Positions 1-64,000 of a stretch of 64,000 nucleotides of DNA are shown here, in pieces. Source of the stretch: an uncultured Parabacteroides sp. (GTDB lineage Bacteria; Bacteroidota; Bacteroidia; Bacteroidales; Tannerellaceae); assembly GCA_934725305.1 (NCBI GenBank), contig CAKVBA010000005.1, positions 1 through 64,000 on the forward strand. The letters run 5' to 3'. Position 1 is the first letter of the stretch. Every line of letters starts with the position of its first letter. Below the pieces are notes generated by a model. That model was given only the letters and a program-made list of their open reading frames with translations. It ran no database searches and was not told the origin of the DNA. Both the position numbers and the translations under genes were made by a program.

Positions 1-102
1 GACGAATATATAGTATTTTAAACAACTAGTCCCGAATCGGAGGCGAATCTGAACGAATCGTACCGAACCGGGACTAACTGTTTCTATTGCGAAATACGTG
101 CT

Positions 103-306
103 TCTCCGGAGGCTTACGTTAATATGTCTGTCATATGTTCTTTGCTAGCCACATATAAGGCGCACGGTGTAAATCCCAGGGTATACCTGAATGATGTTAT
201 CGCACAAATGCCTTATCACAAAAAGGCAACTCAAGAAGAACTTTTGAATCTACTTCCACACAAATGGAAGTTGAAACATCCGGAATGTATACTGACAAAA
301 CAATAG
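103..306 (+). pseudogene. IS66-family transposase, C-terminal remnant
   Basis: About 68 codons resemble the C-terminus of IS66-type transposases: a SLLATYKAHGVNP stretch followed by YLNDVIAQMPY and a closing LLPHKWK. The frame stays open upstream of the ATG at 124, back to a stop near 19-21, but the upstream residues no longer look like IS66, so the 5' part of the gene (the DDE catalytic core) is missing. It ends in a TAG at 304-306, close to where the intact protein would end. Inference: a decayed insertion sequence that cannot produce a working transposase. The assignment rests on remembered family patterns. Confidence 0.7.
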
Positions 307-356
307 GAGGTATATGGGAACTGATCCCAAATGCAACATACAGGTTTAACAAAACA

Positions 357-402
357 ATAGCGACTGCTACTATAAGGTTCATAGTGACAGCCGCTATTTT
401 TG
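357..402. terminator. Probable bidirectional terminator hairpin
   Basis: An imperfect inverted repeat (ATAGCG-ACTG-CTACTAT against ATAGTGACAGCCGCTAT) is followed by TTTTTG on the + strand and by ATTGTTTTG on the - strand. It lies between the IS66 remnant and the convergent thioredoxin-like gene, where a shared terminator would be expected. Confidence 0.5.
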
Positions 403-447
403 TATATAAAAGTTTGATACCTGTAGTTTACAGAATGCTTACCTTCT

Positions 448-1044
448 TTATTCCTTATTTAAGATCTCTTTTAAAGAATAAAAATACTCATCTAACATAT
501 AATGATTATTCTTCCCAACAAAAAATAATCTCTCAACTACCCACTTTCTATTCATAACAAAAATATAAGAACCTATAAGATCTCTACTTTGTATTCCAAA
601 ACTTTTTATTGGTATATTAATTACATTAAGATCATATTTTTTCATAAATAAAGAAAAATTCTTTCCATAGCAATTTTCAGGAAAAGATGTTACAACAAGA
701 ATTCGATTTTTTCCCACTTCTTTCGCCAAATTATCCAATTTTACTATTACAGGATAAATACAATTTTCACAATAAGGAAAATCTATTCTATAAATTATCT
801 TACACGAATCATCTTTTAGAGCAAACAAATTTGCATCAACACTATCTTTATCTAATAGTAATACAGAATTACTATAATTAATATTTTTTATCGTACAATA
901 GGCTATATCATCTTTTACTTCAAGATCTTTTTTTACTACTTCATTCAGATCAACACAATAGCTATTCAATTGCATATTTCTAAAAATTAGAAATATATCC
1001 AATAAGATAAATATAGATAGTAAAATATACAAAAGTTTATTCAT
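448..1044 (-). CDS. Membrane-anchored thioredoxin-like protein (CENC)
   Basis: 198 residues. One hydrophobic N-terminal segment (about residues 4-21) should act as a signal anchor. The body carries CENC at residues 92-95 inside DFPYCENCIYPVI, which fits a redox CxxC at the start of a helix in a thioredoxin-like fold. Its ATG overlaps the stop of the lipoprotein gene upstream by 4 bp (ATGA), so it is the last gene of a leftward operon with two NVEALA peptides and a BF3164 lipoprotein. Inference: a periplasm-facing redox partner for that operon; both peptides contain paired cysteines. No closer family name can be given. The region is more AT-rich than the housekeeping block to its right. Confidence 0.6.
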   Translation of the reverse strand: MNKLLYILLSIFILLDIFLIFRNMQLNSYCVDLNEVVKKDLEVKDDIAYCTIKNINYSNSVLLLDKDSVDANLFALKDDSCKIIYRIDFPYCENCIYPVIVKLDNLAKEVGKNRILVVTSFPENCYGKNFSLFMKKYDLNVINIPIKSFGIQSRDLIGSYIFVMNRKWVVERLFFVGKNNHYMLDEYFYSLKEILNKE

Positions 1045-2086
1045 TTTCTTATTTCAAATTTTAGTAAATGGACATAAGGATCTTCAACACTATCACTTGA
1101 ATATACTCCATAAAGATATTCTCCATTTTCATCCACACAAAAAGAAGACAATATATTATCAAATTGAAAAGCATTCAATGTCGTACCTTCCCAATCAAAC
1201 TCAATAATAGTAGATTTCAAACCACTCCCATTCAATATATCATCTAAGCTTCTTCCTATTCTCATCAAGTAACAACGATCTGGCGTTCCATATATTTTTG
1301 AAAAATAGACTGGATACTTATTTGAAACACCTGAAAAATCCAATGACAATTTAGGCAAAATAGGTTCAGTAAAAAATATTGCTTTTTTCAATTCACCACT
1401 CATTGAATAAAAAGAGACTCCATCGAAATGTCTATACCCAAAAGCTATAGTATTTTTATTTTCATTTGCACATATTACTCCTGAATAAATTGATGTCAAA
1501 TATCTTTTATCTGCTGAAATTTTCGGGTAAAAATCAATCCATTTCAAATCTTTACAATCCTTATTATATAAAAAAATAACCCCTTTGATTCATTTATATT
1601 ATCCCCAATAATAATATTGTTTTTCACAAAATTTAAATCTTTACCATAGAATAACATTTCATCTAAATACTCTTGTCTAATATTATCTCCATTTTTATCT
1701 TCTAGAATATTTTTTATATTTATATACTTATTACAAACCAAATTCATATCAAAAAATACAATTGTATCACTTTGAGGATATTTGGTTGTTACATTATTAT
1801 ATGGAAATGGAAACTGAAAATCACCAGGTCCCTGTCCCTTTTCTCCAAACTTATCAATAAATCTCAAATCCTTTGAATTATAAAGATGGAAAAAAAATGT
1901 ATCACATTCTGCCTTTAGCAAAACTACAGAATCTGCAATACACATCATATCAAAATAGCAACCTTCATCAATCAAGGATTCTTTTTCTAACTCAATTGTG
2001 GTAAAAGAGGGAAAATCAGTAACCTCGTACTTTTTTGAGCAAGATAGTAAAGCAAACAATATCAATAATAATACTATATTTTTCAT
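1041..2086 (-). pseudogene. BF3164-family beta-propeller lipoprotein, frameshifted
   Basis: Two overlapping frames make one protein. The first half (1544-2086) has a lipoprotein signal ending LLSC at Cys16, then a BF3164/6-bladed-propeller-like pattern with FGEKGQGPGDFQFPF. It stops after a run of seven T (coding strand; + positions 1570-1576). The second half (1041-1547) continues the fold but could only start at a TTG that looks like an internal codon. One extra T restores a continuous frame reading GLFFLYNKDCKDLKWIDF, typical of the family, giving about 350 residues, the usual length. So this is a frameshifted gene, a slippage-controlled gene or a base-call error. It sits between the NVEALA genes and the thioredoxin-like gene. 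Function unknown; the family is predicted to be outer-membrane or periplasmic. Confidence 0.75.
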
Positions 2087-2141
2087 TAGATTAACAAATA
2101 AATACTGTTACCATTTATAGATAACAGTGTATAAGTTTAAT

Positions 2142-2420
2142 TCAATACCTTCTACATTCACCATCACCTGTAGGCCAAATCCTTGCACTAAGGCAATCAC
2201 CGCAATACAAAGCTATTATACCCTGAGACGATGTTCCAGAAGCAATTTTAGTTCCTGTATAGCATTTCTTATATGAACCTCCAGACTCATTTCTTGCCAA
2301 AGATTCAATATTAGCCAACGCCCAAATATCAAATTTATTCATTCGCTGAGATTTTTCAGCAACAAATGTTATATTTACTATAACCAAAACAGAAGCGATA
2401 AAAACAAATACTTTTTTCAT
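2142..2420 (-). CDS. NVEALA-family small secreted protein (second copy)
   Basis: 92 residues with a cleavable-looking signal peptide (MKKVFVFIASVLVIVNITFV). The family's NVEALA-type motif appears as NIESLARNES near residue 37. The mature part has four cysteines spaced C-x19-CGDC-x12-C, with GDG just before the last one. It lies 12 bp downstream of a paralogue and 55 bp upstream of the BF3164 lipoprotein. NVEALA proteins are a Bacteroidales family of short exported proteins of unknown function; the cysteine spacing suggests disulfides. Nothing shows an enzymatic role. Confidence 0.8.
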   Translation of the reverse strand: MKKVFVFIASVLVIVNITFVAEKSQRMNKFDIWALANIESLARNESGGSYKKCYTGTKIASGTSSQGIIALYCGDCLSARIWPTGDGECRRY

Positions 2421-2432
2421 AACATCGTTTTA

Positions 2433-2696
2433 TTATCCAACCTTACAACGTCCATCACCTTTTTTTACTACTCGATGAACTTTACAGTCACCACACCAAG
2501 TAACCTGAGATACAGATGAATTCGTAATCTTATCACCTACAGTGCATACTGTGTAACCATCACCAGAAGACTCATTATGTCCTAAAGCCTCGATCTGTTC
2601 AAAAATCAAAACCTCAGGAATATTCTCATAATCATAAATAAAAGAAAAATTAAGAACTGCTATTGCTATGACAACAAGCATTAAAACTTTTTTCAT
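2433..2696 (-). CDS. NVEALA-family small secreted protein (first copy)
   Basis: 87 residues: signal peptide (MKKVLMLVVIAIAVLNFSF), then the motif QIEALGHNES, which matches NVEALA with conservative changes. The mature domain has the cysteine pattern C-x16-CGDC-x12-C and a GDG before the last cysteine, as in the paralogue 12 bp downstream. It is the first gene of the leftward operon; a perfect 20-bp dyad lies 11 bp before its ATG. The pair probably arose by tandem duplication and then diverged, since only the leader, the motif and the cysteine frame remain similar. Function is unknown. Confidence 0.8.
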   Translation of the reverse strand: MKKVLMLVVIAIAVLNFSFIYDYENIPEVLIFEQIEALGHNESSGDGYTVCTVGDKITNSSVSQVTWCGDCKVHRVVKKGDGRCKVG

Positions 2697-2707
2697 ATTA
2701 TTAATAC

Positions 2708-2727
2708 TTCGGTAAATTTTTACCGAA
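2708..2727. promoter_or_regulatory. Perfect 9-bp dyad before the NVEALA operon
   Basis: TTCGGTAAATTTTTACCGAA is a perfect inverted repeat (9-bp arms, 2-bp centre) ending 11 bp upstream of the first NVEALA start codon. It could be an operator or an mRNA hairpin near the ribosome site; the sequence alone does not decide. Confidence 0.45.
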
Positions 2728-2913
2728 AAATTAAAAGTTAAACAATAGAACTAGCAAAAGCTGGTTCGAAAACACTAAAGAGGTCATTGAAATGTTGTCA
2801 AAAACGAATGGTTAAGCATGAAGAAATGTGCTAACCTGCTGATAATAAAGGTAGAAAGTATTGCATAATTCATTGATTTTTAGTAAATTAGAAGTCTCTC
2901 AACTCTTCTGATT

Positions 2914-3936
2914 ATGACTAAAGAAACACTCCTTATGCAATACCAATCCGAGTGCCTATCGGCTCTCAAATCAGTCGTGAATATACACAAACCTTTTGAA
3001 AAAACGTTCATGGATGCAATGAAATTATTCATGGCCATCCCTGATCGTATAAACTTCCTCCAATTGGGTAGGTATGGACGTTTTTCGGAACAGACCTACC
3101 GTAACCTTTTTGAGCATGAAACTTTCGACTGGTTTGCGTTCAACGGCTCTATCATCAGCAAGCATCTCACAGGTAAAAGAAAAGCCATCGCCATCGATCC
3201 TTCCTATATCCCCAAATCAGGCAAGAAGACACCTTGGATAGGTTACTTCTGGTCTGGTTGTGCAGGAGAGTACAAGCGTGGATTGGAAATCATGGGCATC
3301 GGTGTCATAGACATCGACAACCATGAATGCATGACTTTAGGTTCCATTCAGACACCGGATTGTAAAACCTTGGATAATATGGACAAGAACCTCGTTGACT
3401 GGTACAGCAGCTATCTTATCAGTAGAAAAGACAAGATACAGAGCATATCAAGAACGGTGGTTGCAGACGCATTCTTTTCCAAGGAAACTTTCATAACGCC
3501 TATGTGTGAGAACGATTTCCATGTCATCAGCCGCTTTCGGAATGACGTAATCCTGTACTATCCGACATTGGAACAGAAAACAGGAAAACGTGGCCATCCA
3601 AAGTGGTTTGACGGAAGAATCGACTTTGCCAATCTGGATCTGACCCGGTGCAAGGAATACGAGGTGAACAAAGGAAAGCTATACGGATTGAGGGTATATG
3701 CAAAAGCTCTCAAAAGGTATGTTTCCTTAGCCATCTGGTATCCGATGGACGGGAGGACAGACAAGTGGCAGCTTTACTTCTCTACAGACGATTCGATGGA
3801 TGGACGGGAGGTTCTGGATTATTACAGAACCAGGTTCCAATTGGAATTTTGCTTTAGAGATGGTAAGCAACATGCAGGAATCACCAACTGTCAGTCAACC
3901 GACTTCAGAAAGTTGGACTCCGTTTGGAAAGGATAG
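2914..3936 (+). pseudogene. IS4-family transposase, 3'-truncated
   Basis: 340 residues of an IS4-type DDE transposase. Visible landmarks are DPSYIPKSG (first Asp region), ADAFFSK (second Asp) and YRTRFQLEFCFRDGK, an exact Y(2)R(3)E(6)K signature with the catalytic Glu. The protein follows the family as far as HAGITNCQSTDFRKLD, then breaks into VWKG and a stop; the usual C-terminal segment after the NCQS motif is missing. The DNA at the break (about 3909-3945) resembles the interspersed repeat also present near 24.3 and 45.4 kb. Inference: an inactive element whose 3' end was lost at a junction with that repeat. I could not define terminal inverted repeats or a target duplication. Confidence 0.85.
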
Positions 3937-3995
3937 CTACTCCGTTTTTGGGCTTATTATTGCAATTCCTCCAACGAACAATTTACCTATATCAT

Positions 3996-4037
3996 AAAAA
4001 GGGCTGCATCAAAAGAGTAGATTTGATGCGGCCCTTT
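3996..4037 (-). terminator. Intrinsic terminator after ridA
   Basis: A strong hairpin (GGGCTGCATCAAA against TTTGATGCGGCCC) is followed on the - strand by CCCTTTTTATG. It lies 42 bp beyond the ridA stop codon and would end the long leftward housekeeping transcript. Confidence 0.75.
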
Positions 4038-4078
4038 ACAGGTTTTGTCAGAATTAATAAATATATCTGTATTGTCAA

Positions 4079-4459
4079 TTAGTCCTTAACGGCAATAACC
4101 TCAACCTCAACCAAACCATTCTTAGGAAGAGTCTTCACTGCGATAGCCGAACGAGCCGGGAATGTTCCGCTGAACTGAGTCATATAAACCTCATTCATAG
4201 CAGCAAAATCGGCCATATCAGCCAAGAATACAGTTGTCTTCACAACATTGTCGATTGTCATACCTGCTTCTTCCAGAATAGCATGTACATTCTTAAATGC
4301 CTGAGCTGTCTGCTCCTTCACGCCACCTTCAACAAAAGCACCTGTAGCAGGATCCATACCCAGCTGACCTGAAGCGAACAACATATTTCCTGCAAAAATA
4401 GCCTGGCTATACGGGCCAATAGCAGCCGGAGCCTTAGTAGTTGCAATAACTTTTTTCAT
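4079..4459 (-). CDS. ridA: RidA family reactive enamine/imine deaminase
   Basis: 126 residues, the normal length for RidA (YjgF/YER057c/UK114). The family hydrolyses reactive 2-aminoacrylate and related imines released by PLP enzymes, as a cytosolic trimer with active sites between subunits. Visible motifs are GPYSQAI near the N-terminus, MLFASGQLGMDP, and GTFPARSAIAVKTLP, which carries the conserved carboxylate-binding Arg. I chose the ATG at 4459 (MKKVIATTKAP); an upstream in-frame start would add 16 residues not seen in the family. It is the last gene of the leftward block, behind rlmB, and is followed by a strong terminator. Confidence 0.92.
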   Translation of the reverse strand: MKKVIATTKAPAAIGPYSQAIFAGNMLFASGQLGMDPATGAFVEGGVKEQTAQAFKNVHAILEEAGMTIDNVVKTTVFLADMADFAAMNEVYMTQFSGTFPARSAIAVKTLPKNGLVEVEVIAVKD

Positions 4460-4507
4460 CGTCTTTGATTCTTTTACGTTAATAATTGTATTATATATAT
4501 CATGCAC

Positions 4508-5254
4508 TTATGCTTCTGCATTCATGCGCTGACGTACCACCTCATAGATTAGGATAGAAGAGGCAACAGACACGTTGAGCGAACCGATGGTTCCGAACTG
4601 CGGGATCTTCACCATCTGATCGCAAATGCGCAGGTTCTCCATCGATACACCGGTATCTTCTGCACCCATCACAATGGCCACCGGACCATCATAACTCACA
4701 CCAGTATATAGGTCTGAGGCCTTCTCGCTGGCAGCAAACACCTTCACGCCACTGGCCTGCAAAAAGCGAATAGCTTCATTGATACTCTTTTCTTTGCACA
4801 CCGGAAGCACATGCAGAGCACCTGCTGATGTCTTGACTGCATCGGCATTCACCGTTACACTTCCCTTTGACGGTATCACGATTGCATCCACACCGGCACA
4901 CTCACAAGTACGTGCAATGGCACCGAAATTACGCACATCAGTCACACCGTCAAGCAAAACGATAAAAGGATTCTTGCCCTGCTCATACACAAACGGAATG
5001 ATGTCTTCCAACTTCTGATAAGTGACAGCCGACATAAAAGCAATCACACCCTGGTGATTCTTACGAGTAATGCGGTCCAGACGTTCCTGTGGAACACGCT
5101 GCACAGGAATCTCACGTCCCTTCAAGACGCCGAACAACTCCTTTGATAATTCACCCTGCAGCTCTCTTTTCACTAAGATCTTGTCAATCTCCTTATCGGC
5201 CTGAATCGCCTCAATCACGGCACGAATGCCAAATATCATTTCATTTTCTCTCAT
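4508..5254 (-). CDS. rlmB: TrmH/RlmB-family rRNA 2'-O-ribose methyltransferase
   Basis: 248 residues. A short N-terminal substrate-binding domain (residues 1-75, starting IFGIRAVIEAI) is followed by a SPOUT methyltransferase fold with all three TrmH motifs: LLDGVTDVRNFGAIART (motif 1, catalytic Arg), VAIVMGAEDTGVS (motif 2) and KIPQFGTIGSLNVSVASSI (motif 3, SAM knot). RlmB methylates a conserved guanosine in 23S rRNA; other TrmH-family targets cannot be excluded from sequence. It follows recN by 9 bp and precedes ridA by 48 bp in the same direction, consistent with co-transcription. Confidence 0.9.
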   Translation of the reverse strand: MRENEMIFGIRAVIEAIQADKEIDKILVKRELQGELSKELFGVLKGREIPVQRVPQERLDRITRKNHQGVIAFMSAVTYQKLEDIIPFVYEQGKNPFIVLLDGVTDVRNFGAIARTCECAGVDAIVIPSKGSVTVNADAVKTSAGALHVLPVCKEKSINEAIRFLQASGVKVFAASEKASDLYTGVSYDGPVAIVMGAEDTGVSMENLRICDQMVKIPQFGTIGSLNVSVASSILIYEVVRQRMNAEA

Positions 5255-5263
5255 ATCGTGTTT

Positions 5264-6937
5264 TTATCTATCTTTCTTATTTTCCAACAAATCGCGAGCA
5301 TTCGCCATCGAAGCCTCGGTCAAGGTTGCCCCACTCAACATACGCGCCACCTCGCTGACACGCTCTTCTTTCGTCAAATGTTTAATACGCGTAAGCGTAC
5401 GCTCCTCTTGATCCTCTTTATATACATAATAATGCTCACTGCCTTTAGCAGCAATCTGAGGAAGGTGAGAGATGGTTAACACCTGCATCTTCTGACCCAG
5501 ATCCTGCATGATATCGCCCATTTTATCTGCAATATCGCCTGACACACCCGTATCCACCTCATCAAAAATGATCGTTGGCAAAGCGGTAAATCCGGCAATC
5601 ATCGCTTTGATGCACAACATCAATCGAGAGATCTCACCACCAGATGCGGTCTGCGAAACGGGTTGTAAATCTCCACTCTTATTGGCAGAGAAAAGGAAGT
5701 TAATATCATCAATACCATCCATTCCCGGCTCCTCACGCCGTTCCATATTCACCTCGAAACGGGTGTTGGGCATACCCAGTGGCATAATCATCTGAACCAG
5801 TTGTTTCGCCATCTTGTCGGCCGCAGCTCTGCGTTGAGTACTCAACACTGCGGCCTGTTGCAACAACTCCTGATGAGAAGCCTCGAGTTGTTTCTTCAAC
5901 TGATCGATCTGCTCATCAAACGAGTCAATCTCTGTCAGCTGAGAGGCATAGTGTTCTTGCAAAGCCAATAGCTTATCCACGCTATCCACCCGATGTTTCT
6001 GTTGCAACGAATAGATCACATTCAGTCGCTCATTCACCCAATCCATCCGCTCGGGATTGTATTCAATATCATCTTTCATCGAATCGGCCTCGGATGCCAG
6101 ATCTTTCAGATCAATATAGGCAGAGCGCAACCGTTCTGCTATCTCTTTAGCACGAGGAAAATAACGGTCCAGATTCTCAACAGTCGATAGAGCCTCTTTG
6201 ATCAGCTGCACCGAACCTTCCTGTTCTTCTCCGTCGAGCAGGGAATACACCTTATAAAGAGAACCCTTGATCTCCTCGGCATGGGTCAGTGTCTCTTGTT
6301 CCTGTTCCAGTTCCTCCTGTTCACCGGATTGCAACTGCGCCTCGGCCAGTTGTTCCAGCTGGAAGCGGAAATAATCCTCCTCCTGCTTACTCTTGGCAGA
6401 CCGTTCAATCAAATCGGCCAATTCACGCTTCAGCGACTGATAGTGAGAATACTCCTTGCGATAGAGAATCAACAGAATCTCATTCTCGGCCATCACATCG
6501 AGCACCTTCAGCTGAAAACGGTTATCACTCAACAGCAAGTTCTGATGCTGTGAATGGATATCTATCAACTTGCCACCCAGCTCCTTTACCACCGTCAGCG
6601 GTACAGGCGAGTCATTGACAAACGCCCTCGACTTGCCCGAAGCATACAGTTCACGCCTTAGAATGCAGCTATCGGCATCAAACTCCAGGTCATGATCCAA
6701 GAAGAAGGGTTCCAGCTGATACTTGGAAATATCAAACACTGCCTCAATCACACACTTATCAGCCCCTTTCTGAATACTCTTACCATCGGCCCGTTGTCCC
6801 AATACTAGCGACAAAGCACCCAATATGATAGACTTTCCGGCACCCGTCTCGCCTGTAATCACAGAAAAGCCCTTGTCAAAACGGATATCCAGGCTGTCTA
6901 TCAGCACAAAGTTTTGTATATATAACGATTTCAGCAT
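5264..6937 (-). CDS. recN: DNA repair protein RecN
   Basis: 557 residues, the normal RecN length. This SMC-like ATPase acts at double-strand breaks in recombinational repair. Visible parts: Walker A GETGAGKS at residues 29-36; a coiled-coil arm rich in Glu, Gln and Leu in about residues 155-380; the ABC signature TASGGEISRLML; and Walker B TIIFDEVDTGVSG near residue 460. The start MLKSLYIQNFVLID is the canonical RecN N-terminus. It sits 21 bp after the DUF4835 gene and 9 bp before rlmB. No SOS-type operator is evident because the gene is internal to a block. Confidence 0.95.
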   Translation of the reverse strand: MLKSLYIQNFVLIDSLDIRFDKGFSVITGETGAGKSIILGALSLVLGQRADGKSIQKGADKCVIEAVFDISKYQLEPFFLDHDLEFDADSCILRRELYASGKSRAFVNDSPVPLTVVKELGGKLIDIHSQHQNLLLSDNRFQLKVLDVMAENEILLILYRKEYSHYQSLKRELADLIERSAKSKQEEDYFRFQLEQLAEAQLQSGEQEELEQEQETLTHAEEIKGSLYKVYSLLDGEEQEGSVQLIKEALSTVENLDRYFPRAKEIAERLRSAYIDLKDLASEADSMKDDIEYNPERMDWVNERLNVIYSLQQKHRVDSVDKLLALQEHYASQLTEIDSFDEQIDQLKKQLEASHQELLQQAAVLSTQRRAAADKMAKQLVQMIMPLGMPNTRFEVNMERREEPGMDGIDDINFLFSANKSGDLQPVSQTASGGEISRLMLCIKAMIAGFTALPTIIFDEVDTGVSGDIADKMGDIMQDLGQKMQVLTISHLPQIAAKGSEHYYVYKEDQEERTLTRIKHLTKEERVSEVARMLSGATLTEASMANARDLLENKKDR

Positions 6938-6958
6938 CTCACTTCCATCCTAATAGTC

Positions 6959-7885
6959 CTACTTCTTTAAAGGCTCCAATCGATTGCCGGCCGTAGGGAA
7001 CAAGCCAAACAGCCGTTTATATCCCTCCTGCTTCTCCTGGGCCGTTGCCTTCGAATAGATACTCACTACCTCGTCCAGTTTGGCATCGGTAAACATCTGC
7101 AGCAACACCGATGTAGGTCGGGCACTCTTCAGCTTCTCCAAAGCCGGCAGCGCACCTATAATAGTTGTACGCGCACGATCAGGATTGGCAGCCATCTCGT
7201 CCAAACCCTTCAGGTGATAGGTGTACCACATCTGACGGAAGTCCGCACCTGCATTCTCGGTCAGAGCCGTGATTACGGCATGACGATTCTGATTGCTTTC
7301 AAACGCCTTCCAACCCGGCCAAGCCACCTGCGACTGCGCCAGGCTCACTATCTGCTGAGCTTGCTGAAAATAGGGACTGCCACCTTCCGGAGCAAAACTA
7401 TCAAAATCGAGTCCCAGTATGAGATAAACATAGAAAACCAAGGTGGCTGTCAGATTGCTTTCCAGCGTATTACCGGTGAACTCCAACGGCTCAAACTCCA
7501 CGTAGTCGAAATCGAGCTGCTTGTCGCGGAAGTTCAGCAATGTTGTGGTGTAGCTTGAGTTATAAACCGGACGGTTCGACTGCACCTGAAGCTCGCCTTT
7601 GAAGCTATTGTCCGACACAACCTCGTTGACTATAATCGTGAACGAACAGTTTATCCGCTCATTGATACCAAAGGTCGCATCGGTCCAACGACGATTGTTT
7701 AGAAACTCCGTCAAAGCCGTCTGCAATGTATTAAACACCTGCTTATTGGTTGCCTGCACCTTATCACTGTTGATAGTCACCTTTGCATTCAGTTCATACA
7801 TACTGCCTGCCCGCTGGGCGGAAACCATCCACGGTAAAACCAGTGCCACACACACCAACACCAACCACCTTTTCATATTTCTCAT
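6959..7885 (-). CDS. DUF4835 family protein (PorD-like)
   Basis: 308 residues with a signal peptide (RWLVLVCVALVLPWMVSAQ). The mature protein reads as DUF4835: ELNAKVTINSDKVQ at the start, then LQTALTEFLNNRRWT, and a YVYLILGLDFDSFAPEGG segment. Members are periplasmic or outer-membrane associated and widespread in Bacteroidetes; some databases name the family PorD and link it to type IX secretion, but nothing else here concerns that system. Its ATG overlaps the coaBC stop by 4 bp and it precedes recN by 21 bp; coaBC-DUF4835-recN is a recurrent order in this phylum. Family confident, function not. Confidence 0.8.
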   Translation of the reverse strand: MRNMKRWLVLVCVALVLPWMVSAQRAGSMYELNAKVTINSDKVQATNKQVFNTLQTALTEFLNNRRWTDATFGINERINCSFTIIVNEVVSDNSFKGELQVQSNRPVYNSSYTTTLLNFRDKQLDFDYVEFEPLEFTGNTLESNLTATLVFYVYLILGLDFDSFAPEGGSPYFQQAQQIVSLAQSQVAWPGWKAFESNQNRHAVITALTENAGADFRQMWYTYHLKGLDEMAANPDRARTTIIGALPALEKLKSARPTSVLLQMFTDAKLDEVVSIYSKATAQEKQEGYKRLFGLFPTAGNRLEPLKK

Positions 7886-9084
7886 AACAAAAATGTTGCC
7901 AATTTATTTACAATATCTGCAGCCACCTCCTGTTTGCTCTTCAGCGGAAATGACTCGACACTGCCCTTCCGGTCGATCAGCGTCACCTTATTGGTGTCAC
8001 AACGGAATCCGGCACCGGCATCACGCAGCGAGTTCAACACGATAAAGTCGAAGTTCTTACGCTCCAACTTGCCCTGTGCATTCGCTGCCTCATCATTGGT
8101 TTCGAGGGCAAAGCCCACCAATACCTGTCCTTCCCGTTTGATACTTCCCAACAAAGCTGCAATATCGGGATTCGGCACCAGACGAAGTGTCATATCACCG
8201 GTCTTCTCTCGCTTGATCTTTTCCTCTACCTGCACGTCGGGACGATAATCGGCCACTGCAGCACACAAGATAGCGCCATCACTCTCGGGATAATACATCA
8301 ATGCCATCTCTTGCATCTCACGGGCAGACTCCACATCGATCCGCTGAATACGAGGATGATGTGTCTTCAACGCTACCGGACCGGCAATCAAAGTCACCTC
8401 CGCACCACGGGCTGCACAAGCCTCAGCCAAGGCAAATCCCATCTTGCCGGAAGAATAGTTGCCTATAAAACGTACGGGATCAATCTTTTCATACGTAGGA
8501 CCGGCTGTTATAACAATTTTTTTATCCTTTAAATCTTCCTTAGCAGCAAAGAACTCCTCCAACACAGCGATAATCTTGTCCGGCTCTTCCATGCGACCCT
8601 TGCCCACCAAGTGGCTGGCCAACTCGCCCTCGCCCGGCTCAATGATGCGGTTACCAAACGAACGCAAACGATCCAGGTTTTGCTGCGTAGAAGGATGAGC
8701 AAACATATCCAGATCCATGGCCGGAGCCACAAATACCGGAGCCTTGCACGACAGATAGGAGGTTACCAGCATATTGTCGGCAATGCCATGCGCCATCTTA
8801 CCAATGGTTGAAGCCGTTGCCGGAGCAATCAGCATCACATCGGCCCACAGCCCTAAGTCAACATGACTGTTCCATGTGCCGTCGCGATTTGAGAAAAACT
8901 CACTGATCACCGGGTGACTACTCAAGGTAGCCAATGTCAACGGCGTGATAAATTCCTTACCGGAAGGAGTGATAACGACCTGCACCTCTGCCCCTTTCTT
9001 CACCAGCCCACGAATGATATAGGTCGCTTTATAAGCAGCGATGCTGCCCGTTATCCCCAAAATAATATGTTTTCCTTTCAACAT
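7882..9084 (-). CDS. coaBC: Bifunctional phosphopantothenoylcysteine decarboxylase/synthetase
   Basis: 400 residues carrying both coenzyme A pathway activities: CoaB joins cysteine to 4'-phosphopantothenate (CTP-dependent) and CoaC decarboxylates the product using FMN. The N-terminal flavoprotein domain (about 1-185) shows GITGSIAAYKA, the catalytic-His region SHVDLGLWADVMLIAPATA and APAMDLDMF (PAMN-like). The CoaB domain (about 190-400) starts VITAGPTYEKIDPVRFIGN, then SSGKMGFALA, AAVADYRP and NPDIAALLG, and ends with VGFALETND and NFDFIVLNSL. The cytosolic enzyme is normally oligomeric. It follows the alcohol dehydrogenase by 12 bp and overlaps DUF4835 by 4 bp. Confidence 0.95.
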   Translation of the reverse strand: MLKGKHIILGITGSIAAYKATYIIRGLVKKGAEVQVVITPSGKEFITPLTLATLSSHPVISEFFSNRDGTWNSHVDLGLWADVMLIAPATASTIGKMAHGIADNMLVTSYLSCKAPVFVAPAMDLDMFAHPSTQQNLDRLRSFGNRIIEPGEGELASHLVGKGRMEEPDKIIAVLEEFFAAKEDLKDKKIVITAGPTYEKIDPVRFIGNYSSGKMGFALAEACAARGAEVTLIAGPVALKTHHPRIQRIDVESAREMQEMALMYYPESDGAILCAAVADYRPDVQVEEKIKREKTGDMTLRLVPNPDIAALLGSIKREGQVLVGFALETNDEAANAQGKLERKNFDFIVLNSLRDAGAGFRCDTNKVTLIDRKGSVESFPLKSKQEVAADIVNKLATFLL

Positions 9085-9096
9085 ACAGTTCTTTTA

Positions 9097-10248
9097 TTAC
9101 AGACGCAAAGCCATGATTTCACGAGCCACGCGAGAGTCGATGTTATGGTGTTCGCCCAGATGCCATCCCTGCTCATCAATCGGAGCGGCCAGCATCTCCA
9201 GATCCTTCTCGGCAATACCACATTCACCCAGGCGAGTCTTCAGACCCATCTGACGGAAAAACTCCTCACATGCCACGATAGTCTGGCGGGCACGTTCCTC
9301 TTCAGAACCTTCCACAATACCAAACACAACCTCGCCCATACGAGCCATCTTGGCCTGCTTCTCCTTAAACATATAAGTCATGACACCCGGCAACAGAATT
9401 GCCAAAGTCTGTGCATGATCCAATCCAAAACGGGCTGTCAGTGAATAGCCCATGCGGTGTGATGACCAATCCTGCGGAACGCCCTGTCCAATCCACACAT
9501 TCAGTGCATTGGTTGCGGCCCACATCAGATTGGCACGGATATCATAATCACGAGGCTGAGCCAACACCTTCAAACCCTCGTCATGAATCACCTTCATCAA
9601 CCCTTCGGCAAAGGCATCCTGCACCTTCGCATTCACCGGATAGGTCAAATATTGTTCAACGACATGAATAAACGAGTCCACCACTCCATTAGCCACCTGA
9701 CGCGCCGGCAGTGAATAGGTCACCTCCGGATCCAATATGGCAAACTTCGGGAACACCAGTGGAGTCGCGAAATTGAGTTTCTGACAAGTCTCGGCACGAG
9801 AGATCACCGAACGCTCATTCATCTCAGAACCTGTAGCCGCCAAGGTCAGCACAACAGCCAAAGGCAATGCCTGCTTAGCTTGCGCTCCCTTCGACAAGAT
9901 ATCCCAAGGATCACCCTCGAAGAAGGTGGCCACAGCCATAAACTTCGTTGCGTCAATCACCGATCCGCCACCCACAGCAAGCAGATAATTGATACCCTCA
10001 CGGCGAATCACGTCCACCGCCTTCATACAGGTCTCGTAGTGCGGATTTGCCTCAATACCACCAAATTCGGTCACAGCAAAACCTGCCAATGCCTCCTTCA
10101 CCTGCTCATAGATACCGTTTCGCTTTATACTACCACCGCCATACACCATCATCACCTTGCTATCAGCCGGGATCAGTTGAGACAAACGGGCGATTGTTCC
10201 CTTACCAAAAACAACCTTTACGGGGTTTCCAAACTCAAAATTATTCAT
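9097..10248 (-). CDS. Iron-dependent alcohol dehydrogenase (YqhD/butanol dehydrogenase type)
   Basis: 383 residues of a group III metal-dependent alcohol dehydrogenase. The N-terminal dinucleotide domain shows NPVKVVFGKG and AVGGGSVIDATKFMA. Metal ligands are visible as the Asp and His of DSFIHVVEQYLT, then FGLDHAQTLAILLPG and LGEHHNIDSR. The closest remembered relatives are YqhD and NADPH-dependent butanol dehydrogenases, which reduce aldehydes; the actual substrate is unknown. It stands between an exonuclease gene and coaBC in the same direction, separated by 28 and 12 bp. It has no functional link with the replication and CoA genes around it, so it looks inserted into that block. Confidence 0.9.
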   Translation of the reverse strand: MNNFEFGNPVKVVFGKGTIARLSQLIPADSKVMMVYGGGSIKRNGIYEQVKEALAGFAVTEFGGIEANPHYETCMKAVDVIRREGINYLLAVGGGSVIDATKFMAVATFFEGDPWDILSKGAQAKQALPLAVVLTLAATGSEMNERSVISRAETCQKLNFATPLVFPKFAILDPEVTYSLPARQVANGVVDSFIHVVEQYLTYPVNAKVQDAFAEGLMKVIHDEGLKVLAQPRDYDIRANLMWAATNALNVWIGQGVPQDWSSHRMGYSLTARFGLDHAQTLAILLPGVMTYMFKEKQAKMARMGEVVFGIVEGSEEERARQTIVACEEFFRQMGLKTRLGECGIAEKDLEMLAAPIDEQGWHLGEHHNIDSRVAREIMALRL

Positions 10249-10276
10249 AATCGTATTATCTTTATCGTTAATCTTT

Positions 10277-11068
10277 TTATTTCACCTGAAACTTTGCAGT
10301 CTTCAGTTTGTATTCCTTATAAATCTTATCCAGCTGATGCTTGGTGTCTTGTGTAAAATCGCTCTTCTGCATCCAGTCATAGAAGCTAGGATCCTTATCA
10401 AACACATCCACTACACGACGGCCCTTATACTTACCGAAGTTCACCACCGGTTCACCTTTCTCGTTATAAACCATGCGGCCCGCAAAGTCCACATTATTAT
10501 TGAAGCTCGAAAACTCCGACAAGAAATTGACATCATTCTTCAACACTTCCGGATAACGATCCAACTGCGCCTTCAGCACCTCGTAGGTGGCCATGGTATC
10601 AGCCGAAGCGGTATGCGCATTCGACAGATCCTTGTCACAGTAGAACTTATAGGCAGCCGACAGTGTACGCTGTTCCATCTTGTGATAGATGGTCTGCACA
10701 TCCACAAACTTACGGCGGCTCAAATCAATATCCACATCCGCACGCAAGAACTCTTCGGCCAGCAGCGGAATGTCAAAACGGTTCGAGTTGAAGCCGGCCA
10801 AGTCACATCCCTTAATCTCCGCAGCCAACGATTTGGCAATCTGCTTAAAGGTGGGACAATTCTTCACATCTTCATCGGTGATGCCATGGATGGCTGTCGA
10901 TTCGGCCGGAATAGGCATCTCCGGATTCACACGCATTGTCTTAGTCTCCTCCTTGCCGTTCGGATAGACCTTTACATAGGAAATCTCAACAATACGGTCT
11001 TTGGCTATATTCAATCCCGTTGCCTCCAGATCAAAGAAGACCAGCGGGTTTCTCAAATTCAATTGCAT
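10277..11068 (-). CDS. DnaQ-like 3'-5' exonuclease
   Basis: 263 residues of a DEDDh exonuclease. Exo I is FFDLEATGLNIAKDRIVEIS (Asp and Glu), Exo II is GFNSNRFDIPLLAEEF, and Exo III is HTASADTMATYEVL with the general-base His five residues before the Asp. After about residue 185 comes a small C-terminal domain (FGKYKGRRVVDVFDKDPSFYDWM) of the type attached to exonuclease X or epsilon-like proteins. It begins 10 bp after dnaN, so it may work with the clamp in proofreading or DNA end processing; this is inferred from context. It is longer than a bare epsilon core because of the extra domain. Confidence 0.85.
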   Translation of the reverse strand: MQLNLRNPLVFFDLEATGLNIAKDRIVEISYVKVYPNGKEETKTMRVNPEMPIPAESTAIHGITDEDVKNCPTFKQIAKSLAAEIKGCDLAGFNSNRFDIPLLAEEFLRADVDIDLSRRKFVDVQTIYHKMEQRTLSAAYKFYCDKDLSNAHTASADTMATYEVLKAQLDRYPEVLKNDVNFLSEFSSFNNNVDFAGRMVYNEKGEPVVNFGKYKGRRVVDVFDKDPSFYDWMQKSDFTQDTKHQLDKIYKEYKLKTAKFQVK

Positions 11069-11078
11069 TACAAATTAC

Positions 11079-12203
11079 TTAATCATTCAACATCATAGGC
11101 ATCAGCAACATCAGCAGATCTTCCTCCTCTTCGTTCTCAGACGGAACAATCAGTCCTGCACGAGACGGATCGGCCAACTCCAGAATCACATCAGTCGAAT
11201 TGATAGTACCCAAAATCTCAATCAGATAAGTTGCCTTGAAACCGATACTCAGCTCTGCACCATCAAACTGACAAGCGATATGCTCTTCCGCCGAAGTAGA
11301 GAAGTCGATATCCTGAGCCGAAACGACCATCTCACTGCTTCTCAGATGCAACTTCACCAAGCTGCTGGCCTGGTTAGAAAAGACCGACACACGCTTCAGT
11401 GCATTCAGGAACGACAAACGGTCGATTGTCACCTTAAAAGGATTGGACTTCGGAATCGCCGCATTATAGTTGGGATAACGGCCCTCGATCAGTCGGCACA
11501 CCATCTCAAAACTACTGCAGGTCACATAGGCGTTGTTCTCATCAAAACGGATTACCACCATACCCGACTCCTTCGGCAACAGATTCTTCAACAGGTTGGC
11601 CGGCTTCTTCGGCAAAATGAAAGAGGCACGTTCAGGCGATTTCACCGACAGACAGCACAGACGCACCAACTTATGACCATCCGATGCCACAAAAGTAAGA
11701 TCCTCCTGATGGATGTCAAAGAAGACACCATTCATCACCGGTCTCAGCTCATCATCGGCTGTAGCAAACAGCGAACGGTTCACACCGTTCAGCAACAACT
11801 GTGCATCCATCGAGATCGACACTGCGTGATCGCTCAGCGGCTTCTGCTGCGGATAGGCATCACCCTTCTGCCCGATAAAGTTGTATTTACCATTCTGGAA
11901 GTGAATAAATATCTCCAGATTATCATCGTTGATATCAAAAGTCAGCGGCTGTTCCGGCAATTCCTTCAGCGGATCAAGAAGAATCTTGGCAGAGACAGCA
12001 AACAGACCGGCACCCTGTGCATTCATTACATCCACCGAAGTCACCAATCGAGTCTCCGCATCAGCAGCGGTAACAGTCAACCGGTTTCCCTCCAGCTGAA
12101 ACAGAAAATTATCAAGTATCGGTAACGAATTCTTTGAGGCAATCACCTTACTGATAGCCTGCAACCGAGACAGCAACACAGTGCTGGACACATCAAATCT
12201 CAT
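11079..12203 (-). CDS. dnaN: DNA polymerase III beta subunit (sliding clamp)
   Basis: 374 residues, the normal length for three clamp subdomains. The start MRFDVSSTVLLSRLQAISKVIASKNSLPILDNFLF is the typical DnaN first helix, followed by TVTAADAETRL. The middle domain contains FVASDGHKLVRL and the end YLIEILGTINSTDVILELADPSRAGLIVPSE leads to the closing LLMLLMPMMLND. The dimer encircles DNA and tethers the polymerase and repair proteins. It starts the leftward run of replication and repair genes and is 10 bp from the exonuclease gene. No dnaA box cluster or origin is visible nearby. Confidence 0.95.
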   Translation of the reverse strand: MRFDVSSTVLLSRLQAISKVIASKNSLPILDNFLFQLEGNRLTVTAADAETRLVTSVDVMNAQGAGLFAVSAKILLDPLKELPEQPLTFDINDDNLEIFIHFQNGKYNFIGQKGDAYPQQKPLSDHAVSISMDAQLLLNGVNRSLFATADDELRPVMNGVFFDIHQEDLTFVASDGHKLVRLCCLSVKSPERASFILPKKPANLLKNLLPKESGMVVIRFDENNAYVTCSSFEMVCRLIEGRYPNYNAAIPKSNPFKVTIDRLSFLNALKRVSVFSNQASSLVKLHLRSSEMVVSAQDIDFSTSAEEHIACQFDGAELSIGFKATYLIEILGTINSTDVILELADPSRAGLIVPSENEEEEDLLMLLMPMMLND

Positions 12204-12297
12204 AATATATCTAGTTTATATTTTCTTCTTATATTAATGAACAAAAATAAGAAAATATTTGAGGATTGCCATAGAAAAGGCTATACTTTTAAAGCCA

Positions 12298-12333
12298 TAA
12301 AAAAAGCCTCTTACCCGTTGTGGGCAAGAGGCT
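12298..12333 (-). terminator. Intrinsic terminator after the L28-L33-DUF4295 operon
   Basis: AGCCTCTT-A-CCCG and GGGC-AAGAGGCT form a GC-rich stem with a tight loop, followed on the - strand by seven T. It begins 27 bp beyond the DUF4295 stop codon. Confidence 0.85.
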
Positions 12334-12359
12334 CTCTTATACGTTTATATACGCTTTAT

Positions 12360-12512
12360 TTATTTAGCGAAATAATCTTTTACAGCTTCGTTAGGAACCA
12401 TTTCTTCCTGAAAGATGTAAGCACCAGTTTTCGGAGACTTAACCATCTTAATTACTTTTGAGAAGGTACGACCGTCACCTTTCTTAAATGTTGCAACTGC
12501 TTTTTTTGCCAT
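12360..12512 (-). CDS. DUF4295 family small protein
   Basis: 50 residues, easily missed because of its length: it starts MAKKAVATFKKGDGR and ends EEMVPNEAVKDYFAK. The protein is basic at the N-terminus. This is the DUF4295 family, which in Bacteroidetes regularly follows the genes for ribosomal proteins L28 and L33, exactly as here (15 bp downstream of rpmG). The context suggests association with the ribosome or translation, but no function is established to my knowledge. A strong terminator follows. Confidence 0.9.
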   Translation of the reverse strand: MAKKAVATFKKGDGRTFSKVIKMVKSPKTGAYIFQEEMVPNEAVKDYFAK

Positions 12513-12527
12513 TGTTTAAATCTCCTA

Positions 12528-12716
12528 TTACTTAATTTCTTTGTGTAAAGTCATCTTCTTCAAAATCGGGTTGTATTTCATCAACTCCAATCTCTGAGTA
12601 GTATTCTTTCTATTCTTGGTAGTAATATATCTAGAAGTACCCGGCATACCACTATCCTTATGTTCTGTACATTCCAGAATAACCTGAACTCTGTTACCTT
12701 TTGCTTTCTTTGCCAT
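12528..12716 (-). CDS. rpmG: 50S ribosomal protein L33
   Basis: 62 residues: [19 protein letters not shown], then the L33 core [23 protein letters not shown] and a basic tail. It lacks the zinc-binding CxxC pairs (one Cys only, in LECTEH), so it is the cysteine-poor C- type that does not bind zinc. L33 lies near the E site of the large subunit. It is 18 bp downstream of rpmB and 15 bp upstream of the DUF4295 gene, forming a three-gene translation operon. Confidence 0.95.
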
Positions 12717-12734
12717 TTCTATATCTCCTCCAAA

Positions 12735-12974
12735 TTAAGCGTTTAAATAACCTTTTTCAGCTGCTCTCTTGATAGCCGCATCCAAACCAAGTTTGTTAAT
12801 TGTGCGCAAGCCTGCGGCTGAAATATTCAGGCTAACCCAACAGTCCTGTTCTACCCAATAGAACTTCTTTGTAAACAAGTTAACATCAAACTTACGTTTC
12901 GTTCTTCTCTTAGAGTGAGAAACGTTGTTGCCAACCATTGCTTTTTTTCCGGTAATTTGACAAATTTTAGACAT
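12735..12974 (-). CDS. rpmB: 50S ribosomal protein L28
   Basis: 79 residues with the family hallmark [27 protein letters not shown], then [12 protein letters not shown] and the C-terminal [25 protein letters not shown]. Normal length. First gene of the leftward L28-L33-DUF4295 operon, with a Bacteroides-type promoter about 60-95 bp upstream. It is a structural component of the large ribosomal subunit. Confidence 0.96.
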
Positions 12975-13299
12975 CTCGTATCTTATTTTTATATTACATG
13001 TAATAATTCAAAACTTAACTCTCTCCAATCAGGGCGCAAAGTAACGCATAATATCTGAATCATGCAAATTTTGAACCCTGTAAATGCACGACAATCTTCA
13101 CATTCTGAACTAGCATCACGAACAGAAGCAAAGCTAGATTAGTAACTGTTTATCCGTTACGGGGCGCAAAGATATATAAAAATATTCAATCTTCATACAA
13201 AAACAACCTAAAAAACACGTTTGCAGATCTTTTTTATCCACGTTTTTATCCACGCGCCGGTCCTATTTAGTCGCCCCTTGGCTTCCCTTGTCTCTACAA
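12975..13299. other. Intergenic region upstream of rpmB
   Basis: A 325-bp gap between rpmB and the end of manC. It holds the one or two promoter-like elements described for rpmB and no open frame with family resemblance. No clear terminator hairpin for manC was identified in it. Confidence 0.6.
13037..13068 (-). promoter_or_regulatory. Bacteroides-type promoter of rpmB operon
   Basis: On the - strand, TTTG (13065-13068) and TTACTTTG (13037-13044) are separated by 20 bp, the expected layout for the Bacteroidetes primary sigma factor; the -7 element has one mismatch to TAnnTTTG. A second -7-like TATCTTTG lies at 13167-13174, with TTTG 23 bp beyond it, possibly a second start. Confidence 0.6.
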
Positions 13300-14613
13300 T
13301 CAGGGCAACGGTTCCTTAATCTTATCTAAGACCGTAATCTCCTTGCCCAACTGCACCTCAATAAGTGTCAGCTCCTGCAGAGCAAAAACAGTATGTTTGC
13401 ATCCTGCCGGCAGATCTATGACATCTCCTGGACGGACAATACGCTCCACGCCGTCGAGAGTGACGCGTCCTTCGCCTGAAAGAACGGTCCATACTTCGTT
13501 ACGATGCTCATGGCGATGGTAATTCATGCTATGGCCGGCATTCAGCTTCACCTTGATAGTGAGGCTATCGTGCTCCACATCGAGCACCTGATAGCTGCCC
13601 CACGACTTCTCGGCAAACATAATCTGCTGCTCGATTCCATCAACGTAGGGCTTGATGTAGCCCGAACGCTCCTTGTCGGTGATTAGGATACCATCGGCCG
13701 AAGCTGCCACAATCAGCTCTTTGACGCCCATGCAGAGAAGCGGAACGTTCAGTTCGTTCACCACATGCAAGTCGTTGCAATGGTCGTCGGTCAACACCTT
13801 TCCCAAATAGGGCTCATCCATCGCTTCAATGAGCGTATTCCATGTTCCCAAATCTTTCCACTGTCCGGCAAAGCGCATTACGGCAATGTCCTTTTCATGC
13901 TCCACCACAGCATAATCGAAGCTGATCTTGGGCAGTGTTTCATATTTATTATAGAGGTCTTGATAGTCGGCAAACTCTATCAGTTCATGAGCACGCTTCA
14001 AGAGATATCCCAACTTATAGGCAAAAACACCTCCGTTCCAAAGTGCACCTTCGCTGATATAGGCTTTTGCCACATCGGCAGAGGGTTTCTCCTTGAAGGT
14101 CTTCACCGGACTGACCGCATCGTCGGTGATAGGCAGAATATAGCCATACTTCTCGCTGGGATAAGTAGGCTCGATACCCATCAACGAGAGATTGGCGATT
14201 CCTTTATCGGCCAGAGCAGACAACTTCTTCAGTGCTTCAAAGTAACTGTCATCTACGTAGGGATCGACCGGACACACAACAACCGGCTCCTTCTCGCTAA
14301 CGCCCAACACATCATGCAGATAAGCCGTAGCTAAGGCAATAGCCGGAAAGGTATCGCGGCGACAAGGCTCCACACACACGCCTACCTGACCGTTCAACTG
14401 ATTATGGATGGCCGAAACCTGACTTTTGGAAGTGGCAATCGTTACCGTTGCTTCTGTATCTACCGACTTGATCTGGCGATAGACACGCTGTAACATCGAC
14501 TCATAATCGCCCGATGCTGTTTTGAAGATCTTGATAAATTGTTTGGAACGCACGTCATTGCTCAACGGCCAAAGGCGCTTTCCTGAACCTCCTGAAAGCA
14601 ATATAATCTGCAT
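13300..14613 (-). CDS. manC: Mannose-1-phosphate guanylyltransferase / phosphomannose isomerase
   Basis: 437 residues. The N-terminal nucleotidyltransferase domain has the pyrophosphorylase signature LSGGSGKRLWPLSNDVRSKQF and, further on, FKEKPSADVAKAYI and WNGGVFAYKLGYLL. The C-terminal 100 residues form a cupin with NYHRHEHRNEVWTVLSGEG and RPGDVIDLPAGCKH, the metal-binding isomerase half of type II enzymes. The product, GDP-mannose, feeds capsule and fucose synthesis. No capsule cluster is adjacent; it stands alone with its own promoter near 14,788-14,818, between the ribosomal genes and the V-ATPase operon. It is slightly shorter than the roughly 470 residues usual for the bifunctional type, so the isomerase activity is inferred. 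Confidence 0.92.
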   Translation of the reverse strand: MQIILLSGGSGKRLWPLSNDVRSKQFIKIFKTASGDYESMLQRVYRQIKSVDTEATVTIATSKSQVSAIHNQLNGQVGVCVEPCRRDTFPAIALATAYLHDVLGVSEKEPVVVCPVDPYVDDSYFEALKKLSALADKGIANLSLMGIEPTYPSEKYGYILPITDDAVSPVKTFKEKPSADVAKAYISEGALWNGGVFAYKLGYLLKRAHELIEFADYQDLYNKYETLPKISFDYAVVEHEKDIAVMRFAGQWKDLGTWNTLIEAMDEPYLGKVLTDDHCNDLHVVNELNVPLLCMGVKELIVAASADGILITDKERSGYIKPYVDGIEQQIMFAEKSWGSYQVLDVEHDSLTIKVKLNAGHSMNYHRHEHRNEVWTVLSGEGRVTLDGVERIVRPGDVIDLPAGCKHTVFALQELTLIEVQLGKEITVLDKIKEPLP

Positions 14614-14787
14614 AATTCATGATTGTTTAATGGATACACGTGTGAACTGTTCAAAATAAGCGAACTTATTTTTCCTTCTCATTGGGGTTATTAATATATT
14701 ACTCATATTCCCCGCCACGGCGGATTGTCACAAGTATGAAATTCATCGGATATGATATACCGGTTAATATCTCCCCCATTGATATTG

Positions 14788-14818
14788 CAAAGGTACCAAA
14801 AAATAGAACCCCTCCAAT
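14788..14818 (-). promoter_or_regulatory. Promoter of manC
   Basis: On the - strand, -7 TACCTTTG (14788-14795) lies 19 bp from ATTG (14815-14818, one mismatch to TTTG), giving a start about 165 bp before the manC ATG. It sits in the 308-bp gap between manC and the V-ATPase operon. Confidence 0.6.
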
Positions 14819-14864
14819 TATTTGAGGACAAATAAATGGAGGAGCTCCAAGCGTCTTTAAAGTG

Positions 14865-14909
14865 CGCCATAATTAGTAAAATGCAACACTGCAGTTTGCA
14901 ATTATGGCG
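14865..14909 (-). terminator. Hairpin after the V-ATPase operon
   Basis: A perfect 10-bp stem (CGCCATAATT with AATTATGGCG) with a 25-nt loop lies just beyond the proteolipid gene. The T tract after it on the - strand is weak, so termination may be partial or the hairpin may protect the 3' end. Confidence 0.5.
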
Positions 14910-14921
14910 TACCGCTTATAA

Positions 14922-15356
<435 letters not shown>

Positions 15357-15372
15357 TTAAATTGTTATTAAT

Positions 15373-17235
15373 TTATTTCTTTGTTTCTGTATTTTGGAGC
15401 GATGAAAAAGGTTTGTAAGAGATGCCTCTGCCATCGTAACCTGAGTTTTTAAAATATTCGACGAATGTCAAACGTATTGAATGCACATAAGCACTTAAGC
15501 ACGACAGTGCAATATTCAGTGTGTGACCGAATACAAATATCAATCCGCCTGCAATCCAGCCCGGGATGCCCCACATGAAATCGGACAAGCCGCTTTGTGT
15601 CTGCATGCCCAAATCGTTAAACACGCCGCCCAGCAATCCTCCGGCCAAGCCCAAGGCATAGAGACGAAGGTAAGACAGCAAATCGCCAAGCAGACCCGTT
15701 GCCATGTTGTATGTAGCCCAAAGTCCGGCGCCCACATTCATAAAGACATTGCGATGCAAGTCGTTCAGCAAGAAGATTCCTACCGCAGATATGCCACCAA
15801 TCACATAATAGGCCATTGTAGCCACGTCTGTCGGGATCACCTGCAAGAAGTTCAATGTGGCAACACTGACTGAGCCACCGACCATCAACAACCATCCCCA
15901 ATCAGCAAGAGAGTTCTTAAAGCCATAACGAGCGGTCGAACAAATAGCCTTGACCGTCATAGCAAAACAGATATGGATCATACCGACAACCAATGCAAGA
16001 ATCATGGTCTGATAATACATCTTTCCACCGATTTCAACCTTTCCACCGATCATAAAGCGCTTCCACTCCTGAGGAATATCAATGCTAAGCAAATCCACTC
16101 CGAAGAATGTTCCCAGAACCGCACCGACCACGGTGGCAGCAACGCCTAATGTGATAAGCAGGTTCATCATGCCCGCCATCGATTTGCTCACTTTCGTCTT
16201 CAAGAAGAAGCCAAAGAGAACTAAAAACAATCCATATCCGGCATCGCCCAAACACAGGCCAAAAAACAACGCATAGAAAGGTGCCAATAGCGGTGTCGGG
16301 TCAAATTCGCCATAGTCGGGCAAACCATACATACGAGTCAATGTCTCGAACCAGCCCGTCACACGATTGTTCTTGAGCTTGATAGGTGCATTATCTTCTT
16401 TCTCGGCAGCACGCTCTTCGTAATAGACGTTGCTCTGATCGAGCATGGCACGCACCTCGGCATCGTTTTCAACGGGCACCCAGCCTTCGAGCATCACCAA
16501 TGAACCATCGGCCATCTTCTCGCCGCCCAAACGTACCTGCAAGAGATCGATCTCGCCCGTCAGATCGCATAAAGCCTGTTCCACTACCGGCAGTCCGGCA
16601 GCACAGAAGCGGCTCAGCTCCTCTTTCTGCTGTTGTATCTGTTGTTGTAGTGCTTCGCGCTGATGCTGCATCTCCGAGAGACTCTGTTGAGGCAGACGGA
16701 TTACTTCGGCTTCCAGTTCAACCGGTTGGGGATGAACGGTCACGAAGAAGCACTGACCCATTTTCTTGGCAATAACGGTCGCATGATAGGCCTCGACCCA
16801 CTCCTCTTCGAAAGAGCGATCGGGACAGGCGAAGAACTGAACCAGCCAGCCGTTTTCGCGCAGCTTGGCAATCAGACTCCAGTCAAACTCGCCCCAAATC
16901 TCCATTTGGGCAATCTCTTTGTCCAACAGAGGAAGTTGCTTCTGCAACTCTTGCAACGCCTGCTGATGCTCGTGATAGCCGGCCACCAGCTGATCGATTG
17001 TCCGACCCGAACGGGCCGCAACGGGCTGTTCGGTCAATGCACCGAGTGAGCTCATCTCGCGCTGCAGTTCGCGATAGGAAGCATGTTTCTGCAACAGAGC
17101 CTGCACGCGCTCATCGACTTCGCCGGTCTGACGAATCTCGACATGCACCACGCCCAATGCACGCAGTTTTTCCAAAAAGGCATCATATTCCTTATGATAG
17201 ATAAGGAACGAGAGCTTGTTCATCTTTGAAATCAT
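15373..17235 (-). CDS. ntpI: V-type ATPase subunit I (membrane stator)
   Basis: 620 residues. The N-terminal half is cytosolic, with Glu/Gln-rich coiled-coil stretches (about 85-125 and 190-215) that form the peripheral-stalk contact. The C-terminal half (from about 320) has seven or eight membrane helices, including the conserved LSYLRLYALGLAGG segment whose Arg faces the proteolipid ring. The start MISKMNKLSFLIYHKEY overlaps the subunit D stop by 4 bp, suggesting translational coupling. It forms the ion half-channels with subunit K downstream. Confidence 0.93.
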   Translation of the reverse strand: MISKMNKLSFLIYHKEYDAFLEKLRALGVVHVEIRQTGEVDERVQALLQKHASYRELQREMSSLGALTEQPVAARSGRTIDQLVAGYHEHQQALQELQKQLPLLDKEIAQMEIWGEFDWSLIAKLRENGWLVQFFACPDRSFEEEWVEAYHATVIAKKMGQCFFVTVHPQPVELEAEVIRLPQQSLSEMQHQREALQQQIQQQKEELSRFCAAGLPVVEQALCDLTGEIDLLQVRLGGEKMADGSLVMLEGWVPVENDAEVRAMLDQSNVYYEERAAEKEDNAPIKLKNNRVTGWFETLTRMYGLPDYGEFDPTPLLAPFYALFFGLCLGDAGYGLFLVLFGFFLKTKVSKSMAGMMNLLITLGVAATVVGAVLGTFFGVDLLSIDIPQEWKRFMIGGKVEIGGKMYYQTMILALVVGMIHICFAMTVKAICSTARYGFKNSLADWGWLLMVGGSVSVATLNFLQVIPTDVATMAYYVIGGISAVGIFLLNDLHRNVFMNVGAGLWATYNMATGLLGDLLSYLRLYALGLAGGLLGGVFNDLGMQTQSGLSDFMWGIPGWIAGGLIFVFGHTLNIALSCLSAYVHSIRLTFVEYFKNSGYDGRGISYKPFSSLQNTETKK

Positions 17236-17855
17236 ACCGCAACACCCTCCATTTCTTCTTTAGCTTTCCGTTTTTCCTGATTAGCACGCATGATCTTCTG
17301 TGACGACTTGGAAAGACTCTCTTCGTCTTCCATAAATCGTTTCACCTTGCGGATCGCATCCTTATAGCCCGGAATCTGAACCTTCTCAAACAGGTTCACC
17401 TTCTGAGTGGTCTTCTTACGGGCATGTTCCAGCAACTCCAGCTTCATACTTGAGAATTCAGCCTCGATACCGGTGCGGGCCAGCTTCTTCAACAGCTCGA
17501 TGCCGTCGGTAAACCAGGCCGGTGTATTGAACAGACTATAGTAGCCAATCTCAAACTCGATGTTATCGAGCAGAGGCACCACTACGCCTGCAATCTTCCG
17601 TGTCGAGAGCGACACATCCTTCACCTTGATCAGCTCAGGATTGAACTCGTTCCACAAAGCCACCATATTCTCGTAGCTCTGAATCTCATTTTCAAGCTGA
17701 AGTTCCAATTGATTCACTTCGTCTTTGGTGCGCTTCACCTCGATACGCAGCGCACTCTCCTTGCTCTTGATGGTAGGCAGCGAGCGCTCACGCATCTTCA
17801 GCTGCTTCTCCAGTTGCTGAAGTGATGTCTTGTTATATTGAAACTTTATAGCCAT
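17232..17855 (-). CDS. ntpD: V-type ATPase subunit D (central stalk)
   Basis: 207 residues, two long coiled-coil segments: KFQYNKTSLQQLEKQLKMRE at the N-terminus and EHARKKTTQKVNLFEKVQIP to the C-terminus, with the family motif PTIKSKESALRIEVKR between. It is the rotor axle inside the A3B3 head, equivalent to gamma of F-ATPase. It lies 33 bp after subunit B and overlaps subunit I by 4 bp. No subunit F gene is beside it, although D and F normally form the central stalk together. Confidence 0.92.
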   Translation of the reverse strand: MAIKFQYNKTSLQQLEKQLKMRERSLPTIKSKESALRIEVKRTKDEVNQLELQLENEIQSYENMVALWNEFNPELIKVKDVSLSTRKIAGVVVPLLDNIEFEIGYYSLFNTPAWFTDGIELLKKLARTGIEAEFSSMKLELLEHARKKTTQKVNLFEKVQIPGYKDAIRKVKRFMEDEESLSKSSQKIMRANQEKRKAKEEMEGVAV

Positions 17856-17888
17856 TCTTTATCTCCTTTGTTTGTGAAGATTCCTCTC

Positions 17889-19208
17889 CTATTCCTTCCA
17901 ATATTTATCAACCAAAGCCTGCTTGATATTTACTTCGGCAGGCTTGAAATACTTGCCGAACAAACCCCAAGCCACATCCAACATCTCGGTTGTATTGAGG
18001 TTGACGTCGATTGCCAACAGTTTGGATGAATAGTCTTTCGCAAAGGCCAACGCACGGTTGTCGTAGTCGGTCAGGTCGAAACCGTTCTCCAGCTTGGTCT
18101 TGGCATTGGCGGCATCGGCATACAAGCGTACAGCGGCATTCATCACCTGCGGATGGTCTTCACGGGTCTTCTTGCCGGTTACGAGCTGTTTCAGACGAGA
18201 CAAGCTTCGGAACGGGTCAACGATAACCTTACCCACATCGCTGTCGCGGCGCAAATAGAGCTGACCTTCTGTGATGTAACCGGTGTTATCAGGCACGGCG
18301 TGTGTGATATCGCCACCCGACAATGTGGTTACCGCAATGATGGTGATAGATCCGCCGGCCGGGAACTGCACCGCCTTTTCGTAGATCTTGGCCAAGTCTG
18401 AATACAACGAACCCGGCATAGAGTCTTTTGACGGAATTTGGTCCATACGGTTAGATACGATGGCCAAGGCATCGGCATAGTTGGTCATGTCGGTCAACAA
18501 CACCAGCACCTTCTCGTTTTTCTGCACTGCGAAGTATTCAGCAGCACACAAGGCCATATCCGGAATCAGGATACGCTCCACCGAAGGGTCTTCGGTTGTA
18601 TTGATGAAGCTGACGATACGGTCGAGCGCACCGGCATTGCTAAATGTGTTCTTAAAGAAAAGGTAGTCGTCGTTGGTCATACCCATACCACCCAAGATAA
18701 TCTTGTCAGACTGAGCACGCAGGGCCACCATGGCCATTACCTGGTTGAAAGGCTGGTCGGGGTCGGCGAAGAAGGGAATCTTCTGGCCGGTCACCAAGGT
18801 GTTGTTCAAGTCGATACCGGCAATACCGGTAGCAATCAGCTCAGAAGGCTGCTGACGACGCACGGGGTTTACCGAGGGGCCACCAATCTCCACCTCTTTG
18901 CCTTCGGGCACCGGACCGCCATCGATCGGGTCGCCATAGGCATTGAAGAAACGGCCGGCCAGCTGATCGCCCACCTTCAAGGTAGGAGCCTTTCCCATAA
19001 ACACCACTTCGGCATTCGTGCGAATACCTTCTGTTCCGGAGAAGACCTGCAGCGTCACTTCGTCGCCCATAATCTTCACCACCTGAGCCAGCTTGCCATC
19101 AACCGAAGCCAACTCATCATAACCCACACCTGACGCTTTCAACGAACAGGTTGCTTTTGTAATCTGGGTAATCTTTGTATATATCTTTTGAAATGCTTTT
19201 GTTGCCAT
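17889..19208 (-). CDS. ntpB: V-type ATPase subunit B
   Basis: 439 residues, the non-catalytic nucleotide-binding subunit. The N-terminal barrel starts FQKIYTKITQITKATCSL; the central domain has GIAGIDLNNTLVTGQKIPFF but no Walker A loop, as expected for B; SIPAGGSITIIAVT-type and DPFRSLSRLKQLV segments follow. Some contacts to ATP come from the Arg of this region. B alternates with A in the soluble hexamer. It follows A by 25 bp and precedes D by 33 bp. Confidence 0.94.
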   Translation of the reverse strand: MATKAFQKIYTKITQITKATCSLKASGVGYDELASVDGKLAQVVKIMGDEVTLQVFSGTEGIRTNAEVVFMGKAPTLKVGDQLAGRFFNAYGDPIDGGPVPEGKEVEIGGPSVNPVRRQQPSELIATGIAGIDLNNTLVTGQKIPFFADPDQPFNQVMAMVALRAQSDKIILGGMGMTNDDYLFFKNTFSNAGALDRIVSFINTTEDPSVERILIPDMALCAAEYFAVQKNEKVLVLLTDMTNYADALAIVSNRMDQIPSKDSMPGSLYSDLAKIYEKAVQFPAGGSITIIAVTTLSGGDITHAVPDNTGYITEGQLYLRRDSDVGKVIVDPFRSLSRLKQLVTGKKTREDHPQVMNAAVRLYADAANAKTKLENGFDLTDYDNRALAFAKDYSSKLLAIDVNLNTTEMLDVAWGLFGKYFKPAEVNIKQALVDKYWKE

Positions 19209-19233
19209 AATTTCGTTTTTAATAGACCATTAG

Positions 19234-20994
19234 CTATTCCTTCACGGCACGTTCAGCAACCAGAGCATCCAGCTCGGCGTTGAACTTCTTGAAGTTTTCG
19301 CTCTCATACTCCGAGTAGTTCATCTGCTTGAACAGGTTGATCATTTTCTTGAAGTATTCCATTACCTCAAGGAAGGTCTCGAACCGGAATTCGGTGTGAC
19401 AGATATTCACCACCTTGTCCAACATAAATTCCTGACGGGCCAACGGAGTCACGGCATCAATCGCGTCGAAGGCATCCTGTTGCAGGATGACGAAGTCGAT
19501 CAATTCAGACTTCCAGAAGGTTACGTGATATTCTACCGGCACACCGTCGTCACCCAGGATATTGATCTGTTCGGCAATCTCCTTACCACGCAACATACGG
19601 GTCTTCACCTCGTTGACCTTCTCGATCCATGAGGGCGAGATATGCTTGGCAATGTATTCCTGGAATTCGGGATATTCCAAATATTTAGAGTAACTGTCAA
19701 TCGGGTTCACCGCCGGATAACGCTTGCGGTCGGCACGCTCCTGCTCCAAGGCATAGAAACAGCGGGCCACCTTCTTGGTGTTTTCGGTCACCGGCTCCTT
19801 CAAGTTACCACCGGCCGGAGACACCGTACCGATAAAGGTAACAGATCCGGTTGCTCCGTTATTCAGATGAACGAAACCGGCACGTGCATAGAAGTTGGCC
19901 ACGATAGCAGACAAATCCATCGGGAAGGCATCAGGTCCGGGAAGCTCTTCCAAACGGTTCGACATCTCACGCAAAGCCTGTGCCCAACGAGAAGTTGAGT
20001 CGGCCATCAGCAACACCTTCAGCCCCATGCTTCGGTAATATTCGGCAATGGTCATGGCGGTATAGACAGAGGCTTCACGGGCAGCCACCGGCATGTTTGA
20101 CGTATTGGCGATGATGATGGTACGCTCCATCAGCTTGCGGCCTGTATGCGGGTCAACCAGTTCGGGAAACTCGGTAAAGATCTCCACAACCTCGTTGGCA
20201 CGTTCACCACAGGCAGCGATAATCACGATATCGGCTTCGGCCTGTTTTGAGATGGCATGCTGAAGCACCGTCTTGCCGGTACCAAACGGGCCGGGGATAA
20301 ATCCGGTACCGCCCTCAACAATCGGGTTGATGGTATCGATGGTACGTACACCGGTCTCCAACAATTTGAATGGACGCGGTTTTTCTTTATAACAGGTGAT
20401 GGCACGCTTCACCGGCCACTTCTGTATCATGGTCACCGGTGTTTCCTGTCCGGCTTCGTCAACAATCACAGCGATGGTTTCATGCACCGTGTAGGCACCG
20501 GCAGCAGCCAACGACTTAATGGTATAAATGCCCTGCAAAGTGAAGGGAACCATAATCTTATGCGGCTGGAAGTTTTCATCCACCTCGCCCAGCCAGTCTC
20601 CGGCAGCCACCTTGTCGCCCACCTTTGCCAACGGCTTGAAGTCCCATTTCTTTTCACTATCCAAGGGGAATGTATATTCACCTCTCTTCAGGAAGACACC
20701 CTCCATTTTGTCGAGGTCGTTTTGCAGACCGTCGTAGTTGCGTGAAAGCATACCCGGTCCTAAAGTAACCTCCAACATGTGTCCCTGAAACTCAGCTTCG
20801 TCACCCACACGCATACCACGTGTGCTCTCGAACACCTGCACAAAGGCATTCTTTCCTATCACCTTGATAACCTCCGACATCAGCTTGACGCCTCCGACGG
20901 AAATATAACAGATTTCATTCTGAGAAACCGGTCCGTCCACCTCAACGGTCACCAGGTTGGACACGATTCCTTTTACAATTCCTTTCGTAGCCAT
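19234..20994 (-). CDS. ntpA: V-type ATPase catalytic subunit A
   Basis: 586 residues. Catalytic features: Walker A GPFGTGKTVLQ near residue 235, the non-homologous region of V-type A subunits (residues about 110-200, DKVAAGDWLGEV), the catalytic-Glu segment CGERANEVVEIFTEFP, and Walker B-type LKVLLMADSTSRWAQALREMSNRL. The Thr in place of the Ser usual in GPFGSGKT is conservative. The subunit hydrolyses or makes ATP, coupled to ion flow through I and K. It starts 2 bp after the DUF2764 stop codon, showing tight coupling. Confidence 0.95.
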   Translation of the reverse strand: MATKGIVKGIVSNLVTVEVDGPVSQNEICYISVGGVKLMSEVIKVIGKNAFVQVFESTRGMRVGDEAEFQGHMLEVTLGPGMLSRNYDGLQNDLDKMEGVFLKRGEYTFPLDSEKKWDFKPLAKVGDKVAAGDWLGEVDENFQPHKIMVPFTLQGIYTIKSLAAAGAYTVHETIAVIVDEAGQETPVTMIQKWPVKRAITCYKEKPRPFKLLETGVRTIDTINPIVEGGTGFIPGPFGTGKTVLQHAISKQAEADIVIIAACGERANEVVEIFTEFPELVDPHTGRKLMERTIIIANTSNMPVAAREASVYTAMTIAEYYRSMGLKVLLMADSTSRWAQALREMSNRLEELPGPDAFPMDLSAIVANFYARAGFVHLNNGATGSVTFIGTVSPAGGNLKEPVTENTKKVARCFYALEQERADRKRYPAVNPIDSYSKYLEYPEFQEYIAKHISPSWIEKVNEVKTRMLRGKEIAEQINILGDDGVPVEYHVTFWKSELIDFVILQQDAFDAIDAVTPLARQEFMLDKVVNICHTEFRFETFLEVMEYFKKMINLFKQMNYSEYESENFKKFNAELDALVAERAVKE

Positions 20995-20996
20995 AA

Positions 20997-21887
20997 CTAT
21001 CTATTATTGTTTCTTTTAAATTCATCCAAGGCATTTACACTGCCCTTCTTCATTGCACCGACAATCTGGCGGAAGGTCTTTTCGCCGGTGGCTTTGTCGA
21101 GTGTTACCCAACGTTCGATCATCTCCAGCTTGAGCATATAGGCGAATACACACTCGATGTCAAACACCTTGAAGAGTGTATTATCGTCGAGCCATTTCCA
21201 CTTGAGAAGGTCTTTTTTCTTCTCGCGTACGCTCAGGTCTTGCTCCTCCACGATGCGCTGTAGCTCAGGCAGATAATCGACAATCTCGTCCAAGCCAAAG
21301 TCGCGTGCATTCGATGAGAGGATGCTGCGTGCCACCTGGTTATCGCCTACAATATAGTCTGCTTTATCCAATCCATACTTGCGACAGGTAAAAGCAGTCA
21401 AAATATTATTGATATTCAGATTCAATTCATACCACTGGGTCACAAAGCGATTGCCACATTTCATGGCATAATCATAGTAGAGGGCTGATAGGCGGTCTTC
21501 CCATGGAATGTTTTTCTGCTCGTTCTTATCGCTGCACAACTCCTCTTCTACATAGGTGCGGATAAAAGCGGCGATATAGGGAGGCAGCTGTTTGTTTTGG
21601 GGTAATTTCTCTTCATTATCAATGGCATATTTCAAAGCCTGCATATACTGCTCATAGGCTTCGATCCGAATGGAGCCCTTGGGATCCGGTCGAAACTCCG
21701 GATTGTTCAGATAGGCAAACAGATTCTTGTTGTCGAACTTCAAAAAGAAGAGATCGATCAGCTTCTTGTCGCTACGCGAAAGCATGCCGTCAATCTCGTC
21801 GCGAAACTCGGCAACGGAATAAACCAGTTTGCTGTCATCAAGGGCAATGGTAGGGAGTCCGGCTATTAAGTAATAATATTTACTCAT
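20997..21887 (-). CDS. DUF2764 family protein, probable V-ATPase subunit C equivalent
   Basis: 296 residues, mostly helical and without membrane segments: starts MSKYYYLIAGLPTIALDDSK (DUF2764 hallmark), includes NRFVTQWYELNLNINNILTAFTCRKYG and DEIVDYLPELQRI. DUF2764 proteins occur only inside Bacteroidetes/Chlamydiae-type V-ATPase operons. It lies between E and A with gaps of 2 bp on each side, in the place where archaeal operons carry subunit C, so the role is inferred to be the collar/socket joining the central stalk to the ring. That is context inference; no motif proves it. Confidence 0.85.
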   Translation of the reverse strand: MSKYYYLIAGLPTIALDDSKLVYSVAEFRDEIDGMLSRSDKKLIDLFFLKFDNKNLFAYLNNPEFRPDPKGSIRIEAYEQYMQALKYAIDNEEKLPQNKQLPPYIAAFIRTYVEEELCSDKNEQKNIPWEDRLSALYYDYAMKCGNRFVTQWYELNLNINNILTAFTCRKYGLDKADYIVGDNQVARSILSSNARDFGLDEIVDYLPELQRIVEEQDLSVREKKKDLLKWKWLDDNTLFKVFDIECVFAYMLKLEMIERWVTLDKATGEKTFRQIVGAMKKGSVNALDEFKRNNNR

Positions 21888-21889
21888 AA

Positions 21890-22480
21890 TCAGAACAACA
21901 TTTCTACCAACTGTGGACGCAAGAAGTCCTTGAAGAATGCAACGAACTCCTCTTCACCAAAGGTAATCTTATAGGAACCATCGGCCGGAACGATCGTAAA
22001 CGCAGCCTCTCTGCCATTCACTTTCTCTATCTTGATACCCTTGTTCAACAGTTCTTTTGCATTGCTCTGGAAGTAGTTTGTCAGTGCTTCGGCATCGGCT
22101 GTCTGAATCACCAGACCTTCGTTCTTGGCCCATGTCTTAGCCATCTCAAGAATCATCTTCTGCATGAAGTTTTTGTCCGAAACAACCGCTTTCACGTTGG
22201 CAGATGTGATTTCACCGGTGATCAGATTGGTCACTTCACTCTTCAAGACCTCTACTGATTGGGCAGCAAACAGCTTCAACTCGGCTTCGGTGTTCTTTTT
22301 CAACTCGGCAGCCTGTTTTTCTGCAGCGGCAACAATAGCCTTTGCCTCTGCTTCAGCTTCTGCCAGAAGAGCCTGTTTGCGTTCATTTGCTTCAGCAATG
22401 ATTCGTCCTGCTTCTTCATTTCCTTTCTCTACTCCTTCGCGGTAGATCTTATCAGTCAGTTCCTGAATCTTTGTATCCAT
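21890..22480 (-). CDS. ntpE: V-type ATPase subunit E (peripheral stalk)
   Basis: 196 residues: an Ala/Glu/Lys-rich coiled coil over the first 85 residues (EAGRIIAEANERKQALLAEA) and a globular C-terminal head (GREAAFTIVPADGSYKITFGEEEFVAFFKDFLRPQLVEMLF). The start MDTKIQELTDKIYREGVEKG is typical. In well-studied systems E pairs with subunit G/H; no such gene is in this operon. It is the first gene of seven (E-DUF2764-A-B-D-I-K). A -7-like TAACTTTG lies about 90 bp upstream. Confidence 0.9.
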   Translation of the reverse strand: MDTKIQELTDKIYREGVEKGNEEAGRIIAEANERKQALLAEAEAEAKAIVAAAEKQAAELKKNTEAELKLFAAQSVEVLKSEVTNLITGEITSANVKAVVSDKNFMQKMILEMAKTWAKNEGLVIQTADAEALTNYFQSNAKELLNKGIKIEKVNGREAAFTIVPADGSYKITFGEEEFVAFFKDFLRPQLVEMLF

Positions 22481-22567
22481 TATTTTCTATATTTTTAGTT
22501 GTAATTCCTTTTTTCAGCAACTCTTTTTTAAAATCGTTGTCTTTATCTGATAACAATATCTGCGCCC

Positions 22568-22575
22568 CAAAGTTA
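22568..22575 (-). promoter_or_regulatory. -7 element of V-ATPase operon promoter
   Basis: TAACTTTG on the - strand fits TAnnTTTG, about 90 bp upstream of the first V-ATPase gene; no TTTG is present at the usual distance (the nearest is 31 bp away), so only the -7 is supported. Confidence 0.4.
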
Positions 22576-22687
22576 CTTTTTTTTTTGACTTAACCTATTT
22601 AAAGGGCAAAAATTCCTTAAAAATAAGACATCCTAAGTCGAAGTATTTAATCCTCAGCACTTAATTTTTAAGCTATCCGCCATTTAT

Positions 22688-22708
22688 CCAGAGGGCGCTG
22701 CCCTCTGG
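22688..22708. terminator. GC-rich palindrome after the DMT permease gene
   Basis: CCAGAGGGCGCTGCCCTCTGG folds perfectly and lies just beyond the permease stop, so it may terminate. It resembles the CCCAGGGCGTTGCCCTGGG units of the interspersed repeat family, without a T tract. Confidence 0.5.
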
Positions 22709-22719
22709 GTGATAGAGTG

Positions 22720-23679
22720 TTATTGCCCTCTCTCAACACTTTTAGACGAACCGTTCTTCTTGAATTTCTCCATTTCTGCCCGGCTTCGGCTGGAAGTCAC
22801 CAGATAGACGCCTCCGAAAATAAGGAGTACGGCTATCATTTTGATTTCACTGAATGTATCCAAGCCCAGATATACAGCGACAATGCAGGCCACCACCGGC
22901 TGGATATAATTGTACATACCGGCCACAGTAGGACGAAGTTTCTTCTGTCCTATCACTATCAGCATGTAGCTGATGAAAGTGGCTCCAACCACAATAAGCA
23001 GCAACCCACCGATTTCTCTCGCTTGCAAACTGCTCCAATGGGCGTTCATCAAGTCATGGGCAGAGAATGGAAGGATGCAGATAAAAGCATACGTAAACAT
23101 CCATTTCATCAAGGTGATCAAGGAATATTTGTTCACGAAATTCTTATAAAACACGATATAGAAGGCATAACAGAACTGGGCAAACAAGATCAGCAAATCT
23201 CCCCAAATGGCTGTATCGCTCTGAGCCGCAGATGCGGAAATATTTATTCGGCTTCCCAAGATAAGCAACAAAGCTCCTCCTGCACCAAAGGCGATACCTA
23301 AGACTTTTTTTCCGGTAATCGGCTCTTTCAGGATAAAGGCAGACAACACCATTGCCCAAAGTGGCATACTGGTGCTGATGATAGAAGCATCACCCGGAGA
23401 AGTCAAGCTCACACCGAAGATGAAACTTCCTTGATTGAGCACAATGGCGAAGAGTGAAGCAAAAAACAGACTGACCATATCTTTGTGATTGACGTGTTCA
23501 GGCTTCTGAAACAGTGAAGCAATCCAAAACAAAACCATAGCGCCTGCAATGCGTAAATCAGTTATTACCAATGGAGTGATTGCGCCACCTGCTAAAATCA
23601 TTTTAGAAATCGGCGACATAAGTCCCCACATAGTATTTGCCCCTAACATGGAGGCATGACCTTTCCAATCGAAATTCAT
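22720..23679 (-). CDS. EamA/DMT-superfamily transporter
   Basis: 319 residues with ten hydrophobic segments arranged as two EamA repeats: GANTMWGLMSPISKMIL... in the first helix and GDLLILFAQFCYAFYIVFYK opening the second half. The C-terminal tail after the last helix is basic (SSRSRAEMEKFKKNGSSKSV). DMT family members move small metabolites such as amino acids or nucleosides across the inner membrane; no substrate can be assigned here. It is a single gene, flanked by the V-ATPase operon promoter on one side and a repeat island on the other. Confidence 0.88.
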   Translation of the reverse strand: MNFDWKGHASMLGANTMWGLMSPISKMILAGGAITPLVITDLRIAGAMVLFWIASLFQKPEHVNHKDMVSLFFASLFAIVLNQGSFIFGVSLTSPGDASIISTSMPLWAMVLSAFILKEPITGKKVLGIAFGAGGALLLILGSRINISASAAQSDTAIWGDLLILFAQFCYAFYIVFYKNFVNKYSLITLMKWMFTYAFICILPFSAHDLMNAHWSSLQAREIGGLLLIVVGATFISYMLIVIGQKKLRPTVAGMYNYIQPVVACIVAVYLGLDTFSEIKMIAVLLIFGGVYLVTSSRSRAEMEKFKKNGSSKSVERGQ

Positions 23680-23834
23680 AATTCTTTATATCATTAAAAT
23701 TCTATGCTATCTTTGGTTATGCAACGTATATTTTTATCTGCTGTTACAAATCAAATGACGTAAATTATCTAAGCCCAAAGGTAATTTATTCTTTTTAGAT
23801 TTTACTCATTAAATAATAGACTCTGACAAAAGTT
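23680..23834. other. Intergenic start of the DMT permease gene
   Basis: 155 bp upstream of the permease start. It is AT-rich, with TATCTTTG on the + strand near 23708. No gene is seen. Confidence 0.4.
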
Positions 23835-24600
23835 TTGTGTTTTATCCTATCAGACGGAGATCATTGGGCCTTCAGCCCGCTGTTACCCTCAAACATTACC
23901 CAATGGCAACGCATTGGATTCACATTATTGACGCTATTTCGCATTCATCCATGGCGTTGGCCTTGTGGAAAAGGAATGATGAAGCAAGGATGGAAAACCA
24001 ACAATGTTGCAAAGACGGGCATTCCGTCGGATGGTTTTGTTGGGTGTTTTGTGTGCAACGGGCATTCCGCCGAATGTTTTTGGATGATTGTTTGTGCGTC
24101 AACAACGGGCTGAAGGCCCAATGGATTCTCCTTAGCCCAGGGCAACGCCCTGGGTATGTGATAAATAAGAGGTTACGCCCTACAGGGGCAAAAGTACGGT
24201 AGAGCTGCCATTTGCCGAATACCCTGCATCAAAACAACCATATTTTTTATTTCTATAAAAATACAATAAGCCAACGAGCGGACAAGAGGCTCTTAATCCG
24301 GTAAAAACGGAGTAGGCTATTTCCGGAAATTGGATAACTACTCCTTTCCGACGGAGTCCCTACCCAATCCGAACGGAGTCCCTACCCATTTTCAAAAAAG
24401 TCCCTAGACTTTTTCCGAAAAGTCTATACCCTTTTTCCAAAAACTCTATAGACCCTTGAAAAATAGCTTACTACCTCTTTTTTAAGGGTATTTGAGCCGA
24501 GGCGGACTCGTCCGTCCGTTCTGCCGGAATCATCCATCATTTCTAACGGATGCGTCTCTCATTTTTAGCAAAAACAGACTTCCATAAAATACAATAACAC
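23835..24600 (-). repeat. Composite interspersed-repeat island, copy 1
   Basis: A gene-free island of GC-rich palindromic units: ATTGGGCCTTCAGCCCG (about 23864-23880), an ATTGGATTCACATTATTG unit (about 23913-23930), GGGCTGAAGGCCCAATGG (about 24107-24124), AGCCCAGGGCAACGCCCTGGG (about 24134-24154), and then a module with repeated 'ggactccg' and 'gggact' elements (24300-24480). Read on the - strand it matches much of 45270-45790, so the two form an inverted pair. Short frames inside it look like translated repeat and are not called as genes. It occupies the 951-bp gap between the DMT permease and the Abi gene. Confidence 0.75.
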
Positions 24601-24630
24601 CCGTGCATGAGGCGTTGTTGCTATCCACTC

Positions 24631-25542
24631 TTACATCCGTTGTGTCCATAAAGGTTCGCTCTCCCATCCATTCGGAAATCCAAGAGCTGCCAGATCTATC
24701 TCTGGAGAATTGGCAAATAGCGTGTGCATCTTTCCCAACATATCATTGTTAGGCGATATAATGTCAAGAAAATACTTGATGATACAGATAGTGAAATACA
24801 CTCTTTGAGGATTTGTCTGCAAAGAAATCCAAGGATGAGCAATCCTTCTTGGAGATACTGGCATGATTAAACTTACCTTGTTCCATACTCTTGAATGATG
24901 GCAACAGGCATTTCTCAACAATGTCAAAGATGTTATCCAAGATTCCAAGACAATTGGTTGCAAGCCAAAATAATGGGAGATGCGCTTACGAATCTTGTCT
25001 ATTTTCAGATTACGATAAACCATGTTCACATTGCCTATTGTCAGTAACTCCCCCAAAATCCATGATGGCGGATATGGGTCGCAATAGCTGTTTTTGAAAT
25101 GCTTAATGAATTCTTCTGTTGATTTTGAATATTCCTTATCGATGGTATTCTTTGTATCTTGAAAAGTTCTTTGGTTGGCAAAGTGAACCGAATTTGTCAG
25201 CCAATAAATATCTCCTGTCATCTGCACAGGAATATTCATAATGGCACGACGAATGGCTATCTCAATTTTCTCAATCTCGTTGAGAAGAAGCATACGCAAC
25301 TTCTTGTCGAAGCGGTATAGATTCAACACTTTTTGGAAAGTTGTACTATCTTTATACTGATGGGATTCTTTTGGAACTTTCAAGAATGGGTACATATAAG
25401 CAGAAAGACGATAGTACCCGATGTTCTCCAAATACCGTACCGCTTTGGCTTCGTCAGAAATGATAAGTCCACGATTTTCCAATAGGGCCACCAAGTCTGC
25501 CTCTGCCATATAATGTTTCGTAAAGTGCGGCAATCTTTCCAT
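24631..25542 (-). CDS. Abi_2-family (AbiD/AbiF) HEPN protein
   Basis: 303 residues from the ATG at 25542; the longer frame would need a TTG. Abi_2 features: HYMAEADLVALLENRGLII near the start, NIGYYRLSAYMYPF, then LNLYRFDKKLRMLLLNEIEKIEIAIRR, and the HEPN signature LRNACCHHSRVWN with R210-x4-H215 (H216 adjacent). HEPN domains with this motif are often RNases that act as dimers; members of the family cause abortive phage infection, and AbiF-type proteins have been linked to the origin of Cas13. Expression seems controlled: a strong promoter sits about 85 bp upstream with a leader that includes a hairpin and five T. It lies between a repeat island and a decayed duplicate of the next gene, typical of a defence locus gained by transfer. 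Confidence 0.85.
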   Translation of the reverse strand: MERLPHFTKHYMAEADLVALLENRGLIISDEAKAVRYLENIGYYRLSAYMYPFLKVPKESHQYKDSTTFQKVLNLYRFDKKLRMLLLNEIEKIEIAIRRAIMNIPVQMTGDIYWLTNSVHFANQRTFQDTKNTIDKEYSKSTEEFIKHFKNSYCDPYPPSWILGELLTIGNVNMVYRNLKIDKIRKRISHYFGLQPIVLESWITSLTLLRNACCHHSRVWNKVSLIMPVSPRRIAHPWISLQTNPQRVYFTICIIKYFLDIISPNNDMLGKMHTLFANSPEIDLAALGFPNGWESEPLWTQRM

Positions 25543-25573
25543 TAGCGTATTTTGAGAGCAAACGTATATATAC

Positions 25574-25621
25574 AAAAAGCCCCACGCATTTGAGCATCGT
25601 TGAGAGGCTTGGTGGGAACTG
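25574..25621 (-). ncRNA. Structured leader or small RNA before the abi gene
   Basis: From the inferred start at about 25621, the leader reads CCCAC (25616-25612), a 26-nt loop, GTGGG (25585-25581), then GC and five T (25578-25574), which looks like a terminator 32 nt before the abi ATG. A second pairing, AAGCC with GGCTT, uses some of the same bases, so the two hairpins exclude each other. This could be an attenuator or a short RNA of about 48 nt. The stems are only 5 bp, so the call is tentative. Confidence 0.4.
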
Positions 25622-25627
25622 ACACTG

Positions 25628-25658
25628 CAAATCTATAAATAATCATTGATATTACAAA
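25628..25658 (-). promoter_or_regulatory. Promoter of the abi gene
   Basis: TTTG (25655-25658), 19-bp spacer, TAGATTTG (25628-25635): an exact match to the Bacteroides -33/-7 consensus, with transcription expected from about 25621. Confidence 0.75.
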
Positions 25659-25689
25659 CCTTTCGACAAGAAAAAATCACACAAATAAT

Positions 25690-25900
25690 GTGTTCTTCTT
25701 GAAATATTCTTCTTGAAACAACAAGAGACGGCACCATTCTCTCAACCTCCACCGATGCCCAAGAGCTGGAGCCTATTATCAAGAAAGCTTTAACCCAAAT
25801 CGGTCATTAGAACGGAAAAAGTAAAACAGCTGAATGTTTTTATTCTTTCCAACTCTTGTCGGCACTTCTCTTGGCATCTTGTTTCCGGCGGGTCATAATT
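25690..25900 (+). pseudogene. Relic of a duplicated tlpA-like gene
   Basis: 25727-25900 matches 27272-27447 (the last 28 codons and 3' flank of the downstream tlpA-like gene) with a few changes. Just before it, 25708-25731 matches 26292-26315 from the middle of the same gene. The two parts join at a shared GACGG, so an ancestral tandem copy lost about 960 bp by deletion at that 5-bp microhomology. The reading frame is broken across the joint, and no start or thioredoxin motif is left. Confidence 0.8.
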
Positions 25901-26053
25901 ACAAAACAACTTGGACGTGAATTCAAGTATTCATTCCCGAGGAAATAAGGAAGTACAAATTTGAGAAAAATGGATTCTGTTTTCAAAAAATGTGTAACTT
26001 TATAGCCATATCGCTACGATAATATTATAATAGGTATCAAATCAATAGAAACA

Positions 26054-27355
26054 ATGAATAAGAGACGTATTATCACCTTCTTGTTTGTGTTCGCTTCCAT
26101 GATAGGACAGGCACAAGTGAAATGCCACATCGAAGGGACATTAGAAACTAACGCATGGGGCGACGAAATCATCATCTGTGAGAATGAAACAGACCTGCGT
26201 GTGGTGGACGAGCCGCATTTTCACGTGAAGGCCAAGAATGGACACTTCACATACGATATTGAGACCGACTTCCCAAAACTTTATAAGGTGTTCTTCTTGA
26301 AACAACAAGAGACGGGTAGCTGGTATCAGGGCAAGTTCATCGCCGAGAACTGCAACGTGAATATCACAATGTATGAAGACAAGGGGGTGCATATTGTCAG
26401 CGACGGCGAGGAAGGCCGCAAGCATACAGTAAAAGACAGCATCGAGGATGTGCGTTTCTGGAATCCCGTCGAGGAGATAGATAATCAGATAAATGATGAA
26501 AGCCGCAGGACGGAGTTTTACAACGCAGACTTCATTTCGGCCATTACTGAAGCACAGACTTGGGATGTTGAGAAACTACCGCAGGCGTATGTCGATTCCA
26601 TCCATCAGGTCATAGACCACTTCATGACAAACGAGCACAAGAGGTACACGACCGCCGGCTGGCAATTGAAACAACGTCGCGACAGCATCACCGCCAACTT
26701 GATTCCTTTCCGCTTTGCCTACAACGCAGAGCATCCCATGCTTTGGACGCTCTACGACGTGCTCGATGCAATCAGCGTGCTAAAACGTGAAAACACCAAT
26801 GCAAACTTCGACCCGTCTCTGTGGGAACCATACCTGACGCTCTATCACGACAAACTCATCAATTACTATCCCGGTCATCCTATTCACGAACAGATTGCCA
26901 TCGCCGAGACTGCCTACCATCTGCAGCCGGGCAAGCCCTACATCGACTACATGGTGCGCAACACCGACGGCCAGCTCGTTCCGATTTCCACGCTTATCCA
27001 AGGTAAGGTCGCCCTTATCGACCTTTGGGCTTCATGGTGTGGCCCTTGCCGCCACCACAACATCGCTATGATCCCAGTCTATGAGAAGTATAAGGATAAG
27101 GGATTCACCGTCATTTCCATTGCCCGTGAGCGTAACCGCCAAGCAATGGAAAATGCCGCGAAGAAAGACGGCTATCCTTGGCCGAGCCTGCTGGAACTGA
27201 ACGATGAGAATGGCGTGTGGCGCAAGAACGGAGCCGGCAACGCTGGAGGAGCCATGTTCCTCATCGACCGCGACGGCACCATTCTCTCAACCTCCACCGA
27301 TGCCCAAGAGCTGGAGCCTATTATCAAGAAAGCTTTAACCCAAATCGGTCATTAG
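26054..27355 (+). CDS. TlpA-like thiol-disulfide oxidoreductase with long N-terminal domain
   Basis: 433 residues. A signal peptide (IITFLFVFASMIGQAQ) is followed by a beta-rich region like the DUF4369-type leader of Bacteroidales TlpA proteins (about 22-110), a helical middle (150-290) and a C-terminal thioredoxin domain with DLWASWCGPCRHH, Cys329 and Cys332. Such proteins reduce or isomerise disulfides in the periplasm. Oddly, the segment where thioredoxins have their cis-proline reads NAGGAMFLIDRDG, without the proline, which could change substrate handling. The N-terminal half of the gene and its 3' flank have a decayed partial duplicate upstream (25690-25900). No partner gene is adjacent. 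Confidence 0.85.
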   Translation: MNKRRIITFLFVFASMIGQAQVKCHIEGTLETNAWGDEIIICENETDLRVVDEPHFHVKAKNGHFTYDIETDFPKLYKVFFLKQQETGSWYQGKFIAENCNVNITMYEDKGVHIVSDGEEGRKHTVKDSIEDVRFWNPVEEIDNQINDESRRTEFYNADFISAITEAQTWDVEKLPQAYVDSIHQVIDHFMTNEHKRYTTAGWQLKQRRDSITANLIPFRFAYNAEHPMLWTLYDVLDAISVLKRENTNANFDPSLWEPYLTLYHDKLINYYPGHPIHEQIAIAETAYHLQPGKPYIDYMVRNTDGQLVPISTLIQGKVALIDLWASWCGPCRHHNIAMIPVYEKYKDKGFTVISIARERNRQAMENAAKKDGYPWPSLLELNDENGVWRKNGAGNAGGAMFLIDRDGTILSTSTDAQELEPIIKKALTQIGH

Positions 27356-27628
27356 AACGGAAAAGTAAAACAGCTGAATGCTTTTATTCTTTCCTACTCT
27401 TGTCGGCACTTCTCTTGGCATCTTGTTTCCGGCGGTGGGTCATAATTGCAAACTGCTCAAAACAAGCACCAAGAAGAATCATAATCTAATGATCGAATTG
27501 GGTTTAAGGATAGAAATGTAGCAACACACCGTCTGATAGTAAACCGCGTGAATTTCACATTCACATCCCTATAAAGGAGGCTGCTTTCTGCTCTAACGGA
27601 CCGATTTAGGTTAAATTAATGGCCATTC
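27356..27628. other. 3' flank of the tlpA-like gene
   Basis: 27356-27447 continues the direct repeat shared with 25811-25900. The rest of the stretch, up to the thi promoter, shows no open frame or RNA that I recognise. Confidence 0.5.
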
Positions 27629-27659
27629 TTTGTTTTATTCCTGAATCTTTCTACCTTTG
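27629..27659 (+). promoter_or_regulatory. Promoter of the thiamine operon
   Basis: TTTG (27629-27632), 19-bp spacer, TACCTTTG (27652-27659): a perfect Bacteroides-type promoter, starting transcription at about 27666, right at the 5' edge of the TPP riboswitch. Confidence 0.8.
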
Positions 27660-27665
27660 TCAATG

Positions 27666-27755
27666 AGGAAAGGGGTGCCATACTACTAAGGGCTGAGATT
27701 ATACCCTCGAACCTGATGCGGGTAATTCCGCCGTAGGGAACAACACAGGACTGGT
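27666..27755 (+). promoter_or_regulatory. TPP (THI-box) riboswitch
   Basis: The aptamer landmarks appear in order: GGGGTGCC, GGGCTGAGATTATACCCTCGAACCTGATGC in two consecutive blocks, then GGGTAATTCCGCCGTAGGGAA. They match the THI box with small changes in the last block (TTCCGCC in place of TACCGGC). It lies 25 bp before the thiD start codon with no obvious terminator between, so translational control is likely when thiamine pyrophosphate is bound. Confidence 0.92.
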
Positions 27756-27779
27756 TTTTACCCTCTCCTTGCATAAAGG

Positions 27780-28628
27780 ATGAATACAAATTACAAATTT
27801 AGATACCCGACTGCTATGACCATTGCCGGGTCTGATAGCGGTGGAGGAGCAGGCATACAAGCCGACCTGAAAACATTTTCCGCACTCGGAGTCTTTGGCG
27901 TATCGGCTATCACGGCCATCACGGCTCAAAACACATGTGGCGTTCGCAACATTCAGGCCGTCTCTCCCGATGTGCTTCGTGGACAAATCGAGGCCGTATG
28001 GGAAGATATAACCGTGGACGCTCTGAAGATTGGCATGCTCCATAATAAAGAGGCTATCTGTATCGTGGCAGAAGAGATTGACCGCTTCCATCCCAAATGG
28101 ACGGTGCTCGACCCGGTCATGATCTCTACCAGCGGTAGCAAACTACTTGAAGACGAGACTATCAGCCACTTGATCGAGCTATTGTTTAAGCGGGCCGATC
28201 TTATTACTCCCAACCGCGACGAAGCGGCTTTTCTCACCGGCATTACCATTAATAATATGCAACAAATGGAAGAGGCCGGCCATCATCTGTTAGATATGGG
28301 CTGCAAAGCGGTGTTGATGAAGGGTGGCGATATGCCCGATCTCGAAAATAGCAACGACCTGCTGATGGTGCGCGGCGAAAAGCCCTTACTATTGGCAACG
28401 CCCAAGATTGCCACACCCAACACGCATGGCACGGGCTGCACGCTCTCGTCGGCCATCACGGCCTATCTGGCTTTGGGCGAGTCGCTACAGGATGCCGTGC
28501 AAAAGGGAAAAGCCTACGTGACTCAGGCATTAAAAGAGGGATATCAGATTCGTGTGGGCAAAGGTCACGGACCGGTCAACCACTTCTGGAATCCGCAACC
28601 ACTTCATAAAATCGATCTGTCGGAATGA
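27780..28628 (+). CDS. thiD: Hydroxymethylpyrimidine/phosphomethylpyrimidine kinase
   Basis: 282 residues. ThiD phosphorylates HMP and HMP-P to HMP-PP, the pyrimidine half of thiamine. Motifs: [21 protein letters not shown] at the N-terminus, [38 protein letters not shown] and the anion-hole [13 protein letters not shown]. Normal length. It is the first gene after the TPP riboswitch, and its stop codon overlaps the next start by 4 bp. The operon supplies the pyrimidine arm and the coupling enzyme but no thiazole synthase. Confidence 0.95.
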
Positions 28629-29218
28629 AAAAGCTTATTGTCATAACCACGCCCGATGGGTTGCCCAACGAAGAGCAACTCCTGACTCGCCTCTTTGAAG
28701 CGGGGCTGGAGCGTCTGCACCTGCGCAAACCCAATAGTAGCCGGGAAGAGATGGAGCAACTGATCCGTCTTCTCCCCGATTCATACTATGCACGCATCGT
28801 GCTACACGACCATCATGAGCTGGCCATGCGCTATCCTTTGGGAGGAATTCATCTGAATAGTCGTCACCCCGAAGCACCGGCCGGATATAAAGGAAGCATC
28901 AGCCGCTCGTGTCATCAGCTGAGCGAGGTGAAACAATTTGCCCCTTATTGTGACTATCTGTTTCTGAGTCCTATCTTTCCCAGTATCTCGAAAGAGGGAT
29001 ATGGAAGCGGATTCTCTATGGAGTGTCTGCAACAGGCGGCCTCCGAGGGCATCATCAATCAGCAGGTTATCGCCTTGGGCGGTATGGACCGACAACGCAT
29101 CCGGTCGCTACAGGCTATTCCCTTCGGCGGCTATGCCGTGTTGGGAGCCGTCTGGGGAAACCATCTGCCGGCTGAGACCATTATACAAAATTTCAAATCA
29201 ATAAAAGAGAGTTTATGA
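28625..29218 (+). CDS. Thiamine-phosphate-synthase-like protein (TenI/ThiE family)
   Basis: 197 residues with the ThiE/TenI TIM-barrel order: VITTPDGLPNEEQL, LERLHLRKPNSSREEME, YARIVLHDHHELAMRYPLGGIHLNSRH, YLFLSPIFPSISKEGYGSG and VIALGGMDRQRIRSLQ. Compared with the true ThiE beside it, the pyrophosphate loop and phosphate-contact residues differ (SPIFPS instead of GPYRFT), so it may be a TenI-like thiazole tautomerase or a second, diverged ThiE. Overlaps thiD and the following thiE by 4 bp each, so all three are translationally coupled. Confidence 0.8.
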   Translation: MKKLIVITTPDGLPNEEQLLTRLFEAGLERLHLRKPNSSREEMEQLIRLLPDSYYARIVLHDHHELAMRYPLGGIHLNSRHPEAPAGYKGSISRSCHQLSEVKQFAPYCDYLFLSPIFPSISKEGYGSGFSMECLQQAASEGIINQQVIALGGMDRQRIRSLQAIPFGGYAVLGAVWGNHLPAETIIQNFKSIKESL

Positions 29219-29949
29219 GCACACAAGGCCAATCACATATAAACAATCCGGAACGTATCATTCCACCGTTAGACATCGTCAACCGACTGATGTTTATCAC
29301 GCATGCCACGGCCGCCTATGACGAATGCCAAGAGGCCAGAATGTTGTTGCAAGGCGGATGCCGTTGGATTCAGCTTCGCAAGAAAGAGGGAATCGATCTG
29401 GCTCTGGCTCAACACGTAGTGAAGATATGCCGCGAAGAGTGTAGCGATCCGGTCCGCATCTATCTGGATGATGACGTAAGATGCGCCCTACTGAGCGGTG
29501 CGTCGGGCGTGCATTTAGGAAAAAAAGACATGCCGCTACCCGAAGCATGGGCAATCGTTGATGAGCAACGGGAAGCGGGACGTGCGTTCCATATCGGTGC
29601 CACGGCCAACACCTTCGAAGACATTGTGCAGGCTTCGGCCAACGGAGCCTCATACATCGGTTTAGGCCCCTATCGCTTTACCGAGACCAAGAAGAATCTC
29701 AGCCCGGTATTGGGATTGGAAGGCTATCGCGCTATTGTGGCAAAATGCCGCGAAGCGGGCATCCGTCAGCCTATCTTTGCCATTGGCGGCATTGAGCCGG
29801 AAGATGTGAGGCCGATTCTCCAGACCGGCATCGATGGCATTGCCGTGTCGGGATCGATCTTGCAGGCGGCCGATCCGGTAGAGATGACGCAACGCTTCAT
29901 GCAAGAGATTCGTGCTCACTTTGAACAGGTAACCAATCAACTGAAATAG
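29215..29949 (+). CDS. thiE: Thiamine-phosphate synthase
   Basis: 244 residues. ThiE joins HMP-PP to the thiazole phosphate. Motifs: GCRWIQLRKKEG, YLDDDVRCALLSGASGVHLGKKDMP, GATANTFEDI, YIGLGPYRFTETKKNLSPVLG (pyrophosphate contacts) and FAIGGIEPEDV with GIAVSGSIL at the phosphate site. About 25 extra N-terminal residues precede the barrel, so the first ATG may not be the true start (RLMFITHATAAYDE begins the fold), though the ATGA overlap with the previous gene supports it. Third gene of the operon, 30 bp upstream of thiC. Confidence 0.92.
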   Translation: MSTQGQSHINNPERIIPPLDIVNRLMFITHATAAYDECQEARMLLQGGCRWIQLRKKEGIDLALAQHVVKICREECSDPVRIYLDDDVRCALLSGASGVHLGKKDMPLPEAWAIVDEQREAGRAFHIGATANTFEDIVQASANGASYIGLGPYRFTETKKNLSPVLGLEGYRAIVAKCREAGIRQPIFAIGGIEPEDVRPILQTGIDGIAVSGSILQAADPVEMTQRFMQEIRAHFEQVTNQLK

Positions 29950-31683
<1,734 letters not shown>

Positions 31684-31686
31684 TAG

Positions 31687-31738
31687 GGCAAAGGCGGTGT
31701 ATCAGAATTAGTCGTTTGCAATTCCGACACACCGCCTT
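31687..31738 (+). terminator. Hairpin after thiC
   Basis: AAAGGCGGTGT pairs with ACACCGCCTTT across a 29-nt loop that also contains a short inner pairing (GAATT/AATTC), right after the thiC stop. Only three T follow, so it may terminate weakly or stabilise the mRNA. Confidence 0.6.
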
Positions 31739-31754
31739 TCCAATAGAGTGCATC

Positions 31755-31832
31755 TAAGGTAGATGCCGTCCTTTTCCCAAAAAGGGTGCGCCCTTTTTCA
31801 AGAAAGATGCCGACCTTTTCCCAAAAAGGGAT
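31755..31832. repeat. Direct repeat with nested palindromes between thiC and patatin-like gene
   Basis: GATGCCGTCCTTTTCCCAA and GATGCCGACCTTTTCCCAA occur 46 bp apart, each followed by AAAGGG, which pairs with the CCCTTT and CCTTTTCCC parts. It lies between convergent genes. It could form a bidirectional terminator or be a small relic of a mobile sequence. Confidence 0.5.
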
Positions 31833-31856
31833 TCGGCGGTGGTATTTATACCGCTA

Positions 31857-32723
31857 TCACTTCTCCTGCAAATGCAAGATTGACGAATGGCGTTTCACAA
31901 ACGCTTCGCCCAAGGCATAGCCCTCATCATAGAGTGCGGCCAACTTCTTTGTATCATCACCCGTTCGCCCCACTTCCAACGGTTTTTCCGGACGGATCAC
32001 CAAGGCTTTTCCATCGGCCTCGAGCCGGTCGATAAAGTCGAGCACCTCATTGTAGTGGCGATAACGCAAGCGCAACTGGTCACGCAATTCCGGATACTTC
32101 GAATAGATAAAGCCGGGCATATAGAAATCTTTATTCTCTTTGCGATAACCCTTGTTGCGAGTCAAGACGATCACATTCTTTCGGAAACCGTCGTCAATGG
32201 CATGCTGGATGGGAATGGCATCACACACACCGCCATCAACCATAGGCCGTCCGTCAACATGAGCCATCGGACACATCACCGGAAGCGAACACGAAGCACG
32301 CAACAGATCGACCAGACGCTTAGGGTCTTTCTTCTCTTCATAATAACAGGCCTTTCCGGTCTGGCAATCGCTCGTCACAATCACAAAGCGGTTGGGCTGG
32401 GCCCTGTAGGTCTCGAAGTCGAACGGATAATAGCGGTCGGGATATTCATAAAACAGAAAGTCCAAATCAATATAACCCTTGCCTCGTAAGATATGGCGAA
32501 AGCCAATATAATTGTTGATCTTCAGCAGATCGATGTTACTAAAACGCGAACGTCCACGCTGACGCGACGCATAAGAGATTCCATTGCTGGCACCTGCCGA
32601 TACACCAATCGTGTAGGGAAACCAGATGGAATGATCCATAAAACTATCGAGCACTCCCACCGTGAAGATGCCGCGCATTCCTCCGCCCTCCAGCACCAAG
32701 CCGGTCTTATTGTCTATTTCCAT
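31857..32723 (-). CDS. Patatin-like phospholipase
   Basis: 288 residues of a RssA/YjjU-type patatin. The oxyanion-hole glycines are GLVLEGGGMRGIFTVGVLD, the nucleophile elbow is GVSAGASN (G-x-S-x-G), and the catalytic Asp is in MVDGGVCDAIP. These are Ser-Asp dyad lipid hydrolases; the substrate is unknown. No signal peptide or TM helix is evident, so it is probably cytosolic. It is divergent from the sulfatase gene, with a -7-like TATCTTTG (32761-32768) in the shared gap. Confidence 0.9.
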   Translation of the reverse strand: MEIDNKTGLVLEGGGMRGIFTVGVLDSFMDHSIWFPYTIGVSAGASNGISYASRQRGRSRFSNIDLLKINNYIGFRHILRGKGYIDLDFLFYEYPDRYYPFDFETYRAQPNRFVIVTSDCQTGKACYYEEKKDPKRLVDLLRASCSLPVMCPMAHVDGRPMVDGGVCDAIPIQHAIDDGFRKNVIVLTRNKGYRKENKDFYMPGFIYSKYPELRDQLRLRYRHYNEVLDFIDRLEADGKALVIRPEKPLEVGRTGDDTKKLAALYDEGYALGEAFVKRHSSILHLQEK

Positions 32724-32760
32724 CTCTATTCAACCTTTAAACGTTTATATACCAATTACA

Positions 32761-32784
32761 CAAAGATAATAATTCCTATATTTG
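32761..32784. promoter_or_regulatory. Divergent -7 elements between patatin and sulfatase genes
   Basis: TATCTTTG on the - strand (32761-32768) and TATATTTG on the + strand (32777-32784) face apart in the 92-bp gap. Neither has an exact TTTG at -33, so strength and regulation are uncertain. Confidence 0.4.
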
Positions 32785-32815
32785 CATGAAAATAAATTAA
32801 GAGAGAGAAAATACT

Positions 32816-34375
32816 ATGAAATCAAAACAGATTCTTCTTGCCGCTCCCTTGGCGGGAATGGCGTTGTTGCCGGCATGCCAAACCGGTAAACAGGAGGCTA
32901 AACAAAAGCCCTATAATATCGTTTACATCATGACCGACGACCATACAGCCCAAATGATGAGCTGCTATGACAAGCGTTATGCCCACACGCCCAACCTCGA
33001 CCGCATCGCTCAGGATGGTGTGATGTTTTCCAATAGCTTCGTGGCCAACTCTCTGAGTGGTCCCAGCCGCGCCTGCATGATTACCGGCAAACATAGCCAC
33101 AAGAATGGCTTCTACGACAATACGCATTGCCAATTCGACGGTAGCCAGCAGACCTTTCCCAAACTATTGCAACAGGCCGGCTACGAAACGGCTATCGTTG
33201 GTAAATGGCATCTCGAGTCTCTTCCTACCGGCTTCGACTTCTGGGAGATTGTTCCGGGACAGGGAGACTACTACAACCCCAACTTCATCACGATGCAGAA
33301 TGACACCATCCAGCGTCATGGCTATCTGACCAATCTTATCACCGACCTGAGTATCGACTGGCTGGAGAATGAGCGTGACAAAGAGAAGTCCTTCTGCCTG
33401 CTGATTCATCATAAGGCCCAACACCGCAACTGGATGGCTGATACGTGCAACCTGGCTCTGTATGAAGACAAGACCTTCCCGCTTCCGGAGACCTTCTTCG
33501 ACACGTATGAAGGACGTCCGGCCGCTGCTGCTCAAGAGATGAGCATCTCGAAAGATATGGATGTGATCTACGACCTGAAGATGGACCGCAAGGATAAGAA
33601 TAGCCGTCTGAAACCGAATCTATTGAATATGGTGGGCCGTATGGATAAAGAGCAGAAGGCCGCTTGGGACAAGTTTTATGATCCGATTATAGAAGATTTC
33701 TACAAACAAGACCTGAAGGGCAAAGAGCTCGACAACTGGAAGTTCCAGCGTTATATGCGTGACTACCTGAAGACCTTGAAGTCTCTCGATGATAATGTGG
33801 GCCGTGTATTGGATTATCTGGATAAGGCCGGATTGTCGGAAAACACCTTGGTGGTTTACACCTCCGACCAGGGCTTCTATATGGGTGAACATGGCTGGTT
33901 CGACAAGCGCTTCATGTATGAAGAATCGTTCCACACGCCTCTGCTGATGCGTCTTCCCGGTGGCATGAAAGGGGTTGTCAACAACCAGATGGTACAAAAC
34001 ATCGACTATGCTCCTACCTTCTTGGAACTGGCAGGTGCCGAAATTCCCGAAGATATCCAGGGCATCTCTCTATTGCCTCTGCTAAAGGGCGAGACTCCGA
34101 AGGAGTGGCGCAAGGCTCTGTATTATCACTTCTATGAATTCCCGGCCGAACACATGGTGAAGCGTCATTATGGCGTACGCAACGACCGCTACAAGCTGAT
34201 TCATTTCTATAACGACATCGATGTGTGGGAATTGTATGACCTGCAGGAAGATCCTCACGAAATGAACAACCTGTATGGCAAGGCCGGCTATGAAGAGGTG
34301 ACCCGGCAGATGATGGATCAACTACATCAGCTACAAGAGCAATATGACGATCCGATCCGTGCACAAGCGGAGTAA
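32816..34375 (+). CDS. Sulfatase lipoprotein (serine-type, S1 family)
   Basis: 519 residues. Lipoprotein signal with Cys21 in LLPAC, then the metal-binding IMTDDHTAQ and the formylglycine motif S81-G-P-S-R in SLSGPSRACMITGKH. Because the nucleophile is Ser, maturation would need an anaerobic radical-SAM enzyme encoded elsewhere. Later landmarks: IVGKWHLES, LVVYTSDQGFYMGEHGWFDKRFMYEESFHTPLLMR, and GVRNDRYKLIHFY. The fold matches the GlcNAc-6-O-sulfatase-like branch of Bacteroides S1 sulfatases by memory, so a mucin or heparan-type sugar is a guess. No SusC/SusD pair or glycosidase is adjacent. It is convergent with the ABC permease. Confidence 0.92.
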   Translation: MKSKQILLAAPLAGMALLPACQTGKQEAKQKPYNIVYIMTDDHTAQMMSCYDKRYAHTPNLDRIAQDGVMFSNSFVANSLSGPSRACMITGKHSHKNGFYDNTHCQFDGSQQTFPKLLQQAGYETAIVGKWHLESLPTGFDFWEIVPGQGDYYNPNFITMQNDTIQRHGYLTNLITDLSIDWLENERDKEKSFCLLIHHKAQHRNWMADTCNLALYEDKTFPLPETFFDTYEGRPAAAAQEMSISKDMDVIYDLKMDRKDKNSRLKPNLLNMVGRMDKEQKAAWDKFYDPIIEDFYKQDLKGKELDNWKFQRYMRDYLKTLKSLDDNVGRVLDYLDKAGLSENTLVVYTSDQGFYMGEHGWFDKRFMYEESFHTPLLMRLPGGMKGVVNNQMVQNIDYAPTFLELAGAEIPEDIQGISLLPLLKGETPKEWRKALYYHFYEFPAEHMVKRHYGVRNDRYKLIHFYNDIDVWELYDLQEDPHEMNNLYGKAGYEEVTRQMMDQLHQLQEQYDDPIRAQAE

Positions 34376-34392
34376 TCAGTAGAGTAATCTTA

Positions 34393-34423
34393 TTACTACC
34401 CAAGGCGTTGCCCTGGGTAGTAA
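34393..34423. terminator. Palindrome between sulfatase and permease genes
   Basis: TTACTACCC-AA-GGC and GCC-CT-GGGTAGTAA form a stem with a 3-nt loop between convergent genes. It belongs to the CCCAGGGCGTTGCCCTGGG repeat class and probably serves as a shared terminator, although T tracts are short. Confidence 0.55.
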
Positions 34424-34429
34424 AGAATT

Positions 34430-36769
34430 CTACTCACTCTTGATGCTATCCACCGGATTGGCATTGGCCGCACGCCAGCTCTGCATAAAAACGGTGGCAA
34501 ACGAAATCACCAGACAAAACAGACCTGCTGCCAAATAGATAAATGGACTCAACGAGATGCGATAATCGTAGCCCGACAACCAGTCACTCATGAAATACCA
34601 GATGATAGGTATAGCCAAGACAAAGGCAATTGCCACATAAGCCAGGAAGGAAGAGATCAGCTTCACCAAAATCTCTCCATTGGTCGAACCGAACACCTTG
34701 CGCACCGACACCTCAACGGTTCGTTGCTGGATAAAATAGGTGGACATGGCCAGCAGACCCAGCAAAGAGATCACCACCGCAATGAAGGTGAACAGACTGA
34801 TAATGGTAGTCAAACGTAGTTGCGACTCGAATGAGTTCTGTATCTGCTGATCGATAAACGCACCGGAGAATTCTTCCAGTCCGGTTAGCTCGCACCATAG
34901 CTTGGAAACACGCTTCATCGCCTCGTAGGGATCGCCGTTCACCTCGACCAACACATTCCAGGGATGCACCTGCTCAGACTTCACAATGCGCAACGAGATG
35001 GGGCTGATATCGTTGGTAATATTGCCCAGGTGGAAATCTTTGATTACCCCCAAGAGAGGAATCTTCCAGTTATTACCATCAAGCGTAAACGAAGGTTCGT
35101 CGCCGGTAAGCGCCATCTGACGTAAGGCCTCTTCATTGATATACCATCCTTCGTCACCACTGGCCACCGCATTGTCTTTGATAAACTCAATGCCTAATAT
35201 ATCACAAAATGCCCTGTCGGCCACGAATTGCTGAAAACTGATATTCCGCCCTTGGAAAGTAGTGGAAACATTGTTTTGTCCACCCATAGGCGAGCCTTGA
35301 GACAATCCCACACGGTTCACACAAGCCATGCGACCCAACTCGTTGACAAAGGTCTGCAACTTGTCGTCCCCGCGTAGGGCAAAGGTAGATACATCGATGA
35401 TGTTGTGACTATTATAGCCCAAAGGAGCATGAATCAGAAGGTTGATCTGCAATACCATGGTGAGCGAACAGGCCAACAAGACAATGGTAATTATATTCTG
35501 GAAAGTGATGAAAAACTTGCTGAACACCATTTTAGACTTAGTACGGAAATTACCTCGCACCACCTCAATGGGCTTGGTATTGGAGATGATGATAGCAGGC
35601 AGCAGACCGGCAATGATTCCCACGCCAATGATGAGACCGATCGATAGCAACAGGCTCGTCGGTGTGATAGCATCTTTCAGATAGATCTTGGTCTGAAGCA
35701 GATTGCTGGCATAGGGCTCCATCACAAAGGACAGAAAGAGGGCAATGCCGAAAGAGATGAGGCTGAGCAGGGTCGATTCCATCATCAGGCGAAGAAAAAG
35801 ATCGAAACGCGATGAACCTAACAGACGGCGCGTGGCCATCTCTTTGGCACGAAAGCCGGTTTGGGCCACGGTCAGGTTCACATAGTTGATCACGGCGAAG
35901 AGCAGAATCAGCACCGCTATTGATAGCAACACTATCACAAAGTCACGATCGCCTCGATACAATGTGCGGCTACTCGATTCCTCACTCAAATAGAAGTCTG
36001 TAAAAGGGGTGATCAACACCTGCTTCACTACACCGCGATAATAGGGCCAGAAGAACTTTTTGAACCACTGAGCCATTTCGTCGGCCTTGCCTTGTAGGGC
36101 TGCTCCATGCTTCGTTTTGATGAAGGTAACGATGCATCCTGCGTTGTTCATATTGTCAAGCGAGATGGCTGAATTGAACGTAGGCAGATGGTGAACACCC
36201 ACCAGCAGGTCGCAATAGGGAATGGCGGAATGCTTGATATCCTTCATCACGGCTGAGACACTCACCGTCAAGTTGTCTAACAGACGGATGGTCTGTCCAA
36301 TGGGATTTTGTCCGGGAAAGGCCTTGTTGGCAAACCGCTCCGAGATAACCACCTGGCTTCCCTCTAAGGCATTCTCGGCGGTTCCATTCACGAGAGGAAA
36401 AGAGAAGAAGGAGAAGAAGGTGGTGTCGGCAAAGTTGATGGCCACACTATATTTATGATCTCTGATGGCAATCGTAATGCGGTCATCTTTGCCACACATC
36501 ATGGGACAGACAGCCTCCACCTCGGGATAGCGCTCCTGCACCATGTAGCCCAAAGGATAGGCCAATTCATAACGGTCTTCACACCCCAACAGATAGATCT
36601 CGTCGGCATGCTTCTGAAAACGATCGACCGACAACTCCTGCCAGGTGTAGGCTCCGATCAGGATGACAAACATAAGTGACAACGACAAGCCGAACACCTC
36701 AATAGCCGTATAGGTTTTGTTCTTTTGCAAGAACTTCAAATAAGATTTAATATTCAACAAATTATCCAT
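34430..36769 (-). CDS. FtsX/MacB-type ABC transporter permease (1)
   Basis: 779 residues. Organisation: N-terminal TM helix (about 21-42), MacB-type periplasmic domain, an FtsX block with three helices (about 285-430), another helix, a second periplasmic domain, and a C-terminal FtsX block (about 665-775). The tail ends WRAANANPVDSIKSE, shared with two paralogues. These permeases lack ATPase domains and export or mechanotransmit when joined with a LolD/MacB-like ATPase. It is the third gene of a unit that starts with the ATPase at 39943, 54 bp after permease 2. Confidence 0.88.
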   Translation of the reverse strand: MDNLLNIKSYLKFLQKNKTYTAIEVFGLSLSLMFVILIGAYTWQELSVDRFQKHADEIYLLGCEDRYELAYPLGYMVQERYPEVEAVCPMMCGKDDRITIAIRDHKYSVAINFADTTFFSFFSFPLVNGTAENALEGSQVVISERFANKAFPGQNPIGQTIRLLDNLTVSVSAVMKDIKHSAIPYCDLLVGVHHLPTFNSAISLDNMNNAGCIVTFIKTKHGAALQGKADEMAQWFKKFFWPYYRGVVKQVLITPFTDFYLSEESSSRTLYRGDRDFVIVLLSIAVLILLFAVINYVNLTVAQTGFRAKEMATRRLLGSSRFDLFLRLMMESTLLSLISFGIALFLSFVMEPYASNLLQTKIYLKDAITPTSLLLSIGLIIGVGIIAGLLPAIIISNTKPIEVVRGNFRTKSKMVFSKFFITFQNIITIVLLACSLTMVLQINLLIHAPLGYNSHNIIDVSTFALRGDDKLQTFVNELGRMACVNRVGLSQGSPMGGQNNVSTTFQGRNISFQQFVADRAFCDILGIEFIKDNAVASGDEGWYINEEALRQMALTGDEPSFTLDGNNWKIPLLGVIKDFHLGNITNDISPISLRIVKSEQVHPWNVLVEVNGDPYEAMKRVSKLWCELTGLEEFSGAFIDQQIQNSFESQLRLTTIISLFTFIAVVISLLGLLAMSTYFIQQRTVEVSVRKVFGSTNGEILVKLISSFLAYVAIAFVLAIPIIWYFMSDWLSGYDYRISLSPFIYLAAGLFCLVISFATVFMQSWRAANANPVDSIKSE

Positions 36770-36823
36770 AATCTATCATTTCTTCTTCTACCATTTACTT
36801 AATACTTCCCTCTCTTCTCTCAT

Positions 36824-39175
36824 CTACTCACTCTTGATGCTATCCACCGGATTGGCATTGGCCGCACGCCAGTTTTGGAAGGTAACGGTAGCGATGGTGA
36901 TCACGGCCACCAACAAGAACGCTACGGCATAGACCCACACATACATCGGCGTCTTGTAGGCAAAGTTCTCCAGCCAACGGCTCACGCCATACCAGGCCAA
37001 CGGCACGGCAATCACAAAGCAAAATATCATAATGCGGAGATAGACCTTGTTGAACATGATCAGAATCTCACCCGTAGAAGAACCCAACACCCTGCGAATG
37101 CCTATCTCTTTGCGGCGATATTCGCTATCAAACATCACAAGACCAAACACACCCACAATAGAGATGAAAACGGCAATCACACTAAAGAGAGTGATCAGCT
37201 TACTCATATTGACCTCTTTCCGATAAACCTGATCGAGCACCTCGTCAAAGAAGCGCACATGGAAAGGAAAATCCTTGTCAAACGTCTTAAGGGTTTTCTC
37301 GATATGCTGAACCGAAGCAAACATATCGCTACCGGCCTTGATCTGTACATAGAGATAGTTGTTCCAATACCAACTTTCATACGCTTCGCCATACAAGGTC
37401 TTTCCGGTCACCAGAAAACACATCGGCGTCACCTCCATGCGGAATGAGGCAAACTTTATATCGGGCATAAAACCGACAATCGGAATATCGTCTATCCCAA
37501 CATCATCCAACTCAAGATGATATTTCTTGCGTGCCGATTCATTAAAGATGAATGCTCCGGTCGATGTCAGGTGGTCTTCTTCCCGGAAGTCTCTTCCTTC
37601 GGTCACCGAAATACCCATCACACGCAGGAAGTTGGTTTCAACCGGAAGCACCTGAAAATTGACACTTTCTCCTTTATTCATACGCCCCCAATTCATATAC
37701 TGGTCTGACGAAGAGAGTATAGTTCGGGCAAAGGTCACATCTTCTACTTCGGCCCAATGGCGCAATTGTTCGCGAAGCGATTCATAATTCTTCTTCGCTT
37801 TGCTTCCGTTGATTTCACAAACAAGCAACTGATCTCGGTCGTATCCCAATGAGCTATTATGCATATAGCGGTTTTGCAACGACATAAACAAAGCACCTAT
37901 AATCAATGAGAAAGAGGCCACATACTGGATTGATATCAATAGGGCACGTAGCTTGCGACCTGTCGGCGAAAGGCCGAAAGAGCCCTTCAACACCAACGCC
38001 GGCTGAAACGACGTCATGTAGTAAGAGGGATAGATGCCGGCCAACAACCCGGTCAAGAGAGCCAGCAGAGCCGTTCCGCCCACCAAAGACAGATGGTTCA
38101 TCAGTCCCATATCGACACTGACCAGTTCGGCAAGGAAGCTCTTCCCGGCCAGATCAACCCAAAAGAGAGACAATCCAAACGCTAACAAAGCCACCAGCAT
38201 GGCTTCGAGAATCAGCGCCAGACGGATCTCTTCTGCGGAATTTCCCAATATCTTTTGCGTGTTGATGCTCTTGATGCGCATCGGCGTCAGAGAGGTGCTG
38301 AAATTAGTATAGTTGATGCCGGCAATCACCACAATCACCACGGCAATAGCCATCAACAACCATACGGTTTGCCAACTGGTCTTGGGCACATTGTCATACA
38401 AGACCTGTCCCGAAAAATGCAATCCGGTCAAAGGTTCCAGACGTAGCGAGATAGAACTCTTTCCAAGCAGGTCTCTCTCCTTCTCCTTGAAGTTCTCAAA
38501 CAATCCGGACGCATTCTCCGGACGATCAACGCGGATAAAGAAGGAGTAGTTCCAGTTGTCCCATGAATTCTTGTTCTCATCGCCCAATGAATAATAGATA
38601 CAATTACTCATCGAACTGTTTTCGGCAAAGTCGCGGTAAACACCACCGACGGTTATACTGCTCTTCCCGAATTGTAAAGATCGGCCCACGGCCGACTCTT
38701 TGCCGAATAACTTACGTGCCATGCTCTCAGGCATCAACACCTGCTTGTTATCCTTCAAGACATGGGCATCTCCTTCAACCATCTCCAGATTAAATACATC
38801 TGTAAAAGAGGGACTCACCTTGCGGGCTGACTCCTGATAATTGATCAATTGACCCGCCTGCTCAACCGAGAACAAAAGGGTTTCCGTTCCGGTGTCACAA
38901 ATCGTTCCGGCCAGGATATGAGGAGACGATTGGGTAAAAACTTCGGCCATGGGACGAGCCACAATGGCCATCTGTCCGCGTTCGCTTTCTACCACATCCA
39001 CTCTATAGATACAATCGGCCTGCTTCACCGAACGGTCAAACGTCCAGTCATATTGCAATTGCATCATAATGATGATGAAGGCGGCAAAGGCCAATGATAA
39101 GCCAAGTATATTCAATGTCATCGCCATCTTGAAGCGACGCACAATGCTTAAGAAATTTCGTAACAACGTCTTCAT
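36824..39175 (-). CDS. FtsX/MacB-type ABC transporter permease (2)
   Basis: 783 residues from the ATG at 39175 (MKTLLRNFLSIVRRFKMAMT), which aligns with the paralogue's start; an upstream in-frame start adds 19 unlike residues. It has the same two-block architecture as permease 1, with helix ILGLSLAFAAFIIIMMQL near the N-terminus and FSVIAVFISIVGVFGLVMFDSE in the last block. Its final 45 codons are nearly identical in DNA to permease 3 (40119), suggesting gene conversion. It lies 88 bp after the ATPase gene and presumably shares its sigma-54 promoter. Confidence 0.88.
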   Translation of the reverse strand: MKTLLRNFLSIVRRFKMAMTLNILGLSLAFAAFIIIMMQLQYDWTFDRSVKQADCIYRVDVVESERGQMAIVARPMAEVFTQSSPHILAGTICDTGTETLLFSVEQAGQLINYQESARKVSPSFTDVFNLEMVEGDAHVLKDNKQVLMPESMARKLFGKESAVGRSLQFGKSSITVGGVYRDFAENSSMSNCIYYSLGDENKNSWDNWNYSFFIRVDRPENASGLFENFKEKERDLLGKSSISLRLEPLTGLHFSGQVLYDNVPKTSWQTVWLLMAIAVVIVVIAGINYTNFSTSLTPMRIKSINTQKILGNSAEEIRLALILEAMLVALLAFGLSLFWVDLAGKSFLAELVSVDMGLMNHLSLVGGTALLALLTGLLAGIYPSYYMTSFQPALVLKGSFGLSPTGRKLRALLISIQYVASFSLIIGALFMSLQNRYMHNSSLGYDRDQLLVCEINGSKAKKNYESLREQLRHWAEVEDVTFARTILSSSDQYMNWGRMNKGESVNFQVLPVETNFLRVMGISVTEGRDFREEDHLTSTGAFIFNESARKKYHLELDDVGIDDIPIVGFMPDIKFASFRMEVTPMCFLVTGKTLYGEAYESWYWNNYLYVQIKAGSDMFASVQHIEKTLKTFDKDFPFHVRFFDEVLDQVYRKEVNMSKLITLFSVIAVFISIVGVFGLVMFDSEYRRKEIGIRRVLGSSTGEILIMFNKVYLRIMIFCFVIAVPLAWYGVSRWLENFAYKTPMYVWVYAVAFLLVAVITIATVTFQNWRAANANPVDSIKSE

Positions 39176-39262
39176 GTATCTTCTATCTGTTTGAAGGATT
39201 ACACTATAAAAGACAGGCGGTTTTCTCTTCATAGCAACCTATAAATACACCGCCTTCCTCTA

Positions 39263-39943
39263 CTAAATAAACTCACTCACGGAAGAGACAATCGTTCCAT
39301 CGAACAGATTGATCACCCGATGAGCAAATCCGGCATCATGCTTAGAGTGGGTTACCATCACGATGGTTGTTCCCTCTTTATTCAATTCGGTCAATAGCTG
39401 CATCACCTCTTCGCCATTCTTAGAGTCCAGATTACCGGTTGGCTCATCGGCAAGGATTATCTTCGGATTAGAAACCACGGCACGGGCAATGGCTACACGT
39501 TGCTGCTGACCTCCGGACAACTGTTGTGGAAAGTGAGAGGCACGATGACCGATGTTCATACGCTCCAAGATCTCGGCCACTCTACGCTTACGTTCGTCCG
39601 GCTTCACATTCATATAGGTGAGCGGAAGCTCTACATTCTCGAACACATTCAATTCATCAATCAAGTTGAAGCTCTGGAACACAAAACCTATGTTGCCCTT
39701 GCGCACACGTGTACGCTCCTTCTCCTTCAGATGGCCCACCTCCTGATCTCCTAAATAATAGTTTCCTTCTGATGGGTTATCGAGCAAACCCAAGATATTC
39801 AACAATGTTGATTTACCACATCCTGACGGTCCCATAATGGCAACAAACTCACCGTCTTTCACCTCTAATGACACTTTGTTCAGAGCGATTGTTTCCACCT
39901 CTTCTGTACGGAAAAACTTGCTTAATTCTTCAACCTTAATCAT
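39263..39943 (-). CDS. ABC transporter ATP-binding protein (LolD/MacB type)
   Basis: 226 residues with the complete ATPase set: Walker A GPSGCGKSTLLN, Q-loop VFQSFNLIDELNVFENVELP, signature LSGGQQQRVAIARA, Walker B IILADEPTGNLDS and H-loop TIVMVTHSKH. It is the only ATPase among four permease genes, so it probably powers several of them as a homodimer. First gene of the leftward unit with permeases 2 and 1. A sigma-54-like promoter lies 48 bp upstream with twin TGTC-N9-GACA sites further up. Confidence 0.93.
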   Translation of the reverse strand: MIKVEELSKFFRTEEVETIALNKVSLEVKDGEFVAIMGPSGCGKSTLLNILGLLDNPSEGNYYLGDQEVGHLKEKERTRVRKGNIGFVFQSFNLIDELNVFENVELPLTYMNVKPDERKRRVAEILERMNIGHRASHFPQQLSGGQQQRVAIARAVVSNPKIILADEPTGNLDSKNGEEVMQLLTELNKEGTTIVMVTHSKHDAGFAHRVINLFDGTIVSSVSEFI

Positions 39944-39990
39944 AACTTTATCGTTTTTGTTGTTTATTATTTTATTCTTTATCTACATTC

Positions 39991-40010
39991 ATTCAAATAC
40001 CATGCCAAAA
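39991..40010 (-). promoter_or_regulatory. Sigma-54-like promoter of the ATPase-permease unit
   Basis: The - strand reads TTTTGGCATGGTATTTGAAT. It fits TGGCAyG-N4-TTGnA, with the -24 GG intact and GA in place of GC at -12. It is 48 bp from the ATPase start codon, and 52 bp upstream lies a twin dyad. Confidence 0.7.
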
Positions 40011-40062
40011 CAGATAAACGGCTATTATATAGCGTTATAACAATCATAGCATTTACTTCTAT

Positions 40063-40100
40063 TGTCCAATTTTTTGACACTGGTGTCCAATTATTTGACA
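40063..40100. promoter_or_regulatory. Twin 17-bp activator sites (ATPase unit)
   Basis: TGTCCAATTTTTTGACA (40063-40079) and TGTCCAATTATTTGACA (40084-40100) are separated by CTGG, so centres are 21 bp apart (two helical turns). The same pair appears near 45067 and 48861. Likely enhancer sites for the sigma-54 activator at 48955. Confidence 0.75.
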
Positions 40101-40118
40101 CTTTTCATTCTCCGCTCG

Positions 40119-42488
40119 CTACTCACTCTTGATGCTATCCACCGGATTGGCATTGGCCGCACGCCAGTTTTGGAAGGTAACGGTAGCGATGGTGATCACG
40201 GCCACCAACAAGAACGCTACGGCATAGACCCACACATACATCGGCGTCTTATAAGCAAAATTCTCCAACCAACGGCTCACACCATACCAGGCCAACGGCG
40301 CGGCCACCACGAAGCAGATTACCACCACACGCAGATAGGCACGGTTAAACATCAACAAGATGTCATCAACCGTGGCTCCATGCACCTTGCGGATACCAAT
40401 CTCTTTGCGGCGATATTCGCTATCGAACACAACCAGGCCAAACACGCCTACCAACGAAAGGATGACGGCCAATAGGCTCAACACCCATATCATGCTATTA
40501 AACAACTCTTCGCGATGATAGAGCTGATCGAACACGGTGTCATAAAACTCTATCTGGAATGGATAAGAAGAATCCAGATCATTCAAGGTCTTGCGGATAT
40601 GGTCAACGGCGGCATGCACATCGATCCCCGCTTTCAAACGTATATAAGAGATGGGCATGGGCATATGGGCTTTGGCTACAGCAAAGGCGATATTGCCCTC
40701 TTGCTGGCGAAGCGAGGTCAGCTTCACATCTCCCACAAATCCAATCAGACGACCCGGCAACCACCGGCCAAAAGCATCTCCCAACTCCATCTGATATTGC
40801 TCACGCGCCTTTCGGTTAAAGATATAGTAGGTGTCCTGACCCTTCTCGTCGGCCTTCGTGAAGTTTCGGCCTGCTTCCATTTTGATCCCCATCAAATCGA
40901 GGAAATTGGGCGAACAACCGATCAAGAAGAATTGCACTTTTTCTCCTTTATACTCGGCTGTATTGGTGTTATATCCATCCTGAGAACCCACCTTTTCCAT
41001 CGCAAAAGCCACATCCTCGATACCGGGATATTCCTTCAGACGGTTGGCATAGGTCTCGTGGTGCTTCATATACAAAGTGCTGCTCAGCTCTACAATGGCC
41101 ACCTGATCTTTGTCGAAGCCCAACTGGTAGTGACGCATATAGCCGTTTTGCAATCGGATAAAGAGTGAAAAGATGATCAGTATCAACGAAAAGACAAACT
41201 GAATACCCATCAGAGCCGCACGTAGTTTACGACCCGAAGGCGACAATCCAAAGCTACGCTTCAAGACCAAAGCCGGAGGAAACGAAGTGACATACCATGC
41301 CGGATAGAGTCCGGACAAGACTCCGATCAAAAGGGCCAACAAGCCCGTAAAGGCAAGGATCATCCAATTAGAAGCCATATCGAGATCAGACTCAACGAAG
41401 GATAGCCATTGTGTATCAGCCAGCAGAGCGATGATAAACAGACCCAATATCCAAGCCACCACACTAATGATACAGGCCTCAGCCAACAGAGCCAGACGCA
41501 AAGAGGTTTCACTACTTCCCAACACCTTTTGCGTATTGATGCAACGGATGCGGAGCGGGGTCAACGAGGTGCTGAAGTTGGTAAAATTGATAGCGCCTAC
41601 CAGAATGATCAGCAGAGCAATACCCAACAACAGATAGGTAGTCTCCCGGTCTCCACTCTTGAAGATTCGTGCGTCAACACTTCCCGATTGAAAATAGATA
41701 TCGGTCAGGGGGATAAGCGTAACCCCGGCATCGGAATTCCACCTCTTACCGACAAAGTCGAAAGAGCGGTTGAAGTTGTCGGCCACCTCCTTGGCATTCG
41801 ACGCATCGTCGAGCAACAGGTAACAGATATAGTTGCTGGCCGTAAAATTCATGCGCATATATTCCGGATCAATGGCGGTGTAGATAACATTGCGCAACTG
41901 GGTATTACCGGGCAGATCCCGATAAACGGCTCCTACGGTATAGTTCAACTGGTTTTCATCTTTAGTCCATATCGGCTCTTCGGCATGTAGCGATTTTCCC
42001 ACGGCCGAACCGTTGCCAAACATACGACGAGCCATACTTTGCGGTATCATCACCTTGTCCGGCTGAGCCAAACAATGGGCATCGCCCTCTATCAAGGTCA
42101 ATCCAAACACCTGCGGAAAGGCGGGAGAGCAGCTATAGAGCGTCTCTTTATACCCCTGACGCATTCCTTCGCGCTCAACGGTAAAATAGATTTCACCGAT
42201 ATAGGGACAAAGCAGAGTGCCCGCTTCGATGTGGGGCGAAGAGGCAATCACCTCTTCTACCAATCCTCGTGAATGAATGGAGCCAAAGGTAGTATTCACA
42301 CCTGCCATATCTACCCGAAAAACCCGATCGGCCGTAGGATGGCAACGGTCAAAGGTGTATTCATAACGTACCTGCATCAATATAATCATAAAGGCAGCAA
42401 ACGCTACGGCAAAGCCAAATACATTCAATGTCATCGCCATCTTGAAGCGACGCACAATACTCAAAAAGTTTCGTAATAATAGTTTCAT
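40119..42488 (-). CDS. FtsX/MacB-type ABC transporter permease (3)
   Basis: 789 residues with the same two MacB/FtsX block layout as permeases 1 and 2; the N-terminus MKLLLRNFLSIVRRFKMAMT is almost identical to permease 2, and so is the C-terminus (WRAANANPVDSIKSE). It follows permease 4 by 63 bp in the same direction and has no promoter of its own that I can see, so it is the second gene of that unit. Between the two genes are three 15-bp tandem repeats at 42491-42535. The stop codon is only 19 bp from the twin activator sites of the ATPase unit. Confidence 0.88.
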   Translation of the reverse strand: MKLLLRNFLSIVRRFKMAMTLNVFGFAVAFAAFMIILMQVRYEYTFDRCHPTADRVFRVDMAGVNTTFGSIHSRGLVEEVIASSPHIEAGTLLCPYIGEIYFTVEREGMRQGYKETLYSCSPAFPQVFGLTLIEGDAHCLAQPDKVMIPQSMARRMFGNGSAVGKSLHAEEPIWTKDENQLNYTVGAVYRDLPGNTQLRNVIYTAIDPEYMRMNFTASNYICYLLLDDASNAKEVADNFNRSFDFVGKRWNSDAGVTLIPLTDIYFQSGSVDARIFKSGDRETTYLLLGIALLIILVGAINFTNFSTSLTPLRIRCINTQKVLGSSETSLRLALLAEACIISVVAWILGLFIIALLADTQWLSFVESDLDMASNWMILAFTGLLALLIGVLSGLYPAWYVTSFPPALVLKRSFGLSPSGRKLRAALMGIQFVFSLILIIFSLFIRLQNGYMRHYQLGFDKDQVAIVELSSTLYMKHHETYANRLKEYPGIEDVAFAMEKVGSQDGYNTNTAEYKGEKVQFFLIGCSPNFLDLMGIKMEAGRNFTKADEKGQDTYYIFNRKAREQYQMELGDAFGRWLPGRLIGFVGDVKLTSLRQQEGNIAFAVAKAHMPMPISYIRLKAGIDVHAAVDHIRKTLNDLDSSYPFQIEFYDTVFDQLYHREELFNSMIWVLSLLAVILSLVGVFGLVVFDSEYRRKEIGIRKVHGATVDDILLMFNRAYLRVVVICFVVAAPLAWYGVSRWLENFAYKTPMYVWVYAVAFLLVAVITIATVTFQNWRAANANPVDSIKSE

Positions 42489-42490
42489 AT

Positions 42491-42535
42491 CAATTGTTTG
42501 TTTTACAATTGTTTGTTTTACAATTGTTTGTTTTA
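42491..42535. repeat. Triple 15-bp tandem repeat
   Basis: CAATTGTTTGTTTTA is repeated three times without a gap, in the 5' leader of permease 3. Copy number could vary by slippage and alter the spacing between the two permease genes. Confidence 0.85.
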
Positions 42536-42551
42536 CATCTATTTATTTCTA

Positions 42552-44954
42552 TTACTCACTCTTCAGACAATTAACCGGATTCTCGCGTGCGGCCTTCTCC
42601 GATCTAATAATAACAACCAGCACAACAACAACCAATACGGCCACACCACAACCCAAGAAGATATACCAGGAAAGAGGCACCTTCTCGATAAACTGCTCTT
42701 GCCATTTGCCGGCAATCACATAGGCAATCAAGCCGCCCACCACCACGGCCGGCAAAGCCATGCGGGTGATATCATGCAGATACATCTTTATCACTTCGCG
42801 GATAGTGGCTCCATTAATCTTACGGATAGCCATTTCTTTACGGCGTCGGTTCACCTCGTCTTGTGTATAGCCCACCAGACCGATCAACGAGATCAGCAGG
42901 GTTGTCAATCCTCCAATCAACACCGCACTACGGAAACGACGTGCATCGCTATAGCAGTTGACCATCTCGCTCCGATAAGAGAAAAGCGGCATCAAGCGGT
43001 CGGGAAATGTTTGCTCCATCACATGCCGGGCTTGTGCCATGGCATCACTGGATAGTTGATAGAATTGTACCACCAAGATTTCGCTCGGAACAGAACGGTA
43101 AAACAACACCTTCGGACGTTCATCCACACCGGAGATTGAGCCCAGACGGAAATCTTCAAACACACCACAAATAGTAAACGGAGTGTTGTTGTCGCCGCTA
43201 TGCTCGGTCACCAAGATCTGTTTACCTACGGCTCCGTCCGACCAATCAACGAAACGGCTCATCTTTTCTACAAAGCTACGGCTCACCATCACTTCGTCGG
43301 AATAGGCCACACCCTCACGGAACGAACGTCCCTCAACGACCGGAATCTCCATCATCTCTAAATAGCCTTCACCACAACTATACAGATCGGCCACATTGAA
43401 CAACTCTCTATCAGAACCGGGCAAATAGATATTATTGCCGTTGGCACGGGCAAACAATAATTGCGAACAGGTGGTTACCTTCTTCACCACGGGCAGACGC
43501 ATCATCTCGTCAATCACCTTGCGGCGTGCGGTTGAATCGGTTCCGGCCAGATTGGTAAAAGCCATCTCTTCATACTGATAGCCGGGCTTGTCGTGAGTCA
43601 TATAGTCGTATTGACGGCCAATCACTACCAACAAGGTCAACAAAAAGCCGGCGGCCACAAATTGAACGGAGAGCAACCCCAGCTTCCACAAGCGCTTATT
43701 CTCCTTCAATCCTCGAAAGGCGGCTATCACCGGAATGTGGGCATACAAATAGCCCGGTACAAATCCGGTGGCCAACAACACAACCACACAAATCAATGCC
43801 AACACAACCGATCCTTTTGAAAGGAACAACGTCTCAACAGAGACCGACAACAACTCTTCGACCACCTCGCTAAAGGCCAGAATAAGCAACATCGCTATCG
43901 CTACGGAGATCAACACATGAAGCAAGGCTTCGAAGAATACCATCGTATGGATGTCTCGTGCACCAGCACCATAGCATTTACGTACCGACACCTCTTTGAC
44001 GCGATTGATGATTGATGAAACCACAATCAGTATATAATTCATCACGGCCGTAAAAATCAGAGCCAAAGCCAACAGAGAGAGCAACCACATAGAGCGCTTC
44101 ACCTCCGGATTGTTGGTGTGTAGTTCGGTTAGCTTATAGAATGAATAAGAGAGATTTATATCACTTTGTGCCCTCAGGGCTTCCATATCAATGTGACGGC
44201 CCATCACCGTATGTATCTCGTCCATCAGCTCTTCGGGATGAACGCCCGGAATCAATTTGATATATCCCCTATAACGGTCGTTGCCCAGCCAATTTATCGT
44301 ACCGTCGAACCGACCATTGGACTGGCGCAACATCAACTGGCGATAGGTCACCAAGCTCAACACAACGTCCACACCATACAGATGAGAGTTTTCAGGAATC
44401 TCTTCAAACACACCTCCAATGGTCAGATGATAGCCGGGCCACTCGTCGGGCGTGATCTGCTTGCCTACGACATTCCCTCCCATCAACTTGGCCAAACGGT
44501 CAGAGATCATCACCTGTTCCGGTAGCGACAACACCTGCTTGGGGTCGCCCGACAATATCTTACGCGGAAAGAAATCAAAGAAACAACTATCAGCCGTAAT
44601 CATCTGATTGATGGAATATTTCTGCTTGGTATCCACCATCGTTACATTAGCCTTACCAAGTAACGGCGTAAAGCGTGTAGCCGCTTCTATCTGTGGTATC
44701 TCTTCTTTCAACCCAACCACAACGCCGCCACTAATTCCCTCAAACTCGCTCAAGTCGTTGTTCCTCTTTATTTTTTCATAAAGTCGGTAAATACGGTCGC
44801 CATCGGGATAGAAATCATCATACGATTGTTCAAAATAGACTTTGGCAATCAACACCAATCCAACGGCCAGCCCTACCGACAAAGAGGTTATCTTCATCAG
44901 GTTGTGACGTCCCTTCTGAAACAAGGAGCGACATGCTATTAATAAATTCTTCAT
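42552..44954 (-). CDS. FtsX/MacB-type ABC transporter permease (4)
   Basis: 800 residues with the two-block FtsX/MacB layout. It is the most divergent of the four: it starts MKNLLIACRSLFQKGRHNLMKITSLSVGLAVGLVLIAKV and ends KAARENPVNCLKSE, versus ANANPVDSIKSE in the others. First gene of the unit whose sigma-54-like promoter is at 44994-45013, with permease 3 behind it. No ATPase is in this unit, so it must borrow one, probably that at 39263. Confidence 0.88.
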   Translation of the reverse strand: MKNLLIACRSLFQKGRHNLMKITSLSVGLAVGLVLIAKVYFEQSYDDFYPDGDRIYRLYEKIKRNNDLSEFEGISGGVVVGLKEEIPQIEAATRFTPLLGKANVTMVDTKQKYSINQMITADSCFFDFFPRKILSGDPKQVLSLPEQVMISDRLAKLMGGNVVGKQITPDEWPGYHLTIGGVFEEIPENSHLYGVDVVLSLVTYRQLMLRQSNGRFDGTINWLGNDRYRGYIKLIPGVHPEELMDEIHTVMGRHIDMEALRAQSDINLSYSFYKLTELHTNNPEVKRSMWLLSLLALALIFTAVMNYILIVVSSIINRVKEVSVRKCYGAGARDIHTMVFFEALLHVLISVAIAMLLILAFSEVVEELLSVSVETLFLSKGSVVLALICVVVLLATGFVPGYLYAHIPVIAAFRGLKENKRLWKLGLLSVQFVAAGFLLTLLVVIGRQYDYMTHDKPGYQYEEMAFTNLAGTDSTARRKVIDEMMRLPVVKKVTTCSQLLFARANGNNIYLPGSDRELFNVADLYSCGEGYLEMMEIPVVEGRSFREGVAYSDEVMVSRSFVEKMSRFVDWSDGAVGKQILVTEHSGDNNTPFTICGVFEDFRLGSISGVDERPKVLFYRSVPSEILVVQFYQLSSDAMAQARHVMEQTFPDRLMPLFSYRSEMVNCYSDARRFRSAVLIGGLTTLLISLIGLVGYTQDEVNRRRKEMAIRKINGATIREVIKMYLHDITRMALPAVVVGGLIAYVIAGKWQEQFIEKVPLSWYIFLGCGVAVLVVVVLVVIIRSEKAARENPVNCLKSE

Positions 44955-44993
44955 ACCGATTATTATTTTAATTATTCTTTTCTACACTACTCC

Positions 44994-45013
44994 ATTCAAA
45001 TATCATGCCAAAA
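44994..45013 (-). promoter_or_regulatory. Sigma-54-like promoter of the permease 4-3 unit
   Basis: The - strand reads TTTTGGCATGATATTTGAAT, with one base different from the 39991 copy. It lies 40 bp before the start codon of permease 4, and 53 bp downstream of the twin activator sites. Confidence 0.7.
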
Positions 45014-45066
45014 CAGATAAACGGCTATTATACAATAATATATCTATCACAATATTTACTTCCTAC

Positions 45067-45104
45067 TGTCCAATTTTTTGACACTGGTGTCTAATTTTTT
45101 GACA
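45067..45104. promoter_or_regulatory. Twin 17-bp activator sites (permease 4-3 unit)
   Basis: TGTCCAATTTTTTGACA (45067-45083), CTGG, TGTCTAATTTTTTGACA (45088-45104): same length, spacer and phasing as at 40063 and 48861, with one substitution (C to T) in the second site. Confidence 0.75.
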
Positions 45105-46125
45105 CTTTTAGAAATGTTCACCTATCACCCAGAGGGCGTTGCCCCGAGTTATGGAGTGCACAAAAAAACGAAAACATGGAATCTCTAATCAATGATGATA
45201 GTTATTGTAATTTAATCAAGTTCGTTTTTGCTAACAACGAGAGATAAATCCATTAGAGACAACGGGGCATTTTGTCACGACGGACAGACAAGTCCGTCTC
45301 GGGCTAAAGAGTCTATAAAATAAGGTTATAGGCTCTTTTTTAAGGGTCTATAGAGTTTTTGAAAAAAGGGTATAGACTATTCGGAAAAAGTATAGGGACT
45401 TTTTTGAAAATGGGTAGGCACTCCGCTGGGATTGGGTAGGCACTCCGCTGGAAAGGAATAGTTACCCAATTTCCGAAAATAGCCTACTCCTTTTTCAGAG
45501 GATTAACAACCTCTTGTCCGCTCGTTGACTTATTGTATTTTTATAGAAATAAAGAATATGCTATTTTGATGCAGGGTATTCGGCAAAATGGCAGCTCTAC
45601 CGTACTTTTGCCCCTGTAGGGCGTAACCCATTATTTATCACATACCCAGGGCGTTGCCCCGGGCTAAGGAGCCCATTGGGCTTTCAGCCCGTTGTTGACG
45701 CACAAACAATCTTCCCAAAACCATACGACGGAATGCTCGTTGTTACAACGTTGTTGGTTTCCCATCCTTGCTTCATCATTCCTTCTTGTCGTTAGTGTTA
45801 TAGCTATGCGCCCTGTAAGGGGCAGCTCTAATATCACATTGTTTTTATAGTTGCCTTACAGGGCGTAACCATCTAAACACCTTTTACCCAGGGCGTTGTC
45901 ATGGGCTAAGAAAAACATTGCCCATGGCTTTCGCCACGGGCGCCGTTGCTATGTTGACGTTATCGTCGTGAATATTATATGGATGTGCTTTAAACGCGCC
46001 TCCAAATGGAGATGCCCAGGGCACTCGCCCTGGGTAGATAATGAGCATCACTGCCCATTCGCAAATAGAGTAAAATTAAAAAGAGTGTCGTATTCGATTT
46101 GTGTCAAACAACGGTCTGATGCGGT
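45105..46125. repeat. Composite interspersed-repeat island, copy 2
   Basis: About 1 kb with no gene. It includes palindromic units AGAGGGCGTTGCCC (about 45130), the module with 'ggcactccg' (45410-45455), CCCCTGTAGGGCGTAACCC (45612), ACCCAGGGCGTTGCCCCGGG (45644), GCCCATTGGGCTTTCAGCCC (45670) and CCCAGGGCACTCGCCCTGGG (46014). Most of 45270-45790 is the reverse of 24530-23860. It splits the efflux operons: HlyD/TolC on the right, permeases 4 and 3 on the left. Short frames here look like translated repeat. Confidence 0.7.
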
Positions 46126-47376
46126 TTACTCCAACACCAGCACTTCGTTGTTCTTATAACTCTCGTAGCTGGAGACAACCACACGTTCGCCCGCTTCGAG
46201 CCCTTCGAGCACCTCGTAATATTGCGGGTTCTGACGACCGATACGGATCGAACGGCGATAGGCCTTCTTGCCATCGGCATCCAACACAAAGATCCAGTTG
46301 CCGCCGGTTGATTGGAAGAAAGTGCCCTTGGGAATGATGATGCTCTCGGTGGGCTGACCCAGCTCCAGATTGATATAATAGGTCTGACCGCTACGGATGT
46401 TATCCGGACGCTCACCCGTGAAAACAAAATCGGCACGGAACTTGCCATCACGCACCTCGGGATAGACCTTGCGCACGGTCAAATCGAAGCTGCTACCCTG
46501 ACGATCAAACGAAGCCGAAAGCCCCTGCTTTACGCGGTCGATATAATGCTCGTCGATCAACGCTTCAATCTTATAGTCGGAAAGGTCGTTGATCTGACCG
46601 ATCTTCTGACCCGGTGTAATGTTCTGACCCAACACCACATCCAACAGGCCCAGCTCGCCATCAATCTGAGAACGCACATTCAAATTCTCCTTACGCTGAT
46701 GCACCAGCTGAATGTTACGGCGCATATTGGCCAAACTGATCTCCATCTCTTCCATCTGGATAGAGCGCGAGATAGAGTCTTGACGCAAACGCTCTGTCAC
46801 CAACGCATGCTTCTTGCTGGCCAACTCATAATCTTCACGTGCCTTCAAATAGTCCTCTTTGGCAATCAGATTCTCTTTATAGAGCTGCTCCTGCTGGCGA
46901 TAGCTACGCAAAGCGCGGGTCATATCCATATCGTATTGCAACTTCTCGGTCTCGTTGGACAACTTGTCCTGCTCCATGGTTACCTGTGTGTTGCGAAGGA
47001 AGTTCTGCTTCTCGGCCAATTCCGCCTCGGCGGTCAAGATCTGCAAATCGAGGTTTGAATTGGAAAGGCGCACAATCACATCGCCCTTCTTCACGTGGGC
47101 GCCCTCTTCTACCACACGCTCCTGCACGATGCCGCCTTCTTCGGGACTCAGCTGCACCACCGTGATCGGTTGCACCTGACCATCCACACGCACAAAATCG
47201 TTGAACTGCTCACGCTTCACATCGCCAATCGTAATGCCACGGGCATCCACCTTCAAAGTAGAGGCATGGTCGCCAAATACGACCCAACCCAACAAGCACA
47301 CAAACAAAGCTCCACCGGCTACATACGGAATATGTTTCTTCTGTAACCCTTTCTTTTTTTCTAACTGTATATCCAT
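46126..47376 (-). CDS. HlyD/MacA-type membrane fusion protein
   Basis: 416 residues. A single TM helix (YVAGGALFVCLLGWVVFG, about 18-35) is followed by the biotinyl-lipoyl half motif VRVDGQVQPITVVQLSPEEGGIV and VVEEGAHVKKGDVIVRL, a long helical hairpin (about 100-230, AEAELAEKQNFLRN) that would reach the TolC tip, then SQIDGELGLLDVVLGQNITPGQKIG and a beta-barrel. The order of domains is that of ABC efflux adaptors. It lies 37 bp after the TolC gene in the same direction. Confidence 0.9.
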   Translation of the reverse strand: MDIQLEKKKGLQKKHIPYVAGGALFVCLLGWVVFGDHASTLKVDARGITIGDVKREQFNDFVRVDGQVQPITVVQLSPEEGGIVQERVVEEGAHVKKGDVIVRLSNSNLDLQILTAEAELAEKQNFLRNTQVTMEQDKLSNETEKLQYDMDMTRALRSYRQQEQLYKENLIAKEDYLKAREDYELASKKHALVTERLRQDSISRSIQMEEMEISLANMRRNIQLVHQRKENLNVRSQIDGELGLLDVVLGQNITPGQKIGQINDLSDYKIEALIDEHYIDRVKQGLSASFDRQGSSFDLTVRKVYPEVRDGKFRADFVFTGERPDNIRSGQTYYINLELGQPTESIIIPKGTFFQSTGGNWIFVLDADGKKAYRRSIRIGRQNPQYYEVLEGLEAGERVVVSSYESYKNNEVLVLE

Positions 47377-47413
47377 GATGTTCTATTATTTATTTTCTAT
47401 CTATTACACTATA

Positions 47414-48757
47414 TCATTCGTTATAAAGCGGTTTGCCCTTGTAGTAATCGACCAGACGGCTCTTCATCATCAGCATCAGACGCTTCTGTAACAGGTCGGC
47501 CTTAGAAGTCAACAAGGTGTTCGAGCTGTTCTGTACATCGAGCGAGCTCATCAACCCCTCTTCATATTTGCGTAGCGTCACGCGATAGGCCAGATCGTCG
47601 GACTTCACCTTCTTCTCCATCTGAATAGTCTCCTTGGCATATCCCTCACGGTCGAGCACCGATTGCTCAATAGCGGCCTGAAGCTGGCGCAACACCTCGG
47701 TCTTCGTCTCTTCGGCCATGCGCAGATTGTTGTAGGAACGGCGCACATTGGTCACCTTCGACAAGCCATTGAATAGCGGGAAACTTACACTAAACGCAAT
47801 GTATTCGCCTCGGTTGTTCTTGAATTGTGAGCCAAATCCAACCGGCGCTATCTCGGACTTCAAGTTCTCGAAATAGTTTGTCACCACGCCTGCACTAAAC
47901 GAGATCTGAGGCAACATAGCTCCCTTTTGCATCCGATAGATATAGCGTTTCTCCTTCAGCTGATAGTCGGCCTGCAATGCCGTGGGATTGTTTTGGCTGG
48001 CATAGTCATAAATGGCCATCACCTCTTCGCCTATCGGCTCCGGCTTCACGTCGGGCAACACCGTATCCACCTCAAGCACCGAGTCGGTCGGGAAGTTCAT
48101 CTTCTGCTTCAGGCTCAACAGGGCACTGTTATAGAGGTTTTGCTGATGTGTCAGGGCATAATCGTCGGCTGCTACCTGCGCCTCAAACTGAGCCACATCG
48201 GCCCGTCCCTTCAAGCCCAACTCCTCTTGGCGGCGTGTCTTATATAATGTGCGGGAGCTCTCTTCCAGCTTCTCCGAAGCCATGCGGATGGTGCCACGAT
48301 AATAGACCACATCGGCATAGGCCGTCATCACATCCAACGCCAAATCGTCTTTCACCTTCTGCAGGTCGTTCTTTGCCATACGCACATTCGACTTTGCCAT
48401 CAACCACTGGTTGATCAGCTGACCGCCGGTAAAAAGCGGAATGGAAGAAGACAGCTGATAGCTATTGTTGAATGTTGAGGTGTTGTTATAGGTATTGGTC
48501 TCGGGATCGACCGAACGACCGAAGTTATACTGAGCACCCACACTGGCCGACACCGTCGGGAAGAACGAGGCTACCGCCGATGCACGTTCGGCCTTATAGC
48601 TCCGATAGGTATAACCCTGTTTTTTCACCGCCGGACTGTTCTCTACGGCATAGCGCATACAGGCATCCAATGTCCATGCTCCACTACTCTCCTCTTGTGC
48701 TGCCATCGTAGCAACAAGCATGAATGATAGAATCGATGTTTGAAATATCTTTTTCAT
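47414..48757 (-). CDS. TolC-family outer membrane channel
   Basis: 447 residues from the ATG at 48757 (MKKIFQTSILSFMLVATMAAQ, signal peptide); an upstream frame would add 18 residues without signal character. Two similar halves each carry the long coiled helices of TolC (AENSPAVKKQGYTYRSYKAERAS and NPTALQADYQLKEKRYIYRM), with the SFFPTVSASVGAQYNFG strand regions. It forms the outer-membrane end of the tripartite pump. First gene of its unit; its promoter is a perfect sigma-54 match 32 bp upstream. Confidence 0.92.
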   Translation of the reverse strand: MKKIFQTSILSFMLVATMAAQEESSGAWTLDACMRYAVENSPAVKKQGYTYRSYKAERASAVASFFPTVSASVGAQYNFGRSVDPETNTYNNTSTFNNSYQLSSSIPLFTGGQLINQWLMAKSNVRMAKNDLQKVKDDLALDVMTAYADVVYYRGTIRMASEKLEESSRTLYKTRRQEELGLKGRADVAQFEAQVAADDYALTHQQNLYNSALLSLKQKMNFPTDSVLEVDTVLPDVKPEPIGEEVMAIYDYASQNNPTALQADYQLKEKRYIYRMQKGAMLPQISFSAGVVTNYFENLKSEIAPVGFGSQFKNNRGEYIAFSVSFPLFNGLSKVTNVRRSYNNLRMAEETKTEVLRQLQAAIEQSVLDREGYAKETIQMEKKVKSDDLAYRVTLRKYEEGLMSSLDVQNSSNTLLTSKADLLQKRLMLMMKSRLVDYYKGKPLYNE

Positions 48758-48788
48758 CTTCTGTTTTTTATTTTTTCTACTTACTCTA

Positions 48789-48808
48789 ATGCAAAGAGCG
48801 TGCCAAAA
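48789..48808 (-). promoter_or_regulatory. Sigma-54 promoter of the tolC-hlyD unit
   Basis: The - strand reads TTTTGGCACGCTCTTTGCAT, an exact TGGCACG-N4-TTGCA consensus. It is 32 bp from the tolC ATG and 52 bp downstream of the twin activator sites, the same geometry as at 39991 and 44994. Confidence 0.88.
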
Positions 48809-48860
48809 CACTCAATCAGCTATCATTCACGCAATTAGTCAAATCGCCCTATTTGCTAAG

Positions 48861-48898
48861 TGTCAAATATTTGGACACTGGTGTCAAATATTTGGACA
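48861..48898. promoter_or_regulatory. Twin 17-bp activator sites (tolC unit)
   Basis: TGTCAAATATTTGGACA occurs twice (48861-48877 and 48882-48898) with CTGG between. Each is a TGTC-N9-GACA dyad. They lie between the divergent tolC unit and the activator gene, so the same sites could also affect the activator's own promoter. Confidence 0.8.
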
Positions 48899-48902
48899 GA
48901 CC

Positions 48903-48932
48903 ATTGGCGTAAAAAGAAAAACATTACCTTTG
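48903..48932 (+). promoter_or_regulatory. Promoter of the activator gene
   Basis: ATTG (48903-48906, one mismatch to TTTG), 18-bp spacer, TACCTTTG (48925-48932). Start expected near 48939, giving a short leader before the ATG at 48955. It lies 4 bp past the twin activator sites, so the activator could repress itself. Confidence 0.55.
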
Positions 48933-48954
48933 TAATCAACTAAAGAAGAAAAAA

Positions 48955-50307
48955 ATGAACAAACAAGGAACCATCTTAGTGGTAGATGACAACAAGGGCA
49001 TTTTAGCGGCCGTGAAAATGCTACTTGCCAGCTGCTTTAAAAAAGTTCTCACGCTCTCTCAGCCCGACCGAATCAAAACAATCCTACAAGAAGAGGAGGT
49101 CGATATCATCCTGCTCGATATGAATTTCAGTGCCGGCATAAATAGTGGTAACGAAGGACTCTTCTGGCTCTCGGAGATCAAGAAGACGGCACCGGATGTC
49201 GAAGTGGTGTTGTTTACCGCCTATGCCGATATTGAGCTGGCGGTAAGAGGCATCAAAGAGGGAGCAGCAGACTTCGTGGTGAAACCTTGGGACAACACCA
49301 AGTTGCTGGAGACCCTTCGGGCAGCCTACCAAAAACGGAAAGAAAGGCACGAAGACGCTTCTTCTCGCCACTCGTTCACTCCGGGCGATATGTTTTGGGG
49401 CGAAAGCAAACCGATGCGCCAGCTGAAGCAACTGATCGAGAAAGTGGCGAAAACAGATGCCAACCTGCTCATCACCGGCGAAAATGGTACCGGCAAGGAG
49501 ATGCTGGCCCGCGAGATTCACCACCTGTCAACTCGCAAAGACGAGGCTCTGGTCACGGTGGATATGGGTGCACTCACCGAGACATTGTTTGAAAGCGAAC
49601 TGTTTGGCCATGTGAAAGGGGCTTTTACCGACGCCCATACCGACCGCCCCGGCAAGTTCGAGACGGCCAATGGGGGCACACTCTTCCTCGACGAGATTGG
49701 CAACCTCTCTTATCATCTGCAAGCCAAACTATTGACGGCCTTGCAACGGCGATGTATCGTCCGCGTAGGTAGCAACACGCCCATTCCGGTGAACATCCGC
49801 CTGATCTCTGCGACCAACCGCGACCTTCAAGAGATGGTGCAGAAAGATCAGTTCCGCGAAGACCTGCTCTATCGTATCAACACCATTCATTTGCATATTC
49901 CTCCTTTGCGCGAGCGCACCGACGACATTGTGCCCTTAGCGCAGATCTTTCTGGATAAATATGCCAAGATCTATGGCAAGGGGCAGATGCAGATCAGCGA
50001 CAATGCGGCCGATTGCCTGAAGGCTCAACCCTGGTTTGGCAACATCCGCGAACTGGAACATACCATCGAAAAGGCGGTGATCATCTGCGAGGGCAACACG
50101 TTGCACCACGACGACTTCGACTTTCAGCCGGCTCAGAAAGAGACGACAACAACCGAAGAGGCGTCCATAACCACTCTCGAAGAGATGGAATATACGATGA
50201 TAAAGAATGCCATGGATAAATTCGAGGGCAATCTGTCGATGGTGGCCGCCCAATTAGGCATCTCGCGGCAGACGCTCTATAACAAGATAAAACGATACAA
50301 ATTGTAA
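48955..50307 (+). CDS. Sigma-54-dependent response regulator (NtrC/AtoC type)
   Basis: 450 residues in three domains. Receiver (1-125): acidic D11-D12, phospho-acceptor D55 in IILLDMNF, Lys in VVKPWD. AAA+ domain (about 140-380): Walker [26 protein letters not shown], Walker [11 protein letters not shown] and arginine fingers in the REDLLYRIN region. C-terminal Fis-type helix-turn-helix: [23 protein letters not shown]. The sigma-54 contact loop reads GAFTDA rather than GAFTGA. It is divergent from tolC and next to a histidine kinase, and the dyads in the intergenic gap are the likely binding sites. Confidence 0.94.
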
Positions 50308-50320
50308 CGAATCGCAGAAG

Positions 50321-51643
50321 ATGATGTTCAAGAAGCTCTCTTATAGTCCCACGTTCCACCTGCTACTGCTGGTGCTTCTCACGGTAGTGCTCACGGCCTT
50401 ACTCCTGACCGGCGGCAAATGGCTGCTATGTTGCCCGATTGCAGCCCTGTGGGTGGCCTCTTTCGTGCGCACCCGACGGCTCTATAAGCGACATGCCCAA
50501 AGGGTAGCCTTCATGTTTGATGCCATCAACAACAACGACTATGCCATCAAGTTCCCCAGCGAAGGCTATTCGTCGAGCGACGCACTGGTGAGCCAATCGC
50601 TCAACCGCATCATCCAGGTGCTGTTTCAGGCCAAGGCCGAGGCCATCCAACAGGAGAAATACTACGAGCTGATTCTGAGCTTTGTCAATACAGGCATCAT
50701 TGTGGTGGACGACAAGGGCAATATCTATCAGACCAACAACGAGGCGTTGCGACTCTTGGGCCTCACCGTCTTCACCCACGTGAAGCAGCTGAAACGTATC
50801 GACGAGACGCTCGAGAGCAAGATCAGCACGGCTCAGCCGGGCGAGAAGCAACAGGTCTCCTTCAACAACGAACGAGGCACCATCAGCCTCTCTATCCGTG
50901 TGTCAGAGATGACGCTCAAAGAGAAGCATGTGCGCATCATCGCCATCAACGACATCAATAGCGAACTGGATCAAAAGGAGATAGACTCTTGGATAAGGCT
51001 GACGCGCGTCTTGACTCACGAGATTATGAACTCGATCACGCCTATCACCTCGCTAAGCGACACCCTGCTGACGCTACATGGCGACACCGATCCCGAGATT
51101 CGTGACGGACTGGAGGTGATCAGCACCACGGGCAAGAGCCTGATAGCCTTCGTGGAGTCGTACCGCAAGTTTACCCATCTGCCTACGCCCCAGCCCACAC
51201 TCTTCTATGTGGGCAAGTTTGCCGAACGCATGGTGCAACTCGCTCACCATCACTTCAACTATCCCAACATTCGGATAGATATCAAAGTGGAGCCCGACGA
51301 CCTGATTCTCTATGCCGACGAGAATCTAATCTCGCAGGTGATGCTCAATCTGCTGAAGAATGCCATGCAAGCCATCGGTAGCGAACAGACCGACGGTCAT
51401 ATCGAGCTGAAGGGCTATTGCAATCCCGACGAATCGGTCGTCATAGAGGTGAGCAACAACGGTCCGCTCATTCCTCAAGAAGAGATCGACCACATCTTCG
51501 TCCCCTTCTTCACGACCAAAGAGAGAGGTAGCGGCATCGGTCTGCCTGTTGCGCGACAAATCATGCGTCTCTCGGGCGGAAGCATTACGCTCAAAAGCAA
51601 TGTCCAAGCCCATCTGACCACCTTTATCCTGACTTTTCCATAA
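50321..51643 (+). CDS. Sensor histidine kinase
   Basis: 440 residues. Two TM helices close together at the N-terminus (about 12-29 and 33-48) with almost no periplasmic loop, a PAS-like region (about 105-180), a HisKA domain with the phospho-acceptor His in VLTHEIMNSITPITSLSD, and HATPase_c with NLLKNAMQAIG (N box) and TKERGSGIGLPVARQI (G box). The lack of a periplasmic loop suggests that it senses a cytosolic or membrane signal. It starts 13 bp after the response regulator, so the pair forms one operon. Confidence 0.92.
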   Translation: MMFKKLSYSPTFHLLLLVLLTVVLTALLLTGGKWLLCCPIAALWVASFVRTRRLYKRHAQRVAFMFDAINNNDYAIKFPSEGYSSSDALVSQSLNRIIQVLFQAKAEAIQQEKYYELILSFVNTGIIVVDDKGNIYQTNNEALRLLGLTVFTHVKQLKRIDETLESKISTAQPGEKQQVSFNNERGTISLSIRVSEMTLKEKHVRIIAINDINSELDQKEIDSWIRLTRVLTHEIMNSITPITSLSDTLLTLHGDTDPEIRDGLEVISTTGKSLIAFVESYRKFTHLPTPQPTLFYVGKFAERMVQLAHHHFNYPNIRIDIKVEPDDLILYADENLISQVMLNLLKNAMQAIGSEQTDGHIELKGYCNPDESVVIEVSNNGPLIPQEEIDHIFVPFFTTKERGSGIGLPVARQIMRLSGGSITLKSNVQAHLTTFILTFP

Positions 51644-51697
51644 GTAAGAAGGAGCTGATACAAGTCTCGTCTGTTATTTCAAATCAGAAAAATTAAT

Positions 51698-51731
51698 TGT
51701 AACGCTGTAACGTAACGCTTTTGTAACGCCG
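51698..51731. repeat. GTAACG-rich repeat, copy 1
   Basis: GTAACGCTGTAACGTAACGC followed by TTTTGTAACGCCG; nearly the same block occurs at 53417-53451 and, inverted, at 53231-53259. The three copies flank the smalltalk/HU-like genes. Confidence 0.8.
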
Positions 51732-51764
51732 TAAGATGCCATAAGAGTTTGATCGACGCTATTT

Positions 51765-52225
51765 TTTACTTTTGCCCCTTACAGGGCGTAACCCATTATT
51801 TATCACATACCCAGGGCGCCCTGCCCTGGGCTAAGGAGACCATTGGGCCTTCAGCCCGTCTTTGCAACGTTGTTGGTTTCCCCGTCCTTGCAAACATCGT
51901 TCCTCCTTGTCGTTATTGTTATTAGTGAAAGTAAAATAACGCCAATAATACGTTGCGTGAATCCAATGCGTTGCCATTGGGTAATGTTTGTGGTAACAGC
52001 GGGCTGAAAGCCCAAAGTTCTTCACAGCCCAAGGCAGGGCGCCTTGGGGATGATTCGATTATGAGCTATGCGCCCTGTAAGTGGCAAAAGTAAAATAACG
52101 CCAATAATACGTTGCGTGAATCCAATGTATTGCCATTGGGTAAATGTTTGTGGGTTGACAACGGGCTGAAAGCCCAATGGTCTCAACAGCCCAGGGCAAC
52201 GCGCCCTGGGTGATAGAGAGAGGGT
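51765..52225. repeat. Interspersed-repeat island, copies 3 and 4
   Basis: Two tandem partial copies of the interspersed repeat. CCCAGGGCGCCCTGCCCTGGG and ATTGGGCCTTCAGCCCG open the first; an AATACGTTGCGTGAATCCAA unit (51945 and 52106) is present in both; GGGCTGAAAGCCCAA occurs at about 52001 and 52165. The frames inside it (for example 51831-52025) are translated repeat. It fills the gap between the kinase and the smalltalk gene, where related loci often have an amidase. Confidence 0.7.
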
Positions 52226-52234
52226 TAATACCCG

Positions 52235-52360
52235 TCAATAGGCGGCAATACATGAGCTTACGCCCAGACTGGTTGCGATGGCCGAGAGAATGGCCAGAAG
52301 CGTTTGGATGACAAACTTCCAACGGTCGCGTTTGGTAGTAGGTTTTTCGTTATTTTCCAT
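52235..52360 (-). CDS. Smalltalk-family small membrane protein
   Basis: 41 residues, too short for most callers: MENNEKPTTKRDRWKFVIQT, then a hydrophobic helix LLAILSAIATSLGVSSCIAAY. This is the 'smalltalk' pattern, found in Bacteroidales beside an HU-like DNA-binding gene and often an N-acetylmuramoyl-alanine amidase; here the HU-like gene is immediately upstream (56 bp) but no amidase is present. The protein would insert in the inner membrane. Function unknown. Confidence 0.85.
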   Translation of the reverse strand: MENNEKPTTKRDRWKFVIQTLLAILSAIATSLGVSSCIAAY

Positions 52361-52415
52361 GATGTAAGTGTTTTAGTTCAGAAAAAGTTTTCACATAAAG
52401 AAGGGTGTGAGTGTG

Positions 52416-52898
52416 CTATAAATTGCCTTCTCCGCTATCGTCGCCCTCCGAGGGGGTGTCGGGAGTGATCGGATCCGTCGGTTCGCCCGCGCCACCCCTG
52501 TTATACTCGTTCAGCTCTTCCATGCGGCACATCTTGCGCAGCTCTGCGTTGCTCCAAGCCTTGGTGTTGCGTAGGTTCAGGTGCACGCCCGTGACGTTTT
52601 GTGCGGTAAACTCCTTGGCCGTATCAGCCGGTTTGGTCACCATGCCGATAGAGAAAAGCCCCAATTCGCCGATTCGCACCGATTTGCCATCGAGCACCAG
52701 CTCTTGCAAACAGCTCAGCATGTCGGTGAGAACCCCTTGAATAACGCCCTTCGAGAAGGCCGAATGGTGGTGGCTCATGTGATCGATAAAGTCGTCGAAT
52801 TCGATGGTGCGGTCTTGTACGGCTTTGGCATACCACTTGCCCGACGTGGGGAGTCCCTGTCTTTGTTCTTGATAGACTTTGTATTTTAAAATTCCCAT
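52416..52898 (-). CDS. HU-like DNA-binding protein
   Basis: 160 residues from the ATG at 52898 (MGILKYKVYQEQRQG); a longer frame adds 29 unlike residues. The body follows the Bacteroidales HU-like family: GLPTSGKWYAKAVQDRTIEFDDFIDHM, DMLSCLQELVLDGKSVRIGELGLFSIG (HU beta-arm region), and a low-complexity acidic and Pro/Thr tail (GAGEPTDPITPDTPSEGDD). Likely binds DNA, but it is not the housekeeping HU. It is followed by the smalltalk gene in the same direction. Confidence 0.88.
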   Translation of the reverse strand: MGILKYKVYQEQRQGLPTSGKWYAKAVQDRTIEFDDFIDHMSHHHSAFSKGVIQGVLTDMLSCLQELVLDGKSVRIGELGLFSIGMVTKPADTAKEFTAQNVTGVHLNLRNTKAWSNAELRKMCRMEELNEYNRGGAGEPTDPITPDTPSEGDDSGEGNL

Positions 52899-53703
52899 AG
52901 CGATTTGATTTTTTTTGGTTATTAAATAGTTGTTTTGTAAAATTATTGAAGTGCGTTCCGGATCTCTTCTTTTCACTACACGCAAAGATAGTGCATTACG
53001 AATGCGTTGTCAAGGAGTTGTGCTCGTTTAGCGTGCTAAAATCTGTTAAATAGCCCCATAGAGCTTGTCTCTTAGAGATTTGGGGCGAAAATCTATTTTT
53101 CCTACTTCGCAAAGCTAAGAGGGCGCGAGAGAGGCGTTAAAACCCGAATTGGGTTAAATGGTGTGAGGATGCAGCCCCTCTGGGAAAAAGAGCCCCCTAC
53201 CTTCAAAAAACACACCCCGAGGCATGACAGCGTTACGTTACAAATCGTTACAATTAATTTTTTGTCACACTCTTCCCCTCCCCCTTTCTCTCTACTTAAA
53301 AAGTATATTATATATATATAAATATATATATATATAATATAAAATATATAGTTATAAATTATAACTACTATTAGCCCTCACTAAGCATGCGGAGACAAAT
53401 ATGTGTTTTTTTATTTGTAACGATTTGTAACGTAACGCTTTTGTAACGCCGGAGTGTGCGGTGTGTGTTATAGCCAAGTGTGCAAACACCTGTAAATCTG
53501 CATAGTAAACCGCATGATGGGTGATGGATGCGTAACTTATCCATCACACTTCCGCCTATAGCTTCGACATAGCCCGCTACGGCTCTCCCTATTCAGATTC
53601 ACGCCATTTATGAATCCCTATATAATTCTTTAGACGCCTTTAGAGAGATTTAGAAAAGAAATCGCTATCTTTGTAACAAATAAAGGAAAACTATATATAA
53701 TTT
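52899..53703. other. Gene-free stretch with inverted GTAACG blocks and an AT array
   Basis: 805 bp with no convincing gene. 53231-53259 carries the GTAACG block inverted, 53417-53451 carries it direct, and between them 53301-53367 is almost pure alternating TA. The rest, near 53160-53220 and 53470-53640, shows nothing I recognise. The -7-like TATCTTTG at 53666-53673 probably belongs to glnS. Confidence 0.6.
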
Positions 53704-55452
53704 ATGAGCGATATCAATATGAACGAAGAGGCTAAAAAGAGCCTGAACTTCATTGAAGCAATTGTTGAGAAAGATTTAGCAGAAGGTAAAAACGCGGGAC
53801 GCATACAGACCCGTTTCCCACCAGAACCCAATGGCTATCTGCACATAGGACATGCCAAGGCAATCTGTATGGACTTTGGTCTTGCCAAGCGCTATAATGG
53901 CGTTTGTAACCTGCGCTTCGACGACACCAACCCGGTCAAGGAGGATATGGAATATGTCGATTCCATCAAAGAAGACATTCAATGGCTTGGATTCCAGTGG
54001 GGCAACGAATACTACGCATCAGACTATTTCCAGCAATTATGGGACTTTGCCATCCTACTGATCAAAGAGGGAAAGGCCTATGTAGATGAACAGAGTTCTG
54101 AGGTTATCGCCTCACAAAAGGGTACGCCTACTCAGGCCGGCGTGGAAAGCCCCTATCGCAACCGCCCCATCGAAGAGAGCTTGGAGCTGTTCAACAAGAT
54201 GAATAGCGGCGAGATAGAAGAGGGTCAGATGGTGTTGCGTGCCAAAATTGATATGGCCAATCCCAATATGCACTTCCGCGATCCTATCATCTATCGTGTG
54301 ATCAAGACTCCGCACCACCGCACCGGCACTACTTGGAAAGCCTATCCGATGTATGACTTTGCCCACGGCGAAAGCGATTTCTTTGAAGGTGTGACACACT
54401 CGCTCTGTACACTGGAGTTTGTGGTGCACCGCCCGCTCTATGACCTGTTTATCGACTGGCTGAAGGAGGGAAAAGACCTGAATGACAACCGCCCACGCCA
54501 GTATGAATTCAATAAGCTGAACTTGAGCTATACGCTAATGAGCAAGCGCAACCTGCTGATCTTAGTAAAAGAGGGACTTGTTGACGGCTGGGACGATCCA
54601 CGTATGCCGACCATCTGTGCTTTCCGCCGCCGCGGTTATTCGCCGGAGTCTATCCATAAGTTTATCGACAAGATTGGTTACACCACCTACGATGCTCTGA
54701 ACGAGTTTGCCTTGCTGGAAAGTGCCGTCCGCGAAGACCTGAACACACGTGCCACCCGCGTAGCCGCCGTGTTGGATCCGGTGAAGCTGATTATCACCAA
54801 CTATCCCGAGGGCATGGTTGAAGAGATGGAGGCCATCAACAACCCCGAAGATCCGGAAGCCGGTAGCCACATAATCGAATTTAGCCGCGAATTGTGGATG
54901 GAGCGCGACGACTTTATGGAGGATGCTCCGAAGAAATATTTCCGCATGACTCCGGGTCAGGAGGTGCGCCTGAAGAATGCCTACATCGTTAAATGTACGG
55001 GCTGCAAAAAAGACGAAGAGGGCCGCGTTGTGGAGGTTTATTGTGAATACGACCCCAACACCAAGAGCGGTATGCCCGATAGCAACCGCAAGGTGAAGGG
55101 CACATTGCATTGGGTAAGTTGTGGCCATTGCCTGCCGGCCGAAGTGCGCCTGTACGACCGCTTGTGGAAGGTAGAAAACCCACGCGACGAGCTGGCCGCC
55201 ATCACCGAGGCAAAGGGTTGCACCGCATTGGAGGCGATGAAAGAGATGATCAACGCCGACTCTCTGAAGGTGCTGACCAACTGCTATGTAGAGAAGTATT
55301 TGGCCGATGCCAAACCGCTCGACTACCTGCAATTCCAGCGTATCGGCTACTTCAATGTGGATAAAGACTCTACGGCCGATAAGCTGATCTTTAACCGCAC
55401 GGTCTCTCTGAAAGATACCTGGAGCAAGGTGAAGGGGAAAGAAACCAAATAA
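53704..55452 (+). CDS. glnS: Glutaminyl-tRNA synthetase
   Basis: 582 residues. Class I motifs are PPEPNGYLHIGHAKAI (HIGH, about 39-54) and LMSKRNLLILVKEG (KMSKS-type). GlnRS-specific segments include RFPPEPNGYLHIG with FDDTNPVKEDMEYV, and the C-terminal anticodon-binding barrels from about residue 345. Slightly longer than E. coli GlnRS (554). Charges tRNA-Gln directly. A -7-like TATCTTTG lies about 30 bp upstream; the TPR gene follows after 9 bp, so the two may be co-transcribed. Confidence 0.96.
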   Translation: MSDINMNEEAKKSLNFIEAIVEKDLAEGKNAGRIQTRFPPEPNGYLHIGHAKAICMDFGLAKRYNGVCNLRFDDTNPVKEDMEYVDSIKEDIQWLGFQWGNEYYASDYFQQLWDFAILLIKEGKAYVDEQSSEVIASQKGTPTQAGVESPYRNRPIEESLELFNKMNSGEIEEGQMVLRAKIDMANPNMHFRDPIIYRVIKTPHHRTGTTWKAYPMYDFAHGESDFFEGVTHSLCTLEFVVHRPLYDLFIDWLKEGKDLNDNRPRQYEFNKLNLSYTLMSKRNLLILVKEGLVDGWDDPRMPTICAFRRRGYSPESIHKFIDKIGYTTYDALNEFALLESAVREDLNTRATRVAAVLDPVKLIITNYPEGMVEEMEAINNPEDPEAGSHIIEFSRELWMERDDFMEDAPKKYFRMTPGQEVRLKNAYIVKCTGCKKDEEGRVVEVYCEYDPNTKSGMPDSNRKVKGTLHWVSCGHCLPAEVRLYDRLWKVENPRDELAAITEAKGCTALEAMKEMINADSLKVLTNCYVEKYLADAKPLDYLQFQRIGYFNVDKDSTADKLIFNRTVSLKDTWSKVKGKETK

Positions 55453-55461
55453 AAAATCTGT

Positions 55462-56919
55462 ATGAGAAAAGAGGATGTCAAAAAGATGTTGCAACACTAT
55501 CTGTCGGTCACGCGAACAGGGAAAGAGCCCTATTTCGATGCCGACCAGATTGAGGACTTATTAGACTACTTGGAAAGCATGGAAGATTTTACCTATTACA
55601 ATGAAGTTTTGGCTCTCGGGCTGAAACTTCATCCCGGTAATAGCAATCTGCTTCTCAAGAAGTGTGCACTGTATGTCTATGAAGAGCTCTATGAAAAAGC
55701 GTTGCAACTCCTCGATAGCCTCATTGATGCCGATATTGACGAATCCAACATGATCAGGCTCGAATGCTATGCCGCCATGAAGCAGTATAACAAGGTGGTT
55801 AAGTTTACCCGTCAGCTGATCGACAACCGGTATGACAACCTGGCCGAGCTGTTCGAGAATACGGCTACGGTGCTCAACGACGAAGAGATGTATAACGAGG
55901 CCTTGAACTATATCAAATGGGGACTGACGCTCTATCCCGATAGCCAGCAGCTGAAAGAGGAGCTCTGCTTCACTCTGGAGCATCTGGGCAACCTGGAGCA
56001 GGCCATCCAAGTATGTAACAACCTGATCGACGAAAGCCCCTACTCCTATCAAGACTGGGTTACTCTGGGCCATCTCTATTGCACGGCGCAGCTTTTCGAC
56101 AAGGCGATTGACGCCTTCGATTTTGCTCTGACCTGCAACGACAAGGACGAAGAGGTGTATCTGCTGAAGGGATATTGTCTCTATCGCAACGAAAGCTATG
56201 AAAAGGCGCTCGCGGTCTATTACGAATTGCTGGAGATCTCGCACAACGAGGCACTGGCCTCGGAGGTGTGGCCGCTGATCAGTAGTTGCTACATCAAGCT
56301 GGAAGAGTTTGAAAAGGGCTATAACCTGTTGAAGAAACTGATCGACGAGAAAAACGAGATGCTGGAGGCCTCTACCTACATCGATTTTGTGCGTTGTTGC
56401 ATGGAGCTCGACCACAAGAAAGAGGCACAAGAGACCCTGCGATTTGCCTCTCTGCTCTATCCGCACAACACCCACATCTTGTCGCTCTATATCCTGGCGA
56501 TGATTGAAATGGGCGATTACATTGCGACGTACAACTATATACAAAAGCTGATTGGCATCTTGCAATCAGACGACTTCAAAGGGAATCAGGAGGATGTCGA
56601 TAGCTTTATGCTGATTGGCAAGTTCCTGTTTTTGATAGGCCGATGCAAAGAGGCGGTCATCTTCTATAAAAAGGTGGAAGAGCTGAACCCCCATCAGAAG
56701 TTTATCAACGTCTATCTGTGTATGGCCTATAACCAGCTACACGACGAAGAGAATTATAACAAGTACTTCAAGAAGAGTGCCGAGAAAGAGGTTTTCGACT
56801 ATATGAAGGAGTTTTGCGTCACCGACGCACCCAAAGACATCATTGATGAGTGTCTGACTCCTATTAATGCAAAAGATTTGACCCATATTTATTTAAACAA
56901 CAAAGACAATTATAACTAA
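55462..56919 (+). CDS. Tetratricopeptide repeat protein
   Basis: 485 residues without signal peptide. At least ten TPR-like helix pairs, for example YEELYEKALQLLDSLIDADI, LAELFENTATVLNDEEMYNEAL, YSYQDWVTLGHLYCTAQLFDKAIDAF and RNESYEKALAVYYELLEIS. It is predicted to be a cytosolic helical scaffold. It stands between glnS (9 bp) and the DUF368 gene (8 bp). The order glnS-TPR-DUF368 recurs in this phylum from memory, but no function can be given from sequence. Confidence 0.85.
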   Translation: MRKEDVKKMLQHYLSVTRTGKEPYFDADQIEDLLDYLESMEDFTYYNEVLALGLKLHPGNSNLLLKKCALYVYEELYEKALQLLDSLIDADIDESNMIRLECYAAMKQYNKVVKFTRQLIDNRYDNLAELFENTATVLNDEEMYNEALNYIKWGLTLYPDSQQLKEELCFTLEHLGNLEQAIQVCNNLIDESPYSYQDWVTLGHLYCTAQLFDKAIDAFDFALTCNDKDEEVYLLKGYCLYRNESYEKALAVYYELLEISHNEALASEVWPLISSCYIKLEEFEKGYNLLKKLIDEKNEMLEASTYIDFVRCCMELDHKKEAQETLRFASLLYPHNTHILSLYILAMIEMGDYIATYNYIQKLIGILQSDDFKGNQEDVDSFMLIGKFLFLIGRCKEAVIFYKKVEELNPHQKFINVYLCMAYNQLHDEENYNKYFKKSAEKEVFDYMKEFCVTDAPKDIIDECLTPINAKDLTHIYLNNKDNYN

Positions 56920-56927
56920 ATACACTT

Positions 56928-57839
56928 ATGAACAGACATCTGAAAGACTATGCCTTGCTAATGCTTAAAGGCATGGGAATGGGTGCGGCCGATGTTGTGC
57001 CCGGAGTTTCGGGAGGCACCATTGCCTTTATCGTGGGTATCTACGAAGAGCTCATCAATTCCATCAAGAGCATTAACGGCCACTCTCTCAAACTACTTCT
57101 ATCGGGGAAGCTCGCCGCCTTCTGGAAGGCGGTTAATGCGAATTTCCTGCTTTCAATCGTTGCGGGTATCGGCATCAGTGTGTTTTCACTGGCCAAAATC
57201 ATCACCTACCTGCTGGTGACTCATCCCATCCTGGTATGGTCGTTTTTCTTTGGACTGGTGCTGGCTTCTACTTGGTTTGTATCCAAAGACATCAAGCAAT
57301 GGAACTGGAAGACGATTCTTAGCATTGTAGCCGGCTCGCTGATGGCCTTCTACATCACCGTGGCCACACCGGCCGAAACGCCGTCGAACCTGCTCTTTAT
57401 CTTCCTTTGTGGAGCCATTGCCATCTGTGCCATGATTCTTCCGGGCATCTCCGGTAGCTTCATCCTGGTACTCTTAGGCAAATATTTCTACATCATGGAG
57501 GCGGTCAAAACGCTGAATATCTCCGTTATTCTGGTCTTTATGGGCGGTGCGGCCATTGGTATCACCTCCTTCTCGCGCGTGCTCTCGTTTGCCCTCAGCA
57601 AATTTCACGACATCACCATCGCCGTGTTGGCCGGCTTTATGCTGGGTTCGCTCAACAAGGTATGGCCGTGGAAAGAGACGATCGAGACCTACACCGATAG
57701 CCATGGTGTGGTGAAGCCGTTGGTCGAGGCCAATATTCTGCCCAACCAATTCGTGATGGAAGCCATTGGTTTGATGATTTTCGGCTTTTTCCTGGTCTAT
57801 TTTATTGAGAAACTTTCGGCTAAGGAGAGCAAAAAATAA
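56928..57839 (+). CDS. DUF368 family transporter (PopT-like)
   Basis: 303 residues with about eight membrane helices. Family landmarks: GMGMGAADVVPGVSGGTIAFIVGIYEELI near the N-terminus, and LPGISGSFILVLLGKY in the middle, both with the paired GxSGG-type motifs. DUF368 proteins (PopT) have been reported to recycle undecaprenyl phosphate across the membrane in other bacteria, which would help wall and capsule synthesis. It is 8 bp after the TPR gene. The next gene has its own riboswitch. Confidence 0.88.
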   Translation: MNRHLKDYALLMLKGMGMGAADVVPGVSGGTIAFIVGIYEELINSIKSINGHSLKLLLSGKLAAFWKAVNANFLLSIVAGIGISVFSLAKIITYLLVTHPILVWSFFFGLVLASTWFVSKDIKQWNWKTILSIVAGSLMAFYITVATPAETPSNLLFIFLCGAIAICAMILPGISGSFILVLLGKYFYIMEAVKTLNISVILVFMGGAAIGITSFSRVLSFALSKFHDITIAVLAGFMLGSLNKVWPWKETIETYTDSHGVVKPLVEANILPNQFVMEAIGLMIFGFFLVYFIEKLSAKESKK

Positions 57840-57870
57840 ACATATAATACTCATATATACACACATCTTT

Positions 57871-57903
57871 TCGAGTGCTTGACAAACCTCGTTAAAAACA
57901 AGA
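57871..57903 (+). promoter_or_regulatory. Probable class I preQ1 riboswitch
   Basis: CGAG (57872-57875) pairs with CTCG (57888-57891) around a 12-nt loop, TGCTTGACAAAC, followed by TTAAAAACAAG; CAAG in the tail can pair with CTTG in the loop. This is the stem-loop/pseudoknot plan of class I preQ1 aptamers, with the same loop length as Bacillus subtilis queC and a tail like that of Thermoanaerobacter. It ends 3 bp before the start codon of a queuosine-precursor transporter, so it would mask the ribosome site. The stem is short (4 bp). Confidence 0.7.
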
Positions 57904-57906
57904 TTT

Positions 57907-58593
57907 ATGCAAAACAAAACAACGGTTTCTATACCATTTATGCTACTGGGCATACTCTTCAACGTATGCTTGGTTGCCTCCAATCTATTGGAGACCAAAG
58001 TCATTCAATTAGGTAGCATCACGGCTACCGCCGGTCTGATAGTCTTTCCCATCTCTTACATCATCAACGATTGTATCGCCGAGATTTGGGGATTCAAGAA
58101 GGCGCGTCTGATTATCTGGAGCGGATTTGCCTCCAACTTCTTAGTGATTGCCTTCGGCCAGTTGGCCGTCCGGCTTCCGGCGGCTCCCTTCTGGGAGGGC
58201 GAAGCGGGCTTCAACTTCGTCTTCGGCATGGCGCCTCGCATTGCCATTGCCAGCCTGATGGCCTTTTTGGTGGGCTCGTTTCTCAATGTCTACGTCATGA
58301 GCAGGATGAAGATTGCCTCGGGTGGCCACCACTTCTCGGCAAGGGCTATCTTGTCAACGCTGGCGGGCGAAAGCGCCGACTCGCTGATCTTCTTCCCCAT
58401 CGCCTTCCTGGGGCTGGTCCCCTTGAACGAATTGCTCATCATGATTGGCACACAAGCCGTCTTGAAGTCGGTCTATGAGGTGATAATCCTACCCGTCACA
58501 ATCCGTGTCGTCAACTACATCAAGCGTATCGACGGAAGTGATGTGTATGATGTGGACACCTCTTACAACATCCTGAAGGTAAAAGAGATCTGA
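57907..58593 (+). CDS. Queuosine precursor transporter (YhhQ/VUT family)
   Basis: 228 residues, about six membrane helices: MLLGILFNVCLVASNLLETKV, GLIVFPISYIINDCIAEIWG (family hallmark), APFWEGEAGFNFVFG, RIAIASLMAFLVGSFLNVYVMSRMK and ESADSLIFFPIAFLG. YhhQ-type proteins import preQ0 or preQ1, precursors of the tRNA base queuosine. The class I preQ1-like riboswitch immediately upstream agrees with that role. It is convergent with the HAD gene (10-bp gap). Confidence 0.92.
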   Translation: MQNKTTVSIPFMLLGILFNVCLVASNLLETKVIQLGSITATAGLIVFPISYIINDCIAEIWGFKKARLIIWSGFASNFLVIAFGQLAVRLPAAPFWEGEAGFNFVFGMAPRIAIASLMAFLVGSFLNVYVMSRMKIASGGHHFSARAILSTLAGESADSLIFFPIAFLGLVPLNELLIMIGTQAVLKSVYEVIILPVTIRVVNYIKRIDGSDVYDVDTSYNILKVKEI

Positions 58594-58602
58594 TTCCCCT
58601 CT

Positions 58603-59217
58603 CTATCGGAACAGGTGCGACCAGTCTTCGCGTGGTTGCACGTTATAGGAGTTGATCTTCAAACCCTCTGCCGCCTTGCAATTGGCCAGAGAATCATCCA
58701 GAAACAGGGTCTCTTCGGCCTGAATATGGGCATCTTCCAACACAAACTGGAAGATATCCGTATTCGGTTTCTGCATGTGAAGCTCATAGGAGAGATAGAT
58801 GCGGTCGAAGAAGTCGTCGGCCTGAAGACCACGGTAGTTGAAGTATTTTGAGGCAATCCATTGCCAATGAAGCAGGTTGGTATTGCTCAGCAAGAAGGTG
58901 TTATAGCGTTGATGCAGGTCGAGCAACAGGTCGAGCTTCTCCGTCGTTACCTCGCCCAACATCTGAATCCAGGCATCGTTGATCTCTTCATCGGTGATCT
59001 CACGCTCGGTCTTGCGGCGAATGCCGGCTCGAAAAGCATGAGGCGAAATGGTTCCCAACTCGAATTGCATAAACAATTCCTTCTGGAGATAATCACTCAC
59101 ATCATTTTGACGTATATCCGTAACACCTAATTGTGCAAAGGCATCGATACATCGAGACCAGGTAATACCGATAATCACACCGCCTAAATCCAAGATTACA
59201 TTTTTTATGCCTTCCAT
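58603..59217 (-). CDS. HAD-family hydrolase (subfamily IA, YihX-like)
   Basis: 204 residues from the ATG at 59217, which has a GAGGAA ribosome site 8 bp upstream; the longer frame adds residues not seen in the family. HAD motifs: VILDLGGVIIG (motif I, catalytic Asp), TFLLSNTNLLHWQW (motif II, Ser), QMQKPN-type HMQKPNTDIFQ (motif III, Lys), and ETLFLDDSLANCKAA (motif IV, Asp pair). Motif I has Gly in place of the second Asp, as in YihX-like sugar phosphatases. Substrate unknown, probably a small phosphate ester. Confidence 0.9.
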   Translation of the reverse strand: MEGIKNVILDLGGVIIGITWSRCIDAFAQLGVTDIRQNDVSDYLQKELFMQFELGTISPHAFRAGIRRKTEREITDEEINDAWIQMLGEVTTEKLDLLLDLHQRYNTFLLSNTNLLHWQWIASKYFNYRGLQADDFFDRIYLSYELHMQKPNTDIFQFVLEDAHIQAEETLFLDDSLANCKAAEGLKINSYNVQPREDWSHLFR

Positions 59218-59394
59218 GATAAATTCCTCTTTCATAAACAACAATGCCTCAACAAACCCCTCTACAGGGCTCTTTTTCAACACACACCGGCCGTTCACAA
59301 ATATAAACAAAATTATTACATTATATTATTATTGGTGTAACAATTTTTACATTCTGTCAACCAAAAACAACGCCAGACGACACACACCGACCGG

Positions 59395-60909
59395 CTAAAG
59401 CAGAGACCGATAGATATAGTCCATATCTACATGCTGGCGCACCAAATGGGCCAACTTGTCGTATTGTGTCTCTTTGAAGGCGGCATAATCAAACGTGGAG
59501 GCGTTGTCTGCCTCGTCGAAGCCTTCGGCCAAATGGTCGAGCACCGTGGGATTGTCAAGGATGCCATGCATATAGCTGCCCCAGCAGGTGTGATCGAGAT
59601 AATAGCCATCGGTGCGTCCGTCTTCGAGACGAACCACGGGCCGCTCTTCGGCACCCTTCTCAACGATGGTGCGCCCCATGTGTATCTCATAGCCTTTGCA
59701 GACAAGACGCTCGGCGGTATCGCTTCCCGCACATGTCGGCAAAAAGTCGAAACGGCTCTGCCGGGTCACCTTCTCCTCCTCGATAAGGGTGCGCTGGGGC
59801 AAGAGTCCCAAGCCCGGCACGGCCAACAATCCGCCTTCGATGCCGTCGGGGTCTTCGATGCGAACGCCCATCATCTGATAACCGCCACAAATCCCAACCA
59901 CCTTTTTACCGGCCTTGTGGGCTCGCACAATGGCCTCGGCAATGCCATTGGCACGCAGGCTCTGCAAATCGTTCAGGGTGTTTTTGGAACCCGGTAGCAA
60001 TATAATGTCGGCCTTCTCTATCTCCGACACATTATTGGTGTAATAGGCATTGAAACGGGGATCCATCTCCAGCACATCAAAGTCGGTAAAGTTGGACATG
60101 CGCTTGAGCAACACGATGGCCACATTGATCTTGCCCTGTTGATAGCTATTGTGCTTCATGTCCAGGGCAACCGAATCCTCCTCTTCGATCTTGATGTCCC
60201 GAAACCAAGGAATCACGCCCACCACCGGAATGCCGGTCAGCTCCTTCAGCATGGCGCGTCCCTCTTCAAACAGAGCGGCATCGCCTCTGAACTTATTGAT
60301 GATGATACCCTTCATCAAGGCACGCTCTTCGGGTCGCAACAATTCGATGGTTCCATAGACCGCCCCAAACACACCGCCCCGATCAATATCGGCCACCAGA
60401 TAGGTGGAGGCTCCGGCTTGTAGAGCCATGCGCATATTGGTGATGTCGCGATCGCGCAGATTCAGCTCAGAGATGCTTCCTGCTCCCTCGAGCACAATGG
60501 GGTTGTAGCGCTCTTCGAGACGATGAAACGAGGCAATGGCCTCTTTGAACAGCTCCTCTTTTTGTTGCTTCATGCCAAAATAGTCTTTGGCAGACATGTT
60601 GCCTACCGGTTTTCCATTCAAAACCACCTGCGAACTCTTGTCGTTGGTGGGCTTCAACAATATAGGATTCATATCGGTATGGGGCGCAATGCCACACGCC
60701 TCGGCCTGAACCACTTGGGCTCGTCCCATCTCGCCCCCTTCGGGTGTGGAATAGGAATTGAGAGACATATTTTGGGCTTTAAAGGGAGCCGGCGTGTATC
60801 CGTCTTGTAGAAAGATGCGGCAAAAGGCTGCATTTATGACACTCTTACCAGCGTCTGAACAGGTTCCGACAAACATGATCGGCTTCAAGTGTTGTTTCAT
60901 CTTTTTCAT
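59395..60909 (-). CDS. cobQ: Cobyric acid synthase
   Basis: 504 residues from the ATG at 60909 (MKKMKQHLKPIMFVG). CobQ amidates the corrin side chains in cobalamin synthesis. N-terminal dethiobiotin-synthetase-like domain: FVGTCSDAGKSVINAAFCRI (P-loop) and PFKAQNMSLNSY. C-terminal class I glutamine amidotransferase domain: KVVGICGGYQMMG with the nucleophile Cys and YMHGILDN with His. No other cobalamin gene lies nearby, so it may work with a scattered pathway. It is the first gene after a promoter-free gap of about 200 bp; the lipoprotein gene follows in the same direction, with a terminator just beyond it. Confidence 0.95.
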   Translation of the reverse strand: MKKMKQHLKPIMFVGTCSDAGKSVINAAFCRIFLQDGYTPAPFKAQNMSLNSYSTPEGGEMGRAQVVQAEACGIAPHTDMNPILLKPTNDKSSQVVLNGKPVGNMSAKDYFGMKQQKEELFKEAIASFHRLEERYNPIVLEGAGSISELNLRDRDITNMRMALQAGASTYLVADIDRGGVFGAVYGTIELLRPEERALMKGIIINKFRGDAALFEEGRAMLKELTGIPVVGVIPWFRDIKIEEEDSVALDMKHNSYQQGKINVAIVLLKRMSNFTDFDVLEMDPRFNAYYTNNVSEIEKADIILLPGSKNTLNDLQSLRANGIAEAIVRAHKAGKKVVGICGGYQMMGVRIEDPDGIEGGLLAVPGLGLLPQRTLIEEEKVTRQSRFDFLPTCAGSDTAERLVCKGYEIHMGRTIVEKGAEERPVVRLEDGRTDGYYLDHTCWGSYMHGILDNPTVLDHLAEGFDEADNASTFDYAAFKETQYDKLAHLVRQHVDMDYIYRSLL

Positions 60910-61028
60910 CTTATTTTTGCATTCGGGATACAAATCTAAAAAAAACGATTCAAACAAAGGCGAGAAAGTGGATAGTTCCTTAGAGAAAACTTACCTTTTC
61001 TGATTTCCTCAACCATCCGGGATAATTC

Positions 61029-61080
61029 CAAAAAGATGGCATACAAGGGATGATAAACCACCGCCTTCGCATGCCATCTT
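61029..61080 (-). terminator. Intrinsic terminator after the lipoprotein gene
   Basis: AAGATGGCAT (61071-61080 read on the - strand) pairs with ATGCCATCTT (61042-61033), followed by TTTTGG. It lies 31 bp beyond the stop codon of the surface lipoprotein. Confidence 0.75.
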
Positions 61081-61110
61081 ACTTATTTAGGGATATTCAC
61101 GGATATAGCA

Positions 61111-62637
61111 TCATTTAACTATGAAACAAATGTCTCCAAATTTCGTTTCATCATCTTTTTTCTTAAATATAAATTCAGCCCCAGAAGCATTATTATCTTT
61201 AACCTGAATCTCATACATGAAAAAAAGACCGTGTGTAGCAGGAACCACTGCCTTGATGCCAATGGCGTCACCGCCTGGTCTCACTATTGTAAAATAGCTA
61301 TCCGTTCTTCCTAAAGTTTTAAAACCTATTGGCTCCCATTTACCATCATACTTAATCCTAAGATATCGTTTCTCTCCTTTTTTCACATCATCGTAATAAT
61401 AGTTCAAAAGTTTATACTCGCTGAGAGGAGCATCCGGACTTTTTGCAATGTACAACTGCAACCTATCTTCAAAATAAACATCTGTCACTTTTATTTCATA
61501 TTTGCTTTTCTCTAACTCATAATAAGGAGGAAGTTTAATATTCAAGAGGGTAAAACCTTTACTATTACCACCAAAAGTGACGTCATTGTTAGATGAGGAA
61601 AGAGTATAGATTATGTCCTTGTTGTCAACATCAAATATAGCTTTATCAGAACCAGAAAATTTGACTATCTTTCCACTTTTATCCCGGAATTGAAGTTGAA
61701 TTTTCCTTGCGCGTGTAACCTCTAAAGAAGAAGACACTTTTCTCCATTTGTTACCACCGGTTGAAGACCAAAGCTCTATCTTCTTGATTTCATTTCCATT
61801 TACATACTTTCGCCACTCACTTGCCTCTGAGCCAAACGGTCCCTTTATCGTAACTTTTTGCCCAGGATTCAAGCCCTTAGAAAAATAATCCCGCGCGTAT
61901 ATTATGGTTTTATCTTTGTTAGCAATACAAAATGTATTATGGAGTGTGCCAAACTGACCCCAAGCCGTCAGTTTTTTGGTAGATGAATCATATTTATATG
62001 ATGGATCATCAAAACCTCCAAACCAGGGATCCCATCCCGGATCTAAGAATTGTGTTAAAGCAATCCAAGGTTGCACATCTGCACCATAATCCGTTTTTTG
62101 AACTAAAGTCCAACCTGGCTCCACATCCTCTACAACTAATTTAGAAACCACGCGCTCGTTCAAATTTATAGTAAACACAAGTTTATCACCAGCCCATTCA
62201 TATTTGCCCTTTTTTGTATAGACAACATCTCCATGCGTTTCACCTTTAATCTTGCCACCAGATCGCTTCCAATTCTTGCCTTCGGTGCAATAGATAGCCG
62301 TCAGCGTGCCCGATGATGAGGCAGATAGCGAACTCTTGTCGCCACCCAGCCATGAGTCAAGAAGCCATTCACCCGCACCTCTATAGGTCAGCGTAAAGGA
62401 ATTCTCCTCCGAACCAACGCACATATAAATAATGTCACCATACTCCCAAGAGCCTCTATCTGTCAGCTTGGTGGCAGGTTTTTCACCTTCATAGCCCGAC
62501 AGGGTCGCATTGACCTCTATCTTCACCTTTGAAAAGTCTCTCGGCTGATCCTTTTCCAACTCGTCTGCCGCACAACCGGACAACATGCCCACAAACAGAC
62601 AAGCTAAAAGACTATAGATATAATATATTTTCTTCAT
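61111..62637 (-). CDS. Surface lipoprotein, fimbrillin-like N-terminus
   Basis: 508 residues. A lipoprotein signal (LLACLFVGMLSGC, Cys22) leads into KVKIEVNATLSGYEG and TKLTDRGSWEYGDIIYM, a pattern like the N-terminal strand region of Bacteroidales fimbrillin-type lipoproteins (substitution of the ATR...W..GD block). The rest is beta-rich and has no known motif. It lies 20 bp after the Big_2 repeat gene in the same direction, so both are probably cell-surface proteins of one operon. Function unknown. Confidence 0.6.
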   Translation of the reverse strand: MKKIYYIYSLLACLFVGMLSGCAADELEKDQPRDFSKVKIEVNATLSGYEGEKPATKLTDRGSWEYGDIIYMCVGSEENSFTLTYRGAGEWLLDSWLGGDKSSLSASSSGTLTAIYCTEGKNWKRSGGKIKGETHGDVVYTKKGKYEWAGDKLVFTINLNERVVSKLVVEDVEPGWTLVQKTDYGADVQPWIALTQFLDPGWDPWFGGFDDPSYKYDSSTKKLTAWGQFGTLHNTFCIANKDKTIIYARDYFSKGLNPGQKVTIKGPFGSEASEWRKYVNGNEIKKIELWSSTGGNKWRKVSSSLEVTRARKIQLQFRDKSGKIVKFSGSDKAIFDVDNKDIIYTLSSSNNDVTFGGNSKGFTLLNIKLPPYYELEKSKYEIKVTDVYFEDRLQLYIAKSPDAPLSEYKLLNYYYDDVKKGEKRYLRIKYDGKWEPIGFKTLGRTDSYFTIVRPGGDAIGIKAVVPATHGLFFMYEIQVKDNNASGAEFIFKKKDDETKFGDICFIVK

Positions 62638-62657
62638 AATACATTCGTTTTATTCTG

Positions 62658-64000
62658 TTACCATCTTCCTATATCTTCATAACCCTCAGCATTGATACTA
62701 TCTGTAGGTTTCTCTACAGAGACCACACATGAGGCCGTCTTGTGTCCATCTTCGGTTGTTACCGTAATGATTGCCGTACCGCCGCCCTTAGCCGTAACCA
62801 CACCATTGCTATTCACCTCTGCCACCGACAAATCGGAAGAGCTCCACTTCACGGCCTTGTTGGTTGCATTGGCCGGTGATAGGGTGGCCACCAAAGTCTC
62901 TTTGTCGCCCACCTTGAGAGAGATGGAAGACTTGTTGAGCGATACCGATGCCACGGCGATAGTGTTCGCCTTCACCGTCACCTTGCATGAGGCCGTCTTG
63001 TGGCCATCTTCGGTTGTTACCGTGATGGTTGCCGTGCCGGCATTTATAGCTCTAACCTCGCCATAGCTGTTCACTTGGGCCACATAAGGATCGGATGAGC
63101 TCCACTTCACGGTCTTGTTGGTTGCATTGGCCGGTGATAGGGTAGCCGCCAACGTCTCCATGTCGCCCACAACCAGTGAGAGAGAAGATTTGTTGAGCGA
63201 TACCGATGCCACGGCGATAGTGTTCGCCTTCACCGTTACACTACATGAGGCCGTCTTATTGCCATCTTCGGTTATTACCGTGATGGTTGCCGTGCCTGCA
63301 TTTATAGCTCTAACCTCGCCCTTGCCGTTCACTTGGGCCACACCGCTATTGCTTGATTGCCATTTCACGTTCTGGTTCGTAGCGTTTATGGGGGCAATAG
63401 TAGCAATAAGCTGATAAGAATCGCCCTCCATCATAGACAACGAGGTCACATTCAGCTTCACGCCCGTAACCGCCACCTTATCCTCTTGAACCGTCACCTT
63501 GCACGAGGCCGTCTTGTTGCCATCTTCGGTTATTACCGTGATAGTTGCCGTGCCAACCGCCTTAGCCGTCACCTTGCCGTTGCCATCCACCTGAGCCACA
63601 CCACTATCGTTTGATTGCCATTTCACATTTTTATTGGTAGCATCCTTCGGTGTGATGGTTGCAACAAACTGGAACGAACCACCGACGGTCATTGAGAGAT
63701 CGGTTTTATTCAGAGAAACACCCGTAACCGCCACCTTGTCTTTCTTCACCGTAATCGTACAAGTGGCCGTCTTGTTGCCATCTTCGGTTGTTACCGTAAT
63801 CTTCGCTTCGCCCTCTTTGACGGCCGTCACCTTACCGTTGCCATCCACCGTAGCGATATCCGTCTTATCCGATTTCCACGTCACCTTCTTGTTAGTAGCC
63901 CCTTCGGGAGTAACGGTAGCCACCAACGTCACCGTGCCGCCAACCGTCAGCGTGTGTGCGGTCTTATCCAGCTTCACGCCCGTAACCGCCACCTTGTCTT
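62658..64000 (-). CDS. Big_2 (bacterial Ig-like) repeat protein, 5' part beyond the window
   Basis: At least 444 codons are visible; the frame continues past 64000 (the last bases still read as KDKVAVTG), so the start is outside. Five Big_2 domains of about 82 residues follow one another, each starting VAVTGVKLDK or IAVASVSLNK and ending TCxVTVK. Between them are the repeats ITVTTEDGNKTASC and NATNKxVKWSS. The tail DSINAEGYEDIGRW ends the protein. Big_2 proteins are adhesin-like surface scaffolds. The DNA repeats are close enough to recombine and change domain number. Confidence 0.92.
   Translation of the reverse strand, partial: DKVAVTGVKLDKTAHTLTVGGTVTLVATVTPEGATNKKVTWKSDKTDIATVDGNGKVTAVKEGEAKITVTTEDGNKTATCTITVKKDKVAVTGVSLNKTDLSMTVGGSFQFVATITPKDATNKNVKWQSNDSGVAQVDGNGKVTAKAVGTATITVITEDGNKTASCKVTVQEDKVAVTGVKLNVTSLSMMEGDSYQLIATIAPINATNQNVKWQSSNSGVAQVNGKGEVRAINAGTATITVITEDGNKTASCSVTVKANTIAVASVSLNKSSLSLVVGDMETLAATLSPANATNKTVKWSSSDPYVAQVNSYGEVRAINAGTATITVTTEDGHKTASCKVTVKANTIAVASVSLNKSSISLKVGDKETLVATLSPANATNKAVKWSSSDLSVAEVNSNGVVTAKGGGTAIITVTTEDGHKTASCVVSVEKPTDSINAEGYEDIGRW

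Follow-up and report, generated by a model that had tools for sequence, protein, structure and literature searches.

In MacAB-TolC, a MacB-type ABC ATPase and a MacB_PCD-FtsX permease work with an HlyD/MacA-like adaptor and TolC, and MacB is a single chain with the ATPase fused to the permease. ADOP permeases, which are also internally duplicated and of the FtsX type, occur as large families of paralogs with no ATPase gene beside them. The darobactin exporter DarBCD (NCBIfam NF038008, NF038010 and NF038007) has the same kinds of parts as the locus described below. According to the accessible text of the sources, YbbAP acts with TesA (PMC12646458), and BceAB-BceRS flux-sensing modules combine an FtsX-type permease, a kinase lacking an extramembrane sensing domain and a regulator that induces the transporter, with permease-kinase interaction as a Bce feature (PMC10314905). 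The NtrC-type regulator QseF/GlrR acts with sigma-54 on the small RNA GlmY through TGTC-N10-GACA sites (PMC8745638). A sigma-54 regulon has been mapped in Flavobacterium (PMC9723704), and in Bacteroidia a 2025 survey predicted that sigma-54 controls COG0577 FtsX-like ABC permeases (PMC12316311).

Genes, promoter cores and twin dyads of the locus

The locus lies in a 64,000-nucleotide stretch of DNA from an uncultured Parabacteroides sp., analysed as a whole and called the window here. Its parts, their geometry, their conservation and the co-occurrence of regulator and dyads, all read from sequence, strongly support a two-component, sigma-54-controlled efflux regulon. The features are as follows.

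34430..36769, minus strand: permease A1, duplicated FtsX/MacB_PCD, 779 aa
36824..39196, minus strand: permease A2, duplicated FtsX/MacB_PCD, 790 aa
39263..39943, minus strand: ABC ATPase, MacB/LolD/DarD type, 226 aa
39992..40007, minus strand: sigma-54 -24/-12 core TGGCATGGTATTTGAA, preceding ATPase-permease-permease; score 10/12
40063..40100 (40063-40079, 40084-40100), unstranded: twin dyads, putative enhancer, exact TGTC-N9-GACA
40119..42488, minus strand: permease B1, duplicated, 789 aa
42552..44954, minus strand: permease B2, duplicated, 800 aa
44995..45010, minus strand: sigma-54 -24/-12 core TGGCATGATATTTGAA, preceding two permeases; score 10/12
45067..45104 (45067-45083, 45088-45104), unstranded: twin dyads, putative enhancer, exact TGTC-N9-GACA
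46126..47376, minus strand: periplasmic adaptor, HlyD/MacA/DarC type, 416 aa, HlyD domain
47414..48757, minus strand: TolC-type outer membrane channel, 447 aa from ATG, OEP domain
48790..48805, minus strand: sigma-54 -24/-12 core TGGCACGCTCTTTGCA, preceding TolC-HlyD; 12/12 consensus positions used
48861..48898 (48861-48877, 48882-48898), unstranded: twin dyads, putative enhancer, exact TGTC-N9-GACA
48955..50307, plus strand: NtrC-type response regulator; receiver, sigma-54 AAA+ domain (GAFTDA loop), Fis HTH
50321..51643, plus strand: sensor histidine kinase; two membrane helices separated by a very short loop, HATPase, PAS match below cut-off

The gene content matches a first-pass annotation of this DNA, which had assigned an ATPase with two permeases, two further permeases and a TolC-HlyD pair to three sigma-54 promoters, with a sigma-54 activator gene and its kinase beside the third. 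The pump parts are members of known families. The ATPase adjoins permeases A1 and A2, and the adaptor and the TolC-type channel are co-encoded, as in MacAB-TolC. The window permeases resemble YbbP, MacB and ADOP. In its predicted model, permease B1 has two domains on the periplasmic side in addition to eight long helices, and a structure search with the predicted permease returned YbbP, MacB and LolE as nearest, with BceB also matched.

The regulator matches PF00072, PF00158, PF25601 and PF02954 (receiver, sigma-54 AAA+, Fis HTH) and has Walker motifs. Its sigma-54-contact loop reads GAFTDA instead of the textbook GAFTGA; among 79 orthologs the loop is GAFTDA in 55, GSFTDA in 21 and GAFTGA in 3. 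The window kinase has a short-loop two-helix N-terminus without an extracellular sensing domain. The same N-terminus was recognized by eye in the 13 aligned kinase rows inspected of 73, while automatic counts of hydrophobic segments vary, with two segments in 35 of the 73.

The 20-mers annotated as fitting the sigma-54 pattern at 39991, 44994 and 48789 are all present on the minus strand, and the 16-nt cores carry the -24 GG and -12 G(C) doublets with standard spacing. Eight sigma-54-like cores scoring at least 10/12 occur in the whole window, so the motif by itself is not rare; its fixed position next to the dyads is. At all three sites we recovered the annotated dyad geometry, with starts 21 bp apart, a CTGG linker (plus strand) and 52-53 bp from dyad to 20-mer. 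The sites had also been called identical, which holds for half-sites and linker but not for the inner bases, and the linker is variable in relatives. Single TGTC-N9-GACA dyads number seven in the window against 0.98 expected from shuffling. The three exact twin dyads compare with none in 20 whole-window shuffles and none when the three intergenic pieces were shuffled 500 times. Together with the reversed-pattern controls given below, the shuffles agree with the earlier view that the geometry is hard to explain by chance, and a chance origin of the twin dyads was ruled out. The two permease-side promoters align closely far past the motifs; they therefore look recently duplicated and do not count as independent evidence. 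The third dyad pair stops 57 nt ahead of the regulator start codon, and this short gap makes autoregulation of the regulator gene through that pair possible.

Recurrence of the element and its co-occurrence with the regulator

Members of the Tannerellaceae, Bacteroidaceae and Rikenellaceae share the twin-dyad/-24/-12 geometry, with a dyad spacing of 21-22 bp. We examined 111 twin-dyad sites, and 106 have a -24/-12 core. The dyad-to-core distance is 53-56 bp in all 106 promoters, though the search covered 45-65. GGCA is present in every one of them (GG was favoured by the search), and only 40 have a C in the -12 doublet. Efflux genes lie downstream of 100 of the 106; taking the earliest match downstream of the promoter as first gene, this is a permease in 49, TolC in 29, the ATPase in 21, HlyD in 1 and another gene in 6. 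One ATPase-first unit (L198) is probably so classed only through a short ATPase-like stretch preceding a permease, and one permease-first unit (L194) is a permease remnant.

Dyads are conserved before orthologous units, with 38 of 39 loci holding efflux genes carrying the element. A scan of 11 named genomes found 40 twin-dyad places, 36 of them at efflux genes, and no crowd of unrelated hits; the reversed-pattern control gave one match (genome G011). The conserved dyads and the scarcity of unrelated hits are both checks proposed with the first-pass annotation, and both favour its reading. The pattern is present in 80 of 118 genomes and the reversed control in 2 of 118, with one match each. All 11 named relatives have rpoN, a count outside which the window's own genome falls. 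Bacteroides cellulosilyticus, with the regulator and no strict match, was rejected as a counterexample: the element precedes its ATPase with a degenerate distal dyad, which the strict pattern misses.

Dyads were found in 72/72 genomes with a close regulator ortholog and in 8/46 others (Fisher p 2e-23, a value too small since the genomes are related). The close-ortholog line, at 63%, was set after the identities were seen, and 4 of the 72 genomes rest on partial matches. Where the best regulator is 58-61% identical, dyads occur in 1 of 12 genomes, and where there is no close ortholog, in 7 of 34. Incomplete assemblies may explain some of the eight exceptions. The dyads follow the close ortholog, and thus are very probably the enhancer of the neighbouring NtrC-type regulator.

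Could a different regulator, either a repressor or a paralogous sigma-54 activator, read the dyads instead, with the adjacent two-component system controlling something else? The same genomes do encode several paralogous regulators, and one adjoins a similar (C/T)GTCAAA dyad with 23-bp spacing. However, several of these paralogs adjoin dyads of their own, and the few dyads among the 58-61% relatives and the genomes without a close ortholog make this reading very improbable. Hardly credible is the view that the promoters are alike only because whole units were recently duplicated, with the dyads having no enhancer function. It would account for the close alignment of the window's two permease-side promoters, but the TolC promoter retains the motifs in flanks that diverge more, the dyads, their spacing and their distance recur in three families, and dyad presence follows the regulator.

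Proposed mechanism and alternatives for export

With the neighbouring regulator as the probable reader of the dyads, we are highly confident that the locus forms an envelope-efflux regulon under a single two-component system, in which TolC-HlyD, one ATPase and four permeases would be co-induced via twin dyads and sigma-54 and would share the ATPase. We infer the following course. The kinase (50321-51643) would phosphorylate the regulator (48955-50307), which, as paired dimers, would bind the twin dyads (TGTCNAA-N3-TTNGACA, twice). Once bound, the regulator would cause sigma-54 RNA polymerase to form open complexes at the three -24/-12 promoters. Four duplicated MacB/YbbP-like permeases would then be switched on together with one ABC ATPase and the TolC-HlyD conduit, and the products could assemble as MacAB-TolC-like pumps with interchangeable permeases and a common ATPase. 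As in Bce modules, the signal may be sensed inside the membrane itself and may consist of the state of the transporter or of membrane stress. The GAFTDA loop and the many -12 elements without the C weigh against this scheme.

In relatives, the same switch stands before extra permeases, often without a nearby ATPase, suggesting that one ATPase may drive several interchangeable permeases, a reading that rests on gene counts. P. gordonii has 12 permeases and one ATPase in C2:1564819-1601381, and Rikenella has one ATPase at E 1e-70 and dispersed permeases that carry the element. Among the 49 permease-first units, 35 have no ATPase within 4.5 kb as far as the sequence reached, only 10 of the 35 being flanked by 4.5 kb on both sides. 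Against sharing, several genomes encode two close ATPases as well as paralogs. The regulon had been described as self-contained. This is so in the window, but in relatives additional permeases with the same promoter often lie far off, scattered genome-wide in Rikenella.

What the pump exports, and by which route, could differ from this scheme. Instead of toxins from outside, the substrate might be a peptide or lipid that the cell makes itself, as in darobactin export by DarBCD. The nearest named NCBIfam models are indeed DarD for the ATPase and DarC for the adaptor. However, every DarBCD score is below the equivalog cut-off (287.4 bits against 375 for the ATPase, 214.7 against 450 for the adaptor, and 61.5-83.4 against 700), and the adaptor clears the general RND_mfp cut-off (147.9 against 94.9). 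Two-component induction and many permeases per genome would also fit varied external challenges better, and we consider an endogenous substrate rather unlikely. A lower probability still is given to permeases that bypass TolC and, like YbbAP, pull hydrophobic compounds out of the inner membrane, with TolC-HlyD serving only some of them. Among solved structures, E. coli YbbAP matches the predicted permease best, and some permeases sit far from TolC-HlyD; on the other side, the window permeases appear co-regulated with TolC-HlyD, and TolC is first at 29 of the 106 related promoters.

Paralogous modules have other dyads at a similar distance from the promoter. Some Parabacteroides also have a candidate small RNA, whose probe matches 4 of 118 Tannerellaceae genomes. 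In P. goldsteinii it spans 16809-16978 of locus L110. A short ORF is present within the candidate in each of the five species, so that a tiny peptide gene stands as an alternative. In the window, a motif scan and reading of 57601-59400, past an undecaprenyl-phosphate-translocase-like gene, gave no small RNA, and Rfam had no match in the loci of four relatives. Only tentatively, and leaning against it as a whole, do we extend the co-induced, shared-ATPase regulon to a general design. Bacteroidales would hold several insulated copies, each with an NtrC-type regulator, its own twin-dyad code nearly fixed relative to the sigma-54 promoter, and a shared-ATPase pump set with many interchangeable, often orphan duplicated permeases (one TolC-HlyD conduit in some). 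From within the membrane, the kinase would monitor the state of the transporter, and in some Parabacteroides the regulon would further include a tiny peptide or a structured small RNA. If true, this design would explain the role of the duplicated orphan permeases.

Comparison with described systems

Unlike the fused MacB of MacAB-TolC, the window has a separate 226-aa ATPase and 779-800-aa permeases; each permease is one duplicated chain of roughly 790 aa, and there are several per ATPase. ADOP (TIGR03434) is the nearest named model for all four permeases, at 163-230 bits against a subfamily cut-off of 622.3. YbbAP (PDB 9ge6) is the best structural match by E-value, with 12% identity and a TM-score of 0.43. 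The likeness to BceAB-BceRS lies in permease type, kinase architecture and predicted transporter induction, but the regulator here is an NtrC-type sigma-54 activator. QseF/GlrR-GlmY shares the regulator type, identical outer half-sites, sigma-54 and, with the candidate in some Parabacteroides, a small RNA target; the window system differs in its N9 spacing, twin sites and other main targets.

The window shares sigma factor, permease class and bacterial class with PMC12316311. That prediction and the known pump families led us to tone down the earlier term 'undescribed system'. Neither the activator-enhancer pair nor the several-permeases-per-ATPase layout turned up in our literature search. 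The search returned no description of this activator or regulon, and the accessible portions of PMC12596196, PMC10994844 and PMC9723704 do not mention them. PMC12316311 is a promoter-matrix survey that, in its accessible portions, names no activator, enhancer, twin-dyad geometry or permease-to-ATPase layout for these permeases.

For a large class of ABC pumps in gut bacteria, one particular activator would now be linked with one particular enhancer. Further members can be sought genome-wide through the pattern of two dyads spaced 21-22 bp and followed after 53-56 bp by a -24/-12 element, and one ATPase in common is a testable proposal for permeases without their own. How Fis-type helices choose DNA could be studied in the natural set formed by the paralogous regulators, whose dyads differ in sequence but keep a similar distance. 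Relative to the described systems, this locus adds a matched activator and putative enhancer for sigma-54-controlled permeases, duplicated permeases that often lack a nearby ATPase under the same promoter type as the ATPase and TolC-HlyD, and paralogous modules with other dyads, accompanied in some Parabacteroides by a candidate small RNA or tiny peptide gene.

The predicted sigma-54 promoters of the efflux locus

Besides an NtrC-type response regulator and a histidine kinase, region 34430-51643 of the window carries genes for four duplicated MacB_PCD-FtsX permeases, a single ABC ATPase, an adaptor of the HlyD type and a channel of the TolC type. These efflux genes are arranged in three units, all on the - strand. 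Each is headed by a sigma-54 -24/-12 core, with two TGTC-N9-GACA dyads located 55-56 bp and 76-77 bp upstream.

Sigma-54 cores in the window
40007, - strand: core 1, 10 of 12 consensus positions
45010, - strand: core 2, 10 of 12 consensus positions
48805, - strand: core 3, 12 of 12 consensus positions

The first-pass annotation had proposed these three promoters and placed the activator gene and its kinase beside the third. Our analysis agrees on both points, the TolC gene being divergent from the regulator (48955-50307, +) and kinase (50321-51643, +) genes. The regulator could also control its own synthesis through the twin dyads upstream of its gene.

The geometry was also said to be hard to explain by chance. 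Seven single dyads were observed in the window versus 0.98 expected. The window has three twin dyads; shuffling produced none, either in 20 rounds over the whole window or in 500 rounds over the intergenic pieces. The core by itself is not rare, with 8 sites of at least 10/12. The two permease-side promoters are similar far outside the motifs and probably have a common recent origin, so that the window alone amounts to about two independent cases. Conservation is a stronger test against chance than the window counts.

Several other features were observed in the window. The sequence TACCTTTG (48925-48932, +), directly ahead of the regulator gene, resembles TAnnTTTG, the Bacteroides -7 element. 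GC-rich repeats, interspersed and partly inverted, flank the TolC-HlyD/regulator block (45133-45920 and 51764-52211). An abiF RNA (Rfam RF03085; 25580-25616, -) lies immediately upstream of a 314-residue ORF (24631-25575, -), perhaps an Abi-type phage-defence gene. A TPP riboswitch (27661-27757, +) precedes the ORF at 27780.

Conservation of the element and its probable regulator

The loci fetched via the regulator, the best 80 of 558 relatives, come from Tannerellaceae, Bacteroidaceae and Rikenellaceae (L and G numbers denote fetched loci and genomes of relatives). The element is present in 38 of these 80. Efflux genes of the window kind fall within the fetched stretch in 39, and 38 of the 39 have the element. 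The sole exception, L033, has a core and a good proximal dyad, with no distal dyad in register. When 11 named relatives were scanned genome-wide, twin dyads appeared at 40 places, 31 spaced at 21 bp and 9 at 22 bp, versus 0 and 1 matches for a reversed control pattern. Retrieving all 40 showed efflux genes behind 36 of them. B. cellulosilyticus gave no match in the scan, yet a degenerate copy precedes its ATPase. The dyads are thus conserved upstream of orthologous units as anticipated, the scan turned up no crowd of unrelated matches, and the argument against chance holds.

Adding 71 sites among the matches listed from a scan of 118 Tannerellaceae genomes to these 40 gave 111 twin-dyad sites, of which 106 have a core scoring at least 11/15. 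The distance from core to proximal dyad is 53-56 bp in all 106 (53 bp in 12, 54 in 25, 55 in 60 and 56 in 9), although 45-65 bp was searched. Of the other five, two are the third dyad of a triple site and two lie on the permease side with a poor core; at L158, the fifth, neither a core nor an efflux gene was found at the twin dyad.

Across the 118 genomes, the twin dyad occurs in 80 and the reversed control in 2. A search of these genomes for the regulator used a threshold of E 1e-120. All 72 genomes with a match of at least 63% identity contain twin dyads (247 sites); this cut-off was set after a gap in identities was seen, and in four of the 72 (G104, G034, G050 and G027) the match is partial. 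Dyads were found in 1 of 12 genomes with 58-61% relatives, and in 7 of the 34 whose matches were more distant still or absent. Fisher's test gave p = 2e-23, a value that kinship and incomplete assemblies weaken without changing its direction. This association across genomes makes it very probable that the dyads belong to the window-type regulator.

The same genomes contain further regulator-kinase-ABC clusters with other dyad sequences (L213-L228). Of the 12 rows, 7 have a convincing -24/-12 core with a dyad ~52-54 bp upstream. The C-terminal helices of the regulators are unlike between these paralogous groups.

Dyads and cores of the paralogous clusters
L219, L222, L225: (C/T)GTCAAA..TTTGAC(A/G)-type twins with 23-bp spacing, next to a 54-55% regulator
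L215, L220, L223: TGTCCG..GGACA, beside a 47-48% regulator
L214: single TGTACGA..TCGTACA, beside a 44% regulator
L213: unconvincing; same dyads as convincing rows, no core in register
L217: unconvincing; core recognised for a different gene start
L218: unconvincing; twin TGTATGA..TCATACA, no recognised core, regulator fragmentary
L221, L224: unconvincing; core within a repeat

Targets of the promoter and a candidate small RNA

The first gene behind the 106 promoters is a permease in 49, TolC in 29, the ATPase in 21, HlyD in 1 and another gene in 6. One permease-first unit is a broken remnant (L194, promoter beside 3695), and L198, counted as ATPase-first, is probably a short ATPase-like stretch ahead of a permease. 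Of the six others, two are in Rikenella: an operon of three DUF2807 genes, and a DUF4932 gene with a TonB-receptor-plug gene behind it. Two, in Parabacteroides G025, encode a 419-residue lipoprotein-like and a 134-residue secreted-looking protein. The last two, in two species, are a candidate RNA.

Non-efflux targets
L125 3780-7215, - strand; L130 3301-7629, - strand: Rikenella targets of the same promoter
L186 beside 3784; L187 beside 3765: G025 promoters
L110 16809-16978, - strand: candidate RNA
L107 14833-15002, - strand: candidate RNA
L008, L133, L135: candidate RNA, further loci

The candidate RNA comprises ~150 conserved nucleotides behind one promoter copy in P. goldsteinii, P. gordonii, P. 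faecis, G096 and G104. Three to four hairpins are predicted in it, and its end resembles a terminator; fold z-scores are -4.15, -2.77 and -3.17, the last for a segment in which the first hairpin is truncated. A tiny peptide is the alternative product: in all five, an ATG and the same four codons (MCVFN) open an ORF of 17-49 codons. The frame beyond MCVFN is not kept between species, so RNA is the likelier product. In P. chinchillae (L007) the promoter precedes a shortened version of the RNA. In L107 and L110 the RNA faces a gene that matches the window's undecaprenyl-phosphate-translocase-like gene in place and size. By eye, a second sigma-54 core lies upstream of the RNA in P. faecis and G096. 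The loci that show it are L008 and L133, and in L133 a single TGTCC-N6-GGACA palindrome lies upstream of this core, which suggests a second activator. Rfam gave no match for the RNA in L107, L110, L007 and L008, and the RNA was not found within the window.

P. gordonii C2:1564819-1601381 contains 12 permeases and one ATPase of the window type. Rikenella microfusus has a single ATPase at E 1e-70 and 8 permeases at E 1e-40; four of the 8 are found outside the cluster, each with twin dyads of its own, and three of these four also have a clear -24/-12 core. In the available sequence, no ATPase lies within 4.5 kb of 35 of the 49 permease-first units, the full 4.5 kb on both sides being covered in only 10 of the 35. 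We infer that the permeases use one common ATPase. A single ATPase is not universal, because other genomes have two close ones.

Proposed mechanism and relation to known systems

In the proposed mechanism, the kinase would detect a signal inside the membrane, and the regulator, acting from paired sites whose centre lies ~100 bp before the start, would switch on sigma-54 polymerase. We found rpoN in all 11 relatives. Among 79 orthologs of the regulator, 76 have GAFTDA or GSFTDA as the contact loop, not GAFTGA, and all 12 paralogous regulators have GAFTDA; the departure from GAFTGA appears to be a lineage habit. The two membrane helices of the kinase are joined by a few residues, and sensing therefore probably occurs within the membrane, by analogy to BceS, which works with BceAB (described in PMC10314905).

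The locus had been put forward as an undescribed system, which is true in part. PMC12316311 already predicts that COG0577 permeases in Bacteroidia are under sigma-54 control. Searches of an open-access library turned up no description of the window activator, of its enhancer or of a layout with a shared ATPase. The structure of permease B1, one of the permease-permease unit, was predicted from 35 sequences (mean pLDDT 82.9, pTM 0.77). We read the model as two repeats of a membrane helix, a periplasmic domain and three membrane helices. Compared with solved structures, it fits YbbAP, MacB and LolCDE best, with BceAB further down; over the whole chain the TM-scores stay modest, at 0.43 for YbbAP. 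The nearest NCBIfam models, all below their cut-offs, are ADOP for the permeases, DarD for the ATPase and DarC for the adaptor, which is above the general RND_mfp cut-off. By sequence, the ATPase is nearest to S. pneumoniae 5xu1 and MJ0796, followed by MacB and LolD.
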